Shown piece by piece: positions 1 to 64,000 of a stretch of DNA of 64,000 nucleotides (position 1 is the stretch's first letter; every line of letters begins with the position of its first letter). Made by a program: the position numbers and the translations under genes. The notes under the pieces are model-generated. The model searched no databases, had not been told where the DNA came from, and saw only the letters and a program-made list of their open reading frames with translations. Where the stretch lies: NCBI GenBank assembly GCA_002478865.1, contig DLJZ01000022.1:105350-169349 (forward strand), in the 5' to 3' direction. This stretch comes from Hungatella sp. UBA7603 (GTDB lineage Bacteria; Bacillota; Clostridia; Lachnospirales; Lachnospiraceae).

Positions 1-1002
1 ATCATGGTAGGAATTCCAAAGTGCTTCCATCTCTGGATATTCTTCGCAGTATGCTGCAAACATAACGTTCCATGCAGCTTCTACTTCTGCCTTTTCCTCA
101 GCCAGTTTCTTATAGTGGCTATATACCTCTTCTGGTACAAAGAAAGGCTCTGTGGAAGGCCAGCCAAGATTCTCTTTTAAAGCAGTGATATTGTCTGCGC
201 CAAGAGGTTCTCCATGAGCACTTGCTTTTCCCTGCTTTGCTGGACAGCCATAACCAATCTGAGTTTTTATGGTGATAAAGGATGGGCGCTCGGTATCTGC
301 CTTCGCTTCTTCGATGGCGCGGGCAATAGCACCTAGATCATTTCCGTCTTCTACGGTAATGGTCTGGAAATGGAATGCCTCCATGCGTTTTTGAACATCC
401 TCAGTAAATGCGATGTCAGTGCTTCCTTCGATGGAAATCTCGTTGGAATCATAGAAAATAATTAGCTTTGAAAGGCCTAGGGTGCCTGCCAGAGATAGGG
501 TTTCAGAAGAGATTCCTTCCATCATACATCCATCACCGCCAAGGGCATAAGTATAATGATCCACAACTGGAAACTCATCCTTATTAAATACAGAAGCCAG
601 ATGGCTCTCTGCAATCGCCATACCAACTGCCATACCCATACCAGCTCCTAAAGGTCCTGTTGTTGCTTCGATGCCAACGGTGTGACCATATTCTGGATGT
701 CCTGGTGTCTTAGAACCAAGCTGACGGAAATTCATCAAATCCTCTTTGGAGAGGTTTCCATATCCAAACAAGTGAAGCAAGGAATACAAAAGCATGGAAC
801 CATGGCCTCCTGATAACACAAAACGATCCCTGTTTGCCCAATCAGGATCAGCCGGGTTATGGTTTAAATGGTTTGCCCATAATTCATAAGCCGCGGATGC
901 ACAACCTAAAGGGAGTCCGGGGTGTCCGGAATTGGCTTTCTGGATCGCATCTGCTGATAGGATGCGGATTGCATTAATTGACATGGTTTCGACGTTGCTC
1001 AT
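1..1002 (-). CDS. tkt: Transketolase, N-terminal part (cut by window edge)
   Basis: Transketolase moves two-carbon ketol units between sugar phosphates in the non-oxidative pentose phosphate pathway, using thiamine diphosphate in the cytosol. The window holds 334 codons, about half of the usual ~660 residues; the C-terminal pyrimidine-binding half lies beyond base 1. Family signatures are clear: SGHPG near residue 27, GGHGSMLLYSLLH near 65, GPLGAG, and the ThDP-binding GDGCMMEG near 155 closing with FYDSN. The start has AGGAGG 9 nt upstream, and its ATG overlaps the TGA of the preceding gene as ATGA, so the two are probably translationally coupled. Truncation is by the window, not by mutation. 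Confidence 0.96.
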   Translation of the reverse strand, partial: MSNVETMSINAIRILSADAIQKANSGHPGLPLGCASAAYELWANHLNHNPADPDWANRDRFVLSGGHGSMLLYSLLHLFGYGNLSKEDLMNFRQLGSKTPGHPEYGHTVGIEATTGPLGAGMGMAVGMAIAESHLASVFNKDEFPVVDHYTYALGGDGCMMEGISSETLSLAGTLGLSKLIIFYDSNEISIEGSTDIAFTEDVQKRMEAFHFQTITVEDGNDLGAIARAIEEAKADTERPSFITIKTQIGYGCPAKQGKASAHGEPLGADNITALKENLGWPSTEPFFVPEEVYSHYKKLAEEKAEVEAAWNVMFAAYCEEYPEMEALWNSYHD

Positions 1003-2273
1003 TGGTATTGTCCTCCTATTTGTAATCTTATTTCTTTCATATTTTGGGGACCCGTAACGATCAGTGTATTGGGAAATCTGCCGTTTCGGATCTTAGTTAC
1101 CGGAAAATCAAATGTACCGGAAAATTTTAGCCTGCCGGACATGTTATAGACTCTACACGAATTCTCATTATACAGAAATACATGATTACCGTCAATATCA
1201 GCATTGGTATACGGATACTGAAATACCTTGGAAAAGACCTGTTTTCCATCTGGTCTGTAAATATCTAAGCGGTAAGGATTCTCGCCCCCCGGGTTGTCCA
1301 CGATGAGACCCACATATTTACCAGAATAAAATACGCTTTTTATCTGCTCTTTGATTGGAATCTGTTTGACTAATTCTGGGGAAAGAGCATTTTTTGTTGA
1401 GTAAAACGATACGCTGTTGTCTGAGAAAGCACAAGCGTAGGTATCGTCTAAGAAATGCACCTGGGCCACAAGGGAGGAATCATAGGGTTCATCAAATCCA
1501 CCAACCAGCCTGTCCGGAATACTTTTTCCGATTTCTGCAAAATTGTGGAACGCTACCCTTCCATTTAAAGTGCCGTTCTTTAAATAGGCATAGGCTCCCA
1601 TGAGCTGAGTTCCATCTGGAGATAAACTAATATCAACCGGATAGCCGGAATCTCCCCCTAACAGAGCCTTGATCTTTACATCAAGTGCTGATCCGTCTTG
1701 TTTGAAAAAATATATGTAATTGGCGGTTGAATCCTCTAAGACCGCGGCAACCACTCCCTGAGAGGAGACCGTTGCTTTCACAATCGGGAGAACCGTAGTA
1801 GCTACCCCAACATTTCCTGCCTTATTAAATATATAAATGGAATTGCCCTGCAAATCTGCAATTGCAGCATACTCTCCATTAACAACCGCCTTTGGTGACT
1901 TCATCTCATAGCTTTGGATCCATACTTCTTTTCCTTGGGAATCCAGATAGGAAGCACCATCTTTACTGTATTTGAGTAGATTGGAGCCAAAGTTTAGATA
2001 TCCCTCATAGCTTCCCTCATTCAGTTCCTTTGACCATACCACACCATAACCGGTGTAATGGTATAAACTGAAATACTCAAACGCACCGATGCCACCTGCT
2101 GCCAACACCAATAATACCACCAAAGAAATCCGAAACCGCTTCTTTTTTACCTTACTACGGGCTTTTTTAATGATCTCTTCACTGGATTCATCCTTGTTGC
2201 CGGAATTTTGAACAATCTGACTCCGAAGCTGGTTTTTTTTAATCTCTCTGTTCATTGAGTTCCATTCGCTCAT
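999..2273 (-). CDS. Membrane-anchored beta-propeller-like protein (DUF5711-like)
   Basis: This 424-residue protein has a basic cytoplasmic N-terminus, one transmembrane segment (about residues 48-66), and a long extracytoplasmic part with repeated beta-strand blocks of the PQQ/WD-propeller kind (for example YLDSQGKEVW, SIYIFNKAGN, DISLSPDGTQL, LDIYRPDGKQVF). It resembles proteins annotated as DUF5711 in Lachnospiraceae; that name is from memory. The function is unknown; a sensor or scaffold role outside the membrane is a guess. AGGAGAG precedes the ATG. It overlaps the transketolase start by 4 bases, so it is probably cotranscribed with it. Confidence 0.8.
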   Translation of the reverse strand: MSEWNSMNREIKKNQLRSQIVQNSGNKDESSEEIIKKARSKVKKKRFRISLVVLLVLAAGGIGAFEYFSLYHYTGYGVVWSKELNEGSYEGYLNFGSNLLKYSKDGASYLDSQGKEVWIQSYEMKSPKAVVNGEYAAIADLQGNSIYIFNKAGNVGVATTVLPIVKATVSSQGVVAAVLEDSTANYIYFFKQDGSALDVKIKALLGGDSGYPVDISLSPDGTQLMGAYAYLKNGTLNGRVAFHNFAEIGKSIPDRLVGGFDEPYDSSLVAQVHFLDDTYACAFSDNSVSFYSTKNALSPELVKQIPIKEQIKSVFYSGKYVGLIVDNPGGENPYRLDIYRPDGKQVFSKVFQYPYTNADIDGNHVFLYNENSCRVYNMSGRLKFSGTFDFPVTKIRNGRFPNTLIVTGPQNMKEIRLQIGGQYQ

Positions 2274-2346
2274 GCAGTTCTCTCCTAAAAATGCCCATAT
2301 ATACTTGTAGTATACAACATTTTATTGAGAAAAGCATTATTTTTTT

Positions 2347-3648
2347 CTACGGAAGCAGTAATTTCTGACCCGCTACAATCTTATTTTCATCCTCTAATCC
2401 ATTGAGCTCACAGATTTCCTTTAACTTGTTTACCGTATGGTATTCTGCCAGACTGATTCCGTAAAGCGTCTCTCCTTCCTGCACCACATGAACTCTTGCT
2501 CCTGAAGCTGCCGCTTCCTGGTTCTTAGAAGGGGCCTCGCTGGTCTCTTTTTGCGCACTGCTCTCGCCAGTTTGTGCCTTTGTTGTCTCTGCAGCAACTT
2601 GACTCGTCTGCTCTGTGGCTTTCTCGCTTTCAGCCACGGTCTGACTTTCCTTTGTGTTGTCTGCCTCAGTCTGAGCCAAGCTTGTTTCCGGGGTTACAGC
2701 GGTTTCTGTTGGCACCTGAGCTTGACCTGCCTGGGTTGGCTGGGTATTCGACATCGTCTCCTTATTCACTGCTGTTGTGGGCGATATGCCAGCTTCTGCA
2801 TCTTCCACCACCACTCCGGTTTGAGACTTACTTTCTTTTTTATGATCTCCTGCTAAAAACTTTTCCGCTTTTGCCGGAATGGCAGAAACGATGACACTTT
2901 CCATGTTTTGCATTCGCTCAAAGTTGTTAAACATAACAATTCCGCCAGCTAATATGACGACTGACATGGCTGTACACATGCCCCGAAGAAGCCCGGCGGT
3001 CTGATGCCTGTCCGTCGCTTCCTCTTTATGTTCGTCCATCCGCTTGCGGAATTCTTCAATAACCTTATCATTTGTATCAGTTTCGATACGTTTTACATCT
3101 TTTCGCAGTACCATATAGTCCTGCATCATTTGGTTTCTTTCATAATATATACTATAGCCCTGGAGCTTGTAAAATCCATCTTCTGATGTTATGTAAACTG
3201 TTTCATCTCCTTCGATTCCATTGCTTAAATACATCAACTTGTTGGTGCCTTCAAAATACTGCATATGTTGTTTCCAGTAATTCAAAGGAGTCAAATCATC
3301 TCCTGGACTGCCACATAAAAACCAGCCGAGAATTGATCTCTTTGGGAAAAGCTGATCAATGCTTTGATAAGCCTTTTTCCAGGAAATATCAGTAAATGAT
3401 ACCCTTCCTGCTTCTGTCACATCCTCCATCTCCAAAGCGCCATCTATGAAGATATAAGGCGTTCCGTCATTGAGTTCCAAACTACCAAGCAGTAGGCCTA
3501 TCCGCAGCCCTTGTCCTCCCACAGGATACAGACGTTTTAAATACGTGTTCACATAATCCTCAACATATAGTTTTACGATCTGATCCCGTTCCCCGATCTG
3601 CCTGATGTTCTTTGGCAGCTTCGGGTACGGATTGTATAATTCACCCAT
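2347..3648 (-). CDS. Membrane protein with C-terminal LysM domain
   Basis: The 433-residue product has three parts. A folded N-terminal domain of ~190 residues contains GLLLGSLELNDGTPYIFIDGAL and ILGWFLCGSPGDDLTPL, a layout that recalls MPN/JAB-type folds without their full metal motif. A transmembrane segment follows near residue 225. After it come ~120 residues rich in Thr, Glu, Gln and Ala and a C-terminal LysM (VHVVQEGETLYGISLAEYHT to VAGQKLLLP) that should bind peptidoglycan. It is therefore likely anchored in the membrane with LysM reaching the wall. ATG at 3648 is preferred over a GTG two codons earlier because GAGGTG is correctly spaced. A spore or envelope role is suggested only by the neighbour yyaC. 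Confidence 0.8.
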   Translation of the reverse strand: MGELYNPYPKLPKNIRQIGERDQIVKLYVEDYVNTYLKRLYPVGGQGLRIGLLLGSLELNDGTPYIFIDGALEMEDVTEAGRVSFTDISWKKAYQSIDQLFPKRSILGWFLCGSPGDDLTPLNYWKQHMQYFEGTNKLMYLSNGIEGDETVYITSEDGFYKLQGYSIYYERNQMMQDYMVLRKDVKRIETDTNDKVIEEFRKRMDEHKEEATDRHQTAGLLRGMCTAMSVVILAGGIVMFNNFERMQNMESVIVSAIPAKAEKFLAGDHKKESKSQTGVVVEDAEAGISPTTAVNKETMSNTQPTQAGQAQVPTETAVTPETSLAQTEADNTKESQTVAESEKATEQTSQVAAETTKAQTGESSAQKETSEAPSKNQEAAASGARVHVVQEGETLYGISLAEYHTVNKLKEICELNGLEDENKIVAGQKLLLP

Positions 3649-3710
3649 TGGCACACCTCGCTATTCTTTATAATCCAATGCATCATAGCATGTAACAGGC
3701 GAAAAACGTG

Positions 3711-4310
3711 TCAAAGTATGGACGTGTTCTCCCATAACTTTTCGACAAGAAAAATACTATGGCTGATACAGTCAGCCATACGCATGACAATGGAAAGTCT
3801 TATGCTTTGGAGCATAAGAGGGTCATAATTACTACAACTACCAACGATTCCTGTTATGAAGATATCTCCCACTGACCGAAGTTCCTTACTCACTCCAAGC
3901 CCTGGTTTTAAGGCACCTCTGCCAAGAGTCACATGACCGATGTGCTCCATATTTCCAACAGAAGCATCCACAGCTACTATCACATAATTTGGATATCTTA
4001 AGCGAAGCAAGGTCTGATACGTTTCAAGATTCATGGCGTGTACCGGTCGTTCCAAAGTCCCAATGACTTCTATGTGCTCCAGACTTTGTTCTTTTAGCTT
4101 GTAACCGATTAAGGGCCCAAGGCTGTCTCCCGTGGAACGGTCGGTGCCGATGCACAAAAAAAGTACTCCTGATGCTTTCTTATTTTCCAGTTCTATACTT
4201 ATCATATCATAAAGTCTGGAAGCAAAGTCCTCTGTTTCAAAGGAATGCTTTGTGTCATAATAAAAAACGTCCCGGTTACTCCGGATCGAAATTCTTTCCC
4301 ATAGTTTCAT
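3711..4310 (-). CDS. yyaC: Spore protease YyaC
   Basis: This is a 199-residue member of the DUF1256/YyaC family, a sporulation protein related to the germination protease and hydrogenase-maturation protease fold. The hallmark FLCIGTDRSTGDSLGPLIG lies near residue 50, followed by VDASVGNMEHIGHV and a Gly/Ser-rich GIVGSCSNYDPLMLQSIRL near the C-terminus, all typical of the family. Length is normal. AGGAAATT lies just before the ATG. It sits directly upstream of the LysM gene on the same strand, 62 nt away, so the two may be cotranscribed in sporulation; no sigma-factor promoter was verified. Confidence 0.9.
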   Translation of the reverse strand: MKLWERISIRSNRDVFYYDTKHSFETEDFASRLYDMISIELENKKASGVLFLCIGTDRSTGDSLGPLIGYKLKEQSLEHIEVIGTLERPVHAMNLETYQTLLRLRYPNYVIVAVDASVGNMEHIGHVTLGRGALKPGLGVSKELRSVGDIFITGIVGSCSNYDPLMLQSIRLSIVMRMADCISHSIFLVEKLWENTSIL

Positions 4311-4399
4311 AATTTCCTGCCTTGCTGTCCTTATTTTCTCTGTTCTATTATAAGCCGTGATTTATGGAATTATTCACTACATCGTCCTAGAAAAATCGC

Positions 4400-4445
4400 A
4401 AAAAAAAAGTGCAGGAAACAACTGCTTTCGCGTGTCTTCCTGCAC
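4400..4445 (-). terminator. Rho-independent terminator
   Basis: On the minus strand a 9-bp stem (GTGCAGGAA/TTCCTGCAC) is followed by an eight-base T run. It ends the coiled-coil membrane protein transcript and isolates it from yyaC. Confidence 0.85.
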
Positions 4446-4452
4446 CTTCATT

Positions 4453-5544
4453 TTATTCCTTAAGACTCGAATATAGAGTTTTAGCTTCTCCTATGGTGGT
4501 CGCCTTCCCCATTCGTATCATATCAGCCAGTTCATCAAGCAGCTCTGGTATCATAAATTCTTTTCCAATATAAGAAGTATAATTGTCGTTGATAAACAAT
4601 GTCTGCTCCTTTACCCGGATCTCAGCTTCTTTGCCATTAGTCTGAGCTTCTTCATAATCCTTTGTAAGCTTTGATAAGATATCTTTTCTGCCATCTGCAA
4701 TTTCATCTGATATAATAGTCTTTGTTACCTTATCAAACGTGTTTAGGGCTTCCCTTTTCTTATCCATGATATCGGTTAGCTCTTGTTCAATTCTTGCAAT
4801 TTCATCATCATATTTTCCTAAATCATAAGACGCTTCATCCCGGTCCCTTTTAATGGAATGGATGATAACCTTCATCTTCCGTTCGTTGGTCTTAATAAGA
4901 TCCCTGATGGTTCTTCCTTTTCTCAAGGCACTAAGATGCTTCATCTTTGTCCAATTATAGATGAAGATATAAATGCTCCCAAAGATAACAATGGTCAAAA
5001 AATAAATTCCAATTAAATAAAATAAGGTTTTCTCTGGAAGAAGAAAATAGATTCCACATGGAATGGCAAGAAAAAATATGAGGATAACTGTAATTAAAAG
5101 CATCCATTCCCGAAATCCTCCCGGCAGATAGAGTGCATAATAAAGCCTGCTGTTGCAAAATCTGGGAACTCTCTCCTGCCGGAACACGTCCTTCATCTGC
5201 TGCCTCAGCTCTTTATTATTGTCCTTAAGCTCTGCAGTTTCCTCTTCAATTCGCTCTTTCATCCCTTGATTCTTGGCCTTTTCTCGTTTGGCCCTCATCC
5301 GCTTTAGTGCATCTTGTTCTCGTTCAATTTCTTTGTCATAGGTGCCTTCGATCTCATCAATTCTCTTCTTGATCGTAAGGCTAATATCATCTGCCACTGC
5401 CTTTCGTTCTGCTTCCAGCTCCTTTTCCAGATGTCTCTTCTCCTGATGGAACTTTTCCAGCAGATTTCTGCTTGCAGACAGCTCTTGGACGGCTCTGCAT
5501 GCCTCTCCAAGAAAACCAACCTGATCCGTTATGGGTTGTGCCAT
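4453..5544 (-). CDS. Coiled-coil protein with two transmembrane segments
   Basis: I do not recognise this 363-residue protein as a named family. It begins with a long charged heptad-rich stretch (residues ~30-135; LEKFHQEKRHLEKELEAER is typical). Two adjacent transmembrane helices follow (about 150-170 and 178-200, WMLLITVILIFFLAIPC and YLIGIYFLTIVIFGSIYIF), and a second long coiled coil runs to the end. Both coils should lie on the same side of the membrane. ATG at 5544 is chosen over the upstream ATG because GGGAG sits 7 nt before it. A strong terminator follows the stop codon. It could be a structural or septum-associated protein, but that is a guess. Confidence 0.75.
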   Translation of the reverse strand: MAQPITDQVGFLGEACRAVQELSASRNLLEKFHQEKRHLEKELEAERKAVADDISLTIKKRIDEIEGTYDKEIEREQDALKRMRAKREKAKNQGMKERIEEETAELKDNNKELRQQMKDVFRQERVPRFCNSRLYYALYLPGGFREWMLLITVILIFFLAIPCGIYFLLPEKTLFYLIGIYFLTIVIFGSIYIFIYNWTKMKHLSALRKGRTIRDLIKTNERKMKVIIHSIKRDRDEASYDLGKYDDEIARIEQELTDIMDKKREALNTFDKVTKTIISDEIADGRKDILSKLTKDYEEAQTNGKEAEIRVKEQTLFINDNYTSYIGKEFMIPELLDELADMIRMGKATTIGEAKTLYSSLKE

Positions 5545-5625
5545 CTTAAGTCTCCCTTCTTGGGTTTTTCCTATCAAGATTCTATCATATATTTCACTGT
5601 TTTACAATGTCCGTCATTTTCCACC

Positions 5626-5655
5626 TTGCGCTCTCTCCTTTCCCAATGATATAAT
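5626..5655 (+). promoter_or_regulatory. Sigma-A type promoter for the 88-residue protein
   Basis: TTGCGC at 5626-5631 and TATAAT at 5650-5655 are separated by 18 nt, about 55 nt upstream of the plus-strand gene at 5712. Confidence 0.6.
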
Positions 5656-5711
5656 CGTTTTATCATGAAAACAAAGGGTGTAACTGTTGCATTAAGAAGG
5701 GATAATACATT

Positions 5712-5978
5712 ATGTTTCGCATATGGGCAAAATTAGTCAAAGACACAAGGTTCCTTAAGGATACTGTTATCTGCAACTCTGATTACAGCCAGTCCAGGAC
5801 TACTATGATATTTAGCGCTCTGGAAGAGATCTGCTACCAGTTTGACTTGGGAAAACCGATCTGGCTTGATGCCACTGTCTCGGAGTTTAAAAAACACTCC
5901 AAAGCCAGGTTCACCCAGGATAACTTTATTGAACACATAGACTTTGACTTTCTGGAAATCCAGGTCATTGAAGAATAA
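5712..5978 (+). CDS. Small hypothetical protein, 88 residues
   Basis: This is a short isolated plus-strand gene whose family I do not recognise. The acidic, soluble product has no signal peptide or membrane segment. It contains LDATVSEFKKHSKARFTQDN and ends in DFDFLEIQVIEE. Support for its being real comes from its own promoter at 5626-5655, a purine-rich AAGAAGGG upstream of the ATG, and a perfect terminator palindrome starting at the stop codon. The antisense open frame of similar length lacks these signals. Confidence 0.7.
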   Translation: MFRIWAKLVKDTRFLKDTVICNSDYSQSRTTMIFSALEEICYQFDLGKPIWLDATVSEFKKHSKARFTQDNFIEHIDFDFLEIQVIEE

Positions 5979-6009
5979 AAGGGCTGTCGCACATGTGCGA
6001 CAGCCCTTT
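5978..6009. terminator. Bidirectional terminator
   Basis: This is a perfect palindrome with arms AAAGGGCTGTCGCA/TGCGACAGCCCTTT, with A and T runs on the flanks. It lies between converging genes ending at 5978 (plus) and 6023 (minus) and probably serves both. Confidence 0.85.
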
Positions 6010-6022
6010 CACTAAGTGTAGC

Positions 6023-6793
6023 TTACTGACTTCCCATTGTACTTGGGTCAACTTCAGTATAACCTTCTAAATCCGGAGTCGTAACTTCTACGGTCTGACC
6101 CGGATTATTATAGGTTGCATCGGTATCCATAACCATGGAAATGGTCTCGCCCTGAGCAGTCATATCCAAAGACATATTAATCTTTGATTTGGAGAAGTAA
6201 CCATCTTTATTCACAGTTGCTTCGCCCTTTACTTCTTTGATGTTATAGGTTACGCCTTCTAAGTTGGTTCCCATCTGAGCGATCAGATCTTTTACATAGG
6301 AATCCATCTTTTGTGCGTCCACGGTAAAGGTGATAATCTGATTATCGCCATCTTTTTTTGCTGAGATTTCCTTCATATAGGAAGCATCTAAGCTTGCACC
6401 TTCTGTGCTCTGCTTTACCTGCTCCATCATTTCTTTGAGATCCATGGCATATTTGATTTTCTGTCCCATGGAGGTCATGTAGTAATATCCGTTTTCATAG
6501 TACATGGAGATATCCAGGTCCTGTCCCATCACTGAGGTAGTTCCTGTCGCAGAATACTTCATTGTTTCTTTATTGATATCTGCAATCTTCATATCCAGAT
6601 TCATCTTCATGTCTGTCTTGTTCTCACCCTGAGTCATCTGAGTATTGACTATGGAAGTTACATCCATAGATGTCAGCTCTGAAGTTTTCTTCGTCGCCTC
6701 ATTGTAAATCGTTTTTGCGTCCTTTGCTCCTGCACAGGCAGTCATAGAAAATGCCATAGCAAAAACAAGGAACATGGTTAAAGTCTTTTTCAT
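6023..6793 (-). CDS. Lipoprotein (DUF6612/LppX-like fold suspected)
   Basis: A 256-residue exported lipoprotein: the N-terminus MKKTLTMFLVFAMAFSMTAC ends in a lipobox Cys at residue 20. The mature part alternates strands ending in conserved-looking blocks (YENGYYYMTSMGQKIKYAMD, ITFTVDAQKMDSYVKDLIAQ), as in the LolA/LppX-like lipoproteins often named DUF6612 in Firmicutes. That assignment is inferred from the pattern and not searched. Ligand and role are unknown. ATG at 6793 is used because AAGGAGG lies 6 nt before it; the upstream in-frame ATG has none. It is monocistronic, with the bidirectional terminator just downstream. Confidence 0.8.
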   Translation of the reverse strand: MKKTLTMFLVFAMAFSMTACAGAKDAKTIYNEATKKTSELTSMDVTSIVNTQMTQGENKTDMKMNLDMKIADINKETMKYSATGTTSVMGQDLDISMYYENGYYYMTSMGQKIKYAMDLKEMMEQVKQSTEGASLDASYMKEISAKKDGDNQIITFTVDAQKMDSYVKDLIAQMGTNLEGVTYNIKEVKGEATVNKDGYFSKSKINMSLDMTAQGETISMVMDTDATYNNPGQTVEVTTPDLEGYTEVDPSTMGSQ

Positions 6794-6902
6794 AGTTTCC
6801 TCCTTAAAAATGTGTTTCCTAGATACCATTTAATCATATCATGATATTATATTATTTCCAAATTAAGTTTTGTTAAATAGTTACTTAAGAAAATAAAATG
6901 AA

Positions 6903-6951
6903 AAATCCGGCGTCCGGGCTGAAACCAAAAAGGTCCAAGCCGGAGCGCCGG
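6903..6951 (-). terminator. Terminator of pgi
   Basis: On the minus strand a long GC-rich stem (CCGGCGCTCCGGCT with AGCCCGGACGCCGG) is followed by ATTTTTCATTTT. It ends the pgi transcript. Confidence 0.85.
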
Positions 6952-6968
6952 TATCATATTCATACACC

Positions 6969-8315
6969 TTATAATCGTTTTAACAATTCTTCTCTTTCCT
7001 TCTCATAACCAGGTTTTCCTAACAGTGCGAACATGTTCTTTTTATAACTTTCCACTCCTGGCTGGTTAAATGGATTCACTCCCAGCAGATACCCGCTGAC
7101 ACCGCAGGCATACTCAAAGAAATAAAATAACTGTCCTAGGCTGTATTCGTCCTGTTCTGGAATATCAATCACCAGATTAGGCACATCACCATCGCTATGA
7201 GCTATAATGGTGCCGTTCATGGCACTCTTATTTACAAAATCAACACTCTTTCCAGCAAGATAGTTCATGCCGTCAGTATCCACTTCTTCTTCCTTTAAAA
7301 GAATCTCTGCAGGAGATTCCTGGACATTTAAAACAGTTTCGAACATAATTCTTGCCCCATCCTGAATAAACTGTCCCATAGAGTGGAGATCTGCGGTCAA
7401 ATCTACTGCCGCTGGAAAAATACCTCTCTGGTCCTTACCTTCACTCTCACCAAAGAGCTGTTTCCACCATTCGGATACATAATGAAGGCTTGGTTCATAA
7501 TTGGCTACGATTTCAACTGTCTTGCCCTTTCTAAGAAGGATATTGCGGACAGCCGCATACTGGAGCGCACCATTAGACTCATATGGAGTCTTGGTGACTT
7601 CTAATCTCGCATCACTTGCTCCTTCCATCAGTCTTTCAATGTCAGCACCTGATACTGCGATGGGAAGAAGTCCTACGGCAGTGAGCACAGAAAAGCGTCC
7701 GCCTACATCATCAGGCACCACAAAGGTTTCATATCCTTCTTGGTCTGCCAGACTTTTAAGCGCTCCTTTTTCTTTATCCGTGGTGGCATAAATCCTTTTA
7801 TTTGCCTCCTCACGACCATACTTTTCAATTAACATGTCCTTAAACACACGGAAAGCGATGGCAGGCTCTGTTGTGGTGCCGGACTTAGATATCATATTTA
7901 CGGAGAAATCTTTTCCTTTTAGCACATCTTTTAAATCGTTGATGTATTTGCTGCTAATGCTGTTTCCAACAAAATAGATCTCCGGAGTTTTACGAGTTTC
8001 TTTGGATAATACATTATAAAAACTATGGGATAAAAATTCAATGGCTGCTCTTGCACCAAGATAGGAACCGCCAATTCCAACCACTAAGAGTACATCAGAG
8101 TCCGATTGAATCTTTTTTGCAGCTTCCTTTATTCGGTGAAACTCTTCCTTATCATAATCGGACGGAAGGTCGATCCAGCCTAAAAAATCATTGCCTGCAC
8201 CAGATTTGTTCATTAAGGTGTCTCTTGCACACATAACCGCAGACTTCATATTATCCATCTCTTCTGCTGAAACAAAGCCGGATGCTTTGGAATAATCAAA
8301 AACTATATTTCCCAT
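6969..8315 (-). CDS. pgi: Glucose-6-phosphate isomerase
   Basis: Interconverts glucose 6-phosphate and fructose 6-phosphate in glycolysis and gluconeogenesis. The 448-residue product has the usual length of the short clostridial/bacillar form. Diagnostic stretches include [18 protein letters not shown], the phosphate-binding [27 protein letters not shown] (PROSITE-type signature), the catalytic Glu region [10 protein letters not shown], and [17 protein letters not shown] at the C-terminus. GGAG lies 9 nt upstream of the ATG. A TATAAT at 8370-8375 on the minus strand is the likely -10, and a terminator follows, so it appears monocistronic. Confidence 0.97.
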
Positions 8316-8425
8316 TTCCCATATCTCCTTTTTCCTTATGTTCAGGTTGCTGACTGCCTGTTTAGGGAAATTATATCATATAATCCTTCCGTTTGCGACA
8401 TGATTTTCCTGGTACCGCCAAATGT

Positions 8426-9361
8426 TCAGGTTAGATATTCTTGAAGAATTTCACCAATTAGTTTTAATTCTTCTGGGTTTAAATCTTTAAGCCAATCCTC
8501 TCCTGCCCGGTTGCTTCTCTCTTTTTCCCGGCTTGCCGCAATCTGTTCCAAACTCCGTTTTAGATAATCCACATCTCGCCTGTTACTCGCAGCCTCTGAA
8601 GCTACCGGTTTTTCCATCTCCGGTCCTATTTGATCTGGATACTGCTCCATTTGTGGTGCCTGACGATTTCTTACTGGTTTTTCCGGTCTCTCTGATTTTA
8701 ATCTCTGCCTTGCACTTCTTCTATCCGGTTTAGGCTCGGCCTCTTTAATTTCTTCTACTCCATTTTTACTTGCTTGGGAATAAATAGACCTTATATTTTC
8801 ACGGGGCTCCAAATGCGGTCCCGACATTGCATCTAAATCATCTCGTTCCTGATCCAATCGATATATGAGGATATTTTCCAGATAATTGTCAAGCGCCGCA
8901 AATAGCTGCTGCCGTTTCTCTGAAATTCCTGCCCCATGCTCCACTAATATAGTAAAGAGTCCTGCCATGATTCCAACGGAACCATATAATACGATGTAAT
9001 ACGGATCGGTTCGATACCAATAGGAAGCAAATGCTGCACCGCCTCCCAGCAAAAAGCACCATAACGTCATTTGATTGGAAAAGATGTTCCAACCGTGGAA
9101 GGTGACCCCCATACATCTAAAGTCATACATCTGACGCTCTAAATAAGGTTTGATTCTTGGAATACCTTGGTTTAACTGATATGTAGATTCCGTCTTCTGC
9201 TTAAAGGCACGAAGACTCTTATTCTTCGTAAGTAATAGGTTGTCCGATTCTTTAATCATTCTTTTGTAGAGGTTACGTGTCAGCCATCTGGTGATTACAC
9301 CGATGCCGCAAAATGCTGCTAGCACGTATAACGCCTTGCCTGTCTGTAAAAATTCCAGCAT
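8426..9361 (-). CDS. Membrane protein with charged cytoplasmic tail
   Basis: I do not recognise this 311-residue protein. There is a transmembrane segment near residues 10-28, a cytoplasmic-looking loop of ~60 residues, two more helices around 91-136 (MTLWCFLLGGGAAFASYWY and YYIVLYGSVGIMAGLFTIL), then ~170 highly charged residues rich in Arg, Glu and Lys. The tail ends in a compact DWLKDLNPEELKLIGEILQE. ATG at 9361 follows AAAGGGGAG at good spacing, whereas the frame open upstream to 9418 has no ribosome site. A Lachnospiraceae-specific membrane protein is the most that can be said. Confidence 0.75.
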   Translation of the reverse strand: MLEFLQTGKALYVLAAFCGIGVITRWLTRNLYKRMIKESDNLLLTKNKSLRAFKQKTESTYQLNQGIPRIKPYLERQMYDFRCMGVTFHGWNIFSNQMTLWCFLLGGGAAFASYWYRTDPYYIVLYGSVGIMAGLFTILVEHGAGISEKRQQLFAALDNYLENILIYRLDQERDDLDAMSGPHLEPRENIRSIYSQASKNGVEEIKEAEPKPDRRSARQRLKSERPEKPVRNRQAPQMEQYPDQIGPEMEKPVASEAASNRRDVDYLKRSLEQIAASREKERSNRAGEDWLKDLNPEELKLIGEILQEYLT

Positions 9362-9489
9362 AATAATAGCTCCCCTTTCGTACCCGGTCTCCCCGGGTGA
9401 TAGGTCTATTATAAACACCCGGTAAGGCTTTGGGAAGATGAGAGAGCCTAGAATCGTTCGTCAAATCCTGTCAGGATTCGATTCTGAAC

Positions 9490-10188
9490 CTAATATGAAT
9501 ACCTTTGTGCAACAGCTAAAATAAGGTTTACGGAGTGTTTTACTGCCAGGGGTTCAAACTCGCTATAGTCCATATCTGCGCTGTCATCCGCCTTGTCTGA
9601 GATGGCTCTAATGATTAGAAATGGGATATGGTTTAAGTAGGCAGCCTGAGCGATGGCAGCACCCTCCATCTCGGTACATGCACCACCAAAAGTTTTTGAA
9701 ATCCACTCTTTTTTAACCCTATCGGAAATAAACTGATCCCCTGAGACCACTCTTCCAATGAAAACTCCAATCTCAGGATTAACTTCTTTACAACAATCAT
9801 AAGCTAGTTTTCTAAGTTCTTCATCGGCAGAAAATGAAAATTCTTTCATCTGGGGAATCTGTCCTGCTGGATAACCAAAGCCAGTTGCATCCATATCATG
9901 ATGGACTACATCCGTAGAAAGTACCACATCTGCAATGTTGATTTCAGGTTTTAGTGATCCGGCAATCCCAGTGTTGATGACTGCGCTCACCTGGTATTGA
10001 TCTGCAAGAATTTGGGTACAGATAGCCGCATTTACTTTTCCAATCCCGCATCGTACCACAACGGCTTCCTTGCCTTTTAATACACCTCTATAAAAATCCA
10101 TACCTGCTATGGTCTTTACCGTTACATTCTCCATACATTTCTTTACTTCTGCCACTTCTACGTCCATGGCTCCGATAATTCCTAACAT
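9490..10188 (-). CDS. mtnN: 5'-methylthioadenosine/S-adenosylhomocysteine nucleosidase
   Basis: Hydrolyses methylthioadenosine and S-adenosylhomocysteine to adenine and the thioribose moiety, in methionine salvage and the activated methyl cycle. The 232-residue protein matches the family in length and motifs: MLGIIGAMDVEV at the start with the catalytic Glu, GIGKVNAA, INTGIAGSL, TEMEGAAIAQ with the ribose-binding Met-Glu pair, and ISDKADDSA carrying the catalytic Asp. AAAGGAGGAATGTT precedes the ATG. Its promoter is back-to-back with that of the TSCPD gene. Confidence 0.96.
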   Translation of the reverse strand: MLGIIGAMDVEVAEVKKCMENVTVKTIAGMDFYRGVLKGKEAVVVRCGIGKVNAAICTQILADQYQVSAVINTGIAGSLKPEINIADVVLSTDVVHHDMDATGFGYPAGQIPQMKEFSFSADEELRKLAYDCCKEVNPEIGVFIGRVVSGDQFISDRVKKEWISKTFGGACTEMEGAAIAQAAYLNHIPFLIIRAISDKADDSADMDYSEFEPLAVKHSVNLILAVAQRYSY

Positions 10189-10227
10189 AACATTCCTCCT
10201 TTAAAATAATTTCTTCTATTACTATAT

Positions 10228-10255
10228 ATTATAACGTCTTTATTCCTGTTTGAAA
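10228..10255 (-). promoter_or_regulatory. Promoter of mtnN
   Basis: Minus strand: TTTCAA (10255-10250), 16-nt spacer, TATAAT (10233-10228), ~40 nt upstream of the mtnN start. Confidence 0.55.
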
Positions 10256-10262
10256 AGTGCTA

Positions 10263-10291
10263 TTGACACCTTACCGCTGTTTGACTATAAT
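10263..10291 (+). promoter_or_regulatory. Strong sigma-A promoter of the TSCPD gene
   Basis: TTGACA (10263-10268), a 17-nt spacer and TATAAT (10286-10291) are all consensus, about 46 nt upstream of the ATG at 10338. Confidence 0.8.
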
Positions 10292-10337
10292 TTAGTATGT
10301 TTACATGCGATGGCTTAAAGAGTTGGAGGTACCAATC

Positions 10338-10589
10338 ATGAATTATAAAACACGGGGCGTATGCTCAAAAGAAATCAGTTTTGAAGTGGAAGACAATAAA
10401 GTAGTTAAGGTTCAGTTCGTCGGCGGCTGTTCCGGTAATACGCAGGGCGTATCAAGGCTTGTGGAAGGAATGGATGTGGATGAAGCGATTAAACGTCTGG
10501 ATGGAATTCAGTGCGGTTTTCGTCCAACCTCTTGCCCAGACCAGCTTTCTCAGGCATTAAAGGAATTTAAGGAGCAAGCTCCTTCATAA
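10338..10589 (+). CDS. TSCPD domain protein (TIGR03905-type)
   Basis: An 83-residue protein made only of the TSCPD domain, the small module also found at the C-terminus of some B12-dependent ribonucleotide reductases. Seen here are FVGGCSGNTQGVSRLVEGMD and CGFRPTSCPDQLSQAL, with Cys residues in GGCSGN and TSCPD that could bind metal. The stand-alone form is common in Clostridia and of unknown function. ATG at 10338 follows GGAGG at 8 nt; the longer frame from 10305 lacks this. It has its own consensus promoter and terminator, so it is monocistronic. Confidence 0.88.
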   Translation: MNYKTRGVCSKEISFEVEDNKVVKVQFVGGCSGNTQGVSRLVEGMDVDEAIKRLDGIQCGFRPTSCPDQLSQALKEFKEQAPS

Positions 10590-10606
10590 GGATACATTGC
10601 GAATCA

Positions 10607-10660
10607 CAGCGCTGTAAGGCATCTGTTAATAACAGATATCTTGCAGCGCTGTTTTATTAT
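10607..10660 (+). terminator. Terminator of the TSCPD gene
   Basis: Outer stem CAGCGCTG/CAGCGCTG with an inner ATCTGTT/AACAGAT stem, followed by TTTTATTATTTTTT. Confidence 0.85.
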
Positions 10661-10725
10661 TTTTTACGTTATTTTAACAAGTGTATTCCATTTTTTCATA
10701 ATGGATATGATTTTACAATTAAATA

Positions 10726-10754
10726 TTGACAATACGATCTATTTATTTTAGTAT
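10726..10754 (+). promoter_or_regulatory. Promoter of the pectate lyase gene
   Basis: TTGACA (10726-10731), 17-nt spacer, TAGTAT (10749-10754). The start codon is at 10887, leaving a leader of roughly 125 nt in which I could not match a known riboswitch. Confidence 0.65.
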
Positions 10755-10886
10755 GAAGTTATGTATTTTGCACAAACGCAGACATCTCAGGGATTCTCAG
10801 GCTCACTTATGTTTTTTATTTTTTTGCTGGATCTTCTTGATCAAATAATTGGTCAGGAATCTAGATATAAAGAAAGGGGTTATTAT

Positions 10887-11906
10887 ATGAGAAAGAGAAA
10901 AAGCATCATCAGTGTTGTCACTACCTGTTTTATGGTAGCAAGTTTAGCGTACTTTAGTCCGCTCCCAGCAAATGCAGCATCTGCCGCGTATTATGTATCC
11001 ACAAGCGGCAACGATTCAAACAGCGGACAAACAACAGACAAGCCTTACAAAACCATTGACAAGGCCATTTCTAAAGCGTCTGCAGGCACCACCATTTACC
11101 TAATGGGAGGAACCTATTCCTCATCCACTACATTTAAGCTGAGCGCCAAAGGAACTTCCGGTGCCCCAATTAAGATTGTAAACTACAATGGCCAGAAACC
11201 AGTGGTAGACTTCTCCAGCCAGCCATATGCTGACAGCTCCCGTGGATTCCAGATTACTGGAGATTACTGGAACATCTCAGGTCTTACCATTCAAAACGCT
11301 GGAGATAACGGCATTCACATCAGCGGCAGCAACAATCAGATCAGTGACTGCTTTATTACCAAATGCGGAGATACTGGTCTTCAGATGAGCAATGGCGCAT
11401 CCAATAACAAAATCGTTAAAGTAACTTCTACTTATAACTACGACAAAAAGACAAACGGCGAGAATGCAGATGGTTTTGCAGCCAAATTAAGCATTGGACC
11501 TGGAAATGTATTCCAGAACTGTATTGCTTTAAACAATTCCGATGACGGATTTGATTTCTACTCTGCTGGAAATGCCGTTAAGGTTTATAACTCCGAAGCT
11601 TCCTATAATGGAAATAACAGCGGAAATGGACAGGGCTTTAAGGTAGGCGGTAATTTCACTGCTGATAATCACTATCTGGAAGGCTGTGTTGCAACCGCCA
11701 ACAAAGCAAGAGGATTTGACCAGAATAATAACACAGGTGCCGTTACTCTTAAAAACTGTACCGCCAATAACAATAACGTAAACTTTAATTTCCCTAAAGC
11801 TCCTAATTCCGGTAAGCACAACTTTACTGGATGCATCTCTAACGGTGGAAAGAACAAAGACGTAATTGTTGGTGCTAATGTGGTAAACTGTTCCTTTAAG
11901 AACTAA
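10887..11906 (+). CDS. Secreted pectate lyase-like protein (PL9 family type)
   Basis: A 339-residue secreted right-handed parallel beta-helix protein. Residues 1-32 are a Sec signal peptide ending PANAASA. The mature protein opens with YYVSTSGNDSNSGQTTDKPY, the usual start of PL9 and related pectinases. Polysaccharide lyase 9 enzymes cleave polygalacturonate by Ca2+-assisted beta-elimination. Asp195 (NADGF), Asp219, Asp220 and Asp223 (NNSDDGFDFY) have the same 24/25/28 spacing as the Ca2+ ligands of Pel9A as I remember it, and Lys252 (GFKVGG) fits the catalytic base. It is shorter than typical PL9 enzymes. ATG at 10887 has AAAGGGG upstream. No pectin transporter adjoins it. Confidence 0.85.
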   Translation: MRKRKSIISVVTTCFMVASLAYFSPLPANAASAAYYVSTSGNDSNSGQTTDKPYKTIDKAISKASAGTTIYLMGGTYSSSTTFKLSAKGTSGAPIKIVNYNGQKPVVDFSSQPYADSSRGFQITGDYWNISGLTIQNAGDNGIHISGSNNQISDCFITKCGDTGLQMSNGASNNKIVKVTSTYNYDKKTNGENADGFAAKLSIGPGNVFQNCIALNNSDDGFDFYSAGNAVKVYNSEASYNGNNSGNGQGFKVGGNFTADNHYLEGCVATANKARGFDQNNNTGAVTLKNCTANNNNVNFNFPKAPNSGKHNFTGCISNGGKNKDVIVGANVVNCSFKN

Positions 11907-11944
11907 CAAACGTTAGATATAAAAGTTGTCCTAGACACTTTTAA

Positions 11945-11988
11945 CGCCTCTGCCCCCTCAATCATGAGGGGGCAGAGGCGTTTTCTTT
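11945..11988 (+). terminator. Terminator between pectate lyase and adhesin
   Basis: A perfect 16-bp stem CGCCTCTGCCCCCTCA with loop ATCA, then TTTTCTTT on the plus strand. It ends the pectate lyase transcript and may also block the converging adhesin transcript. Confidence 0.9.
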
Positions 11989-12011
11989 GTGCGATATAAT
12001 AGAAAGTATTG

Positions 12012-15000
12012 TTATTTTTCTCTGCGTGTTTTCAAAAACAGCATAAAAGAAAGTAATAAAGCACTTAGTCCTGCAAATACCAGTAACAGTGCATATATGG
12101 ATTTAAAACTGTTGCTTTCATCTCCAGTCTTTGGCAATCCATCGTTCTTTCCGTATTTTGTTCCTTTCGGAACTTGATTAGAAGTAATAGCGGTTTCTTC
12201 CGGCGTACCTACTTTATTTCCAGTTGGCGTATTAGTAACAATGTTTACCAATGGATCTGGCATTGTCTGTGAGCCATCGCTCTTTGGAACCTTTGGTGAT
12301 TTCACGTCGATATTGCCACCTCCGCTGCTTCCTCCGCCATTGTCAGGTTTTTCAGGGTCTGTCTGCTTCGTATTGGTAAAGGCTGCAATCCTGGTGGTCT
12401 TTGCTTCAATGCTGCCTTCCGCTCCCACACTGACTACCGTATACTTTTCAGCCGAATAGTCTGCTTCCTCTACGTGATAACCTGCGCCAGCAGGCAATCC
12501 AGTGATGGTAATGCTCTGCCCGTGGCTAAGAGATATCTTATCTCCGCTATGAATGATTCCTCCGGTTATACCATTCCCGGTATAGGAATAGGCATCCGGT
12601 GCATTATCAAAGGTTACTGTAAATTCAAATTTCTTTTTTATATCTGCTCCGTTTCCAGAAACAGTTTTACTAATGGTCAAATCTCCAGTGAGCACTTCCA
12701 CTGGAGGAACTGCATTCTTTGTGTTGGTAAAGGAAGCGGTCTGCACAGCATCTGCTTCAATTGTGCCCTGATCTCCTGTACTAACTGTTATATAACCACT
12801 TTCCGTATAATCTGCCTCAGTTACCGTATAATCCGTGTCCCTTGGAAGTCCCTGTATATTAATGCTATCACCATGCCCTAGGGAAATGGTATCACCGCTT
12901 TTTATGGCACCGTTAGGAACGCCGTATCCAACGTAGGAATAAGTTTCTGAGTCATCACGAAAGGTTACAGTAAAATCAAACTTTTTCGCTGTGTCAGCCG
13001 CATTTCCGGCAACGGTTTTCATGATTTTCAAATTTCCCACCGTACCTTCTAATACGTTTTTCACGGTTATGGCATTCGAACCGCTTCCGCTTTTTCCGTT
13101 AATGGAAGAGGTCACCACACCGCCTTCTGTGGAAACTGTCAAGGTATGGGTAACACCTTCCAGGATATAGCCCGTCGGTGCTTTTGTTTCCTTTAAAATA
13201 TAACTGCCATTTGGAATAACCTTGAATTTTAAGGTTCCGTCGCTGGTTGTCATTCCTTTTCGGATTATAGTTTTTCCATCCTGTGCAAAAAGGGTAAATT
13301 CTGCATTTTTCAAAGGGGTACCTGCCATATCGGTTTTGGTAATGGAAATCCAGCCGTTTCTTTGCATGCTTGCCTGACCATCTGCATTTGTGATTTGGTA
13401 GGGTTTGTTGGTTTCTACTCCTTCGGAAGTTCCTCCATACAGCATTACCTTATTGGACACATTTCCAGGCTCTCCTGTTACATCGGTAAGGTAGGAGAAA
13501 CGGTATGCTTTCTTGCTATCTTGTATTGGAAAGGTAAGCCCTCTGGTACCATTGTCATAGAATATGTTTTCTCCTGCCTTTAACAGAACCGCATCTCCCA
13601 GAATGTATGATCCATTTGCTTGAAGGATCATTTCATATGCGGAAAAATTTCCTCCTTCCAGGAGCAGCTCTCCTTTTGCGTTGGTTCTCACATCAATTCC
13701 TATAGGCAGCGTATCATAAAGTTTGGTTGCTGATGTTAAAAATTCTGATGGCTTATATTCCACGGACCAAAGCAATACGCCTGGACTTTTAATACTTGAT
13801 GTTTTCCCCAGCACTTCACTGACGATCGTTACATTCTGAGTACTGGTGACTTCTGGAGATTTTTCCGTGACCATCTTCAAATTATTTTGTACTGTTGTTT
13901 GCTTATTGGAATTAAAATAGTTCTTAACCGTATCTGCATCCGGTCTGGCCTTTATTAGAATCACGTAAGGTCTATCCATGTTCTGGAACGTAAAGGATGC
14001 CGTTCTTCCACTGATTGCGGAGGTAAGTCCTGACACGGTTTCAAGTGCTAAACCAGATGCGGTGACACTTCCATCTGAATTTCCAGTTCCTTCAAAAATC
14101 AGATACTCATTAGAGCCGTCAATCTTGTCAAATACCCAGCCCTCCGGCAAAGTATCAGTAACCGTGGCCGCTCCCATTACTTCTCCCAACCAATTTTTCA
14201 TCTGGGACAGGTTTAAATGATTGGCATTGACATTGAGCCGGAATATAACCGATTTATCCTTGTAATCAAAACCTTCACTGGCATTTCTTGTACGATTATT
14301 GACTCCTGCTGCTGGACTAGATATGGCTTCCCGCTTTAACATTTCCTTTAACAACATCTTGCTGTTGTAACCGGGTCCTGTCGTGGATTCATTCAGCTTT
14401 GCCGTTCCACTAAACAGCGTGGCCGTGTTGTTAATTGTAGTCGATTCGTTTGTGGCAAATATCTTTGGATCTAATACCTGGCTGTCATATGTAAAAGTGC
14501 TGCTTGTAGCACCTGCACCGGTGATAAAGCCAGTGACTTCCAAAAGATCTCCAACCCGCTTTCCTTCCTGAATAATAGGAAGAACCGTTAAACTCAGTCC
14601 AGCCCCAGTAAAGGTGCCATCGATATATTTCATACCGTAACTTACTTTTAAATCTCCGGTTTTTATCCCATCAGGAATTCCGGTCACTGACGAAATGTCA
14701 AATCCGCTTGCTTTGCCTCCATAGACAAGGAGATCATAAACCTTTGGATCAGGAATTGGCTGTTCCTTGGGATCTACCGTCACCTTCCAGGAAACCGTTC
14801 CCTCTGATGGGTTCGCTTTCCCTGATTTTGTAATTGCATTATATCCAATGCCCACGCCGATATTTCCTGACTTGGTACCAGAAGACCCCTGCCATTTGAT
14901 GGATGCCTGGTTGTAATAAGTAATCTTCCCTGTGGTGAGAACATCATCTGGCACCTTTGTAACAATGGTTAGCAGGATTTTGGAATCAATATCACCGATC

Positions 15001-16430
15001 GCATATTCTCCGTTTTGATCCGGAGTAATGGAAACCGCAGTCCCAAAATCAGAGCCATCCCATTTCTGGAGAGTTGCTGAGTCAAAGATAAGTTTTTTTG
15101 CAGAATCAATAATTTCAGGGGAAAGAACATCAGTGATTACCACCTGTTTTAAAGATGCATCCTTGTGGTTGGCTATAATCGTCCAGGTAATGGTTCTGTT
15201 TTTTGGATCATATACGCCCAAACTGCCTTTGTCATTTGTTTCTCCTGACTTTTCAATCCACTTTGGAGTCCAGGAGACTTCTGCCTGACCCTCTTCTTTG
15301 AGAACATCCTCTTTGTCATAGAGACCAGCTTTATTAAGAATCTTCTGTTCCCCAGTTGCTGCAAAATAGAGATCTTCTGGGATTTCTGTTTTAAAGGATA
15401 CCGTCTGTGGTCCCTTCGCTCCTGCGGGGAAAACATACTCAATTCGGCTGTCATTTTCTTCCGGTACTGCAGAGGGATCATCTGTCACTGAAAAGGAACC
15501 TGGAATATAGGTTCCAACATTTTTTAGATCATCCGAGAATTTATATCCCTCTAGATCAATGGCGCCGCCGCCCTGAGTGGCAGTAATCGTTACCTTCCAT
15601 TCCACCCATTTATTTGTTAAATCCAGAGTTCCTATTTTTTCTGCTCCATAAATAATCTTTGCAGGCGGTACGACGACCGTGTAATCTTTATCAAGTATGA
15701 TTACCACCTGCTCGCCGCCTGTTACTGGACTTCCGCTTGAATCAAACTGGAAATCTGCGTGAAACTGGCATTTTACCGTGTTTACCGTTCCGTCAAAAAC
15801 CTCGTCATCTCCATCAAATAGGATTTTGGCAGAGACCATATTGGTATCAGGATCTGTAATGAAGGACACATGCCCAACCAGCACTGCTCCATCTTTTAAC
15901 GGGATCGTAGCTCCTGTAAGGAGCTTAAACGAATTGCTCAGTTCAAAGTATGCCGTATCATTTTTCTTTACCGTTACAGGCGGTGTGGGCTCATCCCCCT
16001 CTACCGGTAAGTCAAAGGAAATGTCTACGGTAATAGGGTCATTGCTGTTTATTTTCCCATCTGCTGGTATAACAACCCCATTTTGCTTCACTACCGCCAG
16101 AAGCTCACCTAAACTATCGGTTATGTCTTCCCCTTCCCCCAATTGTGCAATAGATGGCGTTGCCATGGGGTCACCTGGATTTATTTTATCCGTTGACCCT
16201 GATTTTCCTGCATCGGAAGGGGTTCCTATTCCATGACTGGTATCCCCTTTATCAGAAATCACTGGTTCCCGGTCCGCATCGGACGGTGTTGCCGTGTCCA
16301 TACTGGTTATCTCTCCAGCCGGATCAGTTTCATTGGCAAATACTGTTTGGACCGGCAATAATATATTTAATATAAGAATCAATACCAACATCCCACTTAT
16401 AAACTGCTTTCTTTTTTTTTGTTTCATCAT
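12012..16430 (-). CDS. LPXTG-anchored adhesin-like surface protein with SpaA/DUF5979-type repeats
   Basis: A 1472-residue wall-anchored protein. A signal peptide (~1-33) is followed by a Ser/Thr/Asp/Pro linker with repeated TPSDA motifs, then ~900 residues of collagen-adhesin-like beta domains (for example VSWTPKWIEKSG, KNRTITWTI). A SpaA/Cna-B domain follows (ISITKTDMAGTPLKNAEFTL to LKETKAPTGYIL). Next come two tandem ~100-residue domains of the DUF5979 kind (LKIMKTVAGN... and LTISKTVSGN..., each ending FTNTK), a Pro/Gly linker, LPKTG at 1432-1436, a hydrophobic helix and KTRREK. Sortase should attach it to peptidoglycan. No sortase or pilin genes lie nearby. The ligand is unknown. The GGAGG ribosome site could serve either of two adjacent ATGs. 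Confidence 0.9.
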   Translation of the reverse strand: MMKQKKRKQFISGMLVLILILNILLPVQTVFANETDPAGEITSMDTATPSDADREPVISDKGDTSHGIGTPSDAGKSGSTDKINPGDPMATPSIAQLGEGEDITDSLGELLAVVKQNGVVIPADGKINSNDPITVDISFDLPVEGDEPTPPVTVKKNDTAYFELSNSFKLLTGATIPLKDGAVLVGHVSFITDPDTNMVSAKILFDGDDEVFDGTVNTVKCQFHADFQFDSSGSPVTGGEQVVIILDKDYTVVVPPAKIIYGAEKIGTLDLTNKWVEWKVTITATQGGGAIDLEGYKFSDDLKNVGTYIPGSFSVTDDPSAVPEENDSRIEYVFPAGAKGPQTVSFKTEIPEDLYFAATGEQKILNKAGLYDKEDVLKEEGQAEVSWTPKWIEKSGETNDKGSLGVYDPKNRTITWTIIANHKDASLKQVVITDVLSPEIIDSAKKLIFDSATLQKWDGSDFGTAVSITPDQNGEYAIGDIDSKILLTIVTKVPDDVLTTGKITYYNQASIKWQGSSGTKSGNIGVGIGYNAITKSGKANPSEGTVSWKVTVDPKEQPIPDPKVYDLLVYGGKASGFDISSVTGIPDGIKTGDLKVSYGMKYIDGTFTGAGLSLTVLPIIQEGKRVGDLLEVTGFITGAGATSSTFTYDSQVLDPKIFATNESTTINNTATLFSGTAKLNESTTGPGYNSKMLLKEMLKREAISSPAAGVNNRTRNASEGFDYKDKSVIFRLNVNANHLNLSQMKNWLGEVMGAATVTDTLPEGWVFDKIDGSNEYLIFEGTGNSDGSVTASGLALETVSGLTSAISGRTASFTFQNMDRPYVILIKARPDADTVKNYFNSNKQTTVQNNLKMVTEKSPEVTSTQNVTIVSEVLGKTSSIKSPGVLLWSVEYKPSEFLTSATKLYDTLPIGIDVRTNAKGELLLEGGNFSAYEMILQANGSYILGDAVLLKAGENIFYDNGTRGLTFPIQDSKKAYRFSYLTDVTGEPGNVSNKVMLYGGTSEGVETNKPYQITNADGQASMQRNGWISITKTDMAGTPLKNAEFTLFAQDGKTIIRKGMTTSDGTLKFKVIPNGSYILKETKAPTGYILEGVTHTLTVSTEGGVVTSSINGKSGSGSNAITVKNVLEGTVGNLKIMKTVAGNAADTAKKFDFTVTFRDDSETYSYVGYGVPNGAIKSGDTISLGHGDSINIQGLPRDTDYTVTEADYTESGYITVSTGDQGTIEADAVQTASFTNTKNAVPPVEVLTGDLTISKTVSGNGADIKKKFEFTVTFDNAPDAYSYTGNGITGGIIHSGDKISLSHGQSITITGLPAGAGYHVEEADYSAEKYTVVSVGAEGSIEAKTTRIAAFTNTKQTDPEKPDNGGGSSGGGNIDVKSPKVPKSDGSQTMPDPLVNIVTNTPTGNKVGTPEETAITSNQVPKGTKYGKNDGLPKTGDESNSFKSIYALLLVFAGLSALLLSFMLFLKTRREK

Positions 16431-16460
16431 ATTATCCTCCTTTTCTAAGCTTTTCCACGC

Positions 16461-16482
16461 ATTTTAAGCGGTTGCTTAAAAT
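16461..16482. promoter_or_regulatory. Inverted repeat in adhesin 5' leader (operator candidate)
   Basis: ATTTTAAGC-GGTT-GCTTAAAAT is a perfect 9-bp inverted repeat with a 4-nt loop. It begins ~12 nt downstream of the adhesin -10 box, so it lies in the first transcribed bases. It could be an operator for the divergent putative regulator or an mRNA hairpin; there is no T run that would make it a terminator. Confidence 0.6.
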
Positions 16483-16494
16483 CGCTAGTATCTC

Positions 16495-16522
16495 TATATA
16501 TAGTGATTTTTTATTGTTTCAA
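16495..16522 (-). promoter_or_regulatory. Promoter of the adhesin gene
   Basis: Minus strand: TTGAAA (16522-16517), 16-nt spacer, TATATA (16500-16495), with the inverted repeat 16461-16482 immediately downstream. Confidence 0.65.
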
Positions 16523-16601
16523 CTTACGAAAAAACCCTATAAATAATTATAACTGGAAGAAGAAGGAGGTGCTTGAAAAATAAAGAAAATAAGGTTACAA
16601 T

Positions 16602-18077
16602 ATGATATACGATTTAGAAAAAACGTGTAACTTTTTTCCCATTTTAAGAAAGAACAGGAAGATCAGAATGAGACTTGGCTTATTACTTGAAGCGCTTATT
16701 GATATTGCACAAACGGCTAAAACAGATTTCGCAATTAGTATGAACATGACGCCCAGCGGCTTAAGCAAGATTCTGAAAGGAGGCAGGCTCCCTTTTATCA
16801 AGGAAAAAAGAGCCTTTAGTAGACGGGCATCCGCTTACTTTGCAGATTCCCTTTACAGCTACCACTGCTATTTTAAGTTTCTCCCTCTTTTTCCGGTGAT
16901 CTATGATTTTAGCTCCAAATATGAACTGGAAATGTTTCTCTCCTGTGCTTTAGAATACGCACTGGACAAAGATTTTGAATATGAGAATGACGGAAGACCT
17001 GTTCTTTCAGACCGGGAAGCAAGCTTTCTGGGGAAGAAAAATATTTTAAACTTGTTCTGCGTCCTTGTTTCAGACCATATAACCAGTGGGAACGAGATAC
17101 CTCTGGAATTTTACAGTGCCCTGCCGCTATGCGATCATCTTTATTATGATATCTTCCATAGAATCAAAATAGCGAATACGCGAAAACCGGAGAATATACT
17201 CTTTAATCACTTCTTCAACATATCTTGTCTGGAATCGTCAAGCACGGATTATAATTTAGGAACCCTGGCAGCCATCGCTAGAGCAGAGAAGTATTTAGAT
17301 CTAAATTTATTGGAGATCACTGAGGAAATCGGTAACCCATTTTTACTGTTGAGAGGACAGTTTCTCATGGTTTTCAGCATTCAGCTTGATGGAACTCCTC
17401 TCATGACATTTATCAAACAAAAAAGCTATCTCACTACTTTTTACAATTCCCTTATTCGGAAAAAAACCAGAAAAATTAGTTATGACGGAAAGGACGCGAG
17501 AGCTGCTCTAGCTAATGATCCTTCCCTTCTTTTTCGCTTAACCAACGGATCTATTGATGCTGTCTATAATTTTATTTCCATCGGCTATCTAATTCATGAG
17601 GAAGAGATGAAAGACATTCACAGCGATGAAGTTATTAAAAAAACGATTCTCGAATTATTTCACAGGGTACTGACAGATGATACGGATTTTTATGTCAACA
17701 TTGATGCCATGATTGGATTCCAATCCAGTGGTCATGCCATCATCCCTCTTGTTGGTACCGTGAATATTCCTCTGGAGGAACGCATTCCTTACCTAAAAAG
17801 ATTTGATTCCTATATTTATAAAGATAATGTGAGCCGAATCCGAATCGTTAACAGTGAACTTCCAAAGGTTGCGGTGCTCTGTTCCAAGGGGATGAGCCTT
17901 ATTTATCTCACCGATAACGATTCTGAAAAAATCCTTTATTTTCGGACGGATATGATCAACAATAATTTAAAAAAAGAGATTGCAGATAACAACATGAAGT
18001 TAATGGACTTCAGCGTTGACTTATGGAACAACTTTCTAGAGGAAATGTCGAAAGATCTTCGTAATGTTGACTACTAA
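16602..18077 (+). CDS. Unrecognised protein with N-terminal HTH-like region, divergent from adhesin
   Basis: I do not recognise this 491-residue cytosolic protein. Residues ~25-65 (LLLEALIDIAQTAKTDFAIS, then MNMTPSGLSKILKGGRLP) read like a helix-turn-helix in which TPSGLSKILKG would be the recognition helix. The rest is helical and lacks obvious catalytic motifs. It is divergently placed 171 bp from the adhesin, with an inverted repeat between them, which suggests a dedicated transcriptional regulator; this is inference. The start is uncertain: ATG 16602 has a weak site, while ATG at residue 23 has AGGA at 8 nt and would still keep the HTH. The bidirectional terminator 18095-18141 follows. 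Confidence 0.7.
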   Translation: MIYDLEKTCNFFPILRKNRKIRMRLGLLLEALIDIAQTAKTDFAISMNMTPSGLSKILKGGRLPFIKEKRAFSRRASAYFADSLYSYHCYFKFLPLFPVIYDFSSKYELEMFLSCALEYALDKDFEYENDGRPVLSDREASFLGKKNILNLFCVLVSDHITSGNEIPLEFYSALPLCDHLYYDIFHRIKIANTRKPENILFNHFFNISCLESSSTDYNLGTLAAIARAEKYLDLNLLEITEEIGNPFLLLRGQFLMVFSIQLDGTPLMTFIKQKSYLTTFYNSLIRKKTRKISYDGKDARAALANDPSLLFRLTNGSIDAVYNFISIGYLIHEEEMKDIHSDEVIKKTILELFHRVLTDDTDFYVNIDAMIGFQSSGHAIIPLVGTVNIPLEERIPYLKRFDSYIYKDNVSRIRIVNSELPKVAVLCSKGMSLIYLTDNDSEKILYFRTDMINNNLKKEIADNNMKLMDFSVDLWNNFLEEMSKDLRNVDY

Positions 18078-18094
18078 GATACGTAAATCCATTA

Positions 18095-18141
18095 AAAACA
18101 CCAAAAATCTCCGGATATGACCGAGAAATTTTTGGTGTTTT
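18095..18141. terminator. Bidirectional terminator
   Basis: An imperfect stem AACACCAAAAATCTCCGG / CCGAGAAATTTTTGGTGTT with A and T runs on both sides, between converging genes ending at 18077 and 18144. Confidence 0.8.
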
Positions 18142-18143
18142 CT

Positions 18144-20396
18144 TTATTCTATCACCACCAAGCCATTTTTATCTCCAAGGGTCTCATAAGACCAATTTTC
18201 ATTTCCCCCCTCCACATGAAGGAAGATGGCGTCGCCCTCTCTCCTTGCTTTAGCCGTCATAACGATATTTCCGTCCAAATCTGTAACTGATGTACTCCCT
18301 TTCACTCCGTCCTCAAACACGGACAAATACAAGGTCACTCCATTGCTGTAATCATAATCTGGCCTGTCATCACAGACACCCATTGCCAGTATCGAATTGG
18401 GCCTTACTAAAAGTGGCATGGTGAAAAAGTCATGATGCTCTTTCTGCCATCCTCCTCCCTCAATGAACTGACCAGTCAAAAGGTTATACCATTTGCCCGC
18501 CGGAAGATAGTAATCCACTTCTCCACTTTCCTTAAAAACAGGTGCTATGAGCAGAGAATCTCCCATCATATACTGCTTATCCAGAGTATCACACCCACGG
18601 TCTTCTGGAAATTCCACAAACATGGGCCGCATCATTGGGATGCCCTCCTCATGAGACAGCACTGCCTGGCGGTAAAGGTAAGGCATGAGACGGCATTTTA
18701 ACTTCACAAATTTGCGTAATACTTCACATGCCTCATCGTCAAACATCCACGGCACCCGGTAGGAAGAAGATCCATGAAGACGACTGTGGGAACTCATTAG
18801 TCCAAACTGGCACCATCTCTTATAAACATCCGCAGAAGCAGTGCTTTCAAATCCGCTGATGTCGTGGCTCCAGAATCCAAAGCCTGCACAGGCAAGAGAC
18901 AAACCGCTGCGCAGGGTTTCCGCCATGGAAGGATAATTTGCAGAGCAGTCTCCTCCCCAGTGAACAGGAAATTTTTGTGACCCTACGGTTGCAGAACGGG
19001 CAAACAATATAGCCTCTCCCACGCCTCGCTCCTTTTCCAAAAGTTCAAACGCTGCCTGATTATAAAGATAGGTATAGTAATTATGCATTTTCACCGGATC
19101 AGAACCATCAAAATAAGCAATATCCTTAACCGGAATCCTTTCGCCAAAATCCGTCTTGAAGCAATCTACTCCCATATTAAGAAGTGTCTTTAACTTTCCC
19201 TGATACCAGGAAACAGCATCTCGATTAGTAAAATCCACCAGCCCCATTCCTGCCTGCCATAGGTCTGTCTGCCAGACATCTCCATTGTTTTTCTTTAACA
19301 GATAACCTTGTTTCATTCCTTCCGCAAAAAGTGGTGACTTTTGGGCGATATAAGGATTAATCCATACACAGATTTTAAGCCCCCTGTCATGGTAGCGCTT
19401 TAGCATTTCTTTGGGATCGGGAAACGTCTTTTGATCCCAGGTAAAGTTACACCATTCATAAGCCTCCATCCAAAAGCAATCAAAGTGAAACACATGGAGC
19501 GGAATGTCACGGTCTGCCATTCCTTTAATAAAGCTTGATGTAGTTGCTTCATCGTAATCCGTGGTAAAAGATGTACTCAGCCAGAGCCCAAACGACCAAG
19601 CTGGAGGCAACGCCGGTTTTCCAGTCAGTTCTGTATATGTTTGAATGGTCCCCTTTGGAGTTCCACCATTAATCACATAATAGTCAAGGCGTTCTCCTTC
19701 TACGGAAAACTGAACCCGTTCCACCTTTTCACTGGCAATTTCAAAGGATGCATCCCCTTCATTGTCTAAAAGGATGCCATAACCTTTATTGGTAATATAA
19801 AAGGGAACATTTTTATATGCGATTTCGCTGGCAGTCCCCCCGTCTTCATTCCACATATCAACCATCTGGCCGTTCTTAACAAATGGTGTAAACCGTTCTC
19901 CTAAGCCATACACAAACTCATCTACATCAAGTGCCAACTGCTCTACCATAAAACGGCGCCCTGAGTCTCCATTTGACATACAGGCCATATTGTGAAATCC
20001 TGTGTTCGTCAGCTTCCGGTCCCCATCATAGAAACAAATCCCCCAGGAATTCGGCCTCTTATCTATTACAGCCTTAGTTTCACCAGTCCTGTAAATGATT
20101 TCTTCCTCCGTCTCTTCAATGTGAATGGCTGGATTCTCGTCGGTTATTTCTGCAAATGGTCCCTTGTACTGCGTTCCTTCAAAATGACTGACAGAGACCT
20201 TGATCACATTTTCCATCGGACTTGACAGGCGTACCGTTAACATCCCAAGATTTAGACAATCTCCTCTTTTTTCTATATGCTTAGCCGGGGCATACACCGT
20301 TAAGCTGTTTTCCTCTATTTTGCTGTCCCCATATTCTATTGCGTATAGTGGCGTGATCTCATCACGTATCTGCCAGTACCCCTTCGTAAACTTCAT
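18144..20396 (-). CDS. yicI: GH31 alpha-xylosidase (YicI-type)
   Basis: A 750-residue intracellular glycoside hydrolase family 31 enzyme that releases alpha-xylosyl residues, for example from isoprimeverose or xyloglucan fragments. The nucleophile Asp416 lies in FKTDFGERIP and the acid/base Asp483 in HWGGDCSANYPSMAE; both nearly coincide with E. coli YicI numbering as remembered, and the ERIP extension is typical of xylosidases within GH31. There is no signal peptide. ATG at 20396 follows GGGAAAGGGGAAG; the in-frame upstream codons lack a site. It lies downstream of a sugar ABC transporter on the same strand, so imported xylosides are the likely substrate. A closely related alpha-glucosidase activity cannot be excluded. 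Confidence 0.9.
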   Translation of the reverse strand: MKFTKGYWQIRDEITPLYAIEYGDSKIEENSLTVYAPAKHIEKRGDCLNLGMLTVRLSSPMENVIKVSVSHFEGTQYKGPFAEITDENPAIHIEETEEEIIYRTGETKAVIDKRPNSWGICFYDGDRKLTNTGFHNMACMSNGDSGRRFMVEQLALDVDEFVYGLGERFTPFVKNGQMVDMWNEDGGTASEIAYKNVPFYITNKGYGILLDNEGDASFEIASEKVERVQFSVEGERLDYYVINGGTPKGTIQTYTELTGKPALPPAWSFGLWLSTSFTTDYDEATTSSFIKGMADRDIPLHVFHFDCFWMEAYEWCNFTWDQKTFPDPKEMLKRYHDRGLKICVWINPYIAQKSPLFAEGMKQGYLLKKNNGDVWQTDLWQAGMGLVDFTNRDAVSWYQGKLKTLLNMGVDCFKTDFGERIPVKDIAYFDGSDPVKMHNYYTYLYNQAAFELLEKERGVGEAILFARSATVGSQKFPVHWGGDCSANYPSMAETLRSGLSLACAGFGFWSHDISGFESTASADVYKRWCQFGLMSSHSRLHGSSSYRVPWMFDDEACEVLRKFVKLKCRLMPYLYRQAVLSHEEGIPMMRPMFVEFPEDRGCDTLDKQYMMGDSLLIAPVFKESGEVDYYLPAGKWYNLLTGQFIEGGGWQKEHHDFFTMPLLVRPNSILAMGVCDDRPDYDYSNGVTLYLSVFEDGVKGSTSVTDLDGNIVMTAKARREGDAIFLHVEGGNENWSYETLGDKNGLVVIE

Positions 20397-20445
20397 ATCG
20401 CTTCCCCTTTCCCACATAACCTTATACCAACTATGATTACACAAT

Positions 20446-20473
20446 TAGTGGCCGCCTGTAAAGAAGGCCACTA
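20446..20473 (-). other. Intercistronic hairpin before the GH31 gene
   Basis: TAGTGGCC and GGCCACTA form an 8-bp stem without a T run, between the permease and GH31 genes. It may tune mRNA stability or relative expression. Confidence 0.45.
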
Positions 20474-20513
20474 TCTTCTCGACCTTTGAATCATGTTGGT
20501 TTTCTCCTGTCTT

Positions 20514-21341
20514 TTACCCTTTTACAGACCCTGCCGACACACCGCCTACGATGTATTTTTGCCCGATGATAAATACCAGTAGTACGGGAGCTAGAGTGAG
20601 AATAATATCCGCTGCCACCAGATTCCAGGAATATTCAAACGCTCCGAAGAAATTATAAACTGCCAAAGTCATAGGCCATTTTCTGGAGTTGTTCAAATAA
20701 TAAAGAGGCATGGTAAAATCATTCCACACAGACATAAAATCAAGCACGAATAAGGTGGATACAATAGGCCTTAAAAGCGGTGCAATCACCCTAAGAAACA
20801 ACTGACTGGGCTTACATCCATCAATGACCGCAGCTTCATCAATTTCTCTAGGAATTGTCCCAATAAATCCATAGGCTAGAAACAGGCTTAAAGGAATGTT
20901 AATAGCTGCATAAAGTAAGATGATGCCGATCTGGGTATTCACCAGATGAAGGGCCTGCATGACCTTCATAAGAGCTACATTATTAATGGGCAGGGCAATT
21001 CCAGAAATAATAAAATAATAAAGAAACCGATTGATTCCCTTGGGATTTCTTGAGATAACAAAAGCTGCTGCCGACACCACGATGACTACAATAAGTACAC
21101 TAAATACGGCATACAAAAGTCCATTAAAGAAGGAAGAAAGCAGTTTCCCCTGTTCAATTACCGTTTGATAGTTCTCAAACATCCATTCCTTAGGCAGGGA
21201 TAAGGTCATCCGGTTTGCCTCACCAGAGGTCTTAAAAGAATTTAGAAACAAAACAACAAGAGGGATGATAACAATCAAACTGATGAGCATAGCCACCACA
21301 TTGCCCAATATGCGGCCTATGATTTTCCCTGTTTTTCTCAT
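20514..21341 (-). CDS. Carbohydrate ABC transporter permease (MalG type)
   Basis: A 275-residue inner-membrane permease of the CUT1 sugar ABC family. There are six hydrophobic segments and the ATPase-docking EAA loop, seen as PREIDEAAVIDGCKPSQLFL near residue 190. The C-terminus VGGVSAGSVKG is usual for MalG-like partners. Its ATG overlaps the stop of the upstream permease by one base (TAATG), which indicates translational coupling. No ATPase gene is in the cluster, so a shared MsmK/UgpC-type ATPase encoded elsewhere is likely. The sugar is inferred to be a xyloside from the downstream GH31 enzyme. Confidence 0.93.
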   Translation of the reverse strand: MRKTGKIIGRILGNVVAMLISLIVIIPLVVLFLNSFKTSGEANRMTLSLPKEWMFENYQTVIEQGKLLSSFFNGLLYAVFSVLIVVIVVSAAAFVISRNPKGINRFLYYFIISGIALPINNVALMKVMQALHLVNTQIGIILLYAAINIPLSLFLAYGFIGTIPREIDEAAVIDGCKPSQLFLRVIAPLLRPIVSTLFVLDFMSVWNDFTMPLYYLNNSRKWPMTLAVYNFFGAFEYSWNLVAADIILTLAPVLLVFIIGQKYIVGGVSAGSVKG

Positions 21342-22219
21342 TATACTTCCACCTCCTTATGTTCCATGGACTTAATAATAAAATATAACAAGGCTAAAAC
21401 CACAAAGAACAAGACGCTTGATAAGGTAGTTCCCATTGCCAGATTCCCTTTGGAAAACTCCTTGTAGACCGCCGTGTTAATTACGCCAGTTGCATTTCCA
21501 GGGCCGCCGTTTGTAAGGGAATAAATCATATCAAATACCCTTAACCCATAGGTCACATTTAGCACTGTAATATTAACTAAAACCGGTTTTAAAAGGGGTA
21601 GGGTAATAGACCAGAATTTCTGGAAAAAGCTTGCGCCGTCCATGCTGGCTGCTTCGTAATATTCTGGAGAAACCGATAATAATCCAGCAATCACTACCAC
21701 CATGATATACCCCATGCCTTTCCAAGTATCAACGGTCATGACGGTAGGAAATACCATACTAAGATCTGTCAGCCAATTTTTTGCCAATCCATTTAACCCA
21801 AGGCTTCTTAAAAAGTTGTTTAAAAAACCCGTAGTGGGATGCAGCATACTTCGAAATACAAGACCTGCCACCAGGTAAGACATTACCTGAGGGGAAAAGA
21901 TAATCATACGGTGAAAATTCTTAAACCGGATGAAATTCTGGGTCAGCAAAAGTGCCAACGCAAGGCCAAATAACGTTTTCATAATGGTTGTGACAACTGT
22001 AAACAAAATAGTATTGCCGATATATTTTAGATATTCAGAATTTCCCTGAAATACTGCTTTGTAATTGGCAAGTCCCACAAAATTAATTTCCTTGCTGAAA
22101 TTATTCCAGTCCGTGAATGAATAAGCAATTCCTAAGATACCAGGAACAAAACACAGCAGAAAAAAAAGAAAAGCGGCGGCTCCTGCAAAATACCAGGGAT
22201 ATAATTTCCTTTTGTTCAT
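21341..22219 (-). CDS. Carbohydrate ABC transporter permease (MalF type)
   Basis: A 292-residue CUT1 permease with a long first hydrophobic segment and the EAA loop SPEYYEAASMDGASFFQKFW near residue 190. NGGPGNATGVINTAVYKEF is a recurring C-terminal region in this family. ATG at 22219 is chosen because GGAGG sits 5 nt upstream; the ATG four codons earlier overlaps that site and has none of its own. It forms a heterodimer with the downstream permease. Confidence 0.93.
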   Translation of the reverse strand: MNKRKLYPWYFAGAAAFLFFLLCFVPGILGIAYSFTDWNNFSKEINFVGLANYKAVFQGNSEYLKYIGNTILFTVVTTIMKTLFGLALALLLTQNFIRFKNFHRMIIFSPQVMSYLVAGLVFRSMLHPTTGFLNNFLRSLGLNGLAKNWLTDLSMVFPTVMTVDTWKGMGYIMVVVIAGLLSVSPEYYEAASMDGASFFQKFWSITLPLLKPVLVNITVLNVTYGLRVFDMIYSLTNGGPGNATGVINTAVYKEFSKGNLAMGTTLSSVLFFVVLALLYFIIKSMEHKEVEV

Positions 22220-22257
22220 CCTTCCCTCCATTTCATGTTTGTTGAAAGTACATTCAA

Positions 22258-22286
22258 GTAAGGGGGAACTAATTCCTCCCCCTTAC
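22258..22286 (-). other. Hairpin between binding-protein and permease genes
   Basis: GTAAGGGGGA and TCCCCCTTAC form a perfect 10-bp stem with a 9-nt loop and no T run. Such hairpins after a solute-binding-protein gene commonly stabilise that part of the mRNA so that it outnumbers the permeases. Confidence 0.6.
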
Positions 22287-22313
22287 CCCTATCTCCCACC
22301 AAGAAAAGGAGCG

Positions 22314-23633
22314 CTACTTTACCCAGCCAGGATCTTTTTGTAGTTTTGCCTGTTCCGTACGTCTATCCTTTAAGGTCTTTAAAACCTCCTCAGGCGTCAA
22401 AGCCCCTGTATACATGGCCTCCAAGTCTTTTCCTACATCCATCCACTGACTATCAATATAGTTTACAGAGGTCTGCACCACATTAGCCTTTTTCAAAGAA
22501 TCTAAAAATTCCTGATCCTCTTTTGTGTATTTACTTGTAATCTCCGGCCAGCAGAGCGCACTTAATTCCGGCTGTCCAATCAGTCTTTTTTTCAGGTTTT
22601 CAGGCCTGGCTAGGAAATCAAAAAACTGCTTCGCTTCTTCTGAATATTTGCTGTCTTTATTAATAAAATAAGCATTGCTTGCAGGATTTACACCAATTAC
22701 TTGGTTATCTCCCCAAGGCATAACAAAGGCACTTAATTTTTCCGTTGCTTTAAAATCCGGATATTCCTTTTCAATCTGTCCACGGAATCCAAGTTCTGCA
22801 ATGGTCATGGCACAACGTTGCGTTGCCATGGCTTCCTTGGCATTTTCCCAGGCATTGCTCAAATAATCATCACCAAAATACCCAGCTTTTGCACATTCAT
22901 CCAATTGCTTGATAATTGTTAAAAGGGATGGAATGCCATCCAAATCAATTTTATTATCATTTAATTTATCATACATATCAGGGTCCTGATTAAGCCAAAG
23001 CCCTCCGGTTTCAAATAGCGGAAGCACCTGATGCCAGCCATTGGTGGTTGCCTCATAAATTGGTGTATAACCTGCCTCTTTAATCTTTTGGCAGACCGTT
23101 TTAAATTCACTATATGTAGTTGGAACAGAAAGCCCCAGTTTGTCAAAGATATCTTTGTTATATAAATAAAAATACATCTTTGCCCCCGGAAATGTAATTC
23201 CGTAAACCTTATCCTTTACGCTAACGGCTGCAAGGGTGGTTTTCTCAATGCGGTTTACCCACGGCTGATCTGTAAGCTCCACACTATACTGATCCATATG
23301 AAGGCTGGAAGCCAAACCTATGGGAGTGTCTACACAAATGATATCAGGGGCTTCCCCGGAATCTAACTTAACTTTAATCAAATCCCTCCACTGGGCATCT
23401 GGGGAAATCTGAAAGTCAATTTGTATTCCTGTTTCAGCCTCAAAGTCTTTTGCAAGATCTTGTACAATACCAGAGGTTGGAAGTCCACTTTGATGGCTTC
23501 CAAAGGTCAGTGTCACATTCTTCTTCCCACTTGCGCCAGAACTTCCCTCTTTTGTCCCGCACCCCGCAATCATTCCCACAGCGAGCCCTGCCGCCAGTGT
23601 AAGGCTTACGATTTGTTTCACTTTCTTTTTCAT
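22314..23633 (-). CDS. Sugar ABC transporter substrate-binding lipoprotein
   Basis: A 439-residue family 1 extracellular solute-binding protein. The signal peptide ends in the lipobox GMIAGC with lipid-anchored Cys25. The mature part has the usual two-lobed pattern: LTFGSHQSGLPTSG, DIICVDTPIG, the hinge YNKDIFDKLGLSVPTTYSEF, and a C-terminal YTGALTPEEVLKTL. AAAGGAGAAG precedes the ATG. It is the first gene of the ABC-GH31 operon. Ligand specificity cannot be read from the sequence; oligoxylosides fit the context. Confidence 0.94.
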   Translation of the reverse strand: MKKKVKQIVSLTLAAGLAVGMIAGCGTKEGSSGASGKKNVTLTFGSHQSGLPTSGIVQDLAKDFEAETGIQIDFQISPDAQWRDLIKVKLDSGEAPDIICVDTPIGLASSLHMDQYSVELTDQPWVNRIEKTTLAAVSVKDKVYGITFPGAKMYFYLYNKDIFDKLGLSVPTTYSEFKTVCQKIKEAGYTPIYEATTNGWHQVLPLFETGGLWLNQDPDMYDKLNDNKIDLDGIPSLLTIIKQLDECAKAGYFGDDYLSNAWENAKEAMATQRCAMTIAELGFRGQIEKEYPDFKATEKLSAFVMPWGDNQVIGVNPASNAYFINKDSKYSEEAKQFFDFLARPENLKKRLIGQPELSALCWPEITSKYTKEDQEFLDSLKKANVVQTSVNYIDSQWMDVGKDLEAMYTGALTPEEVLKTLKDRRTEQAKLQKDPGWVK

Positions 23634-23702
23634 CGCTTCTTCTCCTTTTGCTTAATTCTCTCATGAAAACCGCTACTATTTTACTCATTAAACACGTTCC
23701 TT

Positions 23703-23858
23703 TTAAAGGAAGAGCTCGTTCCAGGTTTGGTCATTACAGACATCCCCATGCCTCAACCTAACAGTCTGGAGCTTGCCCAGTATTTACAGAAAAATCACCC
23801 CGGTATTAAAACCAAGGTAATTCTCCTGCTGCTTAAGTATTTTTCTTCCCCTGATTAA
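23703..23858 (+). pseudogene. Decayed fragment of a YesN-type response regulator
   Basis: A plus-strand frame reads LKEELVPGLVITDIPMPQPN then SLELAQYLQKNHPGIKTKVI before losing similarity and stopping at TAA 23856-23858. This closely matches the phosphoacceptor region of AraC-type (YesN) response regulators, in which PDLVITDIxMPxxxGLEL...NYPDIKxIxLSG is standard; the Asp of TDI would be the phosphorylated residue. There is no start codon, ribosome site, N-terminal third or DNA-binding domain. It is a relic of a sugar two-component system, oriented opposite to the adjacent ABC operon and reaching the end of spmA. Confidence 0.75.
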
Positions 23859-24490
23859 CGGTCCAGAATCTTACATGCTGCAATCCCCACCAGTGTAGAA
23901 AAGAGAGTGGCCGCCAAAGCTGGACCTACAATCGCCGTGGGATTGGCACTTCCATACTGACTGCGATAAGCAATCATGGTAACGGGGATTAGTTGCAAAG
24001 AAGAGATATTAAGGATTAAAAAGTTACACATCTCATTGTTTGCGGTTCCCTCAGGGACAGGTTTTCTCTTTCCCGTCCTTTTCCCCAGGCTTTCCTCCTT
24101 TCTCCTGTCATCTTCAAGTTCCTTTAAGGATTCCATTGCCTTAAGTCCTGCAGGCGTCGCAGCCCAGCCAAGTCCTAATATGTTAGCTATGATATTGGTA
24201 GCTATGTAGGACAATGATTTATGATTTTCTGGTATTCTTGGAAAAAGGAATCGCAGCACCGGTCCCATTTTTTTTGACATTCGTTCGATTAATCCAGATT
24301 TTTGCCCAATCTCCATAATTCCAGTCCAAAAGGACATGATCCCAAGCATGGTAATGCTTAACATGACAGCTTCCTTAGCTGAGTTTAAGGCTCCATCTGT
24401 CACGCCACTTAGATTTCCATTAAATGCCCCCCACAAGACCCCTACAAGGATCATAAACGCCCAAAGATAATTTAACATCCGTTTTTCCAT
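23855..24490 (-). CDS. spmA: Spore maturation protein A (nucleoside-recognition domain)
   Basis: A 211-residue membrane protein of the SpmA family, which in Bacillus works with SpmB in spore core dehydration and heat resistance. Hydrophobic segments alternate with family motifs: MLNYLWAFMILVGVLWGAFNG at the N-terminus, SITMLGIMSFWTGIMEIGQKSGL, and ATNIIANILGLGWAATPAGL. A charged insert (KELEDDRRKEESLGKRTGKR) lies mid-protein. The usual downstream spmB is absent; a response-regulator remnant and a sugar operon follow instead. Either of two ATGs four codons apart could start it. Confidence 0.9.
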   Translation of the reverse strand: MEKRMLNYLWAFMILVGVLWGAFNGNLSGVTDGALNSAKEAVMLSITMLGIMSFWTGIMEIGQKSGLIERMSKKMGPVLRFLFPRIPENHKSLSYIATNIIANILGLGWAATPAGLKAMESLKELEDDRRKEESLGKRTGKRKPVPEGTANNEMCNFLILNISSLQLIPVTMIAYRSQYGSANPTAIVGPALAATLFSTLVGIAACKILDR

Positions 24491-24555
24491 CTACTTTTAT
24501 TCCTTGATTTATCTTATTCCTTCCGGTTAATCCTTATGTATCTTAAAATAAATGA

Positions 24556-24589
24556 AATAAGGGCCCAGCTCTTAATAAGAGCTGGACCC
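24556..24589 (-). terminator. Terminator of the P-type ATPase operon
   Basis: Minus strand: GGGTCCAGCTCTTA/TAAGAGCTGGGCCC stem followed by TTATTTCATTTATTTT, after the ATPase stop codon. Confidence 0.8.
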
Positions 24590-24620
24590 CAAATCACGGA
24601 ATCTCAATTATATCATTAAA

Positions 24621-27320
24621 TTAGAAAGAATCATCACGTCTGATCTTGTGACGGATCACTCGATGCTTGTATTCACGGTATTCCCTGATGTTTGTCTGGT
24701 TATCAATCAATTTTCCAATCTCAGCTACTATGGTAGGGATAAGAGAAAGTCCAGCTGCAACCAGCCAATGATATCCACCAATTGCGGTCAGATTAAAGAT
24801 CTTTCCAACAGAAGGAACTGCTACCAGGAAGCTGAATATAGCGATCATAGCCACGGTACTATAAACGACCGGAGGATTATCCCTAAGCGTTCTCTTAAAG
24901 ATCGATTGTCTGCTTCGTACGGTATATAAGTGAAGGATTGAGGTCCAGCCTAAGATTAAGAAAGCTACGGACTGACCCACTGCCTGAGATGGTCCCGTGT
25001 TACCAGGAAGCACCCAGAAGTTTGCAATATAATATCCTACTAAAACAACGGCTGAGCAGGCGATGGTCTGCTGAATAATAACAGACAGTAATCCTCCGCT
25101 TAAAAAGCCTTCATTCCTACGAATCGGTTCCCGGTCCATAAGACGAGGATCAGAACGCTCTCTAGATAGGTAAAGTCCCGGAATACCGTCACCCAATACG
25201 TTGACCAAAAGAAGCATGATCGGAGTAACTGGAATTCCCCAGCCCTTTAACTGAGCAACTAACATAATAACAATCTCAGATATATTGCAGACTAACAAGA
25301 AGTAAATAGTCTTTCTAATATTGGAATAAACATTTCGACCTTCGGATACTGCGTCAATAATGGTTGCAAAGTTATCGTCTGTTAAGACCATATCAGAAGC
25401 ACTCTTAGCCACCTCTGTTCCGGTGCGTCCCATGGAGATTCCTACGTCCGCAGCCTTTAGTGCAGGAGTATCATTCACCCCGTCTCCAGTCATGGAAACG
25501 ACTTCTCCGTTCTCCTGCCATGCCTCTACGATACGGATCTTATCTTCTGGAGAAACTCTGGCGTAAACAGAATAATGATGAATATCCCTACAAAGCTCCT
25601 CGTCGGAGATGTCCTTTAACTGCTGTCCGGTTAGAACCTTTTCATTCTCTCCAAGAATTCCGATGTTTCTAGCAATTGCACTTGCTGTCACGGCATGATC
25701 TCCTGTGATCATAACGGTTCTAATTCCTGCCATCTTAGCCCGTTCTACCGCTACGGCTGCTTCCGGTCTGGCCGGATCGATAAGGCCAATCAAACCGCAT
25801 AAATCAAGATCCCGTTCGATTTCCTCCGGTTTATCCATGGAAGGAAGTTCAACCACATGTCGAAAGCCTAAAGCAAGTACTCGTAAGGCTTCCCCAGCAA
25901 AAAGCTCATGCACATGGGAAACTGCCTTTTCCATCTCCAAATCAAACGCATTGAGAGGCAGGCGGTCTAGGGCACCTTTGGTTAAAATCAAATATCCGCC
26001 GGCTGCATCTTCTAAGACAATGGTCATCATTTTACGTTCTGAAGAAAAAGGGATCTCACCTACAAAACGGTATTGTTCTGTAATACGTTTCCTTGAGAGT
26101 CCCTTATCATGAAGCAGCCTCATAATGGCTTTTTCTGTGGGGTTTCCCATAATGGTCATGGTTCCGTCTTCTTCCATCTGAACCGTAGCATTGCTTGCAA
26201 GGGCAAATCTGGTGATAAGTTCTTTTTCCCTTTCACCAAACTCTTCATTAGCTCCAAAGGGGTCTTCTCCTGGTATCCAGAGTTTTTCGATGGACATACG
26301 ATTCTGGGTTAACGTTCCCGTCTTATCGGAACAGATTACAGAAGTATTTCCAAGGGTTTCCACCGCAGAGATCTTACGAATCAAGGCATTTTTATTTACC
26401 ATGTTTTTAACGCCTTGAGATAGAGATAATGTTACGATCAGATTTAGAGTCTCTGGTACGGCTGCTACTGCTAGAGTTGCCGCAAGAGTAATCATAGTCC
26501 AGAAGGATTCTCCCTGTAACAGACCAATAAGAAGTAGAAAGAGTGCCGCTATAATGGCTATCATACTAATGGATTTAGCTACCTTTTCAAGACGTCTTTG
26601 AAGCGGTGTTTTAAGCTTTTGTGAATTGTTAAGGTATCCTGCAATTTTCCCCATCTCACTGTGCATTCCGGTCCCGGTGACCACGGCCACTCCATGACCG
26701 GACGTCACATGACATCCGGAAAATACCATGTTAAGCTGATCTCCCAGTGGCACACCGCCCTGTAGAAGAAGATCTGCATTTTTTTCAGAAGGTTCACTCT
26801 CACCGGTTAAGGCCGATTCATCCACCTGTAAATTGGTGCTGGTGATGAGTCTGGCATCGGCTGGAACAATGCTTCCAAGCTGAAGGAGAATAATATCTCC
26901 TGGTACCAGCTCTTCCGTACTCATTTCCTTTTGTACTCCATCCCTTAATACCAAACAATCTGGAGAGTTTAAGCTAGTCAATGCTTCCAGTGCCTTTTCG
27001 GCGCTGCGTTCCTGTGTAATTGCAAGTACCAGGTTTAAGATTACAATTGATACAATTACCACAGGCTCTATAAAGCCATGCCCATCCTTAATAGCCATGC
27101 ATAAAGACAGCAATGCTGCGAGTAACAGGATAATCGTTGAGATATCCTTAAGATGATGCAAAATGTCTTTGATCAAGCTTTCTTTTTCCTGCTTATCAAA
27201 TTCATTCCTTCCATATTTCGTTTGGCGGTTTACTGCCTCTGTTTCTGACAGACCTGTGTTTTCGTTTGCATTAAAATGTTCTAGTGTTTTGGACACACTG
27301 GCTTCATACCAATTTTCCAC
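24621..27320 (-). CDS. P-type cation-transporting ATPase (calcium type)
   Basis: An 899-residue P2-type ATPase that should export a cation, most likely Ca2+, from the cytosol. Order of parts: N-terminal cation ATPase domain; actuator loop with LTGESEPSEK near 170; M4; phosphorylation site SDKTGTLTQNRM near 330; hinge TGDGVNDTPALKAADVGISMG; and C-terminal helices with NVLGDGIPGLYL in M6. In M4 the ion-site motif reads VAAVPETLNLIVTLS, where SERCA has PEGLP and LMCA1 has PEALS, so specificity is not certain. It starts with GTG, 7 nt after GGAGG. It lies 14 nt downstream of an XRE regulator gene and is almost surely cotranscribed. Confidence 0.92.
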   Translation of the reverse strand: MENWYEASVSKTLEHFNANENTGLSETEAVNRQTKYGRNEFDKQEKESLIKDILHHLKDISTIILLLAALLSLCMAIKDGHGFIEPVVIVSIVILNLVLAITQERSAEKALEALTSLNSPDCLVLRDGVQKEMSTEELVPGDIILLQLGSIVPADARLITSTNLQVDESALTGESEPSEKNADLLLQGGVPLGDQLNMVFSGCHVTSGHGVAVVTGTGMHSEMGKIAGYLNNSQKLKTPLQRRLEKVAKSISMIAIIAALFLLLIGLLQGESFWTMITLAATLAVAAVPETLNLIVTLSLSQGVKNMVNKNALIRKISAVETLGNTSVICSDKTGTLTQNRMSIEKLWIPGEDPFGANEEFGEREKELITRFALASNATVQMEEDGTMTIMGNPTEKAIMRLLHDKGLSRKRITEQYRFVGEIPFSSERKMMTIVLEDAAGGYLILTKGALDRLPLNAFDLEMEKAVSHVHELFAGEALRVLALGFRHVVELPSMDKPEEIERDLDLCGLIGLIDPARPEAAVAVERAKMAGIRTVMITGDHAVTASAIARNIGILGENEKVLTGQQLKDISDEELCRDIHHYSVYARVSPEDKIRIVEAWQENGEVVSMTGDGVNDTPALKAADVGISMGRTGTEVAKSASDMVLTDDNFATIIDAVSEGRNVYSNIRKTIYFLLVCNISEIVIMLVAQLKGWGIPVTPIMLLLVNVLGDGIPGLYLSRERSDPRLMDREPIRRNEGFLSGGLLSVIIQQTIACSAVVLVGYYIANFWVLPGNTGPSQAVGQSVAFLILGWTSILHLYTVRSRQSIFKRTLRDNPPVVYSTVAMIAIFSFLVAVPSVGKIFNLTAIGGYHWLVAAGLSLIPTIVAEIGKLIDNQTNIREYREYKHRVIRHKIRRDDSF

Positions 27321-27334
27321 ACAATATCCTCCTT

Positions 27335-27976
27335 TTAATCAAGCGTTGCATTCACGGGTTTCTTAATCTCCTCCTCTAACACCTTTTCAAGTTTTCGCTC
27401 CATAACCTGTGCACATTGATTTAGTTCCTCATCAATCCGCTTTGTCGCATGGAATGCGGCATCGTAAACCACTCTAGGTTTATAATGCACGGCCTTTCGA
27501 ATGACTTCTTCCGGCACAGAGCTTTTTTTAAGCTCCTTTACTGGAACTGCGATATCTTCTTTCAGATTCTCATAACCGTATAAGATTCTTCTCACCTGTA
27601 AACAGCAATGATTCATCACGCGAACAATATCATCTGCCATATCAAGCTCCACTGACTTTTCCAGGGTCTCAATCAGAGAAGATACCATCTCCTGGACCTC
27701 TGGCTGAGGAAGCTTTTCCATGATACGAAACAAGGTCTCCGATCGTTTTAACGATATGACCTCATCCCTTTTATAGCGATATTCGGTTCTCCCCATAAGA
27801 AATTCCACGGTCACACTGAAATAATCTGCCATTTGTCTGGCGAATTCAATATCAGGCGCTCGTTTCTCATTTTCATAATTATTAATCGTCATCCGGCTGA
27901 CGCCAAGCTCTGTTGCCAGCTTTTCCTGACTAAAATGCCTCTCCTCTCGGAGGGTCTTAATACGTTTACCAATCAC
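27335..27976 (-). CDS. XRE-family transcriptional regulator
   Basis: A 213-residue regulator. Residues 1-60 form a lambda-repressor type HTH (IGKRIKTLREERHFSQEKLA, then ELGVSRMTINNYENEKRAPD). The C-terminal ~150 residues are helical and unassigned and may sense a ligand or oligomerise. GTG at 27976 is chosen because AAAGGTG lies at proper spacing and the HTH begins right after it; the frame open to 28063 runs through the promoter. It sits 14 nt before the P-type ATPase gene, so it probably regulates that operon and itself. Confidence 0.85.
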   Translation of the reverse strand: MIGKRIKTLREERHFSQEKLATELGVSRMTINNYENEKRAPDIEFARQMADYFSVTVEFLMGRTEYRYKRDEVISLKRSETLFRIMEKLPQPEVQEMVSSLIETLEKSVELDMADDIVRVMNHCCLQVRRILYGYENLKEDIAVPVKELKKSSVPEEVIRKAVHYKPRVVYDAAFHATKRIDEELNQCAQVMERKLEKVLEEEIKKPVNATLD

Positions 27977-28001
27977 GAGTCTCACACCTTTCCCATAGTT
28001 A

Positions 28002-28030
28002 ATTATAAAGGAAAAAGATAACAAAGTAAA
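28002..28030 (-). promoter_or_regulatory. Promoter of the XRE-ATPase operon
   Basis: Minus strand: TTTACT (28030-28025), 17-nt spacer, TATAAT (28007-28002), 25 nt before the GTG start. Confidence 0.6.
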
Positions 28031-28043
28031 TCTATTTTTTAAT

Positions 28044-28063
28044 ATGATATCAAACGTTATCAT
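28044..28063. promoter_or_regulatory. Inverted repeat upstream of XRE promoter
   Basis: ATGATATCAAACGTTATCAT has outer arms ATGATA/TATCAT and lies just upstream of the -35 box. It is a candidate operator for the XRE protein, but the match is short. Confidence 0.4.
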
Positions 28064-28090
28064 TTTTTAATAATATTTATACTTATTTTA

Positions 28091-28122
28091 CAAAAAAAAA
28101 CGCCGGATATCCATCCGGCGTT
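28091..28122 (-). terminator. Terminator of the BNR-repeat gene
   Basis: Minus strand: AACGCCGGAT-GGAT-ATCCGGCGTT followed by nine T residues. Confidence 0.9.
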
Positions 28123-28127
28123 AAATT

Positions 28128-29249
28128 TTATTCTTTTTCTGCAAATCTCTTTTCACCTATGATATCAGCTTCCGTAAAACGCATGTATTTGATACATGCC
28201 CTGCCTTTATAGGAAAATACCAGATGAAGGTCCTCGTTATGACCCTGCATCAGATACGGGGTCTCGTACTGTCTGTTGTTGATCTGATTCTCTACTCCCA
28301 CATAACCTTCTCCCAACTCCACATACCGGATTAACGGCCATGTAATGCCGTTGTCCTCTGACAGAGCCACCGCAATGGGATGGCCGCTCTCATTTTTCTC
28401 AGCTTGGCTGTCCACGCCAATTTGGTTATAAGCAAGAGCAATTCGTCCGCTTTTTAACCGCAGTGCACTGATTCCGGTATTGTTGTTTGGAAGTACGGTC
28501 TTAACAGGTGCTGACCAGGTACTTCCCCAGTCAAAGGATTCGCTGCGATAGATTACATCTGCAAGACGGCTTCTCATAAATGAGATAAGATGTCCGTCCT
28601 CCAGCTCCACTACATTCGCCTGAATCCTTCCCTGGCTCTCCGGCATAAATACTGTCTTCCAGGTAATTCCTTCATCATCGGAAATCCGAAAGATGGAAGG
28701 ATCACCAGATAACCCTGTTTTTGAATCTCTTGAGATCCAGTTTGAGAAGATTAACCTTCTGTTCTTAAGCATGAGAATGGGCTGGCTGCATAAGCTTCCT
28801 GTATCCGGAATAAGACCTTTTGGCTCTTCCCAGGTTTTCCCCCCATCAAAGCTTTTCTGATAACGAATCATGGCGGTGTGGTGCATATCGCTTTTTCCAG
28901 ACACCTCCACGGACTGAGCGGTATAGACAACCCATACTGCATTGTCTGGGCCCAGGAATAAAGATGGATTCTGTTCACAACGTTTTGAATCTCTGGACAC
29001 TTTTACCGGCTTATGCCAGTGATCGTCTCCTTTTTTTAGCTTCGCACAGACAATACTCTCATCTGCACTGCCTTCTTTCGATCCGGCAGACCAAACACAC
29101 AAAAGATCTCCTCCCGGAAGCTCCAAAATGGAAGGGGCTTTTACAAACTGATAAGAGCCTGAAGGGATCAGGGCTTCCAAGGTACCCATATTAACGTTAT
29201 GATAGATGGTTCCATCCGGTGTAAGACCCGGTAAATGTTTGAATTCCAT
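28128..29249 (-). CDS. Sialidase-like BNR-repeat protein (cytosolic)
   Basis: A 373-residue six-bladed propeller-type protein without signal peptide. Four Asp-boxes of the S-x-D-x-G-x-T-W pattern are visible: SFDGGKTWEEP, SDDEGITWKTV, SFDWGSTWSAP and SEDNGITWPLI. They mark the BNR/sialidase superfamily. The RIP-type arginine motif of true sialidases is not evident, so exo-sialidase activity is doubtful; related proteins include other exo-glycosidases. GGGAGG precedes the ATG. It stands alone between the XRE-ATPase operon and the fatty-acid operon. Confidence 0.75.
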   Translation of the reverse strand: MEFKHLPGLTPDGTIYHNVNMGTLEALIPSGSYQFVKAPSILELPGGDLLCVWSAGSKEGSADESIVCAKLKKGDDHWHKPVKVSRDSKRCEQNPSLFLGPDNAVWVVYTAQSVEVSGKSDMHHTAMIRYQKSFDGGKTWEEPKGLIPDTGSLCSQPILMLKNRRLIFSNWISRDSKTGLSGDPSIFRISDDEGITWKTVFMPESQGRIQANVVELEDGHLISFMRSRLADVIYRSESFDWGSTWSAPVKTVLPNNNTGISALRLKSGRIALAYNQIGVDSQAEKNESGHPIAVALSEDNGITWPLIRYVELGEGYVGVENQINNRQYETPYLMQGHNEDLHLVFSYKGRACIKYMRFTEADIIGEKRFAEKE

Positions 29250-29418
29250 TTGCTTAATCCTCCCTGTACATTATAATCCTTACCGGATTCTTCCGGTCGA
29301 CTGCCAAAGGCTTAAAAATCAGCCTGAAAACGGACAATTTGTGAATTGTTTTGAAACGAAGTAAACCTCCTCTATCTTTTATATGTAGATTTTGTAACCT
29401 TTTATTCTTAATGCTTCT

Positions 29419-29448
29419 ATTGTAACTTATTGTTTTGGTAAAATGCAA
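29419..29448 (-). promoter_or_regulatory. Possible promoter of the BNR-repeat gene
   Basis: Minus strand: TTGCAT (29448-29443), 18-nt spacer, TACAAT (29424-29419), leaving a ~165-nt leader. Confidence 0.45.
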
Positions 29449-29518
29449 TAAAAAATACATTAAAACTTTTTATATTTTCGACATATTTCCTCATTTTATG
29501 ATAATATTTTCACATACA

Positions 29519-29549
29519 AAAAAAGAGAGGCTTATAATAACCTCTCTTT
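29519..29549 (-). terminator. Terminator of the fatty-acid operon
   Basis: Minus strand: AAAGAGAGG / CCTCTCTTT stem ending in TTTTTTTG. It closes the eleven-gene FASII transcript. Confidence 0.85.
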
Positions 29550-29576
29550 CCTTAATATCAGCTTATGTTTAAAGCA

Positions 29577-30698
29577 TCAATTTTCGCCAACCAGTTCCTT
29601 CATAACCTCATCAACGGTCACAAGCTTTTCCGCCCGGTGGGCATTGCTTCCACAAAACAATAATCCCTCTTCGGTCCGGCCTTCAGCGGAGTCCACCAAA
29701 GCCTTTGTAATACAGTAAGGAATGGTAGTTCTGTCGCATCGCTCCAGACACTGATAGCAGTGTTCCAAACGGAAAGGAATCTTTCCTACACCATCTAAAA
29801 ATGGATTGATAATGGCCCTTCCAGGCATTCCCACAGGACTCTTGGTGATTACAATATCTTCTTTTTTCGCATTGATATAAGCCTGCTTAAATTCCATGGG
29901 TGCATCACATTCAAAGGTGGTAACAAATTTGGAAGCCACCTGAACACCATCAGCTCCCAGATCAATCTGGTGCAGCACGTCTTCATGGGTATAGATACCG
30001 CCTGCAGTGACCACTGGAATTACTTTGTTATATTTATCACCATACTCTTTGACCAGACGTATGATTCCTTTTATTTCTTCTTCATATTCTTCCCGCTTAT
30101 ACGTGCGTTCCACATCGTTTGTATCAGCCCCAAGCCTAGTTAAATCATCTTTGGAAAATCCAAGATGACCTCCGGCCAAAGGTCCTTCCACAACGACTAG
30201 ATCCGGTGCCTGATGATACTTACGGTCCCACATCTTACAGATAACCATCGCTGATTTTACTGTGGAAACAATGGGCGCAATCTTTGTCTTAAGCTTGATC
30301 CCTGCCTCTTCCGCTGCTTCTGCCACATACTCAGGAAGGCCAACTGGAAGACCAGCACCGGATATAATAAGATCCGCACCAGCCAAAACTGCCTTTTTCA
30401 CATAACTGGCATAATTCATTGTCGCAACCATAATATTAAAACCAATAATTCCGTCTGGTGCGATTTCTCTTGCCTTTATCATTTCAGTTCCAATGGCCCG
30501 CAAATTCGCTTCCAGGGGATTTTTCTTAAAGTCTGGCTCCCGAAAGCCGATCTGTGCCGTTGAAATAATTCCGATCCCTCCGGACTTTGCCACTGCTCCA
30601 GCTAAAGATGAAAGACTGATTCCAACTCCCATCCCTCCCTGGATCACCGGATTCCTTGCCACTAGATCTCCTATTACCAAAGGTTTTAATGTTCCCAT
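29577..30698 (-). CDS. Nitronate monooxygenase / FabK-like flavoprotein
   Basis: A 373-residue FMN-dependent TIM-barrel protein of the 2-nitropropane dioxygenase/YrpB group. VIQGGMGVGISLSSLAGAVA opens the barrel, and VEGPLAGGHLG and TAGGIYTHEDV carry the flavin phosphate region. A Cys-rich patch (EHCYQCLERCDRTTIPYC) near 320 is unusual for FabK and could bind metal. It is the last gene of the FASII operon, its ATG overlapping the accDA stop as TAATG. It could be a second enoyl-ACP reductase or a detoxifying oxidase; the sequence alone does not decide. Confidence 0.85.
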   Translation of the reverse strand: MGTLKPLVIGDLVARNPVIQGGMGVGISLSSLAGAVAKSGGIGIISTAQIGFREPDFKKNPLEANLRAIGTEMIKAREIAPDGIIGFNIMVATMNYASYVKKAVLAGADLIISGAGLPVGLPEYVAEAAEEAGIKLKTKIAPIVSTVKSAMVICKMWDRKYHQAPDLVVVEGPLAGGHLGFSKDDLTRLGADTNDVERTYKREEYEEEIKGIIRLVKEYGDKYNKVIPVVTAGGIYTHEDVLHQIDLGADGVQVASKFVTTFECDAPMEFKQAYINAKKEDIVITKSPVGMPGRAIINPFLDGVGKIPFRLEHCYQCLERCDRTTIPYCITKALVDSAEGRTEEGLLFCGSNAHRAEKLVTVDEVMKELVGEN

Positions 30699-32422
30699 TA
30701 CATTCTCCTAAATCTTTCATATCTCTGATTTGCAAGCTCTTCTTTACTTTTTAAAAGGTATGTGAGGAAAAATTCCTCCATGGCCTTATCCATTTCCTTT
30801 GCCGCGATGGAGATGTTTTCTCCACTTGCAGGCTCTTCCTCTGGAATGACCCGTTCAATTAAGCCTAATTCCAAAAGATCCTTTGCGGTTATCTTCATGA
30901 CTCTTGCCGCATCGTTTGCTTTCTTGCTGTCCTTATAAAGAATGGAGGCAAAGCCTTCTGGAGAAAGTATGGAGTAAATGGCATTTTCCATCATCCACAC
31001 TTCATTTCCAACCGCCAGTGCAAGAGCACCGCCGCTGCCTCCTTCTCCGATTACAATGGATAAGACAGGGACTTTTAAATCCGCCATCTCAAATAAATTC
31101 CTTGCAATGGCTTCTCCCTGACCTCTCTCCTCTGCTTCCAGTCCACAGAATGCACCAGGCGTATCCACAAGGCAGATAATAGGCCGGCCAAAGGCTTCTG
31201 CCTGCTTCATGAGGCGAAGAGCCTTACGGTACCCTTCTGGTGAAGGCATTCCGAAGTTGCGCTTAATGTTATCTTTGGTATTCTTTCCCTTTTCCTGGCC
31301 AATAACCGTGACCGGCATTCCATGAAAAGAGGCGATTCCGCCTATAATAGCACCATCATCCTTATAAAAACGGTCCCCTGCAAACTCCATAAAATCAGCG
31401 AACAGTGTTTTGATATAATCCGATGCCACTGGGCGGTCTGACCGCCTGGATAAAAGGACTGTGTCCCAGGCATTTCTTTTAGTCTTCTTCAGACGAATGG
31501 TCTTCTTTTTTCCACCATCCTCTTCCGAAGAACTCTGTTTATCCACATAAAACTCTTTTACACTGTAAGGTTTGTGGAGCTTTAAGATCCGGGTTAAGGT
31601 TTCCTTCATCTCATTTCTAGGAACGATTTTATCAATAAATCCATGCTCAAGAAGAAATTCTGATCGTTGGAAGCCTTCCGGCAGCTTCTGGCCGATGGTC
31701 TGTTCTATGACCCTTGGTCCTGCAAAACCAATGAGAGCTCCTGGCTCCGCAAGGATTACATCTCCAAGCATGGCAAAGCTGGCGGTTACCCCTCCAGTGG
31801 TTGGATCCGTAAGAACACTGATATAGAGCTGACCTGCCTCATGATGACGCTTTAAGGCTGCTGAGGTCTTTGCCATCTGCATTAAGGATACGATTCCCTC
31901 CTGCATTCTGGCACCTCCGGAACAGGCAAAAAGCACAACTGGAAGCTTTAAAAGAGTTGCCTGCTCCACTGCTCTTGCAATCTTTTCACCAACCACATGG
32001 CCCATACTGCTCATGATAAAACGGGCATCCATAACACCTAAGACTGCCTTAATTCCACCGATTTCACAGATTCCTGTGACAATGGCTTCAGAGAGACCAG
32101 TCTTATCCTTTGCAGCTGCCACCTTCTTCTCATATCCGGGGAAATCAAGTGGATTGGTGAATTCGATTTCCTTATCCCATTCCGTAAAGGTTCCCAGATC
32201 TGCTGTCATATCGATTCTCTGATATGCATGGAGACGGAAATAACCGCTGCATTTGGAACAGATATAATAATTATTTTTCACGTCCTCAGAATAGATCGGC
32301 TGATTACACTTATTACACTTTTTCCAAAGCCCTTCCGGGATGTTAGGTTCCTCTGTTTTATCCGGAGATTTGTATTTACTGTCAATCAGTGTATAGGTCT
32401 TCTTAAACATGTTTTTTAACAT
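30698..32422 (-). CDS. accDA: Acetyl-CoA carboxylase carboxyltransferase, fused beta-alpha subunits
   Basis: This 574-residue protein carries both carboxyltransferase subunits of acetyl-CoA carboxylase, which transfer CO2 from biotin to acetyl-CoA to give malonyl-CoA. The N-terminal AccD half has the four-Cys zinc ribbon (CNKCNQPI ... ICSKC, residues ~35-58) and GGARMQEGIVSLMQMAKTSA. The C-terminal AccA half, from ~290, has the GGIASFHGMPVTVIG and GEGGSGGALALAVG motifs. Usually these are two genes; here there is one uninterrupted frame. ATG at 32422 follows GGAG at 8 nt; the GTG three codons earlier overlaps that site. Confidence 0.95.
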   Translation of the reverse strand: MLKNMFKKTYTLIDSKYKSPDKTEEPNIPEGLWKKCNKCNQPIYSEDVKNNYYICSKCSGYFRLHAYQRIDMTADLGTFTEWDKEIEFTNPLDFPGYEKKVAAAKDKTGLSEAIVTGICEIGGIKAVLGVMDARFIMSSMGHVVGEKIARAVEQATLLKLPVVLFACSGGARMQEGIVSLMQMAKTSAALKRHHEAGQLYISVLTDPTTGGVTASFAMLGDVILAEPGALIGFAGPRVIEQTIGQKLPEGFQRSEFLLEHGFIDKIVPRNEMKETLTRILKLHKPYSVKEFYVDKQSSSEEDGGKKKTIRLKKTKRNAWDTVLLSRRSDRPVASDYIKTLFADFMEFAGDRFYKDDGAIIGGIASFHGMPVTVIGQEKGKNTKDNIKRNFGMPSPEGYRKALRLMKQAEAFGRPIICLVDTPGAFCGLEAEERGQGEAIARNLFEMADLKVPVLSIVIGEGGSGGALALAVGNEVWMMENAIYSILSPEGFASILYKDSKKANDAARVMKITAKDLLELGLIERVIPEEEPASGENISIAAKEMDKAMEEFFLTYLLKSKEELANQRYERFRRM

Positions 32423-32443
32423 AAGATACACTCCTTTTTTTCT

Positions 32444-33796
32444 TTACCGGATATAATCTGGAAAATATTTCGGGATAAAATCCGTATCGATGTCTCCGTC
32501 ACGGTAAGCATCGTGACTTAAGATATCGAACTGAAAATCCACATTGGTTTCGATCCCTTCGATAATCAGCTCCCCAAGGGCACTTCTCATCTTAGAAATC
32601 GCTTCCTCTCTATCTTTTCCATGAACGATGAGCTTCATCAACATGGAATCGTAATTAGCAGGAACCCTATATTCGTTGTAAATATGGGTATCGATCCTGA
32701 CGCCATTTCCGCCAGGTGAATGTATATTCTTGATAAGACCAGGACAAGGCATAAAATGCTTCGAAGGGTTCTCTGCATTGATTCTGCACTCAATTGCATG
32801 ACCCTGTATGCAGATATCCTCTTGAGACACGCTTAAAGGCTCTCCTGACGCAATCCGGATCTGCTCCTTGATAAGATCAAGGCCCGTAACCATCTCAGTC
32901 ACTGGGTGCTCAACCTGAATCCTGGTGTTCATCTCCATAAAGTAGAAGTTTTTATGTTTATCCAGAAGGAATTCAATGGTTCCTGCATTCTCATAATTCA
33001 CTGCTTTTGCCGCCCGAACCGCTACCTCTCCCATCTGTTGTCTCAGCTCATCAGATATTGCTGCTGACGGAGATTCCTCCAGCACCTTTTGATGGCGCCT
33101 TTGAATGGAACAGTCACGTTCTCCCAAATGAACCACATGACCAAACTTATCAGCCATAATCTGAAATTCGATATGACGTGGCTTTTCAATGTATTTTTCG
33201 ATGTACATGGTATCATCGGAAAATCCCTTTATGGACTCCATCTGGGCGTTGTTAAAGTTGGCTTCAAAATCATCTAGCCCATTGGAAATTCTCATACCTT
33301 TTCCGCCACCGCCTGAAGACGCCTTAATCATAACAGGAAAACCAATCTTTTCTGCCATGGTTTTCGCTTCCTCCACGTGATGGACTGCTTCCTTACCGCC
33401 GGGAACCACTGGAATATTTGCTTCCATCATGGTTTTTCTTGCTTCTGATTTGTTTCCCATTTTGTTAATGACATGAAAGGAAGGGCCAATAAAAGCGATG
33501 TTGCATTTTTCACATAACTCGGCAAATCTTGCATTCTCAGAAAGAAATCCAAAGCCCGGATGTATGGCATCCGCCTTCATGGCAACTGTAGCCGTAAGAA
33601 TGCGTTCCATATTTAGATAGCTCTGAGTGGAAGGAGCTGGCCCGATACAAATAGCTTCATCCGCTAACAACGTATGAAGACTGTCCCGGTCAGCTTCCGA
33701 ATACACGGCTACCGTTTTAATACCCATTTCCCGGCAGGCTCTTATAATACGAACCGCAATTTCGCCCCGGTTGGCAATTAGAATCTTATCAAACAT
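32444..33796 (-). CDS. accC: Acetyl-CoA carboxylase, biotin carboxylase subunit
   Basis: ATP-dependent carboxylation of the biotin on AccB, the first half reaction of acetyl-CoA carboxylase. At 450 residues it is full length. It begins MFDKILIANRGEIAVRIIRA. The ATP-grasp glycine loop is SSGGGGKGMR, followed by HIEFQIMADKFG, GERDCSIQRRHQK and the catalytic EMNTRIQVEHPVTEMVTGLD. It lies 9 nt downstream of fabZ in the FASII operon and 21 nt before accDA. Confidence 0.97.
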   Translation of the reverse strand: MFDKILIANRGEIAVRIIRACREMGIKTVAVYSEADRDSLHTLLADEAICIGPAPSTQSYLNMERILTATVAMKADAIHPGFGFLSENARFAELCEKCNIAFIGPSFHVINKMGNKSEARKTMMEANIPVVPGGKEAVHHVEEAKTMAEKIGFPVMIKASSGGGGKGMRISNGLDDFEANFNNAQMESIKGFSDDTMYIEKYIEKPRHIEFQIMADKFGHVVHLGERDCSIQRRHQKVLEESPSAAISDELRQQMGEVAVRAAKAVNYENAGTIEFLLDKHKNFYFMEMNTRIQVEHPVTEMVTGLDLIKEQIRIASGEPLSVSQEDICIQGHAIECRINAENPSKHFMPCPGLIKNIHSPGGNGVRIDTHIYNEYRVPANYDSMLMKLIVHGKDREEAISKMRSALGELIIEGIETNVDFQFDILSHDAYRDGDIDTDFIPKYFPDYIR

Positions 33797-33804
33797 ACAT
33801 ACAC

Positions 33805-34227
33805 CTACCCAATCATAAATGTCATTTCTGCGATGGCTGCGACTTTACCATCCACGGTTGCAATTGCCTTTCCGATTCCTACCGGGCCCTTGCGCTTTAT
33901 AATTTCACATTCCAGTTTTAACTTATCTCCTGGCAATACCTTGCGTTTGAATTTCGCTTTGTCAATGCCACCGAAAAATCCAACTTTTCCTTTATTCTCT
34001 TCCAAGCTTAACATTGCCACGGATCCAACCTGTGCTAATGCTTCAAGAATTAAAACTCCAGGCATAACAGGCATTTCAGGAAAATGTCCCTGAAAAAATG
34101 GCTCATTATAAGTAACACATTTATATCCTGTTGCTCTTTCTCCTGGCACTAGCTCCTCGATGACGTCAACCAGTAAAAACGGATGTCTATGAGGTATGAT
34201 CTCCTGAATTTCCTTTATTCCTAACAT
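33805..34227 (-). CDS. fabZ: 3-hydroxyacyl-ACP dehydratase
   Basis: Dehydrates 3-hydroxyacyl-ACP to trans-2-enoyl-ACP in each elongation cycle. The 140-residue hot-dog protein has [12 protein letters not shown] with the N-terminal conserved His and [19 protein letters not shown] with the catalytic His/Glu pair. ATG at 34227 follows AAGGAGAGATAAA; the open frame extends upstream to 34263 without a site. No separate fabA/isomerase is seen, so unsaturated fatty acid synthesis, if any, may depend on this enzyme or another gene elsewhere. Confidence 0.96.
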
Positions 34228-34292
34228 TTTATCTCTCCTTATGTTCAAAAGAGAGGCCAACACTCTGGGCCTCTCTTATATTTCACATCAAT

Positions 34293-34769
34293 TTACCGGA
34301 TACGGAACAGAGGTTGACCGTACTCTACCACATCTTCATTTCCTACTAGTACCGCTTCCACTACGCCGTCATATTCACATTCAATCTCATTCATCAGCTT
34401 CATGGCTTCGATAATTCCAAGGATCTGCCCCTTCTTCACCAAATCTCCTGCCTTAATAAATGGATCTGCCTCTGGAGAGCCAGCATTGTAAAACGTACCA
34501 ACGAGAGGAGAAGCTACTACTTTGTCAGAACTGATTTCGCCATCCATGGTTCCTTCTGTCATGCCATAGGAATTATCCTGAATCTTTACTCCCGGCTGAC
34601 ATACTCCCATGGTTTCTGGTGACGCTGTAAGGAATGGAGCCCCGGTCACCGTAACGATCTCTTTTTCTTTTTTAATGGAGAGTTTTAAATCGCCCTCTTC
34701 CAATCGAAAACTGGTCAGGTCATGCTCTTTTACCGCCTGCATGAGCCTTATCATATCATTAATTTCCAT
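34293..34769 (-). CDS. accB: Biotin carboxyl carrier protein of acetyl-CoA carboxylase
   Basis: A 158-residue carrier with the biotinylation site EAMKLMNE near residue 122. The N-terminus is the usual helical MEINDMIRLMQAVKEHDLTS. A flexible linker of ~50 residues precedes the lipoyl-type barrel (VVASPLVGTFYNAGSPEADP). TTAGGAGGCAGTCA provides the ribosome site, 10 nt after fabF. It shuttles carboxyl-biotin between AccC and AccDA, both encoded just downstream. Confidence 0.97.
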   Translation of the reverse strand: MEINDMIRLMQAVKEHDLTSFRLEEGDLKLSIKKEKEIVTVTGAPFLTASPETMGVCQPGVKIQDNSYGMTEGTMDGEISSDKVVASPLVGTFYNAGSPEADPFIKAGDLVKKGQILGIIEAMKLMNEIECEYDGVVEAVLVGNEDVVEYGQPLFRIR

Positions 34770-34779
34770 TGACTGCCTC

Positions 34780-36018
34780 CTAAGCTTTATACTTTTTCAC
34801 AAGAATACTGGCATTATGTCCGCCAAATCCAAGGGAATTGCTGATTGCATAATTTACGTCACATGCAACTCCGTCACCCTTTGTATAATTTAAGTCGCAG
34901 CCTTCTCCTTCTTCTACCAGTCCGGCTGTGGCATGAACAAACCCGTCATTGATGGATTTTACACAGACAATAAATTCAATACCGCCTGCGGCTCCAAGAA
35001 GATGGCCTACCATGGATTTTGTTGAGTTTATCTTAACGTCCTTCGCATGATCACCAAACGCTGCCTTAATTGCCAGAGTTTCAAATAAATCATTGTGATG
35101 AGTGCTGGTGCCATGGGCGTTGATGTATTCAATATCTTTTGGTGTGATTCCTGCATCCTTAATGGCTTCGGTCATGGCTCTTGCCGCACCGCTTCCATCT
35201 TCTGCTGGAGAAGTGATATGGTATGCATCACAAGTGGAACCGTATCCGGCTAACTCGCCATAGATCACAGCACCTCGATTGATGGCATGCTCAAGCTCTT
35301 CTAATACCACAACACCTGCACCCTCGCCCATGACAAAACCGCTTCTGTCCTTATCGAATGGGATGGAAGCACGGAGTGGATCATCCGAGGTAGTCAGTGC
35401 AGTAAGAGCCGAAAATCCGGCTACGCCAATTGGGCATATGCTGGCTTCTGCGCCTCCTGCTACCATCACATCCGCTTCCCCGTATTGGATGGACCGGAAC
35501 GCTTCCCCGATGGAATGAGTTCCCGTAGCACAAGCAGTTACCACATTAATGCACTTTCCTTTTAGTCCGAACTGAATGCCCACATTTCCTGCTGCCATAT
35601 TGGATATCATCATAGGAACCAAAAGGGGATTAACTCTACCAGGACCTTTTTCTAAAAGCTTTTTATGTTCCCGCTCTAAGGCCTGAAGGCTACCGATTCC
35701 GGAGCCAACGCTTACGCCCACGCGATAAGGATCTTCCTTTTCCATATCAATGCCAGACATGGCAAGCGCTTCTTTCGTCGCAGCGACTGCAAACTGTGCA
35801 AATCGCTCCATTCGCTTGGCTGCCTTTACATCCATATAATCCTTTGGATCAAAGTTCTTTACTTCACCAGCTATTTTTGCTTTATAATCAGTGGTATCAA
35901 ACTGGGTGATCTCACCAAAGCCTATCTTCTTTTCCTTAAGTCCATTCCAAAAACTATCTACGTCATTACCAATTGGAGTAATGGAACCCATACCGGTTAC
36001 TACAACTCTTCTACTCAT
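34780..36018 (-). CDS. fabF: 3-oxoacyl-ACP synthase II
   Basis: Condensing enzyme that elongates acyl-ACP with malonyl-ACP. The 412-residue protein has the thiolase-fold Cys-His-His triad: Cys in NVVTACATGTHSIGEA, His in NAHGTSTHHNDLFE and His in KSMVGHLLGAAGG. The N-terminus MSRRVVVTGMGSITPIG is typical. It lies 83 nt after fabG, the widest gap inside the operon, with no promoter or hairpin that I could see there. Confidence 0.97.
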   Translation of the reverse strand: MSRRVVVTGMGSITPIGNDVDSFWNGLKEKKIGFGEITQFDTTDYKAKIAGEVKNFDPKDYMDVKAAKRMERFAQFAVAATKEALAMSGIDMEKEDPYRVGVSVGSGIGSLQALEREHKKLLEKGPGRVNPLLVPMMISNMAAGNVGIQFGLKGKCINVVTACATGTHSIGEAFRSIQYGEADVMVAGGAEASICPIGVAGFSALTALTTSDDPLRASIPFDKDRSGFVMGEGAGVVVLEELEHAINRGAVIYGELAGYGSTCDAYHITSPAEDGSGAARAMTEAIKDAGITPKDIEYINAHGTSTHHNDLFETLAIKAAFGDHAKDVKINSTKSMVGHLLGAAGGIEFIVCVKSINDGFVHATAGLVEEGEGCDLNYTKGDGVACDVNYAISNSLGFGGHNASILVKKYKA

Positions 36019-36101
36019 ACCATTTCACCTTTCCTTCATCTATGCCAGTTATTCGCATAAAGAGATACCCAAAGGATATTTCTTTTCGTAAGTCTGTCAC
36101 T

Positions 36102-36842
36102 TTACATTGCCATTCCGCCATCTACACAAAGCACTTGGCCTGTGATATATCTCGCTTGCTCTGACGCTAAGAACGCCACTGCTTCTGCGATATCCTCTGA
36201 TGTTCCAAACTGCTTTAATGGAATCTGCTCCAAGGTAGCTGCCTTTACTGAATCAGAGAGAACCTCTGTCATATCTGTCTGAATAAATCCAGGTGCTACT
36301 GCATTTACGGTAATCCCTCTGCTTGCTGCTTCTCTTGCAAAGGATTTTGTAATGCCGATGACTCCAGCTTTTGCTGCACTGTAATTTGCCTGACCTGCAT
36401 TGCCAAGAACTCCAGAAACAGAAGAAATGTTAATGATTCTTCCCCCTCTTTGCTTGATCATCTGGCGGGAAACATGCTTCATGCAGTTAAAAACTCCTTT
36501 TAGGTTGGTATGAATGACTGCATCAAACTCATCCTCAGACATCTTCATCAAAAGATTATCTCTTGTAATTCCTGCATTGTTTACAAGAATATCAAGTTTT
36601 CCATACTTTTTAATCACGGATTCAAAAAATGCACCGGCGCTTTCGTAATCGGATACATTGCACTGAATGGCCTCTGCCTTTCCGCCCTTCGCTTCGATTT
36701 CTTTTACTGCTTCCTGAGCTTTTTCCTCAGAGCCATTGTAATTAACAACAACCGTTGCTCCCTGCATTGCAAGCTTAAAGGCAATTGCACGGCCGATTCC
36801 TCTGCTCGCTCCAGTTACTACTGCTATTTTACCGTCTAACAT
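36102..36842 (-). CDS. fabG: 3-oxoacyl-ACP reductase
   Basis: NADPH-dependent reduction of 3-oxoacyl-ACP. The 246-residue short-chain dehydrogenase has the nucleotide motif [27 protein letters not shown], the catalytic Ser in INISSVSG and the YSAAKAG Tyr/Lys pair, and the FabG-type C-terminus [15 protein letters not shown]. It lies 16 nt downstream of fabD. Confidence 0.97.
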
Positions 36843-36858
36843 TTTTTTACCTCCTTTG

Positions 36859-37776
36859 TTATAAAACCGATAACTTATCTAAATCTTCCAGTTTTTCTAT
36901 ATTAAAGACGTTTGCATCTCTTTTAATCTTCTTCATAAATCCAGCCAGTGTCTTACCTGGTCCTATTTCAATAAACGTATCCACTCCGTCTGTCAGCATG
37001 GTTTCAACACTTTGCTGCCAACGTATGGAAGAAGATACCTGTTTTTTTAATAATTCTTTTACCACTGATTTGTTGGTTACATACTGAGCGGTCACATTGG
37101 AGACGTAAGGAATTACAGGGTCTTTTATGTCAACCTTATCAAGTACCATACCAAGCTTCTCTCCGGCTCCTATCAGCATATCTGAATGGAATGGGCCGCT
37201 GACATTCAGCATGATGGCACGTTTGGCACCTGCACCTAAGAGCTTTTCATTTGCCTCTTCCACTTTTTCTTTTACACCTGAGATAACAATCTGCCCGGGA
37301 CAGTTATAATTTGCGATCTGGACTCCCTCCATACCGCTTAATACTTCTTCTATTTCTGAAGCTTCCATAGAAAGAATGGCAGCCATAGCTCCCAGCCCCT
37401 TAGGAACTGCTTCTTGCATGAGGATGCCTCTTTGTCTTACTGTCTTAATTGCGTCCTCAACGCTCATAACTCCTGCTGCTGCAAGTGCACAATATTCTCC
37501 CAGGCTTAAACCGGCAACTACAGAGGGTTTGATACCCTTTTCTGCTTCCAGAACCCGCATCATGGCAATACTGGTGGTAACCATAGCCGCCTGGGTATAT
37601 TCTGTAATATCCAGACGATCATTTTTTTCAAAGCACAGTTCTGGCATAGAAAATCCCAAAAGTTCTGAGGCTTTATCGTATACTTCCTTGCCAATCTCTG
37701 TCTTTTCATAAAAATCCTGCCCCATGCTGCAGTACTGGGCACCCTGGCCCGGGAAAATAAATGCAATCTTACTCAT
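36859..37776 (-). CDS. fabD: Malonyl-CoA:ACP transacylase
   Basis: Loads malonyl groups on ACP. The 305-residue product has the [16 protein letters not shown] start, the nucleophile serine in [17 protein letters not shown] (GLSLG in place of the textbook GHSLG), and the catalytic His in [13 protein letters not shown] at 37776 is chosen because AAGGAG lies 9 nt upstream; the longer frame would overlap fabK. It begins 16 nt after fabK ends. Confidence 0.96.
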
Positions 37777-37792
37777 AGTTTTAAACTCCTTA

Positions 37793-38716
37793 TTAACGAC
37801 CAAGCAACTTACTAGCCTGTTCCATCATCTCTTCCATCATCTCTTTACAGGTCTGTTCCTTGTTAATTAGTCCTGCAATCTGGCCAGCCATAACTGTACC
37901 ATTTAAAATGTCACCCTCTTGAACTGCTTTCCTAAGGGCGCCAAGGGTTAAGTATTCAAGTTCTTCAAAAGATTTGCCTTCTTGCTCCAGTTTCACATAA
38001 TCTCTGGTCATCTGATTTCTTAAACTTCTAACCGGATGTCCGTGACTGCGTCCTGTCACTGCAGAATCAATGTCCTTGGCCTTAATAATTCTCTGCTTAT
38101 AATTATCATGGACTATGGATTCCTTGGAAACTACAAAACGGGTTCCAATTTGAACCGCCTCAGCTCCAAGCATAAAAGCGGCCGCAATCCCTCTGCCATC
38201 GCCAATTCCTCCGGCTGCAATTACAGGGATCGATACTGCATCTGCTACCTGAGGAACCAAAGTCATGGTAGTCTGCTCGCCGATATGTCCGCCAGATTCA
38301 TTTCCTTCTGCCACAATTGCATCGGCTCCGTAGCGTTCCATACGCTTTGCTAACGCGACTGAAGCAACAACTGGTATTACCTTAATCCCTGCTGCCTTCC
38401 ACATGTCAAAATACTTCTCTGGATTTCCGGCTCCCGTGGTAACGACACGGATTCCTTCCTCTACAATCACCTTTGCAATATCATCAGAATGAGGGCTTAA
38501 CAGCATGATGTTGACTCCAAGTGGTTTGTTTGTCAACGCTTTCGCCTTACGGATTTCCTCACGCACCACCTCACCAGGGGCATTGGCTCCGCCAATCAGT
38601 CCAAGGCCACCGGCCTCGGATACTGCTGCTGCAAGATGATGCTCCGCTACCCAAGCCATTCCGCCTTGGATAATCGGATATTCCACTCCCAAAAGTTCGG
38701 TAATTCTGGTTTTCAT
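37793..38716 (-). CDS. fabK: Enoyl-ACP reductase II (flavoprotein)
   Basis: FMN-dependent NAD(P)H enoyl-ACP reductase that completes each elongation cycle in many streptococci and clostridia in place of FabI. The 307-residue protein starts with LLGVEYPIIQGGMAWVAEHH. The flavin and substrate region reads AIVAEGNESGGHIGEQTTM, followed by AAGGIGDGRGIAAAFMLGAE and GRSHGHPVRSLRNQM. The ATG shares a base with the acpP stop (TAATG). No fabI is present in the window, so resistance to triclosan-type FabI inhibitors would be expected from the family. Confidence 0.96.
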   Translation of the reverse strand: MKTRITELLGVEYPIIQGGMAWVAEHHLAAAVSEAGGLGLIGGANAPGEVVREEIRKAKALTNKPLGVNIMLLSPHSDDIAKVIVEEGIRVVTTGAGNPEKYFDMWKAAGIKVIPVVASVALAKRMERYGADAIVAEGNESGGHIGEQTTMTLVPQVADAVSIPVIAAGGIGDGRGIAAAFMLGAEAVQIGTRFVVSKESIVHDNYKQRIIKAKDIDSAVTGRSHGHPVRSLRNQMTRDYVKLEQEGKSFEELEYLTLGALRKAVQEGDILNGTVMAGQIAGLINKEQTCKEMMEEMMEQASKLLGR

Positions 38717-38949
38717 TACGCTTCCACGCCCTTTGCTTTTAAATAGTCCATAACCTGCTGTACTGTTGTCAGTTTTTCTAAATCCTCTGAAGGGATTTCA
38801 ACGGAATACTCATCTTCAAGTGCCATTACAAGTTCAAATAAATCCAGGGAATCTGCTCCAAGGTCCTCTTTAAAAGAAGATTCTATGGTAATAACTGCTT
38901 CCTCAACGTTTAACTGCTCTGCGATAATTTCTTTCATTTTCTCTAACAT
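38716..38949 (-). CDS. acpP: Acyl carrier protein
   Basis: A 77-residue acidic carrier with the phosphopantetheine serine in [16 protein letters not shown] (Ser36-37 region). It carries growing acyl chains between the enzymes of this operon. Second gene of the operon, 69 nt after fabH and overlapping fabK by one base. Confidence 0.97.
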
Positions 38950-39018
38950 ATTATTAATCTCCTCTTTATTCCATATTATATGCTATTACTTTGACATTCA
39001 AAGTATTAGTTAAAATCA

Positions 39019-39984
39019 TTACCACTCTAATAGAGTGGCTCCCCAGGTAAGTCCTGCTCCAAAGCCTGCGAGTATAATCTTATCTCCCCGCTGGATTTTT
39101 CCTTCCCGGTTCATCTCATCTAGTAGTATAGGTACCGTAGCTGCTGAAGTGTTTCCAAACCGTTCTAAGTTGGTAGGGAACTTCTCCATGGGTACTTTTA
39201 ACCTTTTTGCGATGGATTCAAAAATCCGGTAATTTGCTTGATGCAGTATAAAATATTTAATTTCTTCTATCTGTGTTCCGCTCTCTGACAGTACGGTATG
39301 AATTGCATCTGGCACCGTCTTAACAGCGAACTTAAAAACTTCCTGTCCGTCCATTGTCATATATCCAAGCTCTGGTTTCGTTCCAGTCAGGAAATTCCCA
39401 GTGGTACGCGCCAGACACTCTAAGGCTTTCCCTCTGGTTCCATCAGAACCCATAGTCATAGTAAAGCTTCCGCTCTCCTCTGCTCTTACAACGGCTGCCC
39501 CTGCTCCATCTCCAAAGAGAACACAGGTGCCTCTGTCATTCCAGTCAATGAGTTTGCTTAAGGTATCCGCTCCAATGACAAGTCCTGTCTTATAAATTCC
39601 TGATTTAAAAAAGCTATGAACCGTATTCAAAGCGAATACAAATCCAGAACAAGCTGCGCTGATATCAAAGGCCACTGCTTGGTGTGCCCCAATGGCTGCC
39701 TGCACTTCACAGGCTCCGCTTGGAAAACAATGATCCGCAGAAGAAGTGGCAAGAATAATGATATCTAAATCCTCTGCCGATATTCCTGCCTGCGCCAAAG
39801 CCTCTTTAGCCGCAAGAGCCGCCATATGAGAGGTTCCTGATTCTGCAGAAGCGATCCTTCTTTCCCGGATTCCAGTCCTTGACCGAATCCATTCATCATT
39901 GGTATCCACGACCTTGGAAAGATCGTCATTGGTCACCACCTGTTCCGGTACCGCAGAGCCAGTTCCAATAATTTTAGTAGTCAT
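39019..39984 (-). CDS. fabH: 3-oxoacyl-ACP synthase III
   Basis: Initiating condensing enzyme that joins acetyl-CoA or branched acyl-CoA to malonyl-ACP. The 321-residue protein has the catalytic Cys in FDISAACSGFVFALNTVHSF, His in FILHQANYRIF and Asn in RFGNTSAATVP. The N-terminus is MTTKIIGTGSAVPEQVVTND. ATG at 39984 follows GGGGGAATAT; the ATG four codons earlier lacks a site. It is the first gene of the FASII operon, behind a consensus promoter with a palindromic operator. Confidence 0.96.
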   Translation of the reverse strand: MTTKIIGTGSAVPEQVVTNDDLSKVVDTNDEWIRSRTGIRERRIASAESGTSHMAALAAKEALAQAGISAEDLDIIILATSSADHCFPSGACEVQAAIGAHQAVAFDISAACSGFVFALNTVHSFFKSGIYKTGLVIGADTLSKLIDWNDRGTCVLFGDGAGAAVVRAEESGSFTMTMGSDGTRGKALECLARTTGNFLTGTKPELGYMTMDGQEVFKFAVKTVPDAIHTVLSESGTQIEEIKYFILHQANYRIFESIAKRLKVPMEKFPTNLERFGNTSAATVPILLDEMNREGKIQRGDKIILAGFGAGLTWGATLLEW

Positions 39985-40068
39985 ATATTCCCCCATTCAT
40001 GCCCCGGTCTTACAGGTTTAATACCATACCCCGGTCTCATGCCTCGTTGGATTGTTTTATATATCAAA

Positions 40069-40087
40069 TAGTTTGAATCTCAAAATA
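40069..40087. promoter_or_regulatory. FabT/FabR-like operator at the fatty-acid promoter
   Basis: TAGTTTGA-ATC-TCAAAATA is a near-perfect 8-bp inverted repeat of the TTTGANNNTCAAA type bound by MarR-family FabT regulators of fatty acid synthesis. It abuts the -10 box of the fabH promoter and covers the expected transcription start, so binding should repress. An overlapping TCAAATAGTTTGA adds a second palindrome. No fabT/marR gene lies in the window. Confidence 0.7.
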
Positions 40088-40116
40088 ATTTTATAAAAAG
40101 ATAAGGTAATTGTCAA
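40088..40116 (-). promoter_or_regulatory. Promoter of the fatty-acid operon
   Basis: Minus strand: TTGACA (40116-40111), 17-nt spacer, TAAAAT (40093-40088), in the 140-bp gap between rsmI and fabH. Confidence 0.8.
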
Positions 40117-40124
40117 GAGATTTT

Positions 40125-40982
40125 TTATAAATCATTATTTATCAAGTACTGATAAACCTCTCTTTTGCTGATTCCACGGTCCTTTGCCACGAGTCGCATG
40201 GCCTCCTTACGGTCAATTCCCTTACCCTCAAAAATAACCATATGCTCTTCAATTGTCATATCCTCAAAGGCTTTTGTCTCCTCAGCCTTTCTCTCTTGAA
40301 TGCTTTTCCCTTCTATTACAATGACACATTCTCCCTTAGGGTCTACTTTCTCATAGGTTTTAAGAGCGTCTTCAAAGGTTGTCCGAAATGCAGTTTCATA
40401 CCGCTTGGTCAACTCCCTGCATATGGTAATGTTTCTATTTCCCAACGCACCCAATAGTTCGGTTAATGTTCTCACCAGTCTATGAGGCGCCTCATAAATC
40501 ACTATGGTTCTTGTTTCATTCTTAAGCTCTTGTAAAATCCACTGCTTTTCTTTCTTATCCGACGGAAGAAATGCCTCAAAACAAAATCTTCTTGTCCCAA
40601 GCCCAGAAAGAGTAAGAGCCGTAATACAGGCAGCCGGACCAGGAAGAGAGGTAAGAGGAATCCCGGCTTCATAACACTGTTTCACAAGTTCTTCCCCTGG
40701 ATCTGAGATTCCCGGAGTCCCTGCATCCGTTATGAGAGCTACCGATACCCCTTCTCTCATCTTATCCACCAGATATCTAGCCTTTTCCACCTTATTAAAC
40801 TCATGATAGCTGGTCATAGGTGTCTTGATCTCAAAGTGGTTTAACAGCTTAATGCTGTGTCTGGTATCCTCAGCAGCAATTAAATCTACTTGCTCTAATG
40901 TATTTAAAACCCTGAGGGTGATATCATCTAGATTCCCAATAGGGGTTGCACACAAATATAACGTTCCCTTATTTATTTCCAT
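40125..40982 (-). CDS. rsmI: 16S rRNA (cytidine1402-2'-O)-methyltransferase
   Basis: Methylates the ribose of C1402 in 16S rRNA with S-adenosylmethionine. The 285-residue tetrapyrrole-methylase-fold protein has LYLCATPIGNLDDITLR, AAEDTRHSIKLLNHF, ITDAGTPGISDPGEELV, and SLPGPAACITALTLSGL. ATG at 40982 follows GGGAG at 8 nt; a GTG three codons upstream is less well placed. Last gene of the holB-ricT-trmN6-rsmI cluster, an order also known from Bacillus. Confidence 0.96.
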   Translation of the reverse strand: MEINKGTLYLCATPIGNLDDITLRVLNTLEQVDLIAAEDTRHSIKLLNHFEIKTPMTSYHEFNKVEKARYLVDKMREGVSVALITDAGTPGISDPGEELVKQCYEAGIPLTSLPGPAACITALTLSGLGTRRFCFEAFLPSDKKEKQWILQELKNETRTIVIYEAPHRLVRTLTELLGALGNRNITICRELTKRYETAFRTTFEDALKTYEKVDPKGECVIVIEGKSIQERKAEETKAFEDMTIEEHMVIFEGKGIDRKEAMRLVAKDRGISKREVYQYLINNDL

Positions 40983-41020
40983 TTCTCTCACTCCCGGTCC
41001 TTTTATTCCTTAGGTATCAA

Positions 41021-41758
41021 CTAATACCCGTAAATCGTATAAATCTCATCCGTATACACACCTTGTTCCTTGTATACGATAATGGGCGCCTCCACTTTTA
41101 TCATGGATTTCCCACCTCGAACTGCCTCGATTAATACCATGTTCGCTTCCCGGTCCACAAATGGGTGTACCATCTTCATCCGCTTTGGCTCCAGCCCATA
41201 TCCCTTTAGCGCGGTCACAATCTCAATCAATCGATGAGGGCGGTGCACCATATAAAATCTGCCGCCAGGCTTTAATAACCGGGCAGCCTCTCTCGTTACA
41301 TCATCTAAAGAACAAAGTACCTCATGCCTTGCGATTGCCTTTGGAAGGTCTGGATTCTTAAGACCATGAGCATCATTCATATAAGGCGGATTTGACGTCA
41401 CCACGTCAAAGGAAGCCGCACCAAATAAACGGCTGGCTTCCTTTATGTCTCCTGTCACAATGCTCACTTTATTTTCCAAATGGTTTAAAACCACGCTCCG
41501 CCTAGCCATATCAGCCACTTCTTCCTGAATCTCAAGACCAATATAATGAATTCCATCATACTTTGCTTCAAGAAGAATGGGAATGATTCCGGTTCCTGTT
41601 CCTAGATCCACAGCTCGTTCTCCTTGCTTTACCTGAGCAAAACCAGATAAAAGAACTGCATCCATTCCAAAACAAAATCCATTTTGTTTTTGTATGATCT
41701 GATACCCATTACGCTGCAGATCATCAATACGTTCGTTGTCTTTTAAATCAATTATCAT
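41021..41758 (-). CDS. trmN6: tRNA1(Val) (adenine37-N6)-methyltransferase-like protein
   Basis: A 245-residue Rossmann-fold methyltransferase of the YabB/TrmN6 family. It has NGFCFGMDAVLLSGFA, the SAM loop VDLGTGTGIIPILL and the N6-adenine catalytic motif SNPPYMN. The family modifies A37 of tRNA-Val in E. coli; the clostridial target is not proven. The start overlaps the ricT stop region by 11 bases, with AAGGAAAG upstream; a start 13 codons earlier is possible. Confidence 0.88.
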   Translation of the reverse strand: MIIDLKDNERIDDLQRNGYQIIQKQNGFCFGMDAVLLSGFAQVKQGERAVDLGTGTGIIPILLEAKYDGIHYIGLEIQEEVADMARRSVVLNHLENKVSIVTGDIKEASRLFGAASFDVVTSNPPYMNDAHGLKNPDLPKAIARHEVLCSLDDVTREAARLLKPGGRFYMVHRPHRLIEIVTALKGYGLEPKRMKMVHPFVDREANMVLIEAVRGGKSMIKVEAPIIVYKEQGVYTDEIYTIYGY

Positions 41759-42656
41759 CGAGCTTGGACTTTCCTTCTTTTTTCTCCAGAGCTTCAAGTG
41801 CCTTTAATTCTGCATCCGTAACCTGGTTCTTATCTCTTCTGCGCCTTGGTTTGAACTTTAACTGTTCTACCTTATATTCCCGTATTTCTTTTTCATCCTT
41901 AGTCGTAACAATAACCTTAACCAACTGGCGTAACACGCTAACAGAATGAACTTCTCCTTTTAGATTGTCATCTGTGGTCACGAAATCTCCTACGCTTGGA
42001 AGCTTGCTGTTAAGATCCTCATAAGTCTCTTCTTCGTTCTTTAAACAGCACATCAGTCTTCCGCAAACACCAGAAATCTTGGTTGGATTCAAGGAGAGAT
42101 TTTGTTCCTTCGCCATCTTTATGGATACTGGAATAAATTCTGAAAGATAAGAATGACAACAAAGGGTTCTTCCGCAAACGCCAATTCCACCTACAATCTT
42201 AGTCTCATCTCTAACGCCTACCTGACGAAGCTCAATTCTAGTCTTAAATACAGAGGCCAGATCCTTTACAAGTTCCCTGAAATCGATTCTTCCATCGGCT
42301 GTAAAGTAAAACAAAACCTTATTATTATCAAAGGTATATTCCGCATCAATCAGCTTCATCTGAAGACCATGCTTGCGAATCTTTTCCTTACATATCTTAA
42401 AAGCATCTTTTTCTTTTTCGTGGTTTTTCTTTTCCACCTCATCGTCTGCCTTCGTAGCCAAACGGATCACTGGTTTTAAAGGCTGAACCACCTTTTCTTC
42501 TTCTACTTCCCTGCTGCCCAAAACAACATAGCCATACTCAACCCCTCTGGCTGTTTCCACGATCACATGATCCCCAGTCTTAACTTCCAGGCTCATGGGA
42601 TCAAAATAATATATTTTCCCCGCATTCCGAAACCGAACGCCTATTACCTTTACCAT
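41748..42656 (-). CDS. ricT: RicT/YaaT, PSP1-domain regulator of RNase Y
   Basis: A 302-residue PSP1-domain protein. In Bacillus, RicT (YaaT) forms a Y-complex with RicA and RicF that carries [4Fe-4S] clusters and tunes RNase Y, sporulation and competence. The cysteine patches GGIGVCGRTLCCHSYLSEF and GVCGRLMCCLKNEEETY are the likely cluster ligands. The C-terminus is highly basic, ending in a Lys/Glu tail. It is 1 nt after holB and overlaps trmN6. ricA and ricF are not in the window. Confidence 0.93.
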   Translation of the reverse strand: MVKVIGVRFRNAGKIYYFDPMSLEVKTGDHVIVETARGVEYGYVVLGSREVEEEKVVQPLKPVIRLATKADDEVEKKNHEKEKDAFKICKEKIRKHGLQMKLIDAEYTFDNNKVLFYFTADGRIDFRELVKDLASVFKTRIELRQVGVRDETKIVGGIGVCGRTLCCHSYLSEFIPVSIKMAKEQNLSLNPTKISGVCGRLMCCLKNEEETYEDLNSKLPSVGDFVTTDDNLKGEVHSVSVLRQLVKVIVTTKDEKEIREYKVEQLKFKPRRRRDKNQVTDAELKALEALEKKEGKSKLDDN

Positions 42657-42657
42657 T

Positions 42658-43647
42658 TTAGTTCTCCTTCATAACAAGTAGCATAAGTTCCATGGCCAGC
42701 TCCATATTCACGTTTGCATCAAGACGGATTCTTGCCTTATCAATGGCCTTTAAAATCGTCTCAATGCCGTCATAAGCGCTGGATGCACTCATCTCCTTCA
42801 TTGTATTAAATTCTTCCCTAAAAATCAGAAGATTAATATCCTGTGTCACTTTATACATTAAAATATCCCGATACCACAACTGCATAAAATCCAGGCAGTC
42901 ATAGATATCCAGATTTTCATCCTTCATCTTTTTGATATAAAAAAGCAATTCCATGATATCCATTTCCTTCAAATGCTTCAGCATATGAAGAAGCTCCGAA
43001 TACAAAAGCTGGAACTCCTCAGAAGAAGCCAGATGAATGGCTCTTCCTAAATTACCTCTGGCAAATGCAGCATAAATGTCAGCCCTGCTTTCTTTTATTC
43101 CCAAAGATCCCATCAGATAAGATTTCACCACGGCATCCGTCTGCGGTTTTAGCTTTAGCTGTACGCATCTGGATAAGATCGTCGGTAGAAATGCTTCCTG
43201 ATTGGTGGTAAGAAGCATAATAATGGCATATGACGGGGGTTCCTCTATGGTCTTTAGAAGAGCATTTTGGGCTTGTACCGTCATTTTTTCTGCTTCATCC
43301 ACAATGTATATTTTATAATAACTGCTGTAAGGACGTATCATAATGGTATCATTAATCTGCCCCCTGATGTCATCCACGCCGATGCTACCCGGTTTTTCAT
43401 GAGTAACAAAGATCAGGTCCGGGTGGTTGTTTGTCATCACCTGCTTGCAGGCATGGCACTCCATACAGGGATCGCTTTTCCCTCTTTCACAAAGAAGCGT
43501 CATGGAAAAGGCATTGGCAAGAGATTTTCTTCCCATTCCGGTTTCACCTGTAAGAATATACGCATGGGAAACATGATCGGACTCAATCGCTTTTTGTAGA
43601 TGCTCCTTGATTTTTTCATGTCCAATTATATCTTTAAACCCTAGCAT
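42658..43647 (-). CDS. holB: DNA polymerase III delta' subunit
   Basis: Clamp-loader subunit of the replicase. The 329-residue AAA+ protein has LTGETGMGRKSLANAFSM in the P-loop position, a zinc-binding cysteine set (CERGKSDPCMECHACKQV), the Walker B-like KIYIVDEAEKMTVQAQNALL, and the SRC sensor LSRCVQLKL. AAGGAGGTGTCTTT precedes the ATG. First gene of the cluster; the tmk gene usually just upstream in Firmicutes is missing here. Confidence 0.95.
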   Translation of the reverse strand: MLGFKDIIGHEKIKEHLQKAIESDHVSHAYILTGETGMGRKSLANAFSMTLLCERGKSDPCMECHACKQVMTNNHPDLIFVTHEKPGSIGVDDIRGQINDTIMIRPYSSYYKIYIVDEAEKMTVQAQNALLKTIEEPPSYAIIMLLTTNQEAFLPTILSRCVQLKLKPQTDAVVKSYLMGSLGIKESRADIYAAFARGNLGRAIHLASSEEFQLLYSELLHMLKHLKEMDIMELLFYIKKMKDENLDIYDCLDFMQLWYRDILMYKVTQDINLLIFREEFNTMKEMSASSAYDGIETILKAIDKARIRLDANVNMELAMELMLLVMKEN

Positions 43648-43774
43648 AAAGACACCTCCTTACTGTGTTGTCCCATCCATTTTCCCTGCATATTTATGAA
43701 AGGAAAACGAATTACCAACATTATATCATAGAACTTTTCCCATCACAAGAAAGAAGTATTGGCAAATGCGCCTG

Positions 43775-44848
43775 TTATCTCATTAAAAACTCCTCAATAT
43801 GCTCTTGATGAAAGCAGTGCCCCCCATCCCAAACGTCATGGAAAATCCGGTCTTCCATTCCAAAGAGATTATAAGAACGTTTTACCACCAAAAGCTGTTC
43901 CTCCACATTCTTTAATCCTCTTTCCCCGTTAAGATGGTCCTCTCTCCCAGACTGAATCATCAAAGGTCTTGGAGCTAAAAGCGCACCTAGATCTCCCATA
44001 TCTACATGTTCCCATAAATGAGGTACATAATTACAGCTGCAATTGCCATTCAGTTTAAGAAGTGAATCTTCTACCCCATAAAAATACCCGCTAATAATAA
44101 TCTTTTTGACTCTATCATCAAGAGCAGAAAGCCAAAGGGTCTGCATCCCACCACCGGAAAATCCCACGCACCCAATGGTATTGATATCCCATTCCCCTCG
44201 CTCCTCTACATAATCAAGAAGCCTGATAAGATCCCAGGTATTCATTCCAGCCAGCGTCATTCCAAGAGGTTCTGCCATATGAGCCAGGTGAAAGCAGGTA
44301 GAATTTATAAACTCATCTTCTTCCTCCCCTTGCAGCGCCTTTTCCCTTCGCTCCCCAAATCCTCTGGCATCGGGACAAAGAGCCACATATCCTAGTTTTG
44401 CCATCTTAAGTCCATAATCATAGTGAAACAACTCGATCTTATCTGCAACTGCCGGAATGTCCCTGACACCAGCCACGGAATACTTTCCTGCCCCCATATG
44501 ACCACAGGGAGCGAGAAAACAGCTTAGCTTTTCTTCTCCTTTTTTTGGTGGAATCAAAACAAAAACTGGCATATAAACATCTGGCTCCACCTGTATTGAT
44601 ATCTTTTCCCGTATGATTCCATCCTCAATCTCCACCCGTTCTAAACACTGAGGATTAATAGAACAAGACTCCATCCGGTCAAGACCAATCAGCTCCTTTA
44701 ATATCTTTCTTACAGATTCTTTCCATTCCTGAAATTCTTCCACGGAATTTGCAGAGAACTTTTTCTTTCTCCCCTGTTCTTTCCACCTTTTTTTTATCTG
44801 CTCCTCGCAGGTATAAAACATCTTAATCGGAATTGTTCTGCTTTCCAT
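43775..44848 (-). CDS. Alpha/beta hydrolase, acetylxylan-esterase-like
   Basis: A 357-residue serine esterase. The nucleophile lies in CVGFSGGGMQTLWLSALD (GFSGG), the acid in SGREDHLNG and the His in DGGHCFHQEHIEEFL; the oxyanion region is APCGHMGAGKY. It resembles Abhydrolase_7/acetyl xylan esterase relatives and lacks a signal peptide, so it would act on sugar esters taken up by the cell. It follows an Lpl-type ABC transporter on the same strand, but a terminator separates them, so coexpression is not certain. Confidence 0.82.
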   Translation of the reverse strand: MESRTIPIKMFYTCEEQIKKRWKEQGRKKKFSANSVEEFQEWKESVRKILKELIGLDRMESCSINPQCLERVEIEDGIIREKISIQVEPDVYMPVFVLIPPKKGEEKLSCFLAPCGHMGAGKYSVAGVRDIPAVADKIELFHYDYGLKMAKLGYVALCPDARGFGERREKALQGEEEDEFINSTCFHLAHMAEPLGMTLAGMNTWDLIRLLDYVEERGEWDINTIGCVGFSGGGMQTLWLSALDDRVKKIIISGYFYGVEDSLLKLNGNCSCNYVPHLWEHVDMGDLGALLAPRPLMIQSGREDHLNGERGLKNVEEQLLVVKRSYNLFGMEDRIFHDVWDGGHCFHQEHIEEFLMR

Positions 44849-44874
44849 CGTCTTAAAATTCCTTTCTCCATATA

Positions 44875-44911
44875 GAAAAAGGCTGCTGTAAAATTAAATT
44901 TTACAACAGCC
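44875..44911 (-). terminator. Terminator of the Lpl-type ABC operon
   Basis: Minus strand: GGCTGTTGTAAAATTTAATTTTACAGCAGCC hairpin followed by TTTTTCT, just after the substrate-binding-protein gene. Confidence 0.85.
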
Positions 44912-44929
44912 CATATCATGTTTATTTCA

Positions 44930-46552
44930 TTACTTAGATGCCTTAAAGCGGTCGTACTGCTGTTGTTTTATCTTTAACAAATCCTTTAACCCCATGCTAT
45001 CAAGAGTAGAGAGATAAGAGTCAAAAGAATCAAGGCTAGTGGTTCCAGTGATGAACGCCACATTGGTTTCTGCAACATAAGTTGTAAGATCGGTCTGATA
45101 CTGAGCAATGATATTCTGCTCATCCTTGGTTGAATAAATAAATGGCCATGGATCTCTTATAGAACTCTGTAACTCCTTATCAACATCTACATGCCATTTT
45201 GGTAAGAGAACATCGGTTGCTTCTACTGACTGCTGAGATGGTAGACATCCTGCATTAATTCCAAGCTGCTGCAGCCAGTTATTATCTGCTGCCTTTTCTG
45301 TATAAGCCTTTTTGCCATCAGCACCAACCGTATAGCTCTCTCCTTCAATTCCCCATACATAATAATTCTGAGCTTCTTCGCTCATAGCGTAATCAAGAAA
45401 TCTCATGGCAAGTACCGGATCCTTATCGCTGGTGCTCACACCAAATATTCCTGAAATCGGCGTTCTGCCAAGATAAACTCCTTTATAATCACCGGATAAC
45501 GGTGGTATACCTACCATAACTCCATTTTCTCCATTATACTCTGGATACTGTTTGCTGTAAAGCTGAGACATCTGCCAGCTAAAATCAAAGGTTGCACCTG
45601 TACGGTTCTGAGCGCAGCGCTGTGTGATCTGATCTCTAGTTAAGGAAGTATATTCTACCTCTAAAAGACCTTCCTTGTATAATTGGTTTAAAAATGTAAC
45701 ATACTTCTTATATTTTTCTGACTCTGCTGGTGCGTAATGTACTTTTCCATCGTCATCAGCATAGTAACTGCTGACTGGATCAAGACCAACAGAAGGACCA
45801 AACATAGCAGGAAGACCAAAAGCAGGACCAAACATAGAAGAAAGTCTGTCTGCGGTTACACTAAGAGGAATCTCATCATTGACATCCCCATCGCCATTCA
45901 TATCATTGGCCTTAAATGCTCGAAGCACTTCTACAAACTCATCCAGAGTAGATGGAACAGGAAGATTAAGCTTTTTTAACCATTCCATATTGATCATAAT
46001 ACAAGGCTGATAATTGTTAGTAACTGCTGTCTGAGGCAAGTAGTAGATATGTCCATCCTCCGCAGTCAAACTGGCTTTGATTCCAGGATTCTCATCCAGA
46101 TACTTTTTATAGTTTGGCATATGATCCAAATACTCATCAAGAGGATAAAATAGCCCGGCAGTGATATAGGTCATATTGTTATCAAGATCAGGAAGCTGGA
46201 CAATGTTTGGAAGATCTGTACCAGATGCAAGCATAGGGCTCACACTATCCTTATAATTGACTGGAGATACTAAGGTCCAGTCAACGGTTACACCAGCGTT
46301 TTCCTGTATTTTTTTAACAATGTCCGCATTTGCATAATCCACGGTAGAATACCAAGAATTCTGTGCAAGAATGCTTACCTTAGCACCAGGTGTTTTTGTT
46401 ACAGGTGCGGCACCGGTATAAGTAAAATCTGCCTCCGCACTTTTTGCTGTTGTTGCTTCCTTTGAATCCCCCTTGCTACCGCAAGCGGACAGACCGGTTA
46501 CAGCCAGAACGGCTGTTAACGCGAGTGCTGTGCTACGTAATCCTTTTTTCAT
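44930..46552 (-). CDS. Extracellular substrate-binding lipoprotein (LplA type)
   Basis: A 540-residue solute-binding lipoprotein: lipobox AVTGLSAC with Cys24, a Thr/Lys-rich linker, then the large two-lobed fold typical of LplA-like proteins that bind oligosaccharides. DMNGDGDVNDEIPL is the calcium-like loop common in this family. Ribosome site GGAGGG is 8 nt before ATG 46552; the upstream ATG has none. Last gene of the three-gene transporter operon. The ligand cannot be read. Confidence 0.92.
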   Translation of the reverse strand: MKKGLRSTALALTAVLAVTGLSACGSKGDSKEATTAKSAEADFTYTGAAPVTKTPGAKVSILAQNSWYSTVDYANADIVKKIQENAGVTVDWTLVSPVNYKDSVSPMLASGTDLPNIVQLPDLDNNMTYITAGLFYPLDEYLDHMPNYKKYLDENPGIKASLTAEDGHIYYLPQTAVTNNYQPCIMINMEWLKKLNLPVPSTLDEFVEVLRAFKANDMNGDGDVNDEIPLSVTADRLSSMFGPAFGLPAMFGPSVGLDPVSSYYADDDGKVHYAPAESEKYKKYVTFLNQLYKEGLLEVEYTSLTRDQITQRCAQNRTGATFDFSWQMSQLYSKQYPEYNGENGVMVGIPPLSGDYKGVYLGRTPISGIFGVSTSDKDPVLAMRFLDYAMSEEAQNYYVWGIEGESYTVGADGKKAYTEKAADNNWLQQLGINAGCLPSQQSVEATDVLLPKWHVDVDKELQSSIRDPWPFIYSTKDEQNIIAQYQTDLTTYVAETNVAFITGTTSLDSFDSYLSTLDSMGLKDLLKIKQQQYDRFKASK

Positions 46553-46592
46553 GTAATTACCCTCCATAATATATTATTTCATCAAGGTTAGA

Positions 46593-47504
46593 TTAACCCT
46601 TAACTGCACCAAGCATGGTTCCTTTCACTAAATACTTCTGTATAAACGGTGTGAGGCATAGGATTGGAACCATGGATAAAACAATGCACACATACCGGAT
46701 CTGAATGGTTGACTGAGCCGCAGCACTGGCGGCCGTAGCACTTCCAGAAGACTGCATGATTTCAGAAGATGCCATTAAAAGGATTCTTCTTAAAAATAAC
46801 TGTAACGGCTGTAAATTCTGCTTTCCAATGTAAAGGAGTGCGCTAAAAAAGTCATTGTAGCGCGCAACCGCATAATAAAGAGTTAAAACAGCCAAGGTTG
46901 GCTTAATTAAGGGAACTGCGATTTTCCAAAGCACATGGATATCATTAGCCCCTTCCAGATACGCACTTTCAAACAGCTCCTCTGAAATGGATTCAAAGGC
47001 CGACCGGCAGATCATAACATTGTAAGCACTCACAAGAACCGGAAGAATCATGGCAAGACGGCTGTTGTACAGCCCAAGGCCAGTAACTACCACATAGGTT
47101 GGTATCAGTCCGCCGGAAAAATACATGGTAAATGCCAAAAGAAAATTCATCTTTTTCCGAAGGAAGAACCGCTTTCTTGACAGTGGATACGCTGCCAAGC
47201 AGGTAAACACAATGTTTAAAAAGGTTCCCACAATCGTATAGTAAAAGGTATTTCCATAAGAAACCCAAAGGTCCTTATAATTCATAACCATTTTGTAAGT
47301 ACTCAAATTAAAATCTACAGGAAACAGCATTACCAGCCCTTTATTTACTGCCGCTCCTGAGCTTAAGGAAATACTGACTACATACATAAAAGGATAAAAT
47401 GTCACACCGACAGCCAAAACAATCAGTAAAAAGACAAGGACATCAAAAAGCTTATCCGTAAGACATTCATTTTTAAATTCCACCCATGCACTTTTTTGTT
47501 CCAT
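46593..47504 (-). CDS. ABC transporter permease (LplC type)
   Basis: A 303-residue six-helix permease with the EAA loop EELFESAYLEGANDIHVLWK near 190 and C-terminus YLVKGTMLGAVKG, as in LplC/YtcP permeases. ATG at 47504 has AAGGAG at 7 nt; longer starts would overlap the upstream permease gene. It pairs with the LplB-type permease encoded 11 nt upstream. Confidence 0.93.
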   Translation of the reverse strand: MEQKSAWVEFKNECLTDKLFDVLVFLLIVLAVGVTFYPFMYVVSISLSSGAAVNKGLVMLFPVDFNLSTYKMVMNYKDLWVSYGNTFYYTIVGTFLNIVFTCLAAYPLSRKRFFLRKKMNFLLAFTMYFSGGLIPTYVVVTGLGLYNSRLAMILPVLVSAYNVMICRSAFESISEELFESAYLEGANDIHVLWKIAVPLIKPTLAVLTLYYAVARYNDFFSALLYIGKQNLQPLQLFLRRILLMASSEIMQSSGSATAASAAAQSTIQIRYVCIVLSMVPILCLTPFIQKYLVKGTMLGAVKG

Positions 47505-47515
47505 ATCTCTTCTCC

Positions 47516-48472
47516 TTACCAAATAGATGTATCCGTCATTTTCTTACTCATGCGGTTTGCCAGGAATACAATTGCAAATCCAATGAGAGAATTAAACAGA
47601 CCAACCGCAGTTGCATAGCTGTAATTTTGATTATCAATACCCTGACGGTATACATAAGTAGAAATAACATCCGCTGTCTCATAAAGACCTGAATTGTAAA
47701 GCAGGTAAACCTTTTCAAAGCCTACATTGAGTAAATTTCCAAGTGACATAATAAGAAGCAGCACAATGGTTGGCTTAATACTTGGAAGAACAAGATAGCG
47801 AATAGTCTGAACTTTCGTCGCCCCATCCACCTTCATAGCTTCATACAACTCAGGACCGATTCCCATAATGGCTGCCACAAAGATAATAGAGTTAAATCCA
47901 AAAGTCTGCCAGGAACCTGATATTACATAGATACCACGGAACCATCTTGCTTCACCCATAAAGTTAATGGCACTGCCTCCAACTTTTGCAATCAACTGAT
48001 TTACAATACCGCTGGATGGAGATAAGAAGTTGGTGATCATACCACATATAACAACAGTAGAAATAAAATACGGTAAATAGGTAATGACCTGAGCACCTCT
48101 CTGCAACGTTTTATTTCTGATCTGAGTAATACAAACCGCAAATAAAATCGGAATTGGAAAACCAAAAATCAAAGAATAAAAGGATAACAAAAACGTGTTC
48201 CTCACCAGACGAAATGCGTAAGGCGAATTAAAAAACTGAATGAACCACTTCAGCCCTACAAATTCCCCTGAAAAAATACCAGCCATACCTCCCCCCGGCT
48301 TGTATTGCTTAAATGCCATTACCAGACCTGTCATAGGTAAATAAGAAAATACCAGGAAATAAACCAATACAGGTGCAAACATAATAAGCAGGTATTTATC
48401 TCTTTTTATATACGAAATCAGCGACTTGCTCTTTTTCGTATTTGATGTCATAACACCATCAAAATCTTTCAT
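47516..48472 (-). CDS. ABC transporter permease (LplB type)
   Basis: A 318-residue permease of the LplB/YteP group. It begins with a cytoplasmic basic stretch, then YLLIMFAPVLVYFLVFSYLP. The FKQYKPGGGMAGIFSGEFVG loop is usual in this group, and the EAA loop is GPELYEAMKVDGATKVQTIR. First gene of the operon; AAGGGG precedes the ATG. The regulator gene upstream on the same strand, ended by a terminator, probably controls it. Confidence 0.93.
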   Translation of the reverse strand: MKDFDGVMTSNTKKSKSLISYIKRDKYLLIMFAPVLVYFLVFSYLPMTGLVMAFKQYKPGGGMAGIFSGEFVGLKWFIQFFNSPYAFRLVRNTFLLSFYSLIFGFPIPILFAVCITQIRNKTLQRGAQVITYLPYFISTVVICGMITNFLSPSSGIVNQLIAKVGGSAINFMGEARWFRGIYVISGSWQTFGFNSIIFVAAIMGIGPELYEAMKVDGATKVQTIRYLVLPSIKPTIVLLLIMSLGNLLNVGFEKVYLLYNSGLYETADVISTYVYRQGIDNQNYSYATAVGLFNSLIGFAIVFLANRMSKKMTDTSIW

Positions 48473-48571
48473 TCTTACAATCCCCTTCCCTTAGCAATGT
48501 TGATAATGAAATTGTACACATTGCACTACTTTTTGTATAGTTTCACTTTGCGCATATGTATTTTGACGAAA

Positions 48572-48623
48572 AAAAATGAATGAATCAAAAAAAGACTGGT
48601 AAAATACCGTCTTTTTTTGATTC
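48572..48623 (-). terminator. Terminator of the AraC regulator gene
   Basis: Minus strand: a 15-bp stem GAATCAAAAAAAGAC / GTCTTTTTTTGATTC followed by ATTCATTTTTTTT. Confidence 0.85.
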
Positions 48624-48629
48624 ATCCCC

Positions 48630-50819
48630 CTATACTTCTACCCCATCTTGCCCCATTCGATAATGACTGGGATTTTGTTCCATAATCGCTTTAAAGTTTC
48701 TGCGGAAGGTGAGCATGTTTGTATACCCGCATTCCTCCGCAATTCGTTCCAAGGACATATCGGTTGTCTTTAGCAGATGAACCGCGTACTCCACCCGACG
48801 TTCCTGAACGTATTTTAAATAGGTCACCCCGAACCTTTTTTTCACGAGAGACGTTACATACTTGCAACTCACAAAGAAGTGATCCGCAATTTGTGCCAAG
48901 GACAAATCTGGATTGCGGTCGTTTTGATTGATATATTCAATCAACTCCACATCAAGTCCAGGTAGTTCCTCCTTAGACTCTTTCTTTTCCTCTGCCTCAA
49001 CAAGCATCTCATAAATAATCAACTTATAATAAGAAATCACTTCCTCAATGGTCCTATAATCAGGACTTTTTTCAACCTTCCGAAATGGAATTCCATAGAA
49101 TTCCCCAGTGATCTGAAGCACCTTACCCACGGTAACATAAAGTTCACTCAACAAAAGCTGATTGGCCGTAACGGAATGATCGCTGTCTTGTTCATTTTTA
49201 TCTCTGATTTCTTCAAAGAAATGTTCAATTTCATTCCGGTCTTTTTCCTTCACTGCCTTAATCAGTGATTTTACCGGATTCTTCGGGAAATAATAATTAA
49301 GTGAGAACTCTAATTCCGCATCGTAAAAATAAACATTTCCTCTATCTTCCCATAAGATTCGGTCCAAAGTCATAATGGCCCGGTCACAGGAGGCATTAAG
49401 TTCCTCAAATTCTTCCCTGACATCATCAGCGCCCATGGTTATGACCACTGTATCTGGCACCGCTTTATTAATCCGATCATAAATTTCGTATAGTCGATCT
49501 TCTAAAAGCTCTCCCTTATCACTATTAAGAATTAAGAACAAGTGGTTTTTATCCTTTTCATAACAAAGAATTTTATAGTCATCATCACCTTCTGCTGCTG
49601 CCAGATTCTTAATTCGAAGTTTTGCTTCCTTTAAGAGGTTTTTATTGCCCGTACTTTCCCATATATCAATGACCGCCGCCAGGAAAAACAACTTTTTAAA
49701 CTCAAAGAAGTTCTTTAACCCTCCCTGGCTCAATCCCTCCTGATCAAAGTCCCCAGATATTAAACTGTATAAGATTCCCTGACTGGCATAAGGAGAGATG
49801 GTATGAACCTGTTCCATGTAATCATTGCGTTCCCCTAATAGATGTTCCACATCCTCTACAATTCTCTCACCCTCATTTTTCTCCTCCCTTTTCCCTTTTC
49901 CCATGATATGACGAATCCTCTCAAAAGGCGAAGCATACCGGTGAGCGAAAAAGTAGGCCAAAAATGCATATAAAACAAAGATAAGAAACCCAAAAAGCAA
50001 GGCCAAAAAGGATATATCCCCGATTCCAAAAGAAATCTTATCCGGTGAAGCAAAAATCTTATAGGAAATATTTTGATCTGCCCGTGATGCTTGTAAAAAG
50101 ACACTTCCTTCTGTACTTCCCGTCTGCAATACAGGTATCCCTTCATAATACATAACCAGTCCAGAACCATCCTCAGAAAGTGACTCTAAGAGTCTGTTTA
50201 TTTTCTTATCTTCAAATAGAACGCATATCATTCCTCTGGCAGAACCCGACCCATACTTATACTTACTGGTATAGATAAAGAATTTTTTATAAAATAGCAA
50301 CTGGGCATTCTTCATTCCAAGTACAGAATTTAAATCCTGAACTACAATCGGCTCCATCTCTACATTGGATAAATCTATCTTCTCTGGAAGACGTATCACC
50401 TCATTGCTGGTATAAATTTTATCATACTGATTGATAATCAAGGCAATATCATAAATATTAAAATTGTCACCCGCTGATTTTTGCAGGCGAATATCATTAA
50501 GCACCTGATAAAGCAGATAGGAATCAATGGGATTCTTCATCTGCACATTTACGTAAAGTTTATTAATCAGTGAAGAAGTATTTAAATCAGATACAATTCG
50601 TTGCGCACTAAAAATCTGCTGATCCATGGCATTAGCAAAGGTCTGAATTTTTGCATTGTAATATGCAGCCGTCTGTTCCTTCTTCACCTTCATGGATTCA
50701 TAGGAAATAACTGCTGAGTACACCAAAAAACTAAGTAATATAATAATGCAATATGAAAAAAACATATTTCTAAAAAATTTGCTCTTTCGATAATCCAGTG
50801 ATTTCCTAATATTTCTCAT
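48630..50819 (-). CDS. Membrane-bound AraC-family regulator (YesS-like)
   Basis: A 729-residue one-component regulator. Transmembrane helix 1 (near 20-40) and helix 2 (near 270-290, LALLFGFLIFVLYAFLAYFF) flank an extracellular sensor domain. After a cytoplasmic GGDEF-less linker comes a C-terminal AraC/XylS domain (LAQIADHFFVSCKYVTSLVK and ERIAEECGYTNMLTFRRNF). YesS-type proteins sense extracellular sugars and activate the neighbouring transporter, here LplB-LplC-LplA downstream. ATG 50819 follows GAGGTG at 7 nt; a GTG at 50858 is an alternative start. Upstream there is an unusual SD-ATG-TAA. Confidence 0.88.
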   Translation of the reverse strand: MRNIRKSLDYRKSKFFRNMFFSYCIIILLSFLVYSAVISYESMKVKKEQTAAYYNAKIQTFANAMDQQIFSAQRIVSDLNTSSLINKLYVNVQMKNPIDSYLLYQVLNDIRLQKSAGDNFNIYDIALIINQYDKIYTSNEVIRLPEKIDLSNVEMEPIVVQDLNSVLGMKNAQLLFYKKFFIYTSKYKYGSGSARGMICVLFEDKKINRLLESLSEDGSGLVMYYEGIPVLQTGSTEGSVFLQASRADQNISYKIFASPDKISFGIGDISFLALLFGFLIFVLYAFLAYFFAHRYASPFERIRHIMGKGKREEKNEGERIVEDVEHLLGERNDYMEQVHTISPYASQGILYSLISGDFDQEGLSQGGLKNFFEFKKLFFLAAVIDIWESTGNKNLLKEAKLRIKNLAAAEGDDDYKILCYEKDKNHLFLILNSDKGELLEDRLYEIYDRINKAVPDTVVITMGADDVREEFEELNASCDRAIMTLDRILWEDRGNVYFYDAELEFSLNYYFPKNPVKSLIKAVKEKDRNEIEHFFEEIRDKNEQDSDHSVTANQLLLSELYVTVGKVLQITGEFYGIPFRKVEKSPDYRTIEEVISYYKLIIYEMLVEAEEKKESKEELPGLDVELIEYINQNDRNPDLSLAQIADHFFVSCKYVTSLVKKRFGVTYLKYVQERRVEYAVHLLKTTDMSLERIAEECGYTNMLTFRRNFKAIMEQNPSHYRMGQDGVEV

Positions 50820-50859
50820 TCTGCCGCACCTCAAGCTCCCAAAATAACTCCTGTACACT

Positions 50860-50878
50860 TTACATAAATAAACTCCTT
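50860..50878 (-). promoter_or_regulatory. Start-stop element ahead of the AraC regulator
   Basis: On the minus strand AAGGAG (50878-50873) lies exactly 7 nt before ATG TAA (50865-50860), a well-spaced ribosome site feeding a two-codon start-stop frame in the leader of the regulator mRNA. It could delay or couple initiation at the GTG 50858 or ATG 50819. Confidence 0.5.
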
Positions 50879-50890
50879 ATGTTACTGATT

Positions 50891-50919
50891 AATATACCAA
50901 AAGTTCCAACAACAATCAA
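50891..50919 (-). promoter_or_regulatory. Promoter of the AraC regulator
   Basis: Minus strand: TTGATT (50919-50914), 17-nt spacer, TATATT (50896-50891). Confidence 0.65.
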
Positions 50920-51055
50920 GGTTTAAAGTTTTTCCAATCGTAAAAGTACCTCTCGATCATTCTTCTCTGATAAAATATCTAATGATCTTTCACAAATACC
51001 AATATACCTACTCCCCCCTATTAAAACAGTGATAGGACGACTTTACCTTTTACAT

Positions 51056-51095
51056 TAAAAACGCCTGGGAGTAATATGACACTACCCCCAGACGT
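51056..51095 (-). terminator. Terminator of the hyp operon
   Basis: Minus strand: ACGTCTGGGGGTA / TACTCCCAGGCGT imperfect stem followed by TTTTT, ending the five-gene operon. Confidence 0.7.
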
Positions 51096-51108
51096 AAAAG
51101 AAACTTCT

Positions 51109-52161
51109 TTACTCCGCCAAAACCTTAATCTCTTTGTATTTCTTATGATCCGAATAAAGTTCCCCTGTGTAAGGATTTTTCTTCGTCTTAATAATTCTAT
51201 ATACCATATATCCAAACACCAAGACATTTGCAAGGAGAGCTAATAAGCTCATGAAAAACATAAATGTGGTATTGGGAGAAGCCCCTGCTACCTGATAGAT
51301 CCCTGCACCAGTCATTACAGTATATCCATCGGAAGCCAAAAGCCCTTCCTTAATAGCTGCCTCTGCAATGGCCTTACTAGATCCAGAATGCACCAGAAAA
51401 CGGCTGGCATCCTGAAATGCGGGGAAGGTCTGAGCAAACATGCACCAAAGCGCCAGTGTCTGAGCACGATGCTGAAGCCACGCTCCCTTACCTAATGTAA
51501 AGGCACAAATTGTTGGAGCAAGTAAAAGCGCAAACCCGCAGTACCATGCATGGGTTGGAAGACAGTTATAAGTATAAGCAAAGTTCCATAGATCATATGC
51601 AATGATCCAAAACCACATCATATCTGGCCAAAGCATATCCTGACTTTTGTCCTTACTAGTTCTCTTGCGGATACAGATACCAAACCATCCGGTGATGGTG
51701 ACAATGTTTAAAAGACCAGCAATTCCATTCATCACATTCCACGGTCCGCCTATGTAATACTGAACCTGATTGTTCATGTATTCCATGACCGGAGTCACAT
51801 ACTGGGAAACCTCAAAATCCCTAATACAAGCCTCCATAATGTTAACGGCTAAAATGAGAGGCGGAAAACAAAGGGCAATTTTATTATGACGCAGTTTCTT
51901 AATATGACGGATACACCAAAAACCAATACAGCCAGCTGTAGAAGAATAAACCTTAGCCAGATGAAACCAATCCATATAGGAAGTATCCCTTAAAACAGTG
52001 AGCCAGACAAACGTTAAGATAATCGGCAATACAACAAAGCATACAAACCCCACCCATTTAAATCGACGGCTTACTTCATTTGCTGCAAACAGAGAGATAA
52101 ACACTCCAATCCAAACCAGTAAAACCAATATTGCAGGAACACCTTCTGTAAATACAAACAT
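51109..52161 (-). CDS. Polytopic membrane protein (DUF5692-like)
   Basis: A 350-residue protein with about eight transmembrane helices and short loops; it resembles proteins labelled DUF5692, by memory. Conserved-looking motifs between helices include DLWNFAYTYNCLPTHAWYCG and LQHRAQTLALWCMFAQTFP, rich in His, Trp and Cys, which could bind metal or quinone. The C-terminal tail is basic. It ends a tightly spaced operon with hypA, hypB and an Fe-S flavoprotein (15 nt from hypA), so a transport or redox role tied to them is plausible but unproven. Confidence 0.8.
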   Translation of the reverse strand: MFVFTEGVPAILVLLVWIGVFISLFAANEVSRRFKWVGFVCFVVLPIILTFVWLTVLRDTSYMDWFHLAKVYSSTAGCIGFWCIRHIKKLRHNKIALCFPPLILAVNIMEACIRDFEVSQYVTPVMEYMNNQVQYYIGGPWNVMNGIAGLLNIVTITGWFGICIRKRTSKDKSQDMLWPDMMWFWIIAYDLWNFAYTYNCLPTHAWYCGFALLLAPTICAFTLGKGAWLQHRAQTLALWCMFAQTFPAFQDASRFLVHSGSSKAIAEAAIKEGLLASDGYTVMTGAGIYQVAGASPNTTFMFFMSLLALLANVLVFGYMVYRIIKTKKNPYTGELYSDHKKYKEIKVLAE

Positions 52162-52176
52162 ACTTAATCCTCCTTA

Positions 52177-52521
52177 TTAACAAGCTTCTATTTCTTTGAT
52201 ATTAAATTCATTCCCCGTTTTCAGATATGTGGTTCCACTTCCGCAATGGGGACATGTCTTTTTATATTTCACTGTGGAATACGTCCGATTGCAATCCTCA
52301 CAAATTGTCACAGCCGGAATCATAAAAATCTTTAAATCTGCTTCCTTTAAAAGCTCAGATTTTACCCGAAAATACTTCCAACAGTCCGTTAGATAATCAG
52401 GAATAACACCGCTAACTTCCCCAAGCTCCAGCGTAAGAGAGGACACATTTGTAAGCTGTTCCTCTATTGAGATGTCTTCAATCATCCTGACAATGTGAGT
52501 CACCAATCCCAGTTCATGCAT
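52177..52521 (-). CDS. hypA: Nickel metallochaperone HypA
   Basis: Delivers nickel during maturation of [NiFe]-hydrogenase or other Ni enzymes. The 114-residue protein has the N-terminal Ni-binding MHE and the structural zinc site of two CxxC pairs (CEDCNRTYSTVKYKKTCPHC). It lies 27 nt after the flavoprotein gene and 15 nt before the DUF5692-like gene. No hydrogenase structural gene or hypCDEF is in the window, so its client must lie elsewhere or be an unusual enzyme. Confidence 0.95.
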   Translation of the reverse strand: MHELGLVTHIVRMIEDISIEEQLTNVSSLTLELGEVSGVIPDYLTDCWKYFRVKSELLKEADLKIFMIPAVTICEDCNRTYSTVKYKKTCPHCGSGTTYLKTGNEFNIKEIEAC

Positions 52522-52548
52522 GATTGCACCTTCTTTTCTTCCCAGCTC

Positions 52549-54561
52549 TTACACAGATCTGTTTTTGTTTCGAATAATCTTAATCTGCCTTTTTAAAGCA
52601 TAGGGCAATACCATTTTCATCTTATCCTCACTCTTAACCATTCTACTTGCCTCCGGCAATTCCCGGAATAAACTTATGGCATCAAATTCGCACTTAGTGG
52701 TGCAGACGCCACAGCCAATACAGCGATTTGGATCCACTACAGAAGCCCCGCAGCTTAGACATCTGGCAGTCTCAGCCTTAACCTGCTCCTCGGTAAATGG
52801 CAACCTTACATCATGAAAGGTAGTTGTTGGATCAATCCCAGTTACCCGGTCCGCTTCTTGTCGATCAAAACCACTTACCATCTCATTTGGAATCACCAAG
52901 TTCTCCTTATGAAGCTCTATAAACTCCCTGCGATTTCTTCCAATGGTAAGGCTCTGTCCATCATGGACAAATCGATGAATGGAAATGGCCCCTTCTTTAC
53001 CTGCTGCAATGGCATCAATGGCAAATCTTGGCCCAGTAAATACATCACCTCCCACAAATACATCCGGTTGCTCTGTCTGATAGGTCAATGAATCTGCTTC
53101 GGCACGGTCCCCACGTGCCAGTTGAACCTTACTTCCATCTAATAAGTCCCCCCAGATGATGCTCTGACCAATGCTAACTATAACCGTTTCGCATTCCAAG
53201 GTCATACGCTCATTCTCATCATACTGTGGCTGAAAACATCCCTCACTGTTTGTCACAGAGATACACTTTTTAAATATGACTCTTTTCACTAACCCATCTT
53301 CTGATTGAATTTCACATGGCCCCCAGCTATTATGAATTTCAATTCCTTCTTCCAAAGCCTCATCCACTTCTTCTTTGGCCGCTGGCATCATCAAACGGTC
53401 TTCCAAGCAATACATGGATACCGAAGATGAACCTGCGCGGATGGCACTGCGAGCCACATCAACTGCCACATTTCCGCCCCCAATCACCACCGTGCGTCCT
53501 TGTAAATGAATGTCATCTTTGCTATTAACCATATGTAAAAATTCTACTCCCGTATGCACACCAGGCGCTTCTTCTCCTGAAATTCCCGCCTTTCTTCCGC
53601 CCTGACAACCAATGGCAAGATAAAACGCCTTAAAATCATTTCTGCGAAGCTCATCAAGAGTTATATCCCTGCCAACCTCTACGCCACACTGAAACTCAAC
53701 CCCCATTTGACGCAGCACATCGATTTCCGCCTCTACTACATCTTTTTCCAGTCGAAACGTTGGAATACCATAGGAAAGCATTCCCCCAGGTTTTTCATTC
53801 TTTTCAAATACTGTAACCGGATATCCTTTCTGCGCCAGGAAGAACGCACACGTTAGCCCTGCCGGCCCAGCTCCAATTACAGCCACCTTTTCAGTATATG
53901 GCTTACCAATCTGATTGACCATTGGCGGTATATACCGGTTCTCTTTAATAAGCTCCTGCATTGCAATAAACTTTTTAACCTCATCAATGGCTACTGCCTG
54001 GTCAATGGTTCCCCTGGTACAAGCCTCCTCACATCTTCGGTTGCAAATGCTGCCGCAAACCGCAGGAAACGGATTGTCTTTTTTTATGAGCTTTAAGGCA
54101 TCCTGATAACGCCCCTGGGAAGCCATCTTAAGATATCCCTGGACACCAATATGAGCCGGACATTTTGTTTTACAAGGAGCCGTGCCAGTATCATAACAAT
54201 TGATCTGATTGTCATCCCTGTAATTCTCATTCCATTTTTCAGGTCCCCATTTCACTGTATCTGGAAGCTCCTGTTTTTTATATGCCACAGGACCTTCTTT
54301 GGTGCATAGCTTTTGACCAAGCTTTACCGCACCCGAAGGACAATACTCCACACACTGGCCGCAGGCCACACATTTATCCGTTTCCACCTTAGCAATGTAA
54401 GCAGACCGGGACATATTTGGTGTATTAAACAATTGGGAGGTTCGAAGCGCATAACAGGAACAAACACAGCAATTGCAAATAGCAAAAATCTTATCCTCTC
54501 CATCAATATTGGTAATTTGATGAACCAGCCCATTGTCCTCTGCTCTTTTAAGAATCTCCAT
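52549..54561 (-). CDS. Fe-S/FAD NAD(P)H oxidoreductase (GltD-like), probably the C-terminal part of a split protein
   Basis: A 670-residue flavoprotein. A cysteine motif CNCCVCSCYALRT near 28 is followed by a 4Fe-4S site CVACGQCVEYCPSG near 60, then the GltD-type Fe-S domain (CPAHIGVQGYLKMASQGRYQ to CNRRCEEACTRG), an FAD loop VAVIGAGPAGLTCAFFL, an NAD(P) loop VVIGGGNVAVDVARSA and a C-terminal ferredoxin site CIGCGVCTTKCEFD. It should pass electrons between NAD(P)H and ferredoxin-like partners. The start has only AAAGG 2 nt upstream, and the frame is continuous with the previous gene across one TAA, so it may be the larger piece of one ~900-residue protein. It is encoded between hypB and hypA. 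Confidence 0.85.
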   Translation of the reverse strand: MEILKRAEDNGLVHQITNIDGEDKIFAICNCCVCSCYALRTSQLFNTPNMSRSAYIAKVETDKCVACGQCVEYCPSGAVKLGQKLCTKEGPVAYKKQELPDTVKWGPEKWNENYRDDNQINCYDTGTAPCKTKCPAHIGVQGYLKMASQGRYQDALKLIKKDNPFPAVCGSICNRRCEEACTRGTIDQAVAIDEVKKFIAMQELIKENRYIPPMVNQIGKPYTEKVAVIGAGPAGLTCAFFLAQKGYPVTVFEKNEKPGGMLSYGIPTFRLEKDVVEAEIDVLRQMGVEFQCGVEVGRDITLDELRRNDFKAFYLAIGCQGGRKAGISGEEAPGVHTGVEFLHMVNSKDDIHLQGRTVVIGGGNVAVDVARSAIRAGSSSVSMYCLEDRLMMPAAKEEVDEALEEGIEIHNSWGPCEIQSEDGLVKRVIFKKCISVTNSEGCFQPQYDENERMTLECETVIVSIGQSIIWGDLLDGSKVQLARGDRAEADSLTYQTEQPDVFVGGDVFTGPRFAIDAIAAGKEGAISIHRFVHDGQSLTIGRNRREFIELHKENLVIPNEMVSGFDRQEADRVTGIDPTTTFHDVRLPFTEEQVKAETARCLSCGASVVDPNRCIGCGVCTTKCEFDAISLFRELPEASRMVKSEDKMKMVLPYALKRQIKIIRNKNRSV

Positions 54562-54570
54562 GACCTTTGC

Positions 54571-55257
54571 TTAATCAATATAACGGGCTTTGTTTGTCTC
54601 CACCAGATAATCCGCCATATCACCAACACCAATGCACATCTCATCCTCTAGATGACCACACCCTTCCCCTTGTAACCTGCGGGATCGGCGACAGGAACAG
54701 GCTCCCACTGCATATCTCCCCTTATATTTCTCAATCCAATGGGAAAGATGTTCTATGCTTAACGATTTTTGCTCCGTAGGTATTGCCTTTTCAACCGGAA
54801 TCACGTGCATTCCTATTCCTGCTCCTCCCAGTGGAACCATTGGGGTGACCTTTTCTAACGGAAGGCGGGACATATCATTAAATAATTTAGCAACTTCCGG
54901 ATGAGCCTCCGCATGTTCCTTATTCATATTTATAAATTCCCCACACCCCGGTACAAACATAGGAAGAATATATTGCTTCTGACGACTTGAGTTCTCCCAG
55001 TTATACTCAATCAATCCAATAACGCTCATTTTCTGAAGCAGTTCTTCCGTTCTTTTTAACTCTTTTTTACATTTCCGAGCTACATCTTTGGCAAACATAG
55101 GCTTACGTACCTTCATAGCCAGTGCGACCTCTGCCATCTCATCCGTGATACTTCCAGCGAGTCCCCAGTACTCCGCATCTTCCACAGTCACCTTATGTCC
55201 AATACGGTCAGTAATCTTCTGACCCAATTTTAAAATTAACGTTCTCCCCTCTGCCAT
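54571..55257 (-). CDS. Winged-helix/4Fe-4S protein, probably the N-terminal part of the split oxidoreductase
   Basis: A 228-residue protein with an N-terminal winged-helix-like part (TDEMAEVALAMKVRKPMFAK, then LLQKMSVIGLIEYNWEN). A cysteine cluster CSCRRSRRLQGEGCGHLEDE, then C at 212, fits a 4Fe-4S motif found in larger dicluster ferredoxins. In those single-chain relatives the segment continues as ALEILKRAEDNG and then a CNCC motif, exactly what begins the next gene. Here the frame ends at TAA 54573-54571, and the downstream frame reads on in phase. AGGAGAAGAAG precedes the ATG, 27 nt after hypB. Alternatively the two genes may be a natural split. Confidence 0.8.
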   Translation of the reverse strand: MAEGRTLILKLGQKITDRIGHKVTVEDAEYWGLAGSITDEMAEVALAMKVRKPMFAKDVARKCKKELKRTEELLQKMSVIGLIEYNWENSSRQKQYILPMFVPGCGEFINMNKEHAEAHPEVAKLFNDMSRLPLEKVTPMVPLGGAGIGMHVIPVEKAIPTEQKSLSIEHLSHWIEKYKGRYAVGACSCRRSRRLQGEGCGHLEDEMCIGVGDMADYLVETNKARYID

Positions 55258-55284
55258 CTTCTTCTCCTTTTCCCCCTAAAATTA

Positions 55285-55953
55285 TTACTGCTGCCATTCT
55301 CTCACTTCTTTACTTAGCCAATGCACCCATTCTTCTATTCCCTCCCCTGTACGGGCCGAAATGGGAATAATTATGGCGTTAGGGTTTCTTTTTAAGATAT
55401 AAGATTCACACGCTTCCAAATCAAATTCAAAGTAAGGAAGAACATCAATTTTGTTAATTAGAACGACATCGCAAATGGTAAACATCAGTGGATATTTTAA
55501 TGGCTTATCATGACCTTCCGGTACACTTAAAATCATGACATTTTTCACTGCCCCAGTATCAAACTCTGCCGGGCAGACCAGATTCCCTACATTCTCAAGG
55601 ATTGCCAGATCCAGACCATCTGCCTCTAAACCTTTTAGCCCCTGCCGGGTCATCTCCGTATCCAAGTGGCACATTCCACCAGTATGAAGTTGAATCGTCT
55701 TAACGCCAAGCTCCGAGATGCTGCGGGCGTCTACATCTGAGTCGATGTCTGCCTCCATAACTCCTATGGAAAGCTTTTCTTGTAAGCATCTAATTGTTTT
55801 TTTCAGTGTCGTTGTTTTACCAGCGCCTGGCGAAGACATCAGATTTAACAAAAAAAGCTTTTTTGTTTTTAACTCTTTTCTTAATTCATCAGCCCTACGG
55901 TCATTGTCCGCAAAAATGCTCTGTTTCACTTCCAGAACTCTAAATTCCCCCAT
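55285..55953 (-). CDS. hypB: Hydrogenase nickel incorporation GTPase HypB
   Basis: A 222-residue GTPase that drives nickel insertion together with HypA. The P-loop is MSSPGAGKTTTLKK; the metal site uses Cys-His in TGGMCHLDTE and Cys in NVGNLVCPAEFD; switch and base motifs VLINKIDVLPYFEFD follow. It lacks an N-terminal His-rich store. ATG 55953 follows GGGGG at 8 nt, whereas the frame extends upstream through the promoter. First gene of the operon, directly behind a consensus promoter and a GntR-type operator. Confidence 0.95.
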   Translation of the reverse strand: MGEFRVLEVKQSIFADNDRRADELRKELKTKKLFLLNLMSSPGAGKTTTLKKTIRCLQEKLSIGVMEADIDSDVDARSISELGVKTIQLHTGGMCHLDTEMTRQGLKGLEADGLDLAILENVGNLVCPAEFDTGAVKNVMILSVPEGHDKPLKYPLMFTICDVVLINKIDVLPYFEFDLEACESYILKRNPNAIIIPISARTGEGIEEWVHWLSKEVREWQQ

Positions 55954-55982
55954 TGCTGTATCCCCCTCTTTCGAAAATTCTC

Positions 55983-55993
55983 TGGCTATACCA
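55983..55993 (-). promoter_or_regulatory. GntR-type operator in the hyp operon leader
   Basis: Minus strand TGGTATAGCCA differs at one position from TGGTATAACCA at 56125-56135. It fits the FadR-subfamily consensus TNGTNNNACNA with one mismatch and lies ~20 nt downstream of the hyp -10 box. Confidence 0.65.
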
Positions 55994-56013
55994 CAATATG
56001 TTATGATTTTAAC

Positions 56014-56042
56014 ATTATACCTTTTTGCACAAATCAAGTCAA
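56014..56042 (-). promoter_or_regulatory. Promoter of the hyp operon
   Basis: Minus strand: TTGACT (56042-56037), 17-nt spacer, TATAAT (56019-56014). An inverted repeat ATGTTA/TAACAT (55999-56016) overlaps the -10 box. Confidence 0.8.
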
Positions 56043-56081
56043 CTTTACTCCTTATTTCTATACATTTTATTAACAATTATC

Positions 56082-56110
56082 TTGATTTTTAGGAATATTT
56101 AAGTTAAAAT
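56082..56110 (+). promoter_or_regulatory. Promoter of the GntR regulator
   Basis: TTGATT (56082-56087), 17-nt spacer, TAAAAT (56105-56110), 45 nt before the ATG at 56155. Confidence 0.7.
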
Positions 56111-56124
56111 AGTCATATGGTATC

Positions 56125-56135
56125 TGGTATAACCA
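56125..56135. promoter_or_regulatory. GntR-type operator in the regulator leader
   Basis: TGGTATAACCA, flanked by C and G to make a 13-bp palindrome CTGGT-ATA-ACCAG, exactly fits the FadR-subfamily consensus TNGTNNNACNA. It lies downstream of the -10 box, so the regulator should repress its own gene. Confidence 0.75.
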
Positions 56136-56154
56136 GTTCCAGGGAGGGTTTTAT

Positions 56155-56865
56155 ATGGAATTTACAAAAATAACAGCACCATCGCTGAAAGATTTGTTTG
56201 TACAACAAATAGAAGAAAAGATTTTATCTGGTCAACTTCCAGTCGGATGTAAGATGCCACCGGAACGTGAGATGGCAGAACAGATGAAAGTAAGCCGAGC
56301 AGTTGTAAACGGTGGAATCAATGAATTAAAAAGAAAAGGTTTCTTAGAAGTACTGCCCCGACAGGGAACATACGTTGCCGATTTCAGCAGAAACGGCAAT
56401 CTGCAAACCTTGATTGCCTTATTAGAATACCGTGGTAACAAACTGGACAAAGCTGGAATAAGGGCCATTTTGGAAATACGAACTGCCCTGGAACAACTTG
56501 CCGTCGGCCTGGTTATTGATTCTGCCTCCGCAGAAGATATTAACCAACTTGAATTAACTGCAAAAAAACTCAAAAGTACTGACTCCATACAAAAGGCTGC
56601 TCAGATTGCCTTTCAATATCACCATGACCTTGCCTACTATGCTGGTAATACGGTACTGACTCTGATTTACTCATCCTTTAAAGAAGTTTGCATCGTATTA
56701 TGGGTTCGCTTCTGTAAGCTATATGGCATCCAGGCTCTCTACGGGCATATCATTCATCTGCAGAGACTTCTAAACAACCGGGATAAGGAAGGCGCTAATC
56801 AATGGATTCAGCACTATCTGACAGAAACCATTGAGGGCTCTCAGCAAATTTATGAGGAGTCATGA
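56155..56865 (+). CDS. FadR-subfamily GntR transcriptional regulator
   Basis: A 236-residue regulator. Residues 1-75 hold a GntR winged HTH (GCKMPPEREMAEQMKVSRAV, then GGINELKRKGFLEVLPRQGTY). Residues ~95-230 form an all-helical FCD-like ligand domain (LEIRTALEQLAVGLV, YHHDLAYYAGN) that in relatives binds metal and a carboxylate or other small effector. GGGAGGG lies 6 nt before the ATG. It is divergent from the hyp operon, and near-identical operators lie in both leaders, so it very likely represses both until an effector, not known, is present. Confidence 0.92.
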   Translation: MEFTKITAPSLKDLFVQQIEEKILSGQLPVGCKMPPEREMAEQMKVSRAVVNGGINELKRKGFLEVLPRQGTYVADFSRNGNLQTLIALLEYRGNKLDKAGIRAILEIRTALEQLAVGLVIDSASAEDINQLELTAKKLKSTDSIQKAAQIAFQYHHDLAYYAGNTVLTLIYSSFKEVCIVLWVRFCKLYGIQALYGHIIHLQRLLNNRDKEGANQWIQHYLTETIEGSQQIYEES

Positions 56866-56997
56866 GATAAGACTTACTATAAATCCAGTTTCATTCTTGT
56901 AACTAGAACACAATTAACTTCTTTATAATTAAAGTAAGTTCTAACACACAAATGATTACATATGAAAAATCATGTGTGATACTATTTCATTAAACAC

Positions 56998-57035
56998 AAA
57001 AAAGGATGCTTCCAAATGAAGTATCCTTTTTTAAC
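56998..57035. terminator. Terminator after the GntR regulator
   Basis: AAAAAAGGAT-GCTTC / GAAGTATCCTTTTTT stem with A and T runs on both sides; it can act on both strands. Confidence 0.8.
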
Positions 57036-57125
57036 ATACCAATCTAACAGCCGTCTGCAATAACGATTTGCGTTGCAACTTTTCTACCGTCCCTACCTCT
57101 ACGTCTCACTCTTATTATCTATCTG

Positions 57126-57300
57126 CACTGCTACAATTTATGTTTAGCCCTTACACCACCCATTTATGCTGCTACAGTTTATATTTTAGCCCTTACACCA
57201 TCCGTTTGTGCTTCTACGGTTTATGCTTTTGCCCTTACACTACCCATTTGTGCTGCTACAATTTATTTTTTATCTCTTACACCCCCTTTTATGCTGTTAC
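57126..57300. repeat. Tandem repeat of ~42 bp, four to five copies
   Basis: The unit begins GCTGCTACAATTTATGTTTT and continues to a CCCTTACACCACCC core. Copies of its CTAC landmark start at 57130, 57171, 57213, 57255 and 57296, giving spacings of 41-42 bp with point differences. It sits downstream of the repeat-rich secreted protein gene, outside its frame. Confidence 0.85.
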
Positions 57301-57351
57301 CGCCCCTGCCTTTACAATATCATTACAGTGGCTGGTTTATACTACTACCTT

Positions 57352-57936
57352 TTATTTTTTTACTACACTGGTATTTTTTGCAGCTACCTTCTTATGCCCT
57401 TTTGCAACTGTCTTACGAACCTTTCCAGTATGCTTTTTATTTGATTTTACTACCTTTGCCTTATGAGCCTTATTAGCAGTTGTCTTTTTATGCTTTTTCG
57501 CAGTGGATTTCTTATTTGTCTTTTTTGTTGCTGCCTTCTTCGTTGTTTTTTTTGCACTCTTTTTCGTTACTGCTGCCTTAGCTGCTTCTGTTGTCTTAGT
57601 TGCCTCTGTAGTCTTTGCTGCCGCAGTTGTCTTTGCTGCTTCTGTTGTCTTTGCTGCTTCTGTTGTCTTTGCTGCAGTTGTCTTTGCTGCCTCTGTAGTT
57701 TTTACTGCCGCCGCTGTTTTAGCTGCCTCTGTCGATTTCACTGTTTCCTTCTTAGCTGCTTGTGTTGTCTTAGGTGTATTTGACTTACCCTTCTGTGTCG
57801 TAGAAACACTACTGCTTTCTACCTTCTTACTCTGGCTAGAGACTGACTGTGCTGCTTGAGCCGGAACCGTTAAACTTCCTGTAATAAGCATAGCTGTAAC
57901 CAATAGGGAGGTGATTGATTTAAATGATTTTTTCAT
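57352..57936 (-). CDS. Secreted Lys/Ala/Thr-rich repeat protein
   Basis: A 194-residue protein with a Sec signal peptide (MKKSFKSITSLLVTAMLITG to PAQA, cleaved near 30). The mature chain is low-complexity and strongly basic: a central run of AAKTTE heptads (21-bp units) from ~75 to 130, then a Lys-rich tail with KKTTKKAATKKTNKK and HKK motifs resembling histone H1 tails. It may bind anionic wall polymers, DNA or teichoic acid; this is inference from charge. ATG at 57936 follows AAAAGGAGAAC. Unit number could vary between strains. Confidence 0.82.
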   Translation of the reverse strand: MKKSFKSITSLLVTAMLITGSLTVPAQAAQSVSSQSKKVESSSVSTTQKGKSNTPKTTQAAKKETVKSTEAAKTAAAVKTTEAAKTTAAKTTEAAKTTEAAKTTAAAKTTEATKTTEAAKAAVTKKSAKKTTKKAATKKTNKKSTAKKHKKTTANKAHKAKVVKSNKKHTGKVRKTVAKGHKKVAAKNTSVVKK

Positions 57937-58151
57937 AATAAGTTCTCCTTTTCTATGTTGGAATTTTCTACTGAGTGAAATCATTCCTGTTATGCCAGTT
58001 ACGCAACCATTGATTTCCTTCTCTGTTTCAAAGAATACTACCATTCCTGTACGCATTGCAAAGGTGAAACTATGGCAAAACTGTGGCAGCTATATCAATT
58101 AATAAATTAAAATGATAAAATATACAAAACAACCGAAAGGAAGAGTTACCA

Positions 58152-58865
58152 ATGGAAAAAAAGCGGATTTACCTTGCAGATGACGAAAAACCCATAAGAG
58201 ATCTGATACAGCTATTCCTTGCTGCTGAGGGCTTTGAAGTTGAGACATTTCCAGACGGAGACAAATTATTACAAACATTTGATAAGACCCCTTCCGATAT
58301 GGTTATCCTAGATATCATGATGCCTGGTACAGACGGGCTAGTGCTGTGCAGTGAGATTCGAAAACGAAGCAACACTCTCATTATCATTGTTTCTGCCAGA
58401 GACAGCGAAACCGACCGTATTGCCGGCATAACCCTTGGCTCTGACGATTATATGACCAAGCCATTTTCTCCAATGGAGCTTGTAACCAGAGTAAAATCTC
58501 TTTTTCGAAGAATCGAGCTAGACCGAGGAAGCAATAAAGGCAAAATCTACACCTATGGAAATCTTAAAATTGATGTAAATAAAAGAGAACTAACCATTAA
58601 CACGAAACCTCTGGAAATCACTCCAACCGAATTTGCCCTTATGGTATACTTATTAGAACGGAAGGATCAGGCCGTATCAAGAGAAGAATTGTTAAAGCAT
58701 GTTTGGAAATTTGACTTTGAAGCAGATACCAGAGCTACCGATGACGTAATAAAAAGACTCAGGAAGAAGTTAGTTGTGGCTGAAGCCGATATTAAAATAC
58801 AGTCAGTCTGGGGCTTTGGCTTCCGTCTGGAATTAGGAGACACCCATGAAGAGTATAAAAAATAA
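58152..58865 (+). CDS. OmpR-family response regulator
   Basis: A 237-residue DNA-binding response regulator. The receiver has acidic DDE at 10-12, phosphoacceptor Asp in DMVILDIMMPGTDG near 53, and Lys in YMTKPFSP near 103. The winged-helix effector ends with TDDVIKRLRKKL and SVWGFGFRLE. GGAAGAGTTACCA precedes the ATG. The downstream kinase gene overlaps by 20 bases. The target genes are unknown; the divergent secreted Lys-rich protein is one candidate. Confidence 0.94.
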   Translation: MEKKRIYLADDEKPIRDLIQLFLAAEGFEVETFPDGDKLLQTFDKTPSDMVILDIMMPGTDGLVLCSEIRKRSNTLIIIVSARDSETDRIAGITLGSDDYMTKPFSPMELVTRVKSLFRRIELDRGSNKGKIYTYGNLKIDVNKRELTINTKPLEITPTEFALMVYLLERKDQAVSREELLKHVWKFDFEADTRATDDVIKRLRKKLVVAEADIKIQSVWGFGFRLELGDTHEEYKK

Positions 58866-60237
58866 GATTCGCAAACCATTTCTTATCCTGCTCATACTGA
58901 TTCCACTTGCAACATTAATACTGTTTAACATATCCTTGCGAATCTATATCGATGCAACCGCCAAAAATGAATTAAAAGCCACGATTCACGCAGTCGAAAA
59001 GGTAATAAAAAGTGAATTAGAAACAAGCGGAGGAAAGCCATCAGAGAAAGAAGCCCTGGGCATAGCCAGAAATATTCTATCAGCCCTTAAATCCTCTCAT
59101 TTCTCTCAAGGAATGGATTTTTATCTTATTGCAGAAGACTCAACCCCGGTATTTCCATCGAAATCAAAACTAACTGCCTCACAAACCGCCTTTCTAAACG
59201 TCATAGATCCTAAGATTGACCAGATGAAAGAGAGAACCGTCTATACCATACCTGTAAATGGAAAAAAATATCTAACCATCGCTTATACCATGAATAGTGA
59301 AGATTTAAGCAATTTAATTGCCGTATTTGCTCTTCCAACAGACCAGATCAATAAATATCTGGATGCTGTTAATCGAATCCTCATCGTCATCATGCTTTTA
59401 GGCATTATTATTGCAATATATCTATCTGGAAGAATTGCCACCCACATTACGAATCCCATCTCCAAGCTTAGCAGCCTTTCCTTACAAATAGGACAAGGAG
59501 ATTTTGATACCAGCCACCTCACCATTCCACAAGACACCTTGGAATTTAAGCAGCTATATGAAAATATGAGCCTCATGGTCGGTCGGCTGGAAGCCTATGA
59601 CAGAAACCAGAAAACCTTTCTGCAAAATGCCTCCCATGAACTAAGAACCCCTCTTATGTCCATCCAGGGATATGCAGAAGGCATAGAAAGTGGAATTTTC
59701 CCGGATACAAAAGAAGCAGCACAAATCATCAAGCAAGAAAGCATCCGGCTAAATGAGCTAGTAAGCGAGCTTCTAACCCTATCCAGATACGAAAGTGGAA
59801 CATATAAGCCCCAATGGGAAGAAGTTAATCTCTGCCACCAGCTAAAGGATTATATCCAACGCCTTATGGGCCTAGCCACCAAATCAAATATAAATCTAAA
59901 GCTTAATCTCCCTGATTATGAGGTAATTGTCCAGATCGACGATATGCTCCTCTCTCAAACCGTTATGAACCTTGTATCCAACTGTCTGCGCTACGCTAAA
60001 AAAGAAGTCACCATATCTCTTGAAAAGAAAGAGGAAGCCAACATCCTTCGAATTTCAGATGATGGCGATGGAATACCAGAAAGCGATATCCCCTTTATCT
60101 TTGACCGATTTTATAAAGGTAAAAACGGAAACTTCGGCCTAGGCCTTGCCATTGCTAAATCTACCGCAGAATTATTAAATGCAAAAATTATCGCATACAA
60201 TCAGGAGCAAGGTGCCGTATTCGAGATTTTATTTTAA
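58846..60237 (+). CDS. Sensor histidine kinase
   Basis: A 463-residue membrane kinase. Helix 1 (~12-30) and helix 2 (~175-195, ILIVIMLLGIIIAIYLSG) enclose an extracellular sensor of ~140 residues. A HAMP linker follows, then the phosphoacceptor His in NASHELRTPLMSIQGYAEG near 265, and ATPase motifs NLVSNCLRYA, DDGDGIPESDIPFIFDRF and GLGLAIAKS. AGGAGACACCC precedes the ATG inside the regulator gene. The signal sensed cannot be told. Confidence 0.94.
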   Translation: MKSIKNKIRKPFLILLILIPLATLILFNISLRIYIDATAKNELKATIHAVEKVIKSELETSGGKPSEKEALGIARNILSALKSSHFSQGMDFYLIAEDSTPVFPSKSKLTASQTAFLNVIDPKIDQMKERTVYTIPVNGKKYLTIAYTMNSEDLSNLIAVFALPTDQINKYLDAVNRILIVIMLLGIIIAIYLSGRIATHITNPISKLSSLSLQIGQGDFDTSHLTIPQDTLEFKQLYENMSLMVGRLEAYDRNQKTFLQNASHELRTPLMSIQGYAEGIESGIFPDTKEAAQIIKQESIRLNELVSELLTLSRYESGTYKPQWEEVNLCHQLKDYIQRLMGLATKSNINLKLNLPDYEVIVQIDDMLLSQTVMNLVSNCLRYAKKEVTISLEKKEEANILRISDDGDGIPESDIPFIFDRFYKGKNGNFGLGLAIAKSTAELLNAKIIAYNQEQGAVFEILF

Positions 60238-60260
60238 ATAAAGTATATATTTGAAAACAT

Positions 60261-60314
60261 AAAAAGAGTTCTTGGGAAAGAAGTAATTACCTCTCTCCCA
60301 AGAACTCTTTTTAT
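60261..60314 (+). terminator. Terminator of the two-component operon
   Basis: AAAAAGAGTTCTTGGGA / TCCCAAGAACTCTTTTT, a perfect 17-bp stem with T run. Confidence 0.9.
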
Positions 60315-60387
60315 AACCAACACTGAAATATTAATCAACCACTATAAAAGCTGTTAACACCACCAGAGAACAATCGAAATCTAATCA

Positions 60388-60969
60388 TCACTCCAATACA
60401 ACCGCTAAAATCTCCCTAAGACACTCATCCAGATTATCATTCATAAATCTCCGATTTATTCTGCATCTCCTTAAGCGTTCCTCCTTGAAATCTTCTTCAT
60501 CCGCCAGATACCTTCTGCATAGCTCTGCATATTTAGGATCCTTTTGCATAAACTCTCTCTCAAGTGCACGCTTAAGCCGTTTCCCATCTTCAACTTCGAT
60601 GTATAAAGGAATCAATAAATCCTCTCCGTAATAATTCCTTGTTTTCTCATAAGATTCCAAAGTACCAATCATTAAATAAGTGTCGTCACTTTTCACATCT
60701 ATCTGCCCGTCATCCACAGTAAAATAACTCCATGGTCCCAAAGCAGTCTGATAGGTTCTCTCTTCAATAATTCTACCTTCCGCCCGAAGCTCATTTAGCC
60801 GATCTCCAGTCGTAAAATAATACTCCTTGCCATCCTTTTCTCCCTCCCGTATGGGCCTGGTGGTATATAGGACAACCTGCTTTAGCTGAGGCAGTCTTTC
60901 CGTTAAATTCTTATAAATAGTATCCTTACCGGAAGCGCTTTTCCCCATCACATAGAAAATCTTTGCCAT
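60388..60969 (-). CDS. Guanylate kinase-like P-loop kinase
   Basis: A 193-residue nucleotide kinase-like protein. The P-loop is FYVMGKSASGKDTIYKNL, the GMP-binding region VVLYTTRPIREGEKDGKEYY, followed by EERTYQTALGPWSYF. The C-terminal RCRINRRFMNDNLDECLREI is helical. It could phosphorylate GMP or another nucleotide; a separate gmk elsewhere is usual in these genomes, so the substrate is uncertain. ATG at 60969 has GGAG at 9 nt, better than the ATG two codons before. It lies 45 nt downstream of the decarboxylase gene and is likely cotranscribed. Confidence 0.85.
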   Translation of the reverse strand: MAKIFYVMGKSASGKDTIYKNLTERLPQLKQVVLYTTRPIREGEKDGKEYYFTTGDRLNELRAEGRIIEERTYQTALGPWSYFTVDDGQIDVKSDDTYLMIGTLESYEKTRNYYGEDLLIPLYIEVEDGKRLKRALEREFMQKDPKYAELCRRYLADEEDFKEERLRRCRINRRFMNDNLDECLREILAVVLE

Positions 60970-61014
60970 CTTCATCTACTCCAATTCATGAATTAAAACA
61001 ACTAAATATTAACT

Positions 61015-62514
61015 TTATTTCTCTTCTAATACATATATAAACTCTGCCGCCTCATCTTCCATTCCCTGAACGTGAAGCCCTAGATCCTTATACTCTAATA
61101 TAATCTTAATGATATCACCAGATAAAACCTCCCCCGGTACAACAATAGGAATCCCAGGAGGGTACAAATAAACAAATTCTGCCGACACTTTATCTATTGC
61201 ATCCTGAATCAGTATCTTATAACGTTTCCCATCCATCGCCTCACTAATGGAGCATCTACACTCCTCTGTTGTATAAATCCCATTAAGAATATGGCTAGGT
61301 CTATTATCACTAATCTCTCTACTATCTTCCTGCGTAACGTCCATTCTAGAGCTTACTGAGCCTACTCTCATATCAAGTTCTAACAATGCCAGGCAAAGCC
61401 TCTCAAGCCCCTCCTTCGTATCTTCTAATGTGGTTATGGCCGTCACATAATCAGCCCCGCACATCTCCATCTCCAAATGGTACTCTTTACGCAATAACTG
61501 ATCCAATTGGCTTCCTGACCATCCGGTATTTCTAGTAGACACTATAATTTTAGATTCATCGTAATCAAATACTCCATACTGACCAATGATGTCCTTCGAC
61601 AACAATTTAAAATGTTTCATTTCATTCAAGCGTCTTCTAATATTCAATAAATTTTCTGAGAATACCCCCAGCTTCTTCATTCCCTCTTCTTCCATATAAC
61701 AAATACAATTCTCTATACTTGCCATAAACACATAAGATGGGCTGCTCGTCTGATACATCTGAACGTAACGATCCAGCCTCTCTATATTAATAAACCCCTT
61801 TTTAACATGCATAATTGCTGTCTGCGTCAAGGAAGGAAGCGTCTTGTGAAGACTTTGGATCACAACATCGGCTCCTAATTCCAAAGCAGATGCCGGATAT
61901 TCAAACTTCTTTCCAAATGCAAAATGAGCCCCATGAGCCTCATCCACAATAAGCGGCAATTGAAATCGATGAACCACCTCAGCAATTGCCCTAACATCAG
62001 ATACAACACCATCATAAGTAGGCGATACCACAAGCACAGCTTCAATCTCTGGATACGTTTTCAACAGTTCTTCAACATCCTCGGCCAATATTCCACCTTG
62101 TATCCCCAATTTCGGTATGATTTGTGGATAAATATACTTCACTTCCAACTGATTGAGGAAAACTCCATGATATGCTGACTTATGACAATTCCTGCTCATC
62201 AAAATAGTCCCTCTGCTTGATACAGCTGCACTGATCGCGCTTAGTATTCCGCAACTACTTCCATTCACGAGGTAATAGGCCTTATCAGAACCATATACAC
62301 CAGCCGCCCACTCTAAGGAGTCCTTTAGAATCCCCTCCGGGCGATGGAGATTATCAAAACCATCAATCTCTGTAATGTCTATAGAAAAAGGATTAGGAAA
62401 TTCCTTTACCCCCTCATTCCTATACTGCCTTTTATGCCCAGGCATATGAAACGGATAAAAATCCGAATTACCATAATCCACCAATCTCTTTAATAATCTA
62501 GGTCTTTCTTTCAA
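61015..62514 (-). CDS. Orn/Lys/Arg decarboxylase family PLP enzyme
   Basis: A 499-residue fold-type I PLP enzyme of the short YaaO/SpeA-like decarboxylase group, which makes polyamine precursors. It begins with HMPGHKRQ, then DITEIDGFDNLHRPEG; the cofactor Lys lies in VVIQSLHKTLPSLTQTA, preceded by VDEAHGAHFAFG. The C-terminal domain has YPPGIPIVVPGE. The start is TTG at 62514, with GAGG 8 nt upstream; no ATG fits. The substrate (arginine, lysine or ornithine) is not resolvable here. The 36-bp tandem repeat lies in its upstream region. Confidence 0.9.
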   Translation of the reverse strand: MKERPRLLKRLVDYGNSDFYPFHMPGHKRQYRNEGVKEFPNPFSIDITEIDGFDNLHRPEGILKDSLEWAAGVYGSDKAYYLVNGSSCGILSAISAAVSSRGTILMSRNCHKSAYHGVFLNQLEVKYIYPQIIPKLGIQGGILAEDVEELLKTYPEIEAVLVVSPTYDGVVSDVRAIAEVVHRFQLPLIVDEAHGAHFAFGKKFEYPASALELGADVVIQSLHKTLPSLTQTAIMHVKKGFINIERLDRYVQMYQTSSPSYVFMASIENCICYMEEEGMKKLGVFSENLLNIRRRLNEMKHFKLLSKDIIGQYGVFDYDESKIIVSTRNTGWSGSQLDQLLRKEYHLEMEMCGADYVTAITTLEDTKEGLERLCLALLELDMRVGSVSSRMDVTQEDSREISDNRPSHILNGIYTTEECRCSISEAMDGKRYKILIQDAIDKVSAEFVYLYPPGIPIVVPGEVLSGDIIKIILEYKDLGLHVQGMEDEAAEFIYVLEEK

Positions 62515-62944
62515 TTAACTTTCCTCTATCTTCTTATCTTTAACCTTCTATGATTTAGCTCGAGTATTCTAGCTTTTATATTCTAGTTTCTATCTTTAAA
62601 CCTTGAATCTTTTATAACCCGTCTTTTATAATTCAACATAGATCATCATCTCGTACCATTAGTAAATACTTATTTCGATTATGATCTCGTACTATTAGAA
62701 ATTACTTATTTCGATTATGATCTGGTACCATTAATAAATAATTATTTCAATTATGATCTCGAACTATTAATATTTACTGATGCCTATTATGAACTCGTAC
62801 TATTTATATTTACTAATGCCAATTATGAACTCGTACTATTTATATTTACTAATGTAAGTAGTATATCATCATTATCCCTTCTTTACAATTTTTTCTCCGG
62901 AAGCTATAATAGTATTTTGAGCAAGAAAGGAAGGAATCATCATT
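62515..62944. other. Intergenic region holding a tandem repeat
   Basis: 430 bp between divergent genes, very AT-rich. Apart from the 36-bp tandem repeat at 62651-62854 it contains short related TATTCTAG-type motifs at 62566-62590. No clear promoter could be assigned for either gene. Confidence 0.6.
62651..62854. repeat. 36-bp tandem repeat, nearly six copies
   Basis: The landmark TCGTAC (or TGGTAC/TCGAAC) recurs at 62651, 62687, 62723, 62759, 62795 and 62831, always 36 bp apart, with no spacers. Copies 1-3 end in ATTATGATC and copies 4-6 in ATTATGAAC, giving two sub-families. It sits between the decarboxylase and the small 76-residue gene. Confidence 0.9.
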
Positions 62945-63175
62945 ATGAGATTAATCGAGTTTAAAATGGAACGACCTGGTTTAGTGAAAGCAAGCGATGA
63001 AGTCCATGTCATTGAAAGAGAAGGCACCGGTAGCTACAGTTACATCATAGATCCTGCTGTTGCTATGTCTGGCTGTTATGCTGGTAGGGAACGCATAAAA
63101 TCAGATAAAGGGATGGTCAAAGAAGTAAAACATAATGACAGGGGATATTATGTAATTGTAGAGTTCGACGAATAA
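62945..63175 (+). CDS. Small conserved-looking hypothetical protein
   Basis: A 76-residue protein of unknown function, predicted to be all-beta and acidic (EVHVIEREGTGSYSYIIDPA, VEFDE at the end). It has no signal peptide or membrane segment. AAGAAAGGAAGGAATCATCATT precedes the ATG. It lies just before the tRNA cluster and converges with it; no partner gene is evident. Confidence 0.7.
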   Translation: MRLIEFKMERPGLVKASDEVHVIEREGTGSYSYIIDPAVAMSGCYAGRERIKSDKGMVKEVKHNDRGYYVIVEFDE

Positions 63176-63224
63176 GGAATCGTACAATCCATTAGAAATA
63201 GATAACAATAATATATCCAGACAA

Positions 63225-63260
63225 AATAAAAAGCCCTGAAACATTTCTGTTTCAAGGCTT
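63225..63260 (-). terminator. Terminator of the tRNA cluster
   Basis: Minus strand: AAGCCTTGAAACA / TGTTTCAGGGCTT stem followed by TTTTATTTTG, right after the tRNA-Lys gene. Confidence 0.85.
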
Positions 63261-63264
63261 GTCC

Positions 63265-63337
63265 TGAGACACCGGGGATTCGAACCCCGGACAACTTGAT
63301 TAAAAGTCAAGTGCTCTACCACCTGAGCTAGTATCCC
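63265..63337 (-). tRNA. tRNA-Lys (anticodon UUU)
   Basis: A 73-nt cloverleaf: acceptor GGGATAC pairs with GTGTCTC, anticodon loop CTTTTAA, T-loop GGTTCGAATCC. The encoded 3' end stops at discriminator A; CCA is not encoded. Confidence 0.95.
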
Positions 63338-63340
63338 ATA

Positions 63341-63413
63341 TGCCCAAAGCCGGAATCGAACCAGCGACACGTGGATTTTCAGTCCACTGCTCTACCAACT
63401 GAGCTATCTGGGC
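63341..63413 (-). tRNA. tRNA-Phe (anticodon GAA)
   Basis: Acceptor GCCCAGA with TTTGGGC, loop CTGAAAA within GTGGA/TCCAC, T-loop GGTTCGATTCC. Discriminator A, no encoded CCA. Confidence 0.95.
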
Positions 63414-63456
63414 TCATGCAATCTTTAGTACATTTCGACCAAATTAAGCACAAAAA

Positions 63457-63530
<74 letters not shown>

Positions 63531-63581
63531 CTATTAAATTATATTGTATTATATGCAGTAATCGATGTTTTAATCACTGAA

Positions 63582-63663
63582 TGGATGGAGATGGATTCGA
63601 ACCATCGAAACGTCACGTAACAGATTTACAGTCTGCCCCCTTTGGCCACTCGGGAACCCATCC
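63582..63663 (-). tRNA. tRNA-Tyr (anticodon GUA)
   Basis: An 82-nt class II tRNA with acceptor GGATGGG/TCCATCC, loop CTGTAAA, long variable arm (TTACGTGACGT) and discriminator A. Confidence 0.93.
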
Positions 63664-63683
63664 AAATTGAAACTTTTAATACA

Positions 63684-63756
63684 AGCCGATGATCGGACTC
63701 GAACCGATAACCTGCTGATTACAAATCAGCTGCTCTGCCAATTGAGCCACATCGGC
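63684..63756 (-). tRNA. tRNA-Thr (anticodon UGU)
   Basis: Acceptor GCCGATG/CATCGGC, anticodon loop TTTGTAA in GCTGA/TCAGC, T-loop GGTTCGAGTCC, discriminator U. Confidence 0.95.
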
Positions 63757-63788
63757 ACAAATCTCGAATATGCAGTTTGCATATTGAA

Positions 63789-63861
63789 TGGGACCTATAG
63801 GGCTCGAACCTATGACCCTCTGCTTGTAAGGCAGATGCTCTCCCAGCTGAGCTAAGATCCC
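63789..63861 (-). tRNA. tRNA-Val (anticodon UAC)
   Basis: Acceptor GGGATCT/AGGTCCC, anticodon loop CTTACAA in TCTGC/GCAGA, T-loop GGTTCGAGCCC, discriminator A. Confidence 0.95.
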
Positions 63862-63884
63862 ATAAGCAAAATTCAGTTGTAAAA

Positions 63885-63958
63885 CGACCCGGATGGGACT
63901 CGAACCCACGACCTCCGCCGTGACAGGGCGGCGCTCTAACCAACTGAGCCACCAGGCC
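63885..63958 (-). tRNA. tRNA-Asp (anticodon GUC)
   Basis: Acceptor GGCCTGG/CCGGGTC, anticodon loop CTGTCAC in CCGCC/GGCGG, discriminator G as is usual for Asp. First tRNA of the cluster seen here; the cluster may continue past the window edge. Confidence 0.95.
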
Positions 63959-64000
63959 AAACCTTTGAAAGTAAATTATACATACCCTCAAAACCACACA

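Follow-up and report, generated by a model that had tools for sequence, protein, structure and literature searches.

Genes for HypB, a flavoprotein, HypA and a DUF5692 membrane protein form one tight minus-strand cluster in the window (the whole 64,000-nucleotide stretch that was analysed), with intergenic gaps of 15, 27, 9 and 27 nucleotides counted upward from the DUF5692 gene. hypB (positions 55285 to 55953) encodes 222 amino acids from its ATG, and its ORF reaches 56076 if counted from a TTG start. The flavoprotein gene, which is isrA-like, appears as a 5' part of 228 codons (54574 to 55257; 54571 to 55257 with its stop) and a 3' part with an ORF of 670 amino acids (52549 to 54561). Next come hypA (52177 to 52521, 114 amino acids) and the DUF5692 gene (51109 to 52161, 350 amino acids), whose product scores over the PF18948 cut-off at 409 bits. 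A divergent plus-strand gene (56155 to 56865) encodes a 236-amino-acid GntR/FCD regulator (PF00392, PF07729), and a GntR gene is found beside related operons in many loci. This arrangement had been proposed in a sequence-only reading of the locus and is borne out, as are a promoter-like sequence and a terminator of the operon's own. A sigma-70-like promoter, TTGACT-17-TATAAT, lies upstream of hypB on the minus strand (56014 to 56042) and has 11 of 12 matches; the scan gave 15 promoter-like sites, compared with 13.5 in shuffled sequences. The Rho-independent terminator, 3' of the DUF5692 gene on the same strand (51061 to 51095), consists of a 16-pair stem and then a T run. The region from 51035 to 51110 folds at -24.9 kcal/mol (z -5.2), and because the two terminator-like sites in the scan do not exceed the 4.4 in shuffles, the evidence for the terminator is the fold, not the count.

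A perfect palindrome, CTGGTATAACCAG, is located upstream of gntR (56124 to 56136) and is a candidate GntR operator. It is the only TGGTNNNACCA in the 64 kb. Weaker copies precede hypB and the second operon of this kind in the genome. The copy before hypB, CTGGCTATACCAC, lies between the hypB promoter and the hypB start (55982 to 55994) and has two mismatches to the palindrome; the same letters are present in related locus L035, and loci L036 to L038 carry the perfect palindrome before hypB. Within the window, four sites match at two mismatches or fewer, where 1.18 are expected (3 of 100 shuffles have as many). With at most one mismatch, CTGGTNNNACCAG occurs ahead of the GntR gene in 14 of 17 related regions, and the corresponding gaps of L043 and L047 contain no site better than two mismatches. 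The whole genome has 11 CTGGTNNNACCAG sites, against two for the reversed control. These do not define a wider regulon: of the 10 examined, nine fall within called ORFs and the other is the site in the window. In FCD-type GntR regulators that bind metal, the metal site has a conserved His triad. H157 is the sole invariant histidine among 13 aligned GntR rows, so the triad is not conserved and nickel sensing by this regulator was dropped.

Both Hyp proteins are recognizable from curated models. HypB scores 238.6 bits with TIGR00073, where the curated cut-off is 121.2, and HypA scores 103 bits with PF01155, where it is 28.9, and carries the N-terminal MHE and two CxxC motifs. In these respects the pair resembles the hypABCDEF maturation system. 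It differs in that HypA reaches 71.4 bits with TIGR00100, under the curated cut-off of 88.1, and in that neither HypD (PF01924) nor a NiFe large subunit (PF00374) is matched in the host genome, which is 67.9% complete. This agrees with the earlier claim that no hydrogenase accompanies these genes, within the limits of an incomplete genome. The genome does contain a second, intact hypB-isrA-hypA operon.

The flavoprotein gene is a single 902-codon frame with one in-frame TAA at codon 229 (54571 to 54573, minus strand), which is a sense codon in relatives. The oxidoreductase "in two pieces" of the sequence-only reading is therefore two ORFs, but not two genes. The 5' part has a winged-helix-like N-terminus and three invariant cysteines, and the 3' part has the other three together with Pfam domains Fer4, Fer4_20, an FAD/NAD(P)H domain (Pyr_redox_2) and a second Fer4 stretch. 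The TAA thus divides six cysteines, C187, C189, C208, C261, C263 and C268, into two triplets. These residues are invariant in all 12 full-length rows and all 35 N-domains aligned. The six-cysteine part of the predicted structure is of low confidence, and a PDB search with it gave no match. The best 25 NCBIfam matches of the flavoprotein all score below their curated cut-offs. Its C-terminal part, with Fer4_20 and a pyridine-nucleotide-disulphide domain, is like NfnB/GltD-like NAD(P)H oxidoreductases, although these do not share the N-terminal six-cysteine domain or the Hyp partners.

A closer resemblance is to IsrA, the putative isoprene reductase with HypA and HypB partners described by Kronen et al. 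2023 (PMC10134865) from Acetobacterium wieringae ISORED-2. According to that paper, isoprene upregulates the isr operon, the host is reported to be without a NiFe hydrogenase, and HypA and HypB adjoin 73% and 56%, respectively, of 988 IsrA homologues. DUF5692 is a frequent neighbour of the same homologues (0.40), and a TetR regulator occurs near them at 0.21. The window frame shares with the published description a length of about 900 amino acids, the Fer4, Fer4_20 and FAD/NAD(P)H domains, an extra C-terminal Fer4, and a cluster of six cysteines, two CxC motifs among them, that falls before residue 270. It also shares HypA and HypB in the operon, with no hydrogenase dependence in the published account. 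This likeness to the A. wieringae protein (VUZ27132.1) is one of described features. As described, the isr operon has five genes, including two hypA genes and a 4Fe-4S ferredoxin (ENOG4105DQ9), and no DUF5692. In contrast, the window has one hypA, DUF5692, a GntR/FCD regulator and a premature stop, and no second hypA or separate ferredoxin gene lies between 51109 and 56076. The earlier view that no named system has this composition cannot stand, since the 2023 paper (PMC10134865) describes the isr set and already draws the same inference about HypA and HypB for the IsrA family. The locus belongs to this known kind of system, in which the reaction is a putative one.

IsrA-type proteins (clade 9) are single chains of about 900 amino acids, which the window copy, with its stop at codon 229 of 902, does not encode. 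Judged by its intact orthologues, the window gene appears to be a broken member of the IsrA family, and because the stop falls inside the six-cysteine domain, the gene is probably inactive here or its loss is recent. The frame is unbroken in same-genus orthologues, in relatives at 98, 94 and 86% identity, and over the matched stretch in 79 of 80 named loci (71 + 8). A sequencing or assembly error that hides a fully intact operon is somewhat unlikely, yet it deserves consideration: the TAA is the single lesion in 902 codons, the assembly is incomplete, and an intact protein with 98% identity to the window frame represents a 90% cluster with 30 member sequences. However, the gene is damaged in other ways in near relatives, which makes a real loss plausible. 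In the sister genome G007, large deletions have removed most of isrA1 and kept the neighbouring genes, and in P0065 isrA reads out of frame.

The stop might also be natural, with the two ORFs yielding a working two-subunit enzyme, but we regard this as improbable. An ATG occurs 9 nucleotides past the TAA with an AAAGG stretch close upstream, and both halves of the frame are open and conserved. The idea gains weight from a distant relative, L122, in which the linker that joins the cysteine triplets is likewise cut, by a single in-frame TAG about 13 codons past the position of the window's stop. On the other hand, the cut lies between the two halves of the six-cysteine site, close relatives and nearly all named loci are unbroken, and the lesions in G007 and P0065 look like decay.

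The sequence-only reading had proposed a search of genomes for co-occurrence of these genes, which we carried out for HypB, IsrA and DUF5692 among 341 Clostridia-class genomes. HypB is present in all 28 genomes with a strong IsrA match, and in 27 of them the two are no more than about 5 kb apart; DUF5692 is present in 18 of the 28. Where no NiFe match is found, HypB occurs in 18 of 18 genomes with IsrA, compared with 1 of 272 without it. In this sample, 47 of the 48 genomes with HypB have a NiFe match or IsrA. Among 48 loci having 6 kb on both sides, nine have neither hypA nor hypB near isrA. The proposal that HypA and HypB serve a client tied to the flavoprotein and not a hydrogenase is thus supported by the pairing of HypB with IsrA, whereas its other suggestion, DUF5692 as the client, fits less well, because HypB is present in all 10 of the IsrA genomes that are without DUF5692.

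DUF5692 could nevertheless be a nickel client or nickel permease with IsrA only its redox partner, an explanation we consider slightly less probable still than a natural split. His, Cys and Asp residues are fully or almost fully conserved across its family. DUF5692 persists together with hypA and GntR in G004 and G017, two genomes where no IsrA-type match is found, and in G007 DUF5692 is intact after the isrA1 deletion, with hypA and GntR also kept. The AF2 model of the DUF5692 protein (pLDDT 89.5) has nine helices of at least 15 residues, and a PDB search with it gave no match at E<=0.001. DUF5692 occurs in 22 of the 341 genomes, with IsrA in 18 of these. None of the other four has HypB over the cut-off, which is a weak argument against DUF5692 as the client since three of the matches (G169, G228 and G348) are at contig ends and the fourth (G324) is marginal, with an E-value of 1e-4. 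On the IsrA tree, DUF5692 (27 of 72 rows, by a label that misses copies beyond 6 kb or past contig ends) requires 19 changes, compared with 22.0 when shuffled (51 of 500 shuffles are as low), and its presence is therefore scattered. Row L122 of this tree, a long branch, stands for another isrA copy, encoded on the opposite strand. That HypA and HypB serve a [NiFe]-hydrogenase encoded elsewhere, with the flavoprotein an unrelated neighbour, is very unlikely: a hydrogenase could be missing from a genome of this completeness, and the same-genus genome G016 does have an Ech-type NiFe locus, but that locus carries its own separate hypA, hypB, hypD, hypF and hypE-like genes (hypA and hypB being 29% and 45% identical to the isr-type genes), and neither the proximity of HypB to IsrA nor the 18 IsrA genomes with HypB and no NiFe match would be expected.

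The 80 named isrA loci come from Butyrivibrio proteoclasticus, several other Butyrivibrio, a Roseburia hominis MAG, Pseudobutyrivibrio, Collinsella and Treponema, among other hosts. Where antisense ORFs overlap them, the ORF caller discards small genes such as hypA, and in nine of these loci it did not call the matched isrA, so neighbour counts rest on tblastn and those nine loci were read directly. When 517 neighbour ORFs were clustered, the largest cluster covered nine loci, and its three tested members are ABC-transporter ATPases. Fifteen of 18 neighbour proteins searched against Pfam (8 + 10) have a family, and these families include a peptidase, GGDEF/EAL, topoisomerase, CodY, ABC transporter parts, MatE and a chemotaxis receptor. 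No recurring substrate gene or plausible partner from which to guess the substrate is found among these 18 proteins, which are a small part of the 517 ORFs, so that a rare partner may exist.

HypA and HypB are usually taken to indicate a hydrogenase or a urease. We think it probable, with appreciable doubt, that the window instead contains an isr-type operon in which HypA and HypB load nickel into IsrA-type ene-reductases and DUF5692 is an optional membrane partner. In the IsrA-like enzyme, NAD(P)H would supply electrons that pass via FAD and four [4Fe-4S] sites to the N-terminal six-cysteine site. This site may hold a nickel-iron-sulfur centre and hydrogenate a C=C bond in a substrate that is lipophilic or conjugated. 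IsrA would have HypB and HypA as its private nickel-insertion pair, and DUF5692, as a guess, might bring the substrate or dock the enzyme at the membrane. The GntR protein would recognize CTGGTNNNACCAG-like sites at the two promoters, and its targets would probably include the region before the second, intact isrA operon. In the open-licence literature, our searches turned up no nickel measurement on any IsrA, and PMC10134865 calls the question open.

A more speculative extension, which we would give only a small chance, is that the IsrA-type proteins of animal gut and rumen bacteria form a large family of nickel-dependent ene-reductases. They might saturate the double bonds of fatty acids or of other alkenes from the diet, with DUF5692 presenting a membrane-dissolved substrate, and provide a second route beside conjugated-linoleic-acid reductase. 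We rate this extension lower because a gene for that reductase has already been reported from Butyrivibrio fibrisolvens (Fukuda 2007, as listed among the references of PMC4478896). Because HypB is accompanied by a NiFe match or IsrA in nearly every HypB genome of the sample, and by IsrA with no NiFe match in 18 genomes, IsrA stands as a strong candidate nickel enzyme beyond those on the known list, and the HypB-IsrA pairing offers a cheap rule by which hypAB pairs can be annotated. Should IsrA homologues prove to hydrogenate alkenes or fatty acids, an anaerobic chemistry whose cofactor is still open would be accounted for by a nickel-fed flavoprotein.

The genes at 51109-56865 of the window were confirmed as listed by the sequence-only reading, and the operon is real. 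On the minus strand are hypB (55285-55953), a flavoprotein gene read as two parts (N piece, 54571-55257; C piece, 52549-54561), hypA (52177-52521) and a gene for a DUF5692 protein (51109-52161), with 27, 9, 27 and 15 nt between successive coding pieces from hypB downward. A promoter with 11/12 matches lies upstream of hypB, a terminator is found downstream of the DUF5692 gene, and a GntR/FCD gene is divergently oriented on the plus strand (56155-56865). Near the latter, a 234-amino-acid low-complexity protein rich in Ala, Lys and Thr is encoded on the minus strand (57352-58056).

The flavoprotein has the same architecture as IsrA, the putative isoprene reductase of Acetobacterium wieringae, whose isr operon shows raised expression with isoprene (Kronen et al. 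2023, PMC10134865). Its C part contains Fer4, Fer4_20, an FAD/NAD(P)H domain and a second Fer4 (Pfam), and its N part matches no Pfam family over cut-off. Six N-domain cysteines (C187, C189, C208, C261, C263 and C268) are invariant both among 12 aligned full-length relatives and among 35 aligned N-domains; the Cys6 "cluster V" of IsrA is a candidate nickel site (PMC10134865). According to the same paper, of 988 IsrA homologues 73% have HypA and 56% have HypB nearby, and neighbourhood co-occurrence is 0.40 for DUF5692 and 0.21 for TetR. Because Kronen et al. describe this architecture together with HypA, HypB and DUF5692 neighbours, the earlier claim of a composition unmatched by any named system is incorrect; the system was already published in kind in 2023.

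The two flavoprotein pieces are in fact one gene. Positions 52552-55257 form a single 902-codon frame (stop read as X) with a sole in-frame TAA at codon 229, which falls between C187/C189/C208 and C261/C263/C268. Orthologues are unbroken in three genomes of the same genus (G016, G021 and G024; 85-86% identity), and the protein database holds an unbroken 902-amino-acid protein at 98% identity, the representative of 30 sequences clustered at 90%, and a further unbroken protein at 94%. The window TAA may be genuine or may stem from an assembly error. In close relatives of the window lineage, isrA looks to be decaying: a locus ~94% identical in DNA (G007) is missing the isrA equivalents of about 52686-53008, 53502-55047 and 55140-55246 and yet retains hypB, hypA, DUF5692 and GntR, and protein P0065, which matches 63% of the N piece at 94% identity, goes out of frame inside the cysteine region.

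Among the best 80 of 563 loci, the isrA frame is unbroken over the match in 79. The exception, L122, is a distant homologue in an Oscillospiraceae MAG, where one in-frame TAG (6330-6332) is the sole interruption of an 895-codon match; L122 also has a second isrA copy, on the opposite strand. This TAG lies ~13 codons past the window TAA position, in the same linker between cysteine triplets, which may be coincidence or a hint of a tolerated split. Another homologue (L135, in G242) has an in-frame TAA at about 4054-4056, ~70 codons into the N-domain match and upstream of the six-cysteine motif. In G023 (L052 and L051, contig C1), whose single-contig assembly is 89% complete and 6% contaminated, isrA and DUF5692 are each split into several frames, perhaps by sequencing errors.

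One set of 341 Clostridia-class genomes was searched for the IsrA N-domain, the NiFe large subunit profile PF00374, the HypB profile TIGR00073 and DUF5692. Strong IsrA matches (E<1e-60) occur in 28 genomes; there were 30 matches at E<=0.001, and weak ones in G260 and G214 were excluded. HypB exceeds its cut-off in 48 of the 341: every one of the 28 IsrA genomes, plus 20 more, 19 of which have a PF00374 match and one of which (G336) does not. PF00374 is matched in 10 of the 28 IsrA genomes. Where there is no NiFe match, HypB is present in 18/18 IsrA genomes versus 1/272 IsrA-less genomes (Fisher p about 1e-27, overstated because the genomes are related). HypB resides on the IsrA contig, within about 5 kb, in 27/28 cases, and on a different contig in G312. 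Of the 51 PF00374 matches, three score under the curated cut-off; many are short, Ech/NuoD-like matches, and part of these may belong to proteins other than hydrogenases; HypB over cut-off is absent from 22 of 41 NiFe-only genomes. The HypB-IsrA association is genome-wide and independent of hydrogenase. The earlier proposal of nickel delivery tied to the flavoprotein was thus partly right, in that HypB tracks this protein without a NiFe match, though not as a new system.

The window genome, which is 67.9% complete, yielded no PF00374 or HypD match. The Ech-type locus of G016 comes with its own hypA, hypB, hypD, hypF and hypE-like AIRS gene; compared with the isr-type proteins, the HypB encoded there is 45% identical and the HypA 29%. 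Genomes with a hydrogenase can thus carry a separate set of hyp genes for it.

Within 6 kb of isrA, the best 80 of 563 loci have hypA in 61, hypB in 48, DUF5692 in 30 and GntR in 17; for those with 6 kb or more of sequence on each flank, the counts are 39/48, 30/48, 18/48 and 10/48. Record titles for these 80 name many gut or rumen Lachnospiraceae, Oscillospiraceae and Erysipelotrichaceae as hosts, and some Collinsella and Treponema. In L045 (G001, contig C9), the isrA 3' part and hypA occur three times in tandem (9033-18869). The tandem stretches are 100% identical (2390 and 1959 bp); as the self-match is interrupted between one stretch and the next, the repeat may be an artefact of assembly.

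DUF5692 is loosely coupled to isrA. Of the 341 genomes, 22 encode it, and 18 of these also have IsrA; within the genus it is present in 23 of 25 genomes. G004 and G017 have DUF5692, hypA and GntR, and their best isrA match is confined to the GltD-like part (36-37% identity), which counts against a strict partnership. Loci L049, L050 and L137 (in G003, G017 and G004) carry DUF5692-hypA with a divergent GntR, and isrA and hypB do not adjoin; in L049 the next gene encodes an iron-containing alcohol dehydrogenase. In G011 and G014, DUF5692 is 85-87% identical to that of the window beside an isrA only 52% identical, so the same membrane protein accompanies both enzyme types. Its predicted model is a confident bundle with no clear PDB relative, and in open-licence literature DUF5692 is named by PMC10134865 alone. 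We infer a membrane role with a lipophilic substrate.

The window genome also has a second hypB-isrA-hypA operon, whose unbroken IsrA (896 amino acids) is 52% identical to the first and which neither DUF5692 nor GntR adjoins. The stretch between gntR and hypB holds a perfect palindrome, CTGGTATAACCAG, at 56124-56136; a weaker version with two mismatches sits at 55982-55994, between the hypB promoter and hypB start. Among 17 related GntR upstream regions, 11 contain the core TGGTNNNACCA, 8 of these as full CTGGTNNNACCAG; at one mismatch or fewer, CTGGTNNNACCAG is found in 14 of the 17, and the best matches in L043, L046 and L047 have two mismatches. Two one-mismatch sites are upstream of the second operon in both the window genome and G007. 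Genome-wide, the full 13-mer has 11 matches versus 2 for a reversed control; the nine sites read besides the window site all fall within ORFs. The simplest reading of these sequences is that one GntR would regulate both operons through this candidate operator.

Butyrivibrios are described as the predominant rumen biohydrogenating organisms (PMC4478896), which motivates, without proving, the bold and rather improbable reading that nickel-dependent IsrA-type enzymes hydrogenate unsaturated fatty acids or dietary alkenes, with DUF5692 presenting such substrates to them. A CLA-reductase gene has already been sequenced from Butyrivibrio fibrisolvens (reference list of PMC4478896). In one Butyrivibrio branch of IsrA (L100, L101, L104 and L105), no hypA or hypB gene lies within 6 kb.

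New here are the in-frame stop that breaks isrA and the gene's apparent decay in the window lineage, the six invariant cysteines established over a wide sample, the candidate GntR operator common to both operons, the loose coupling of DUF5692, and a hydrogenase-independent HypB-IsrA link at the whole-genome level, which extends the published neighbourhood argument.
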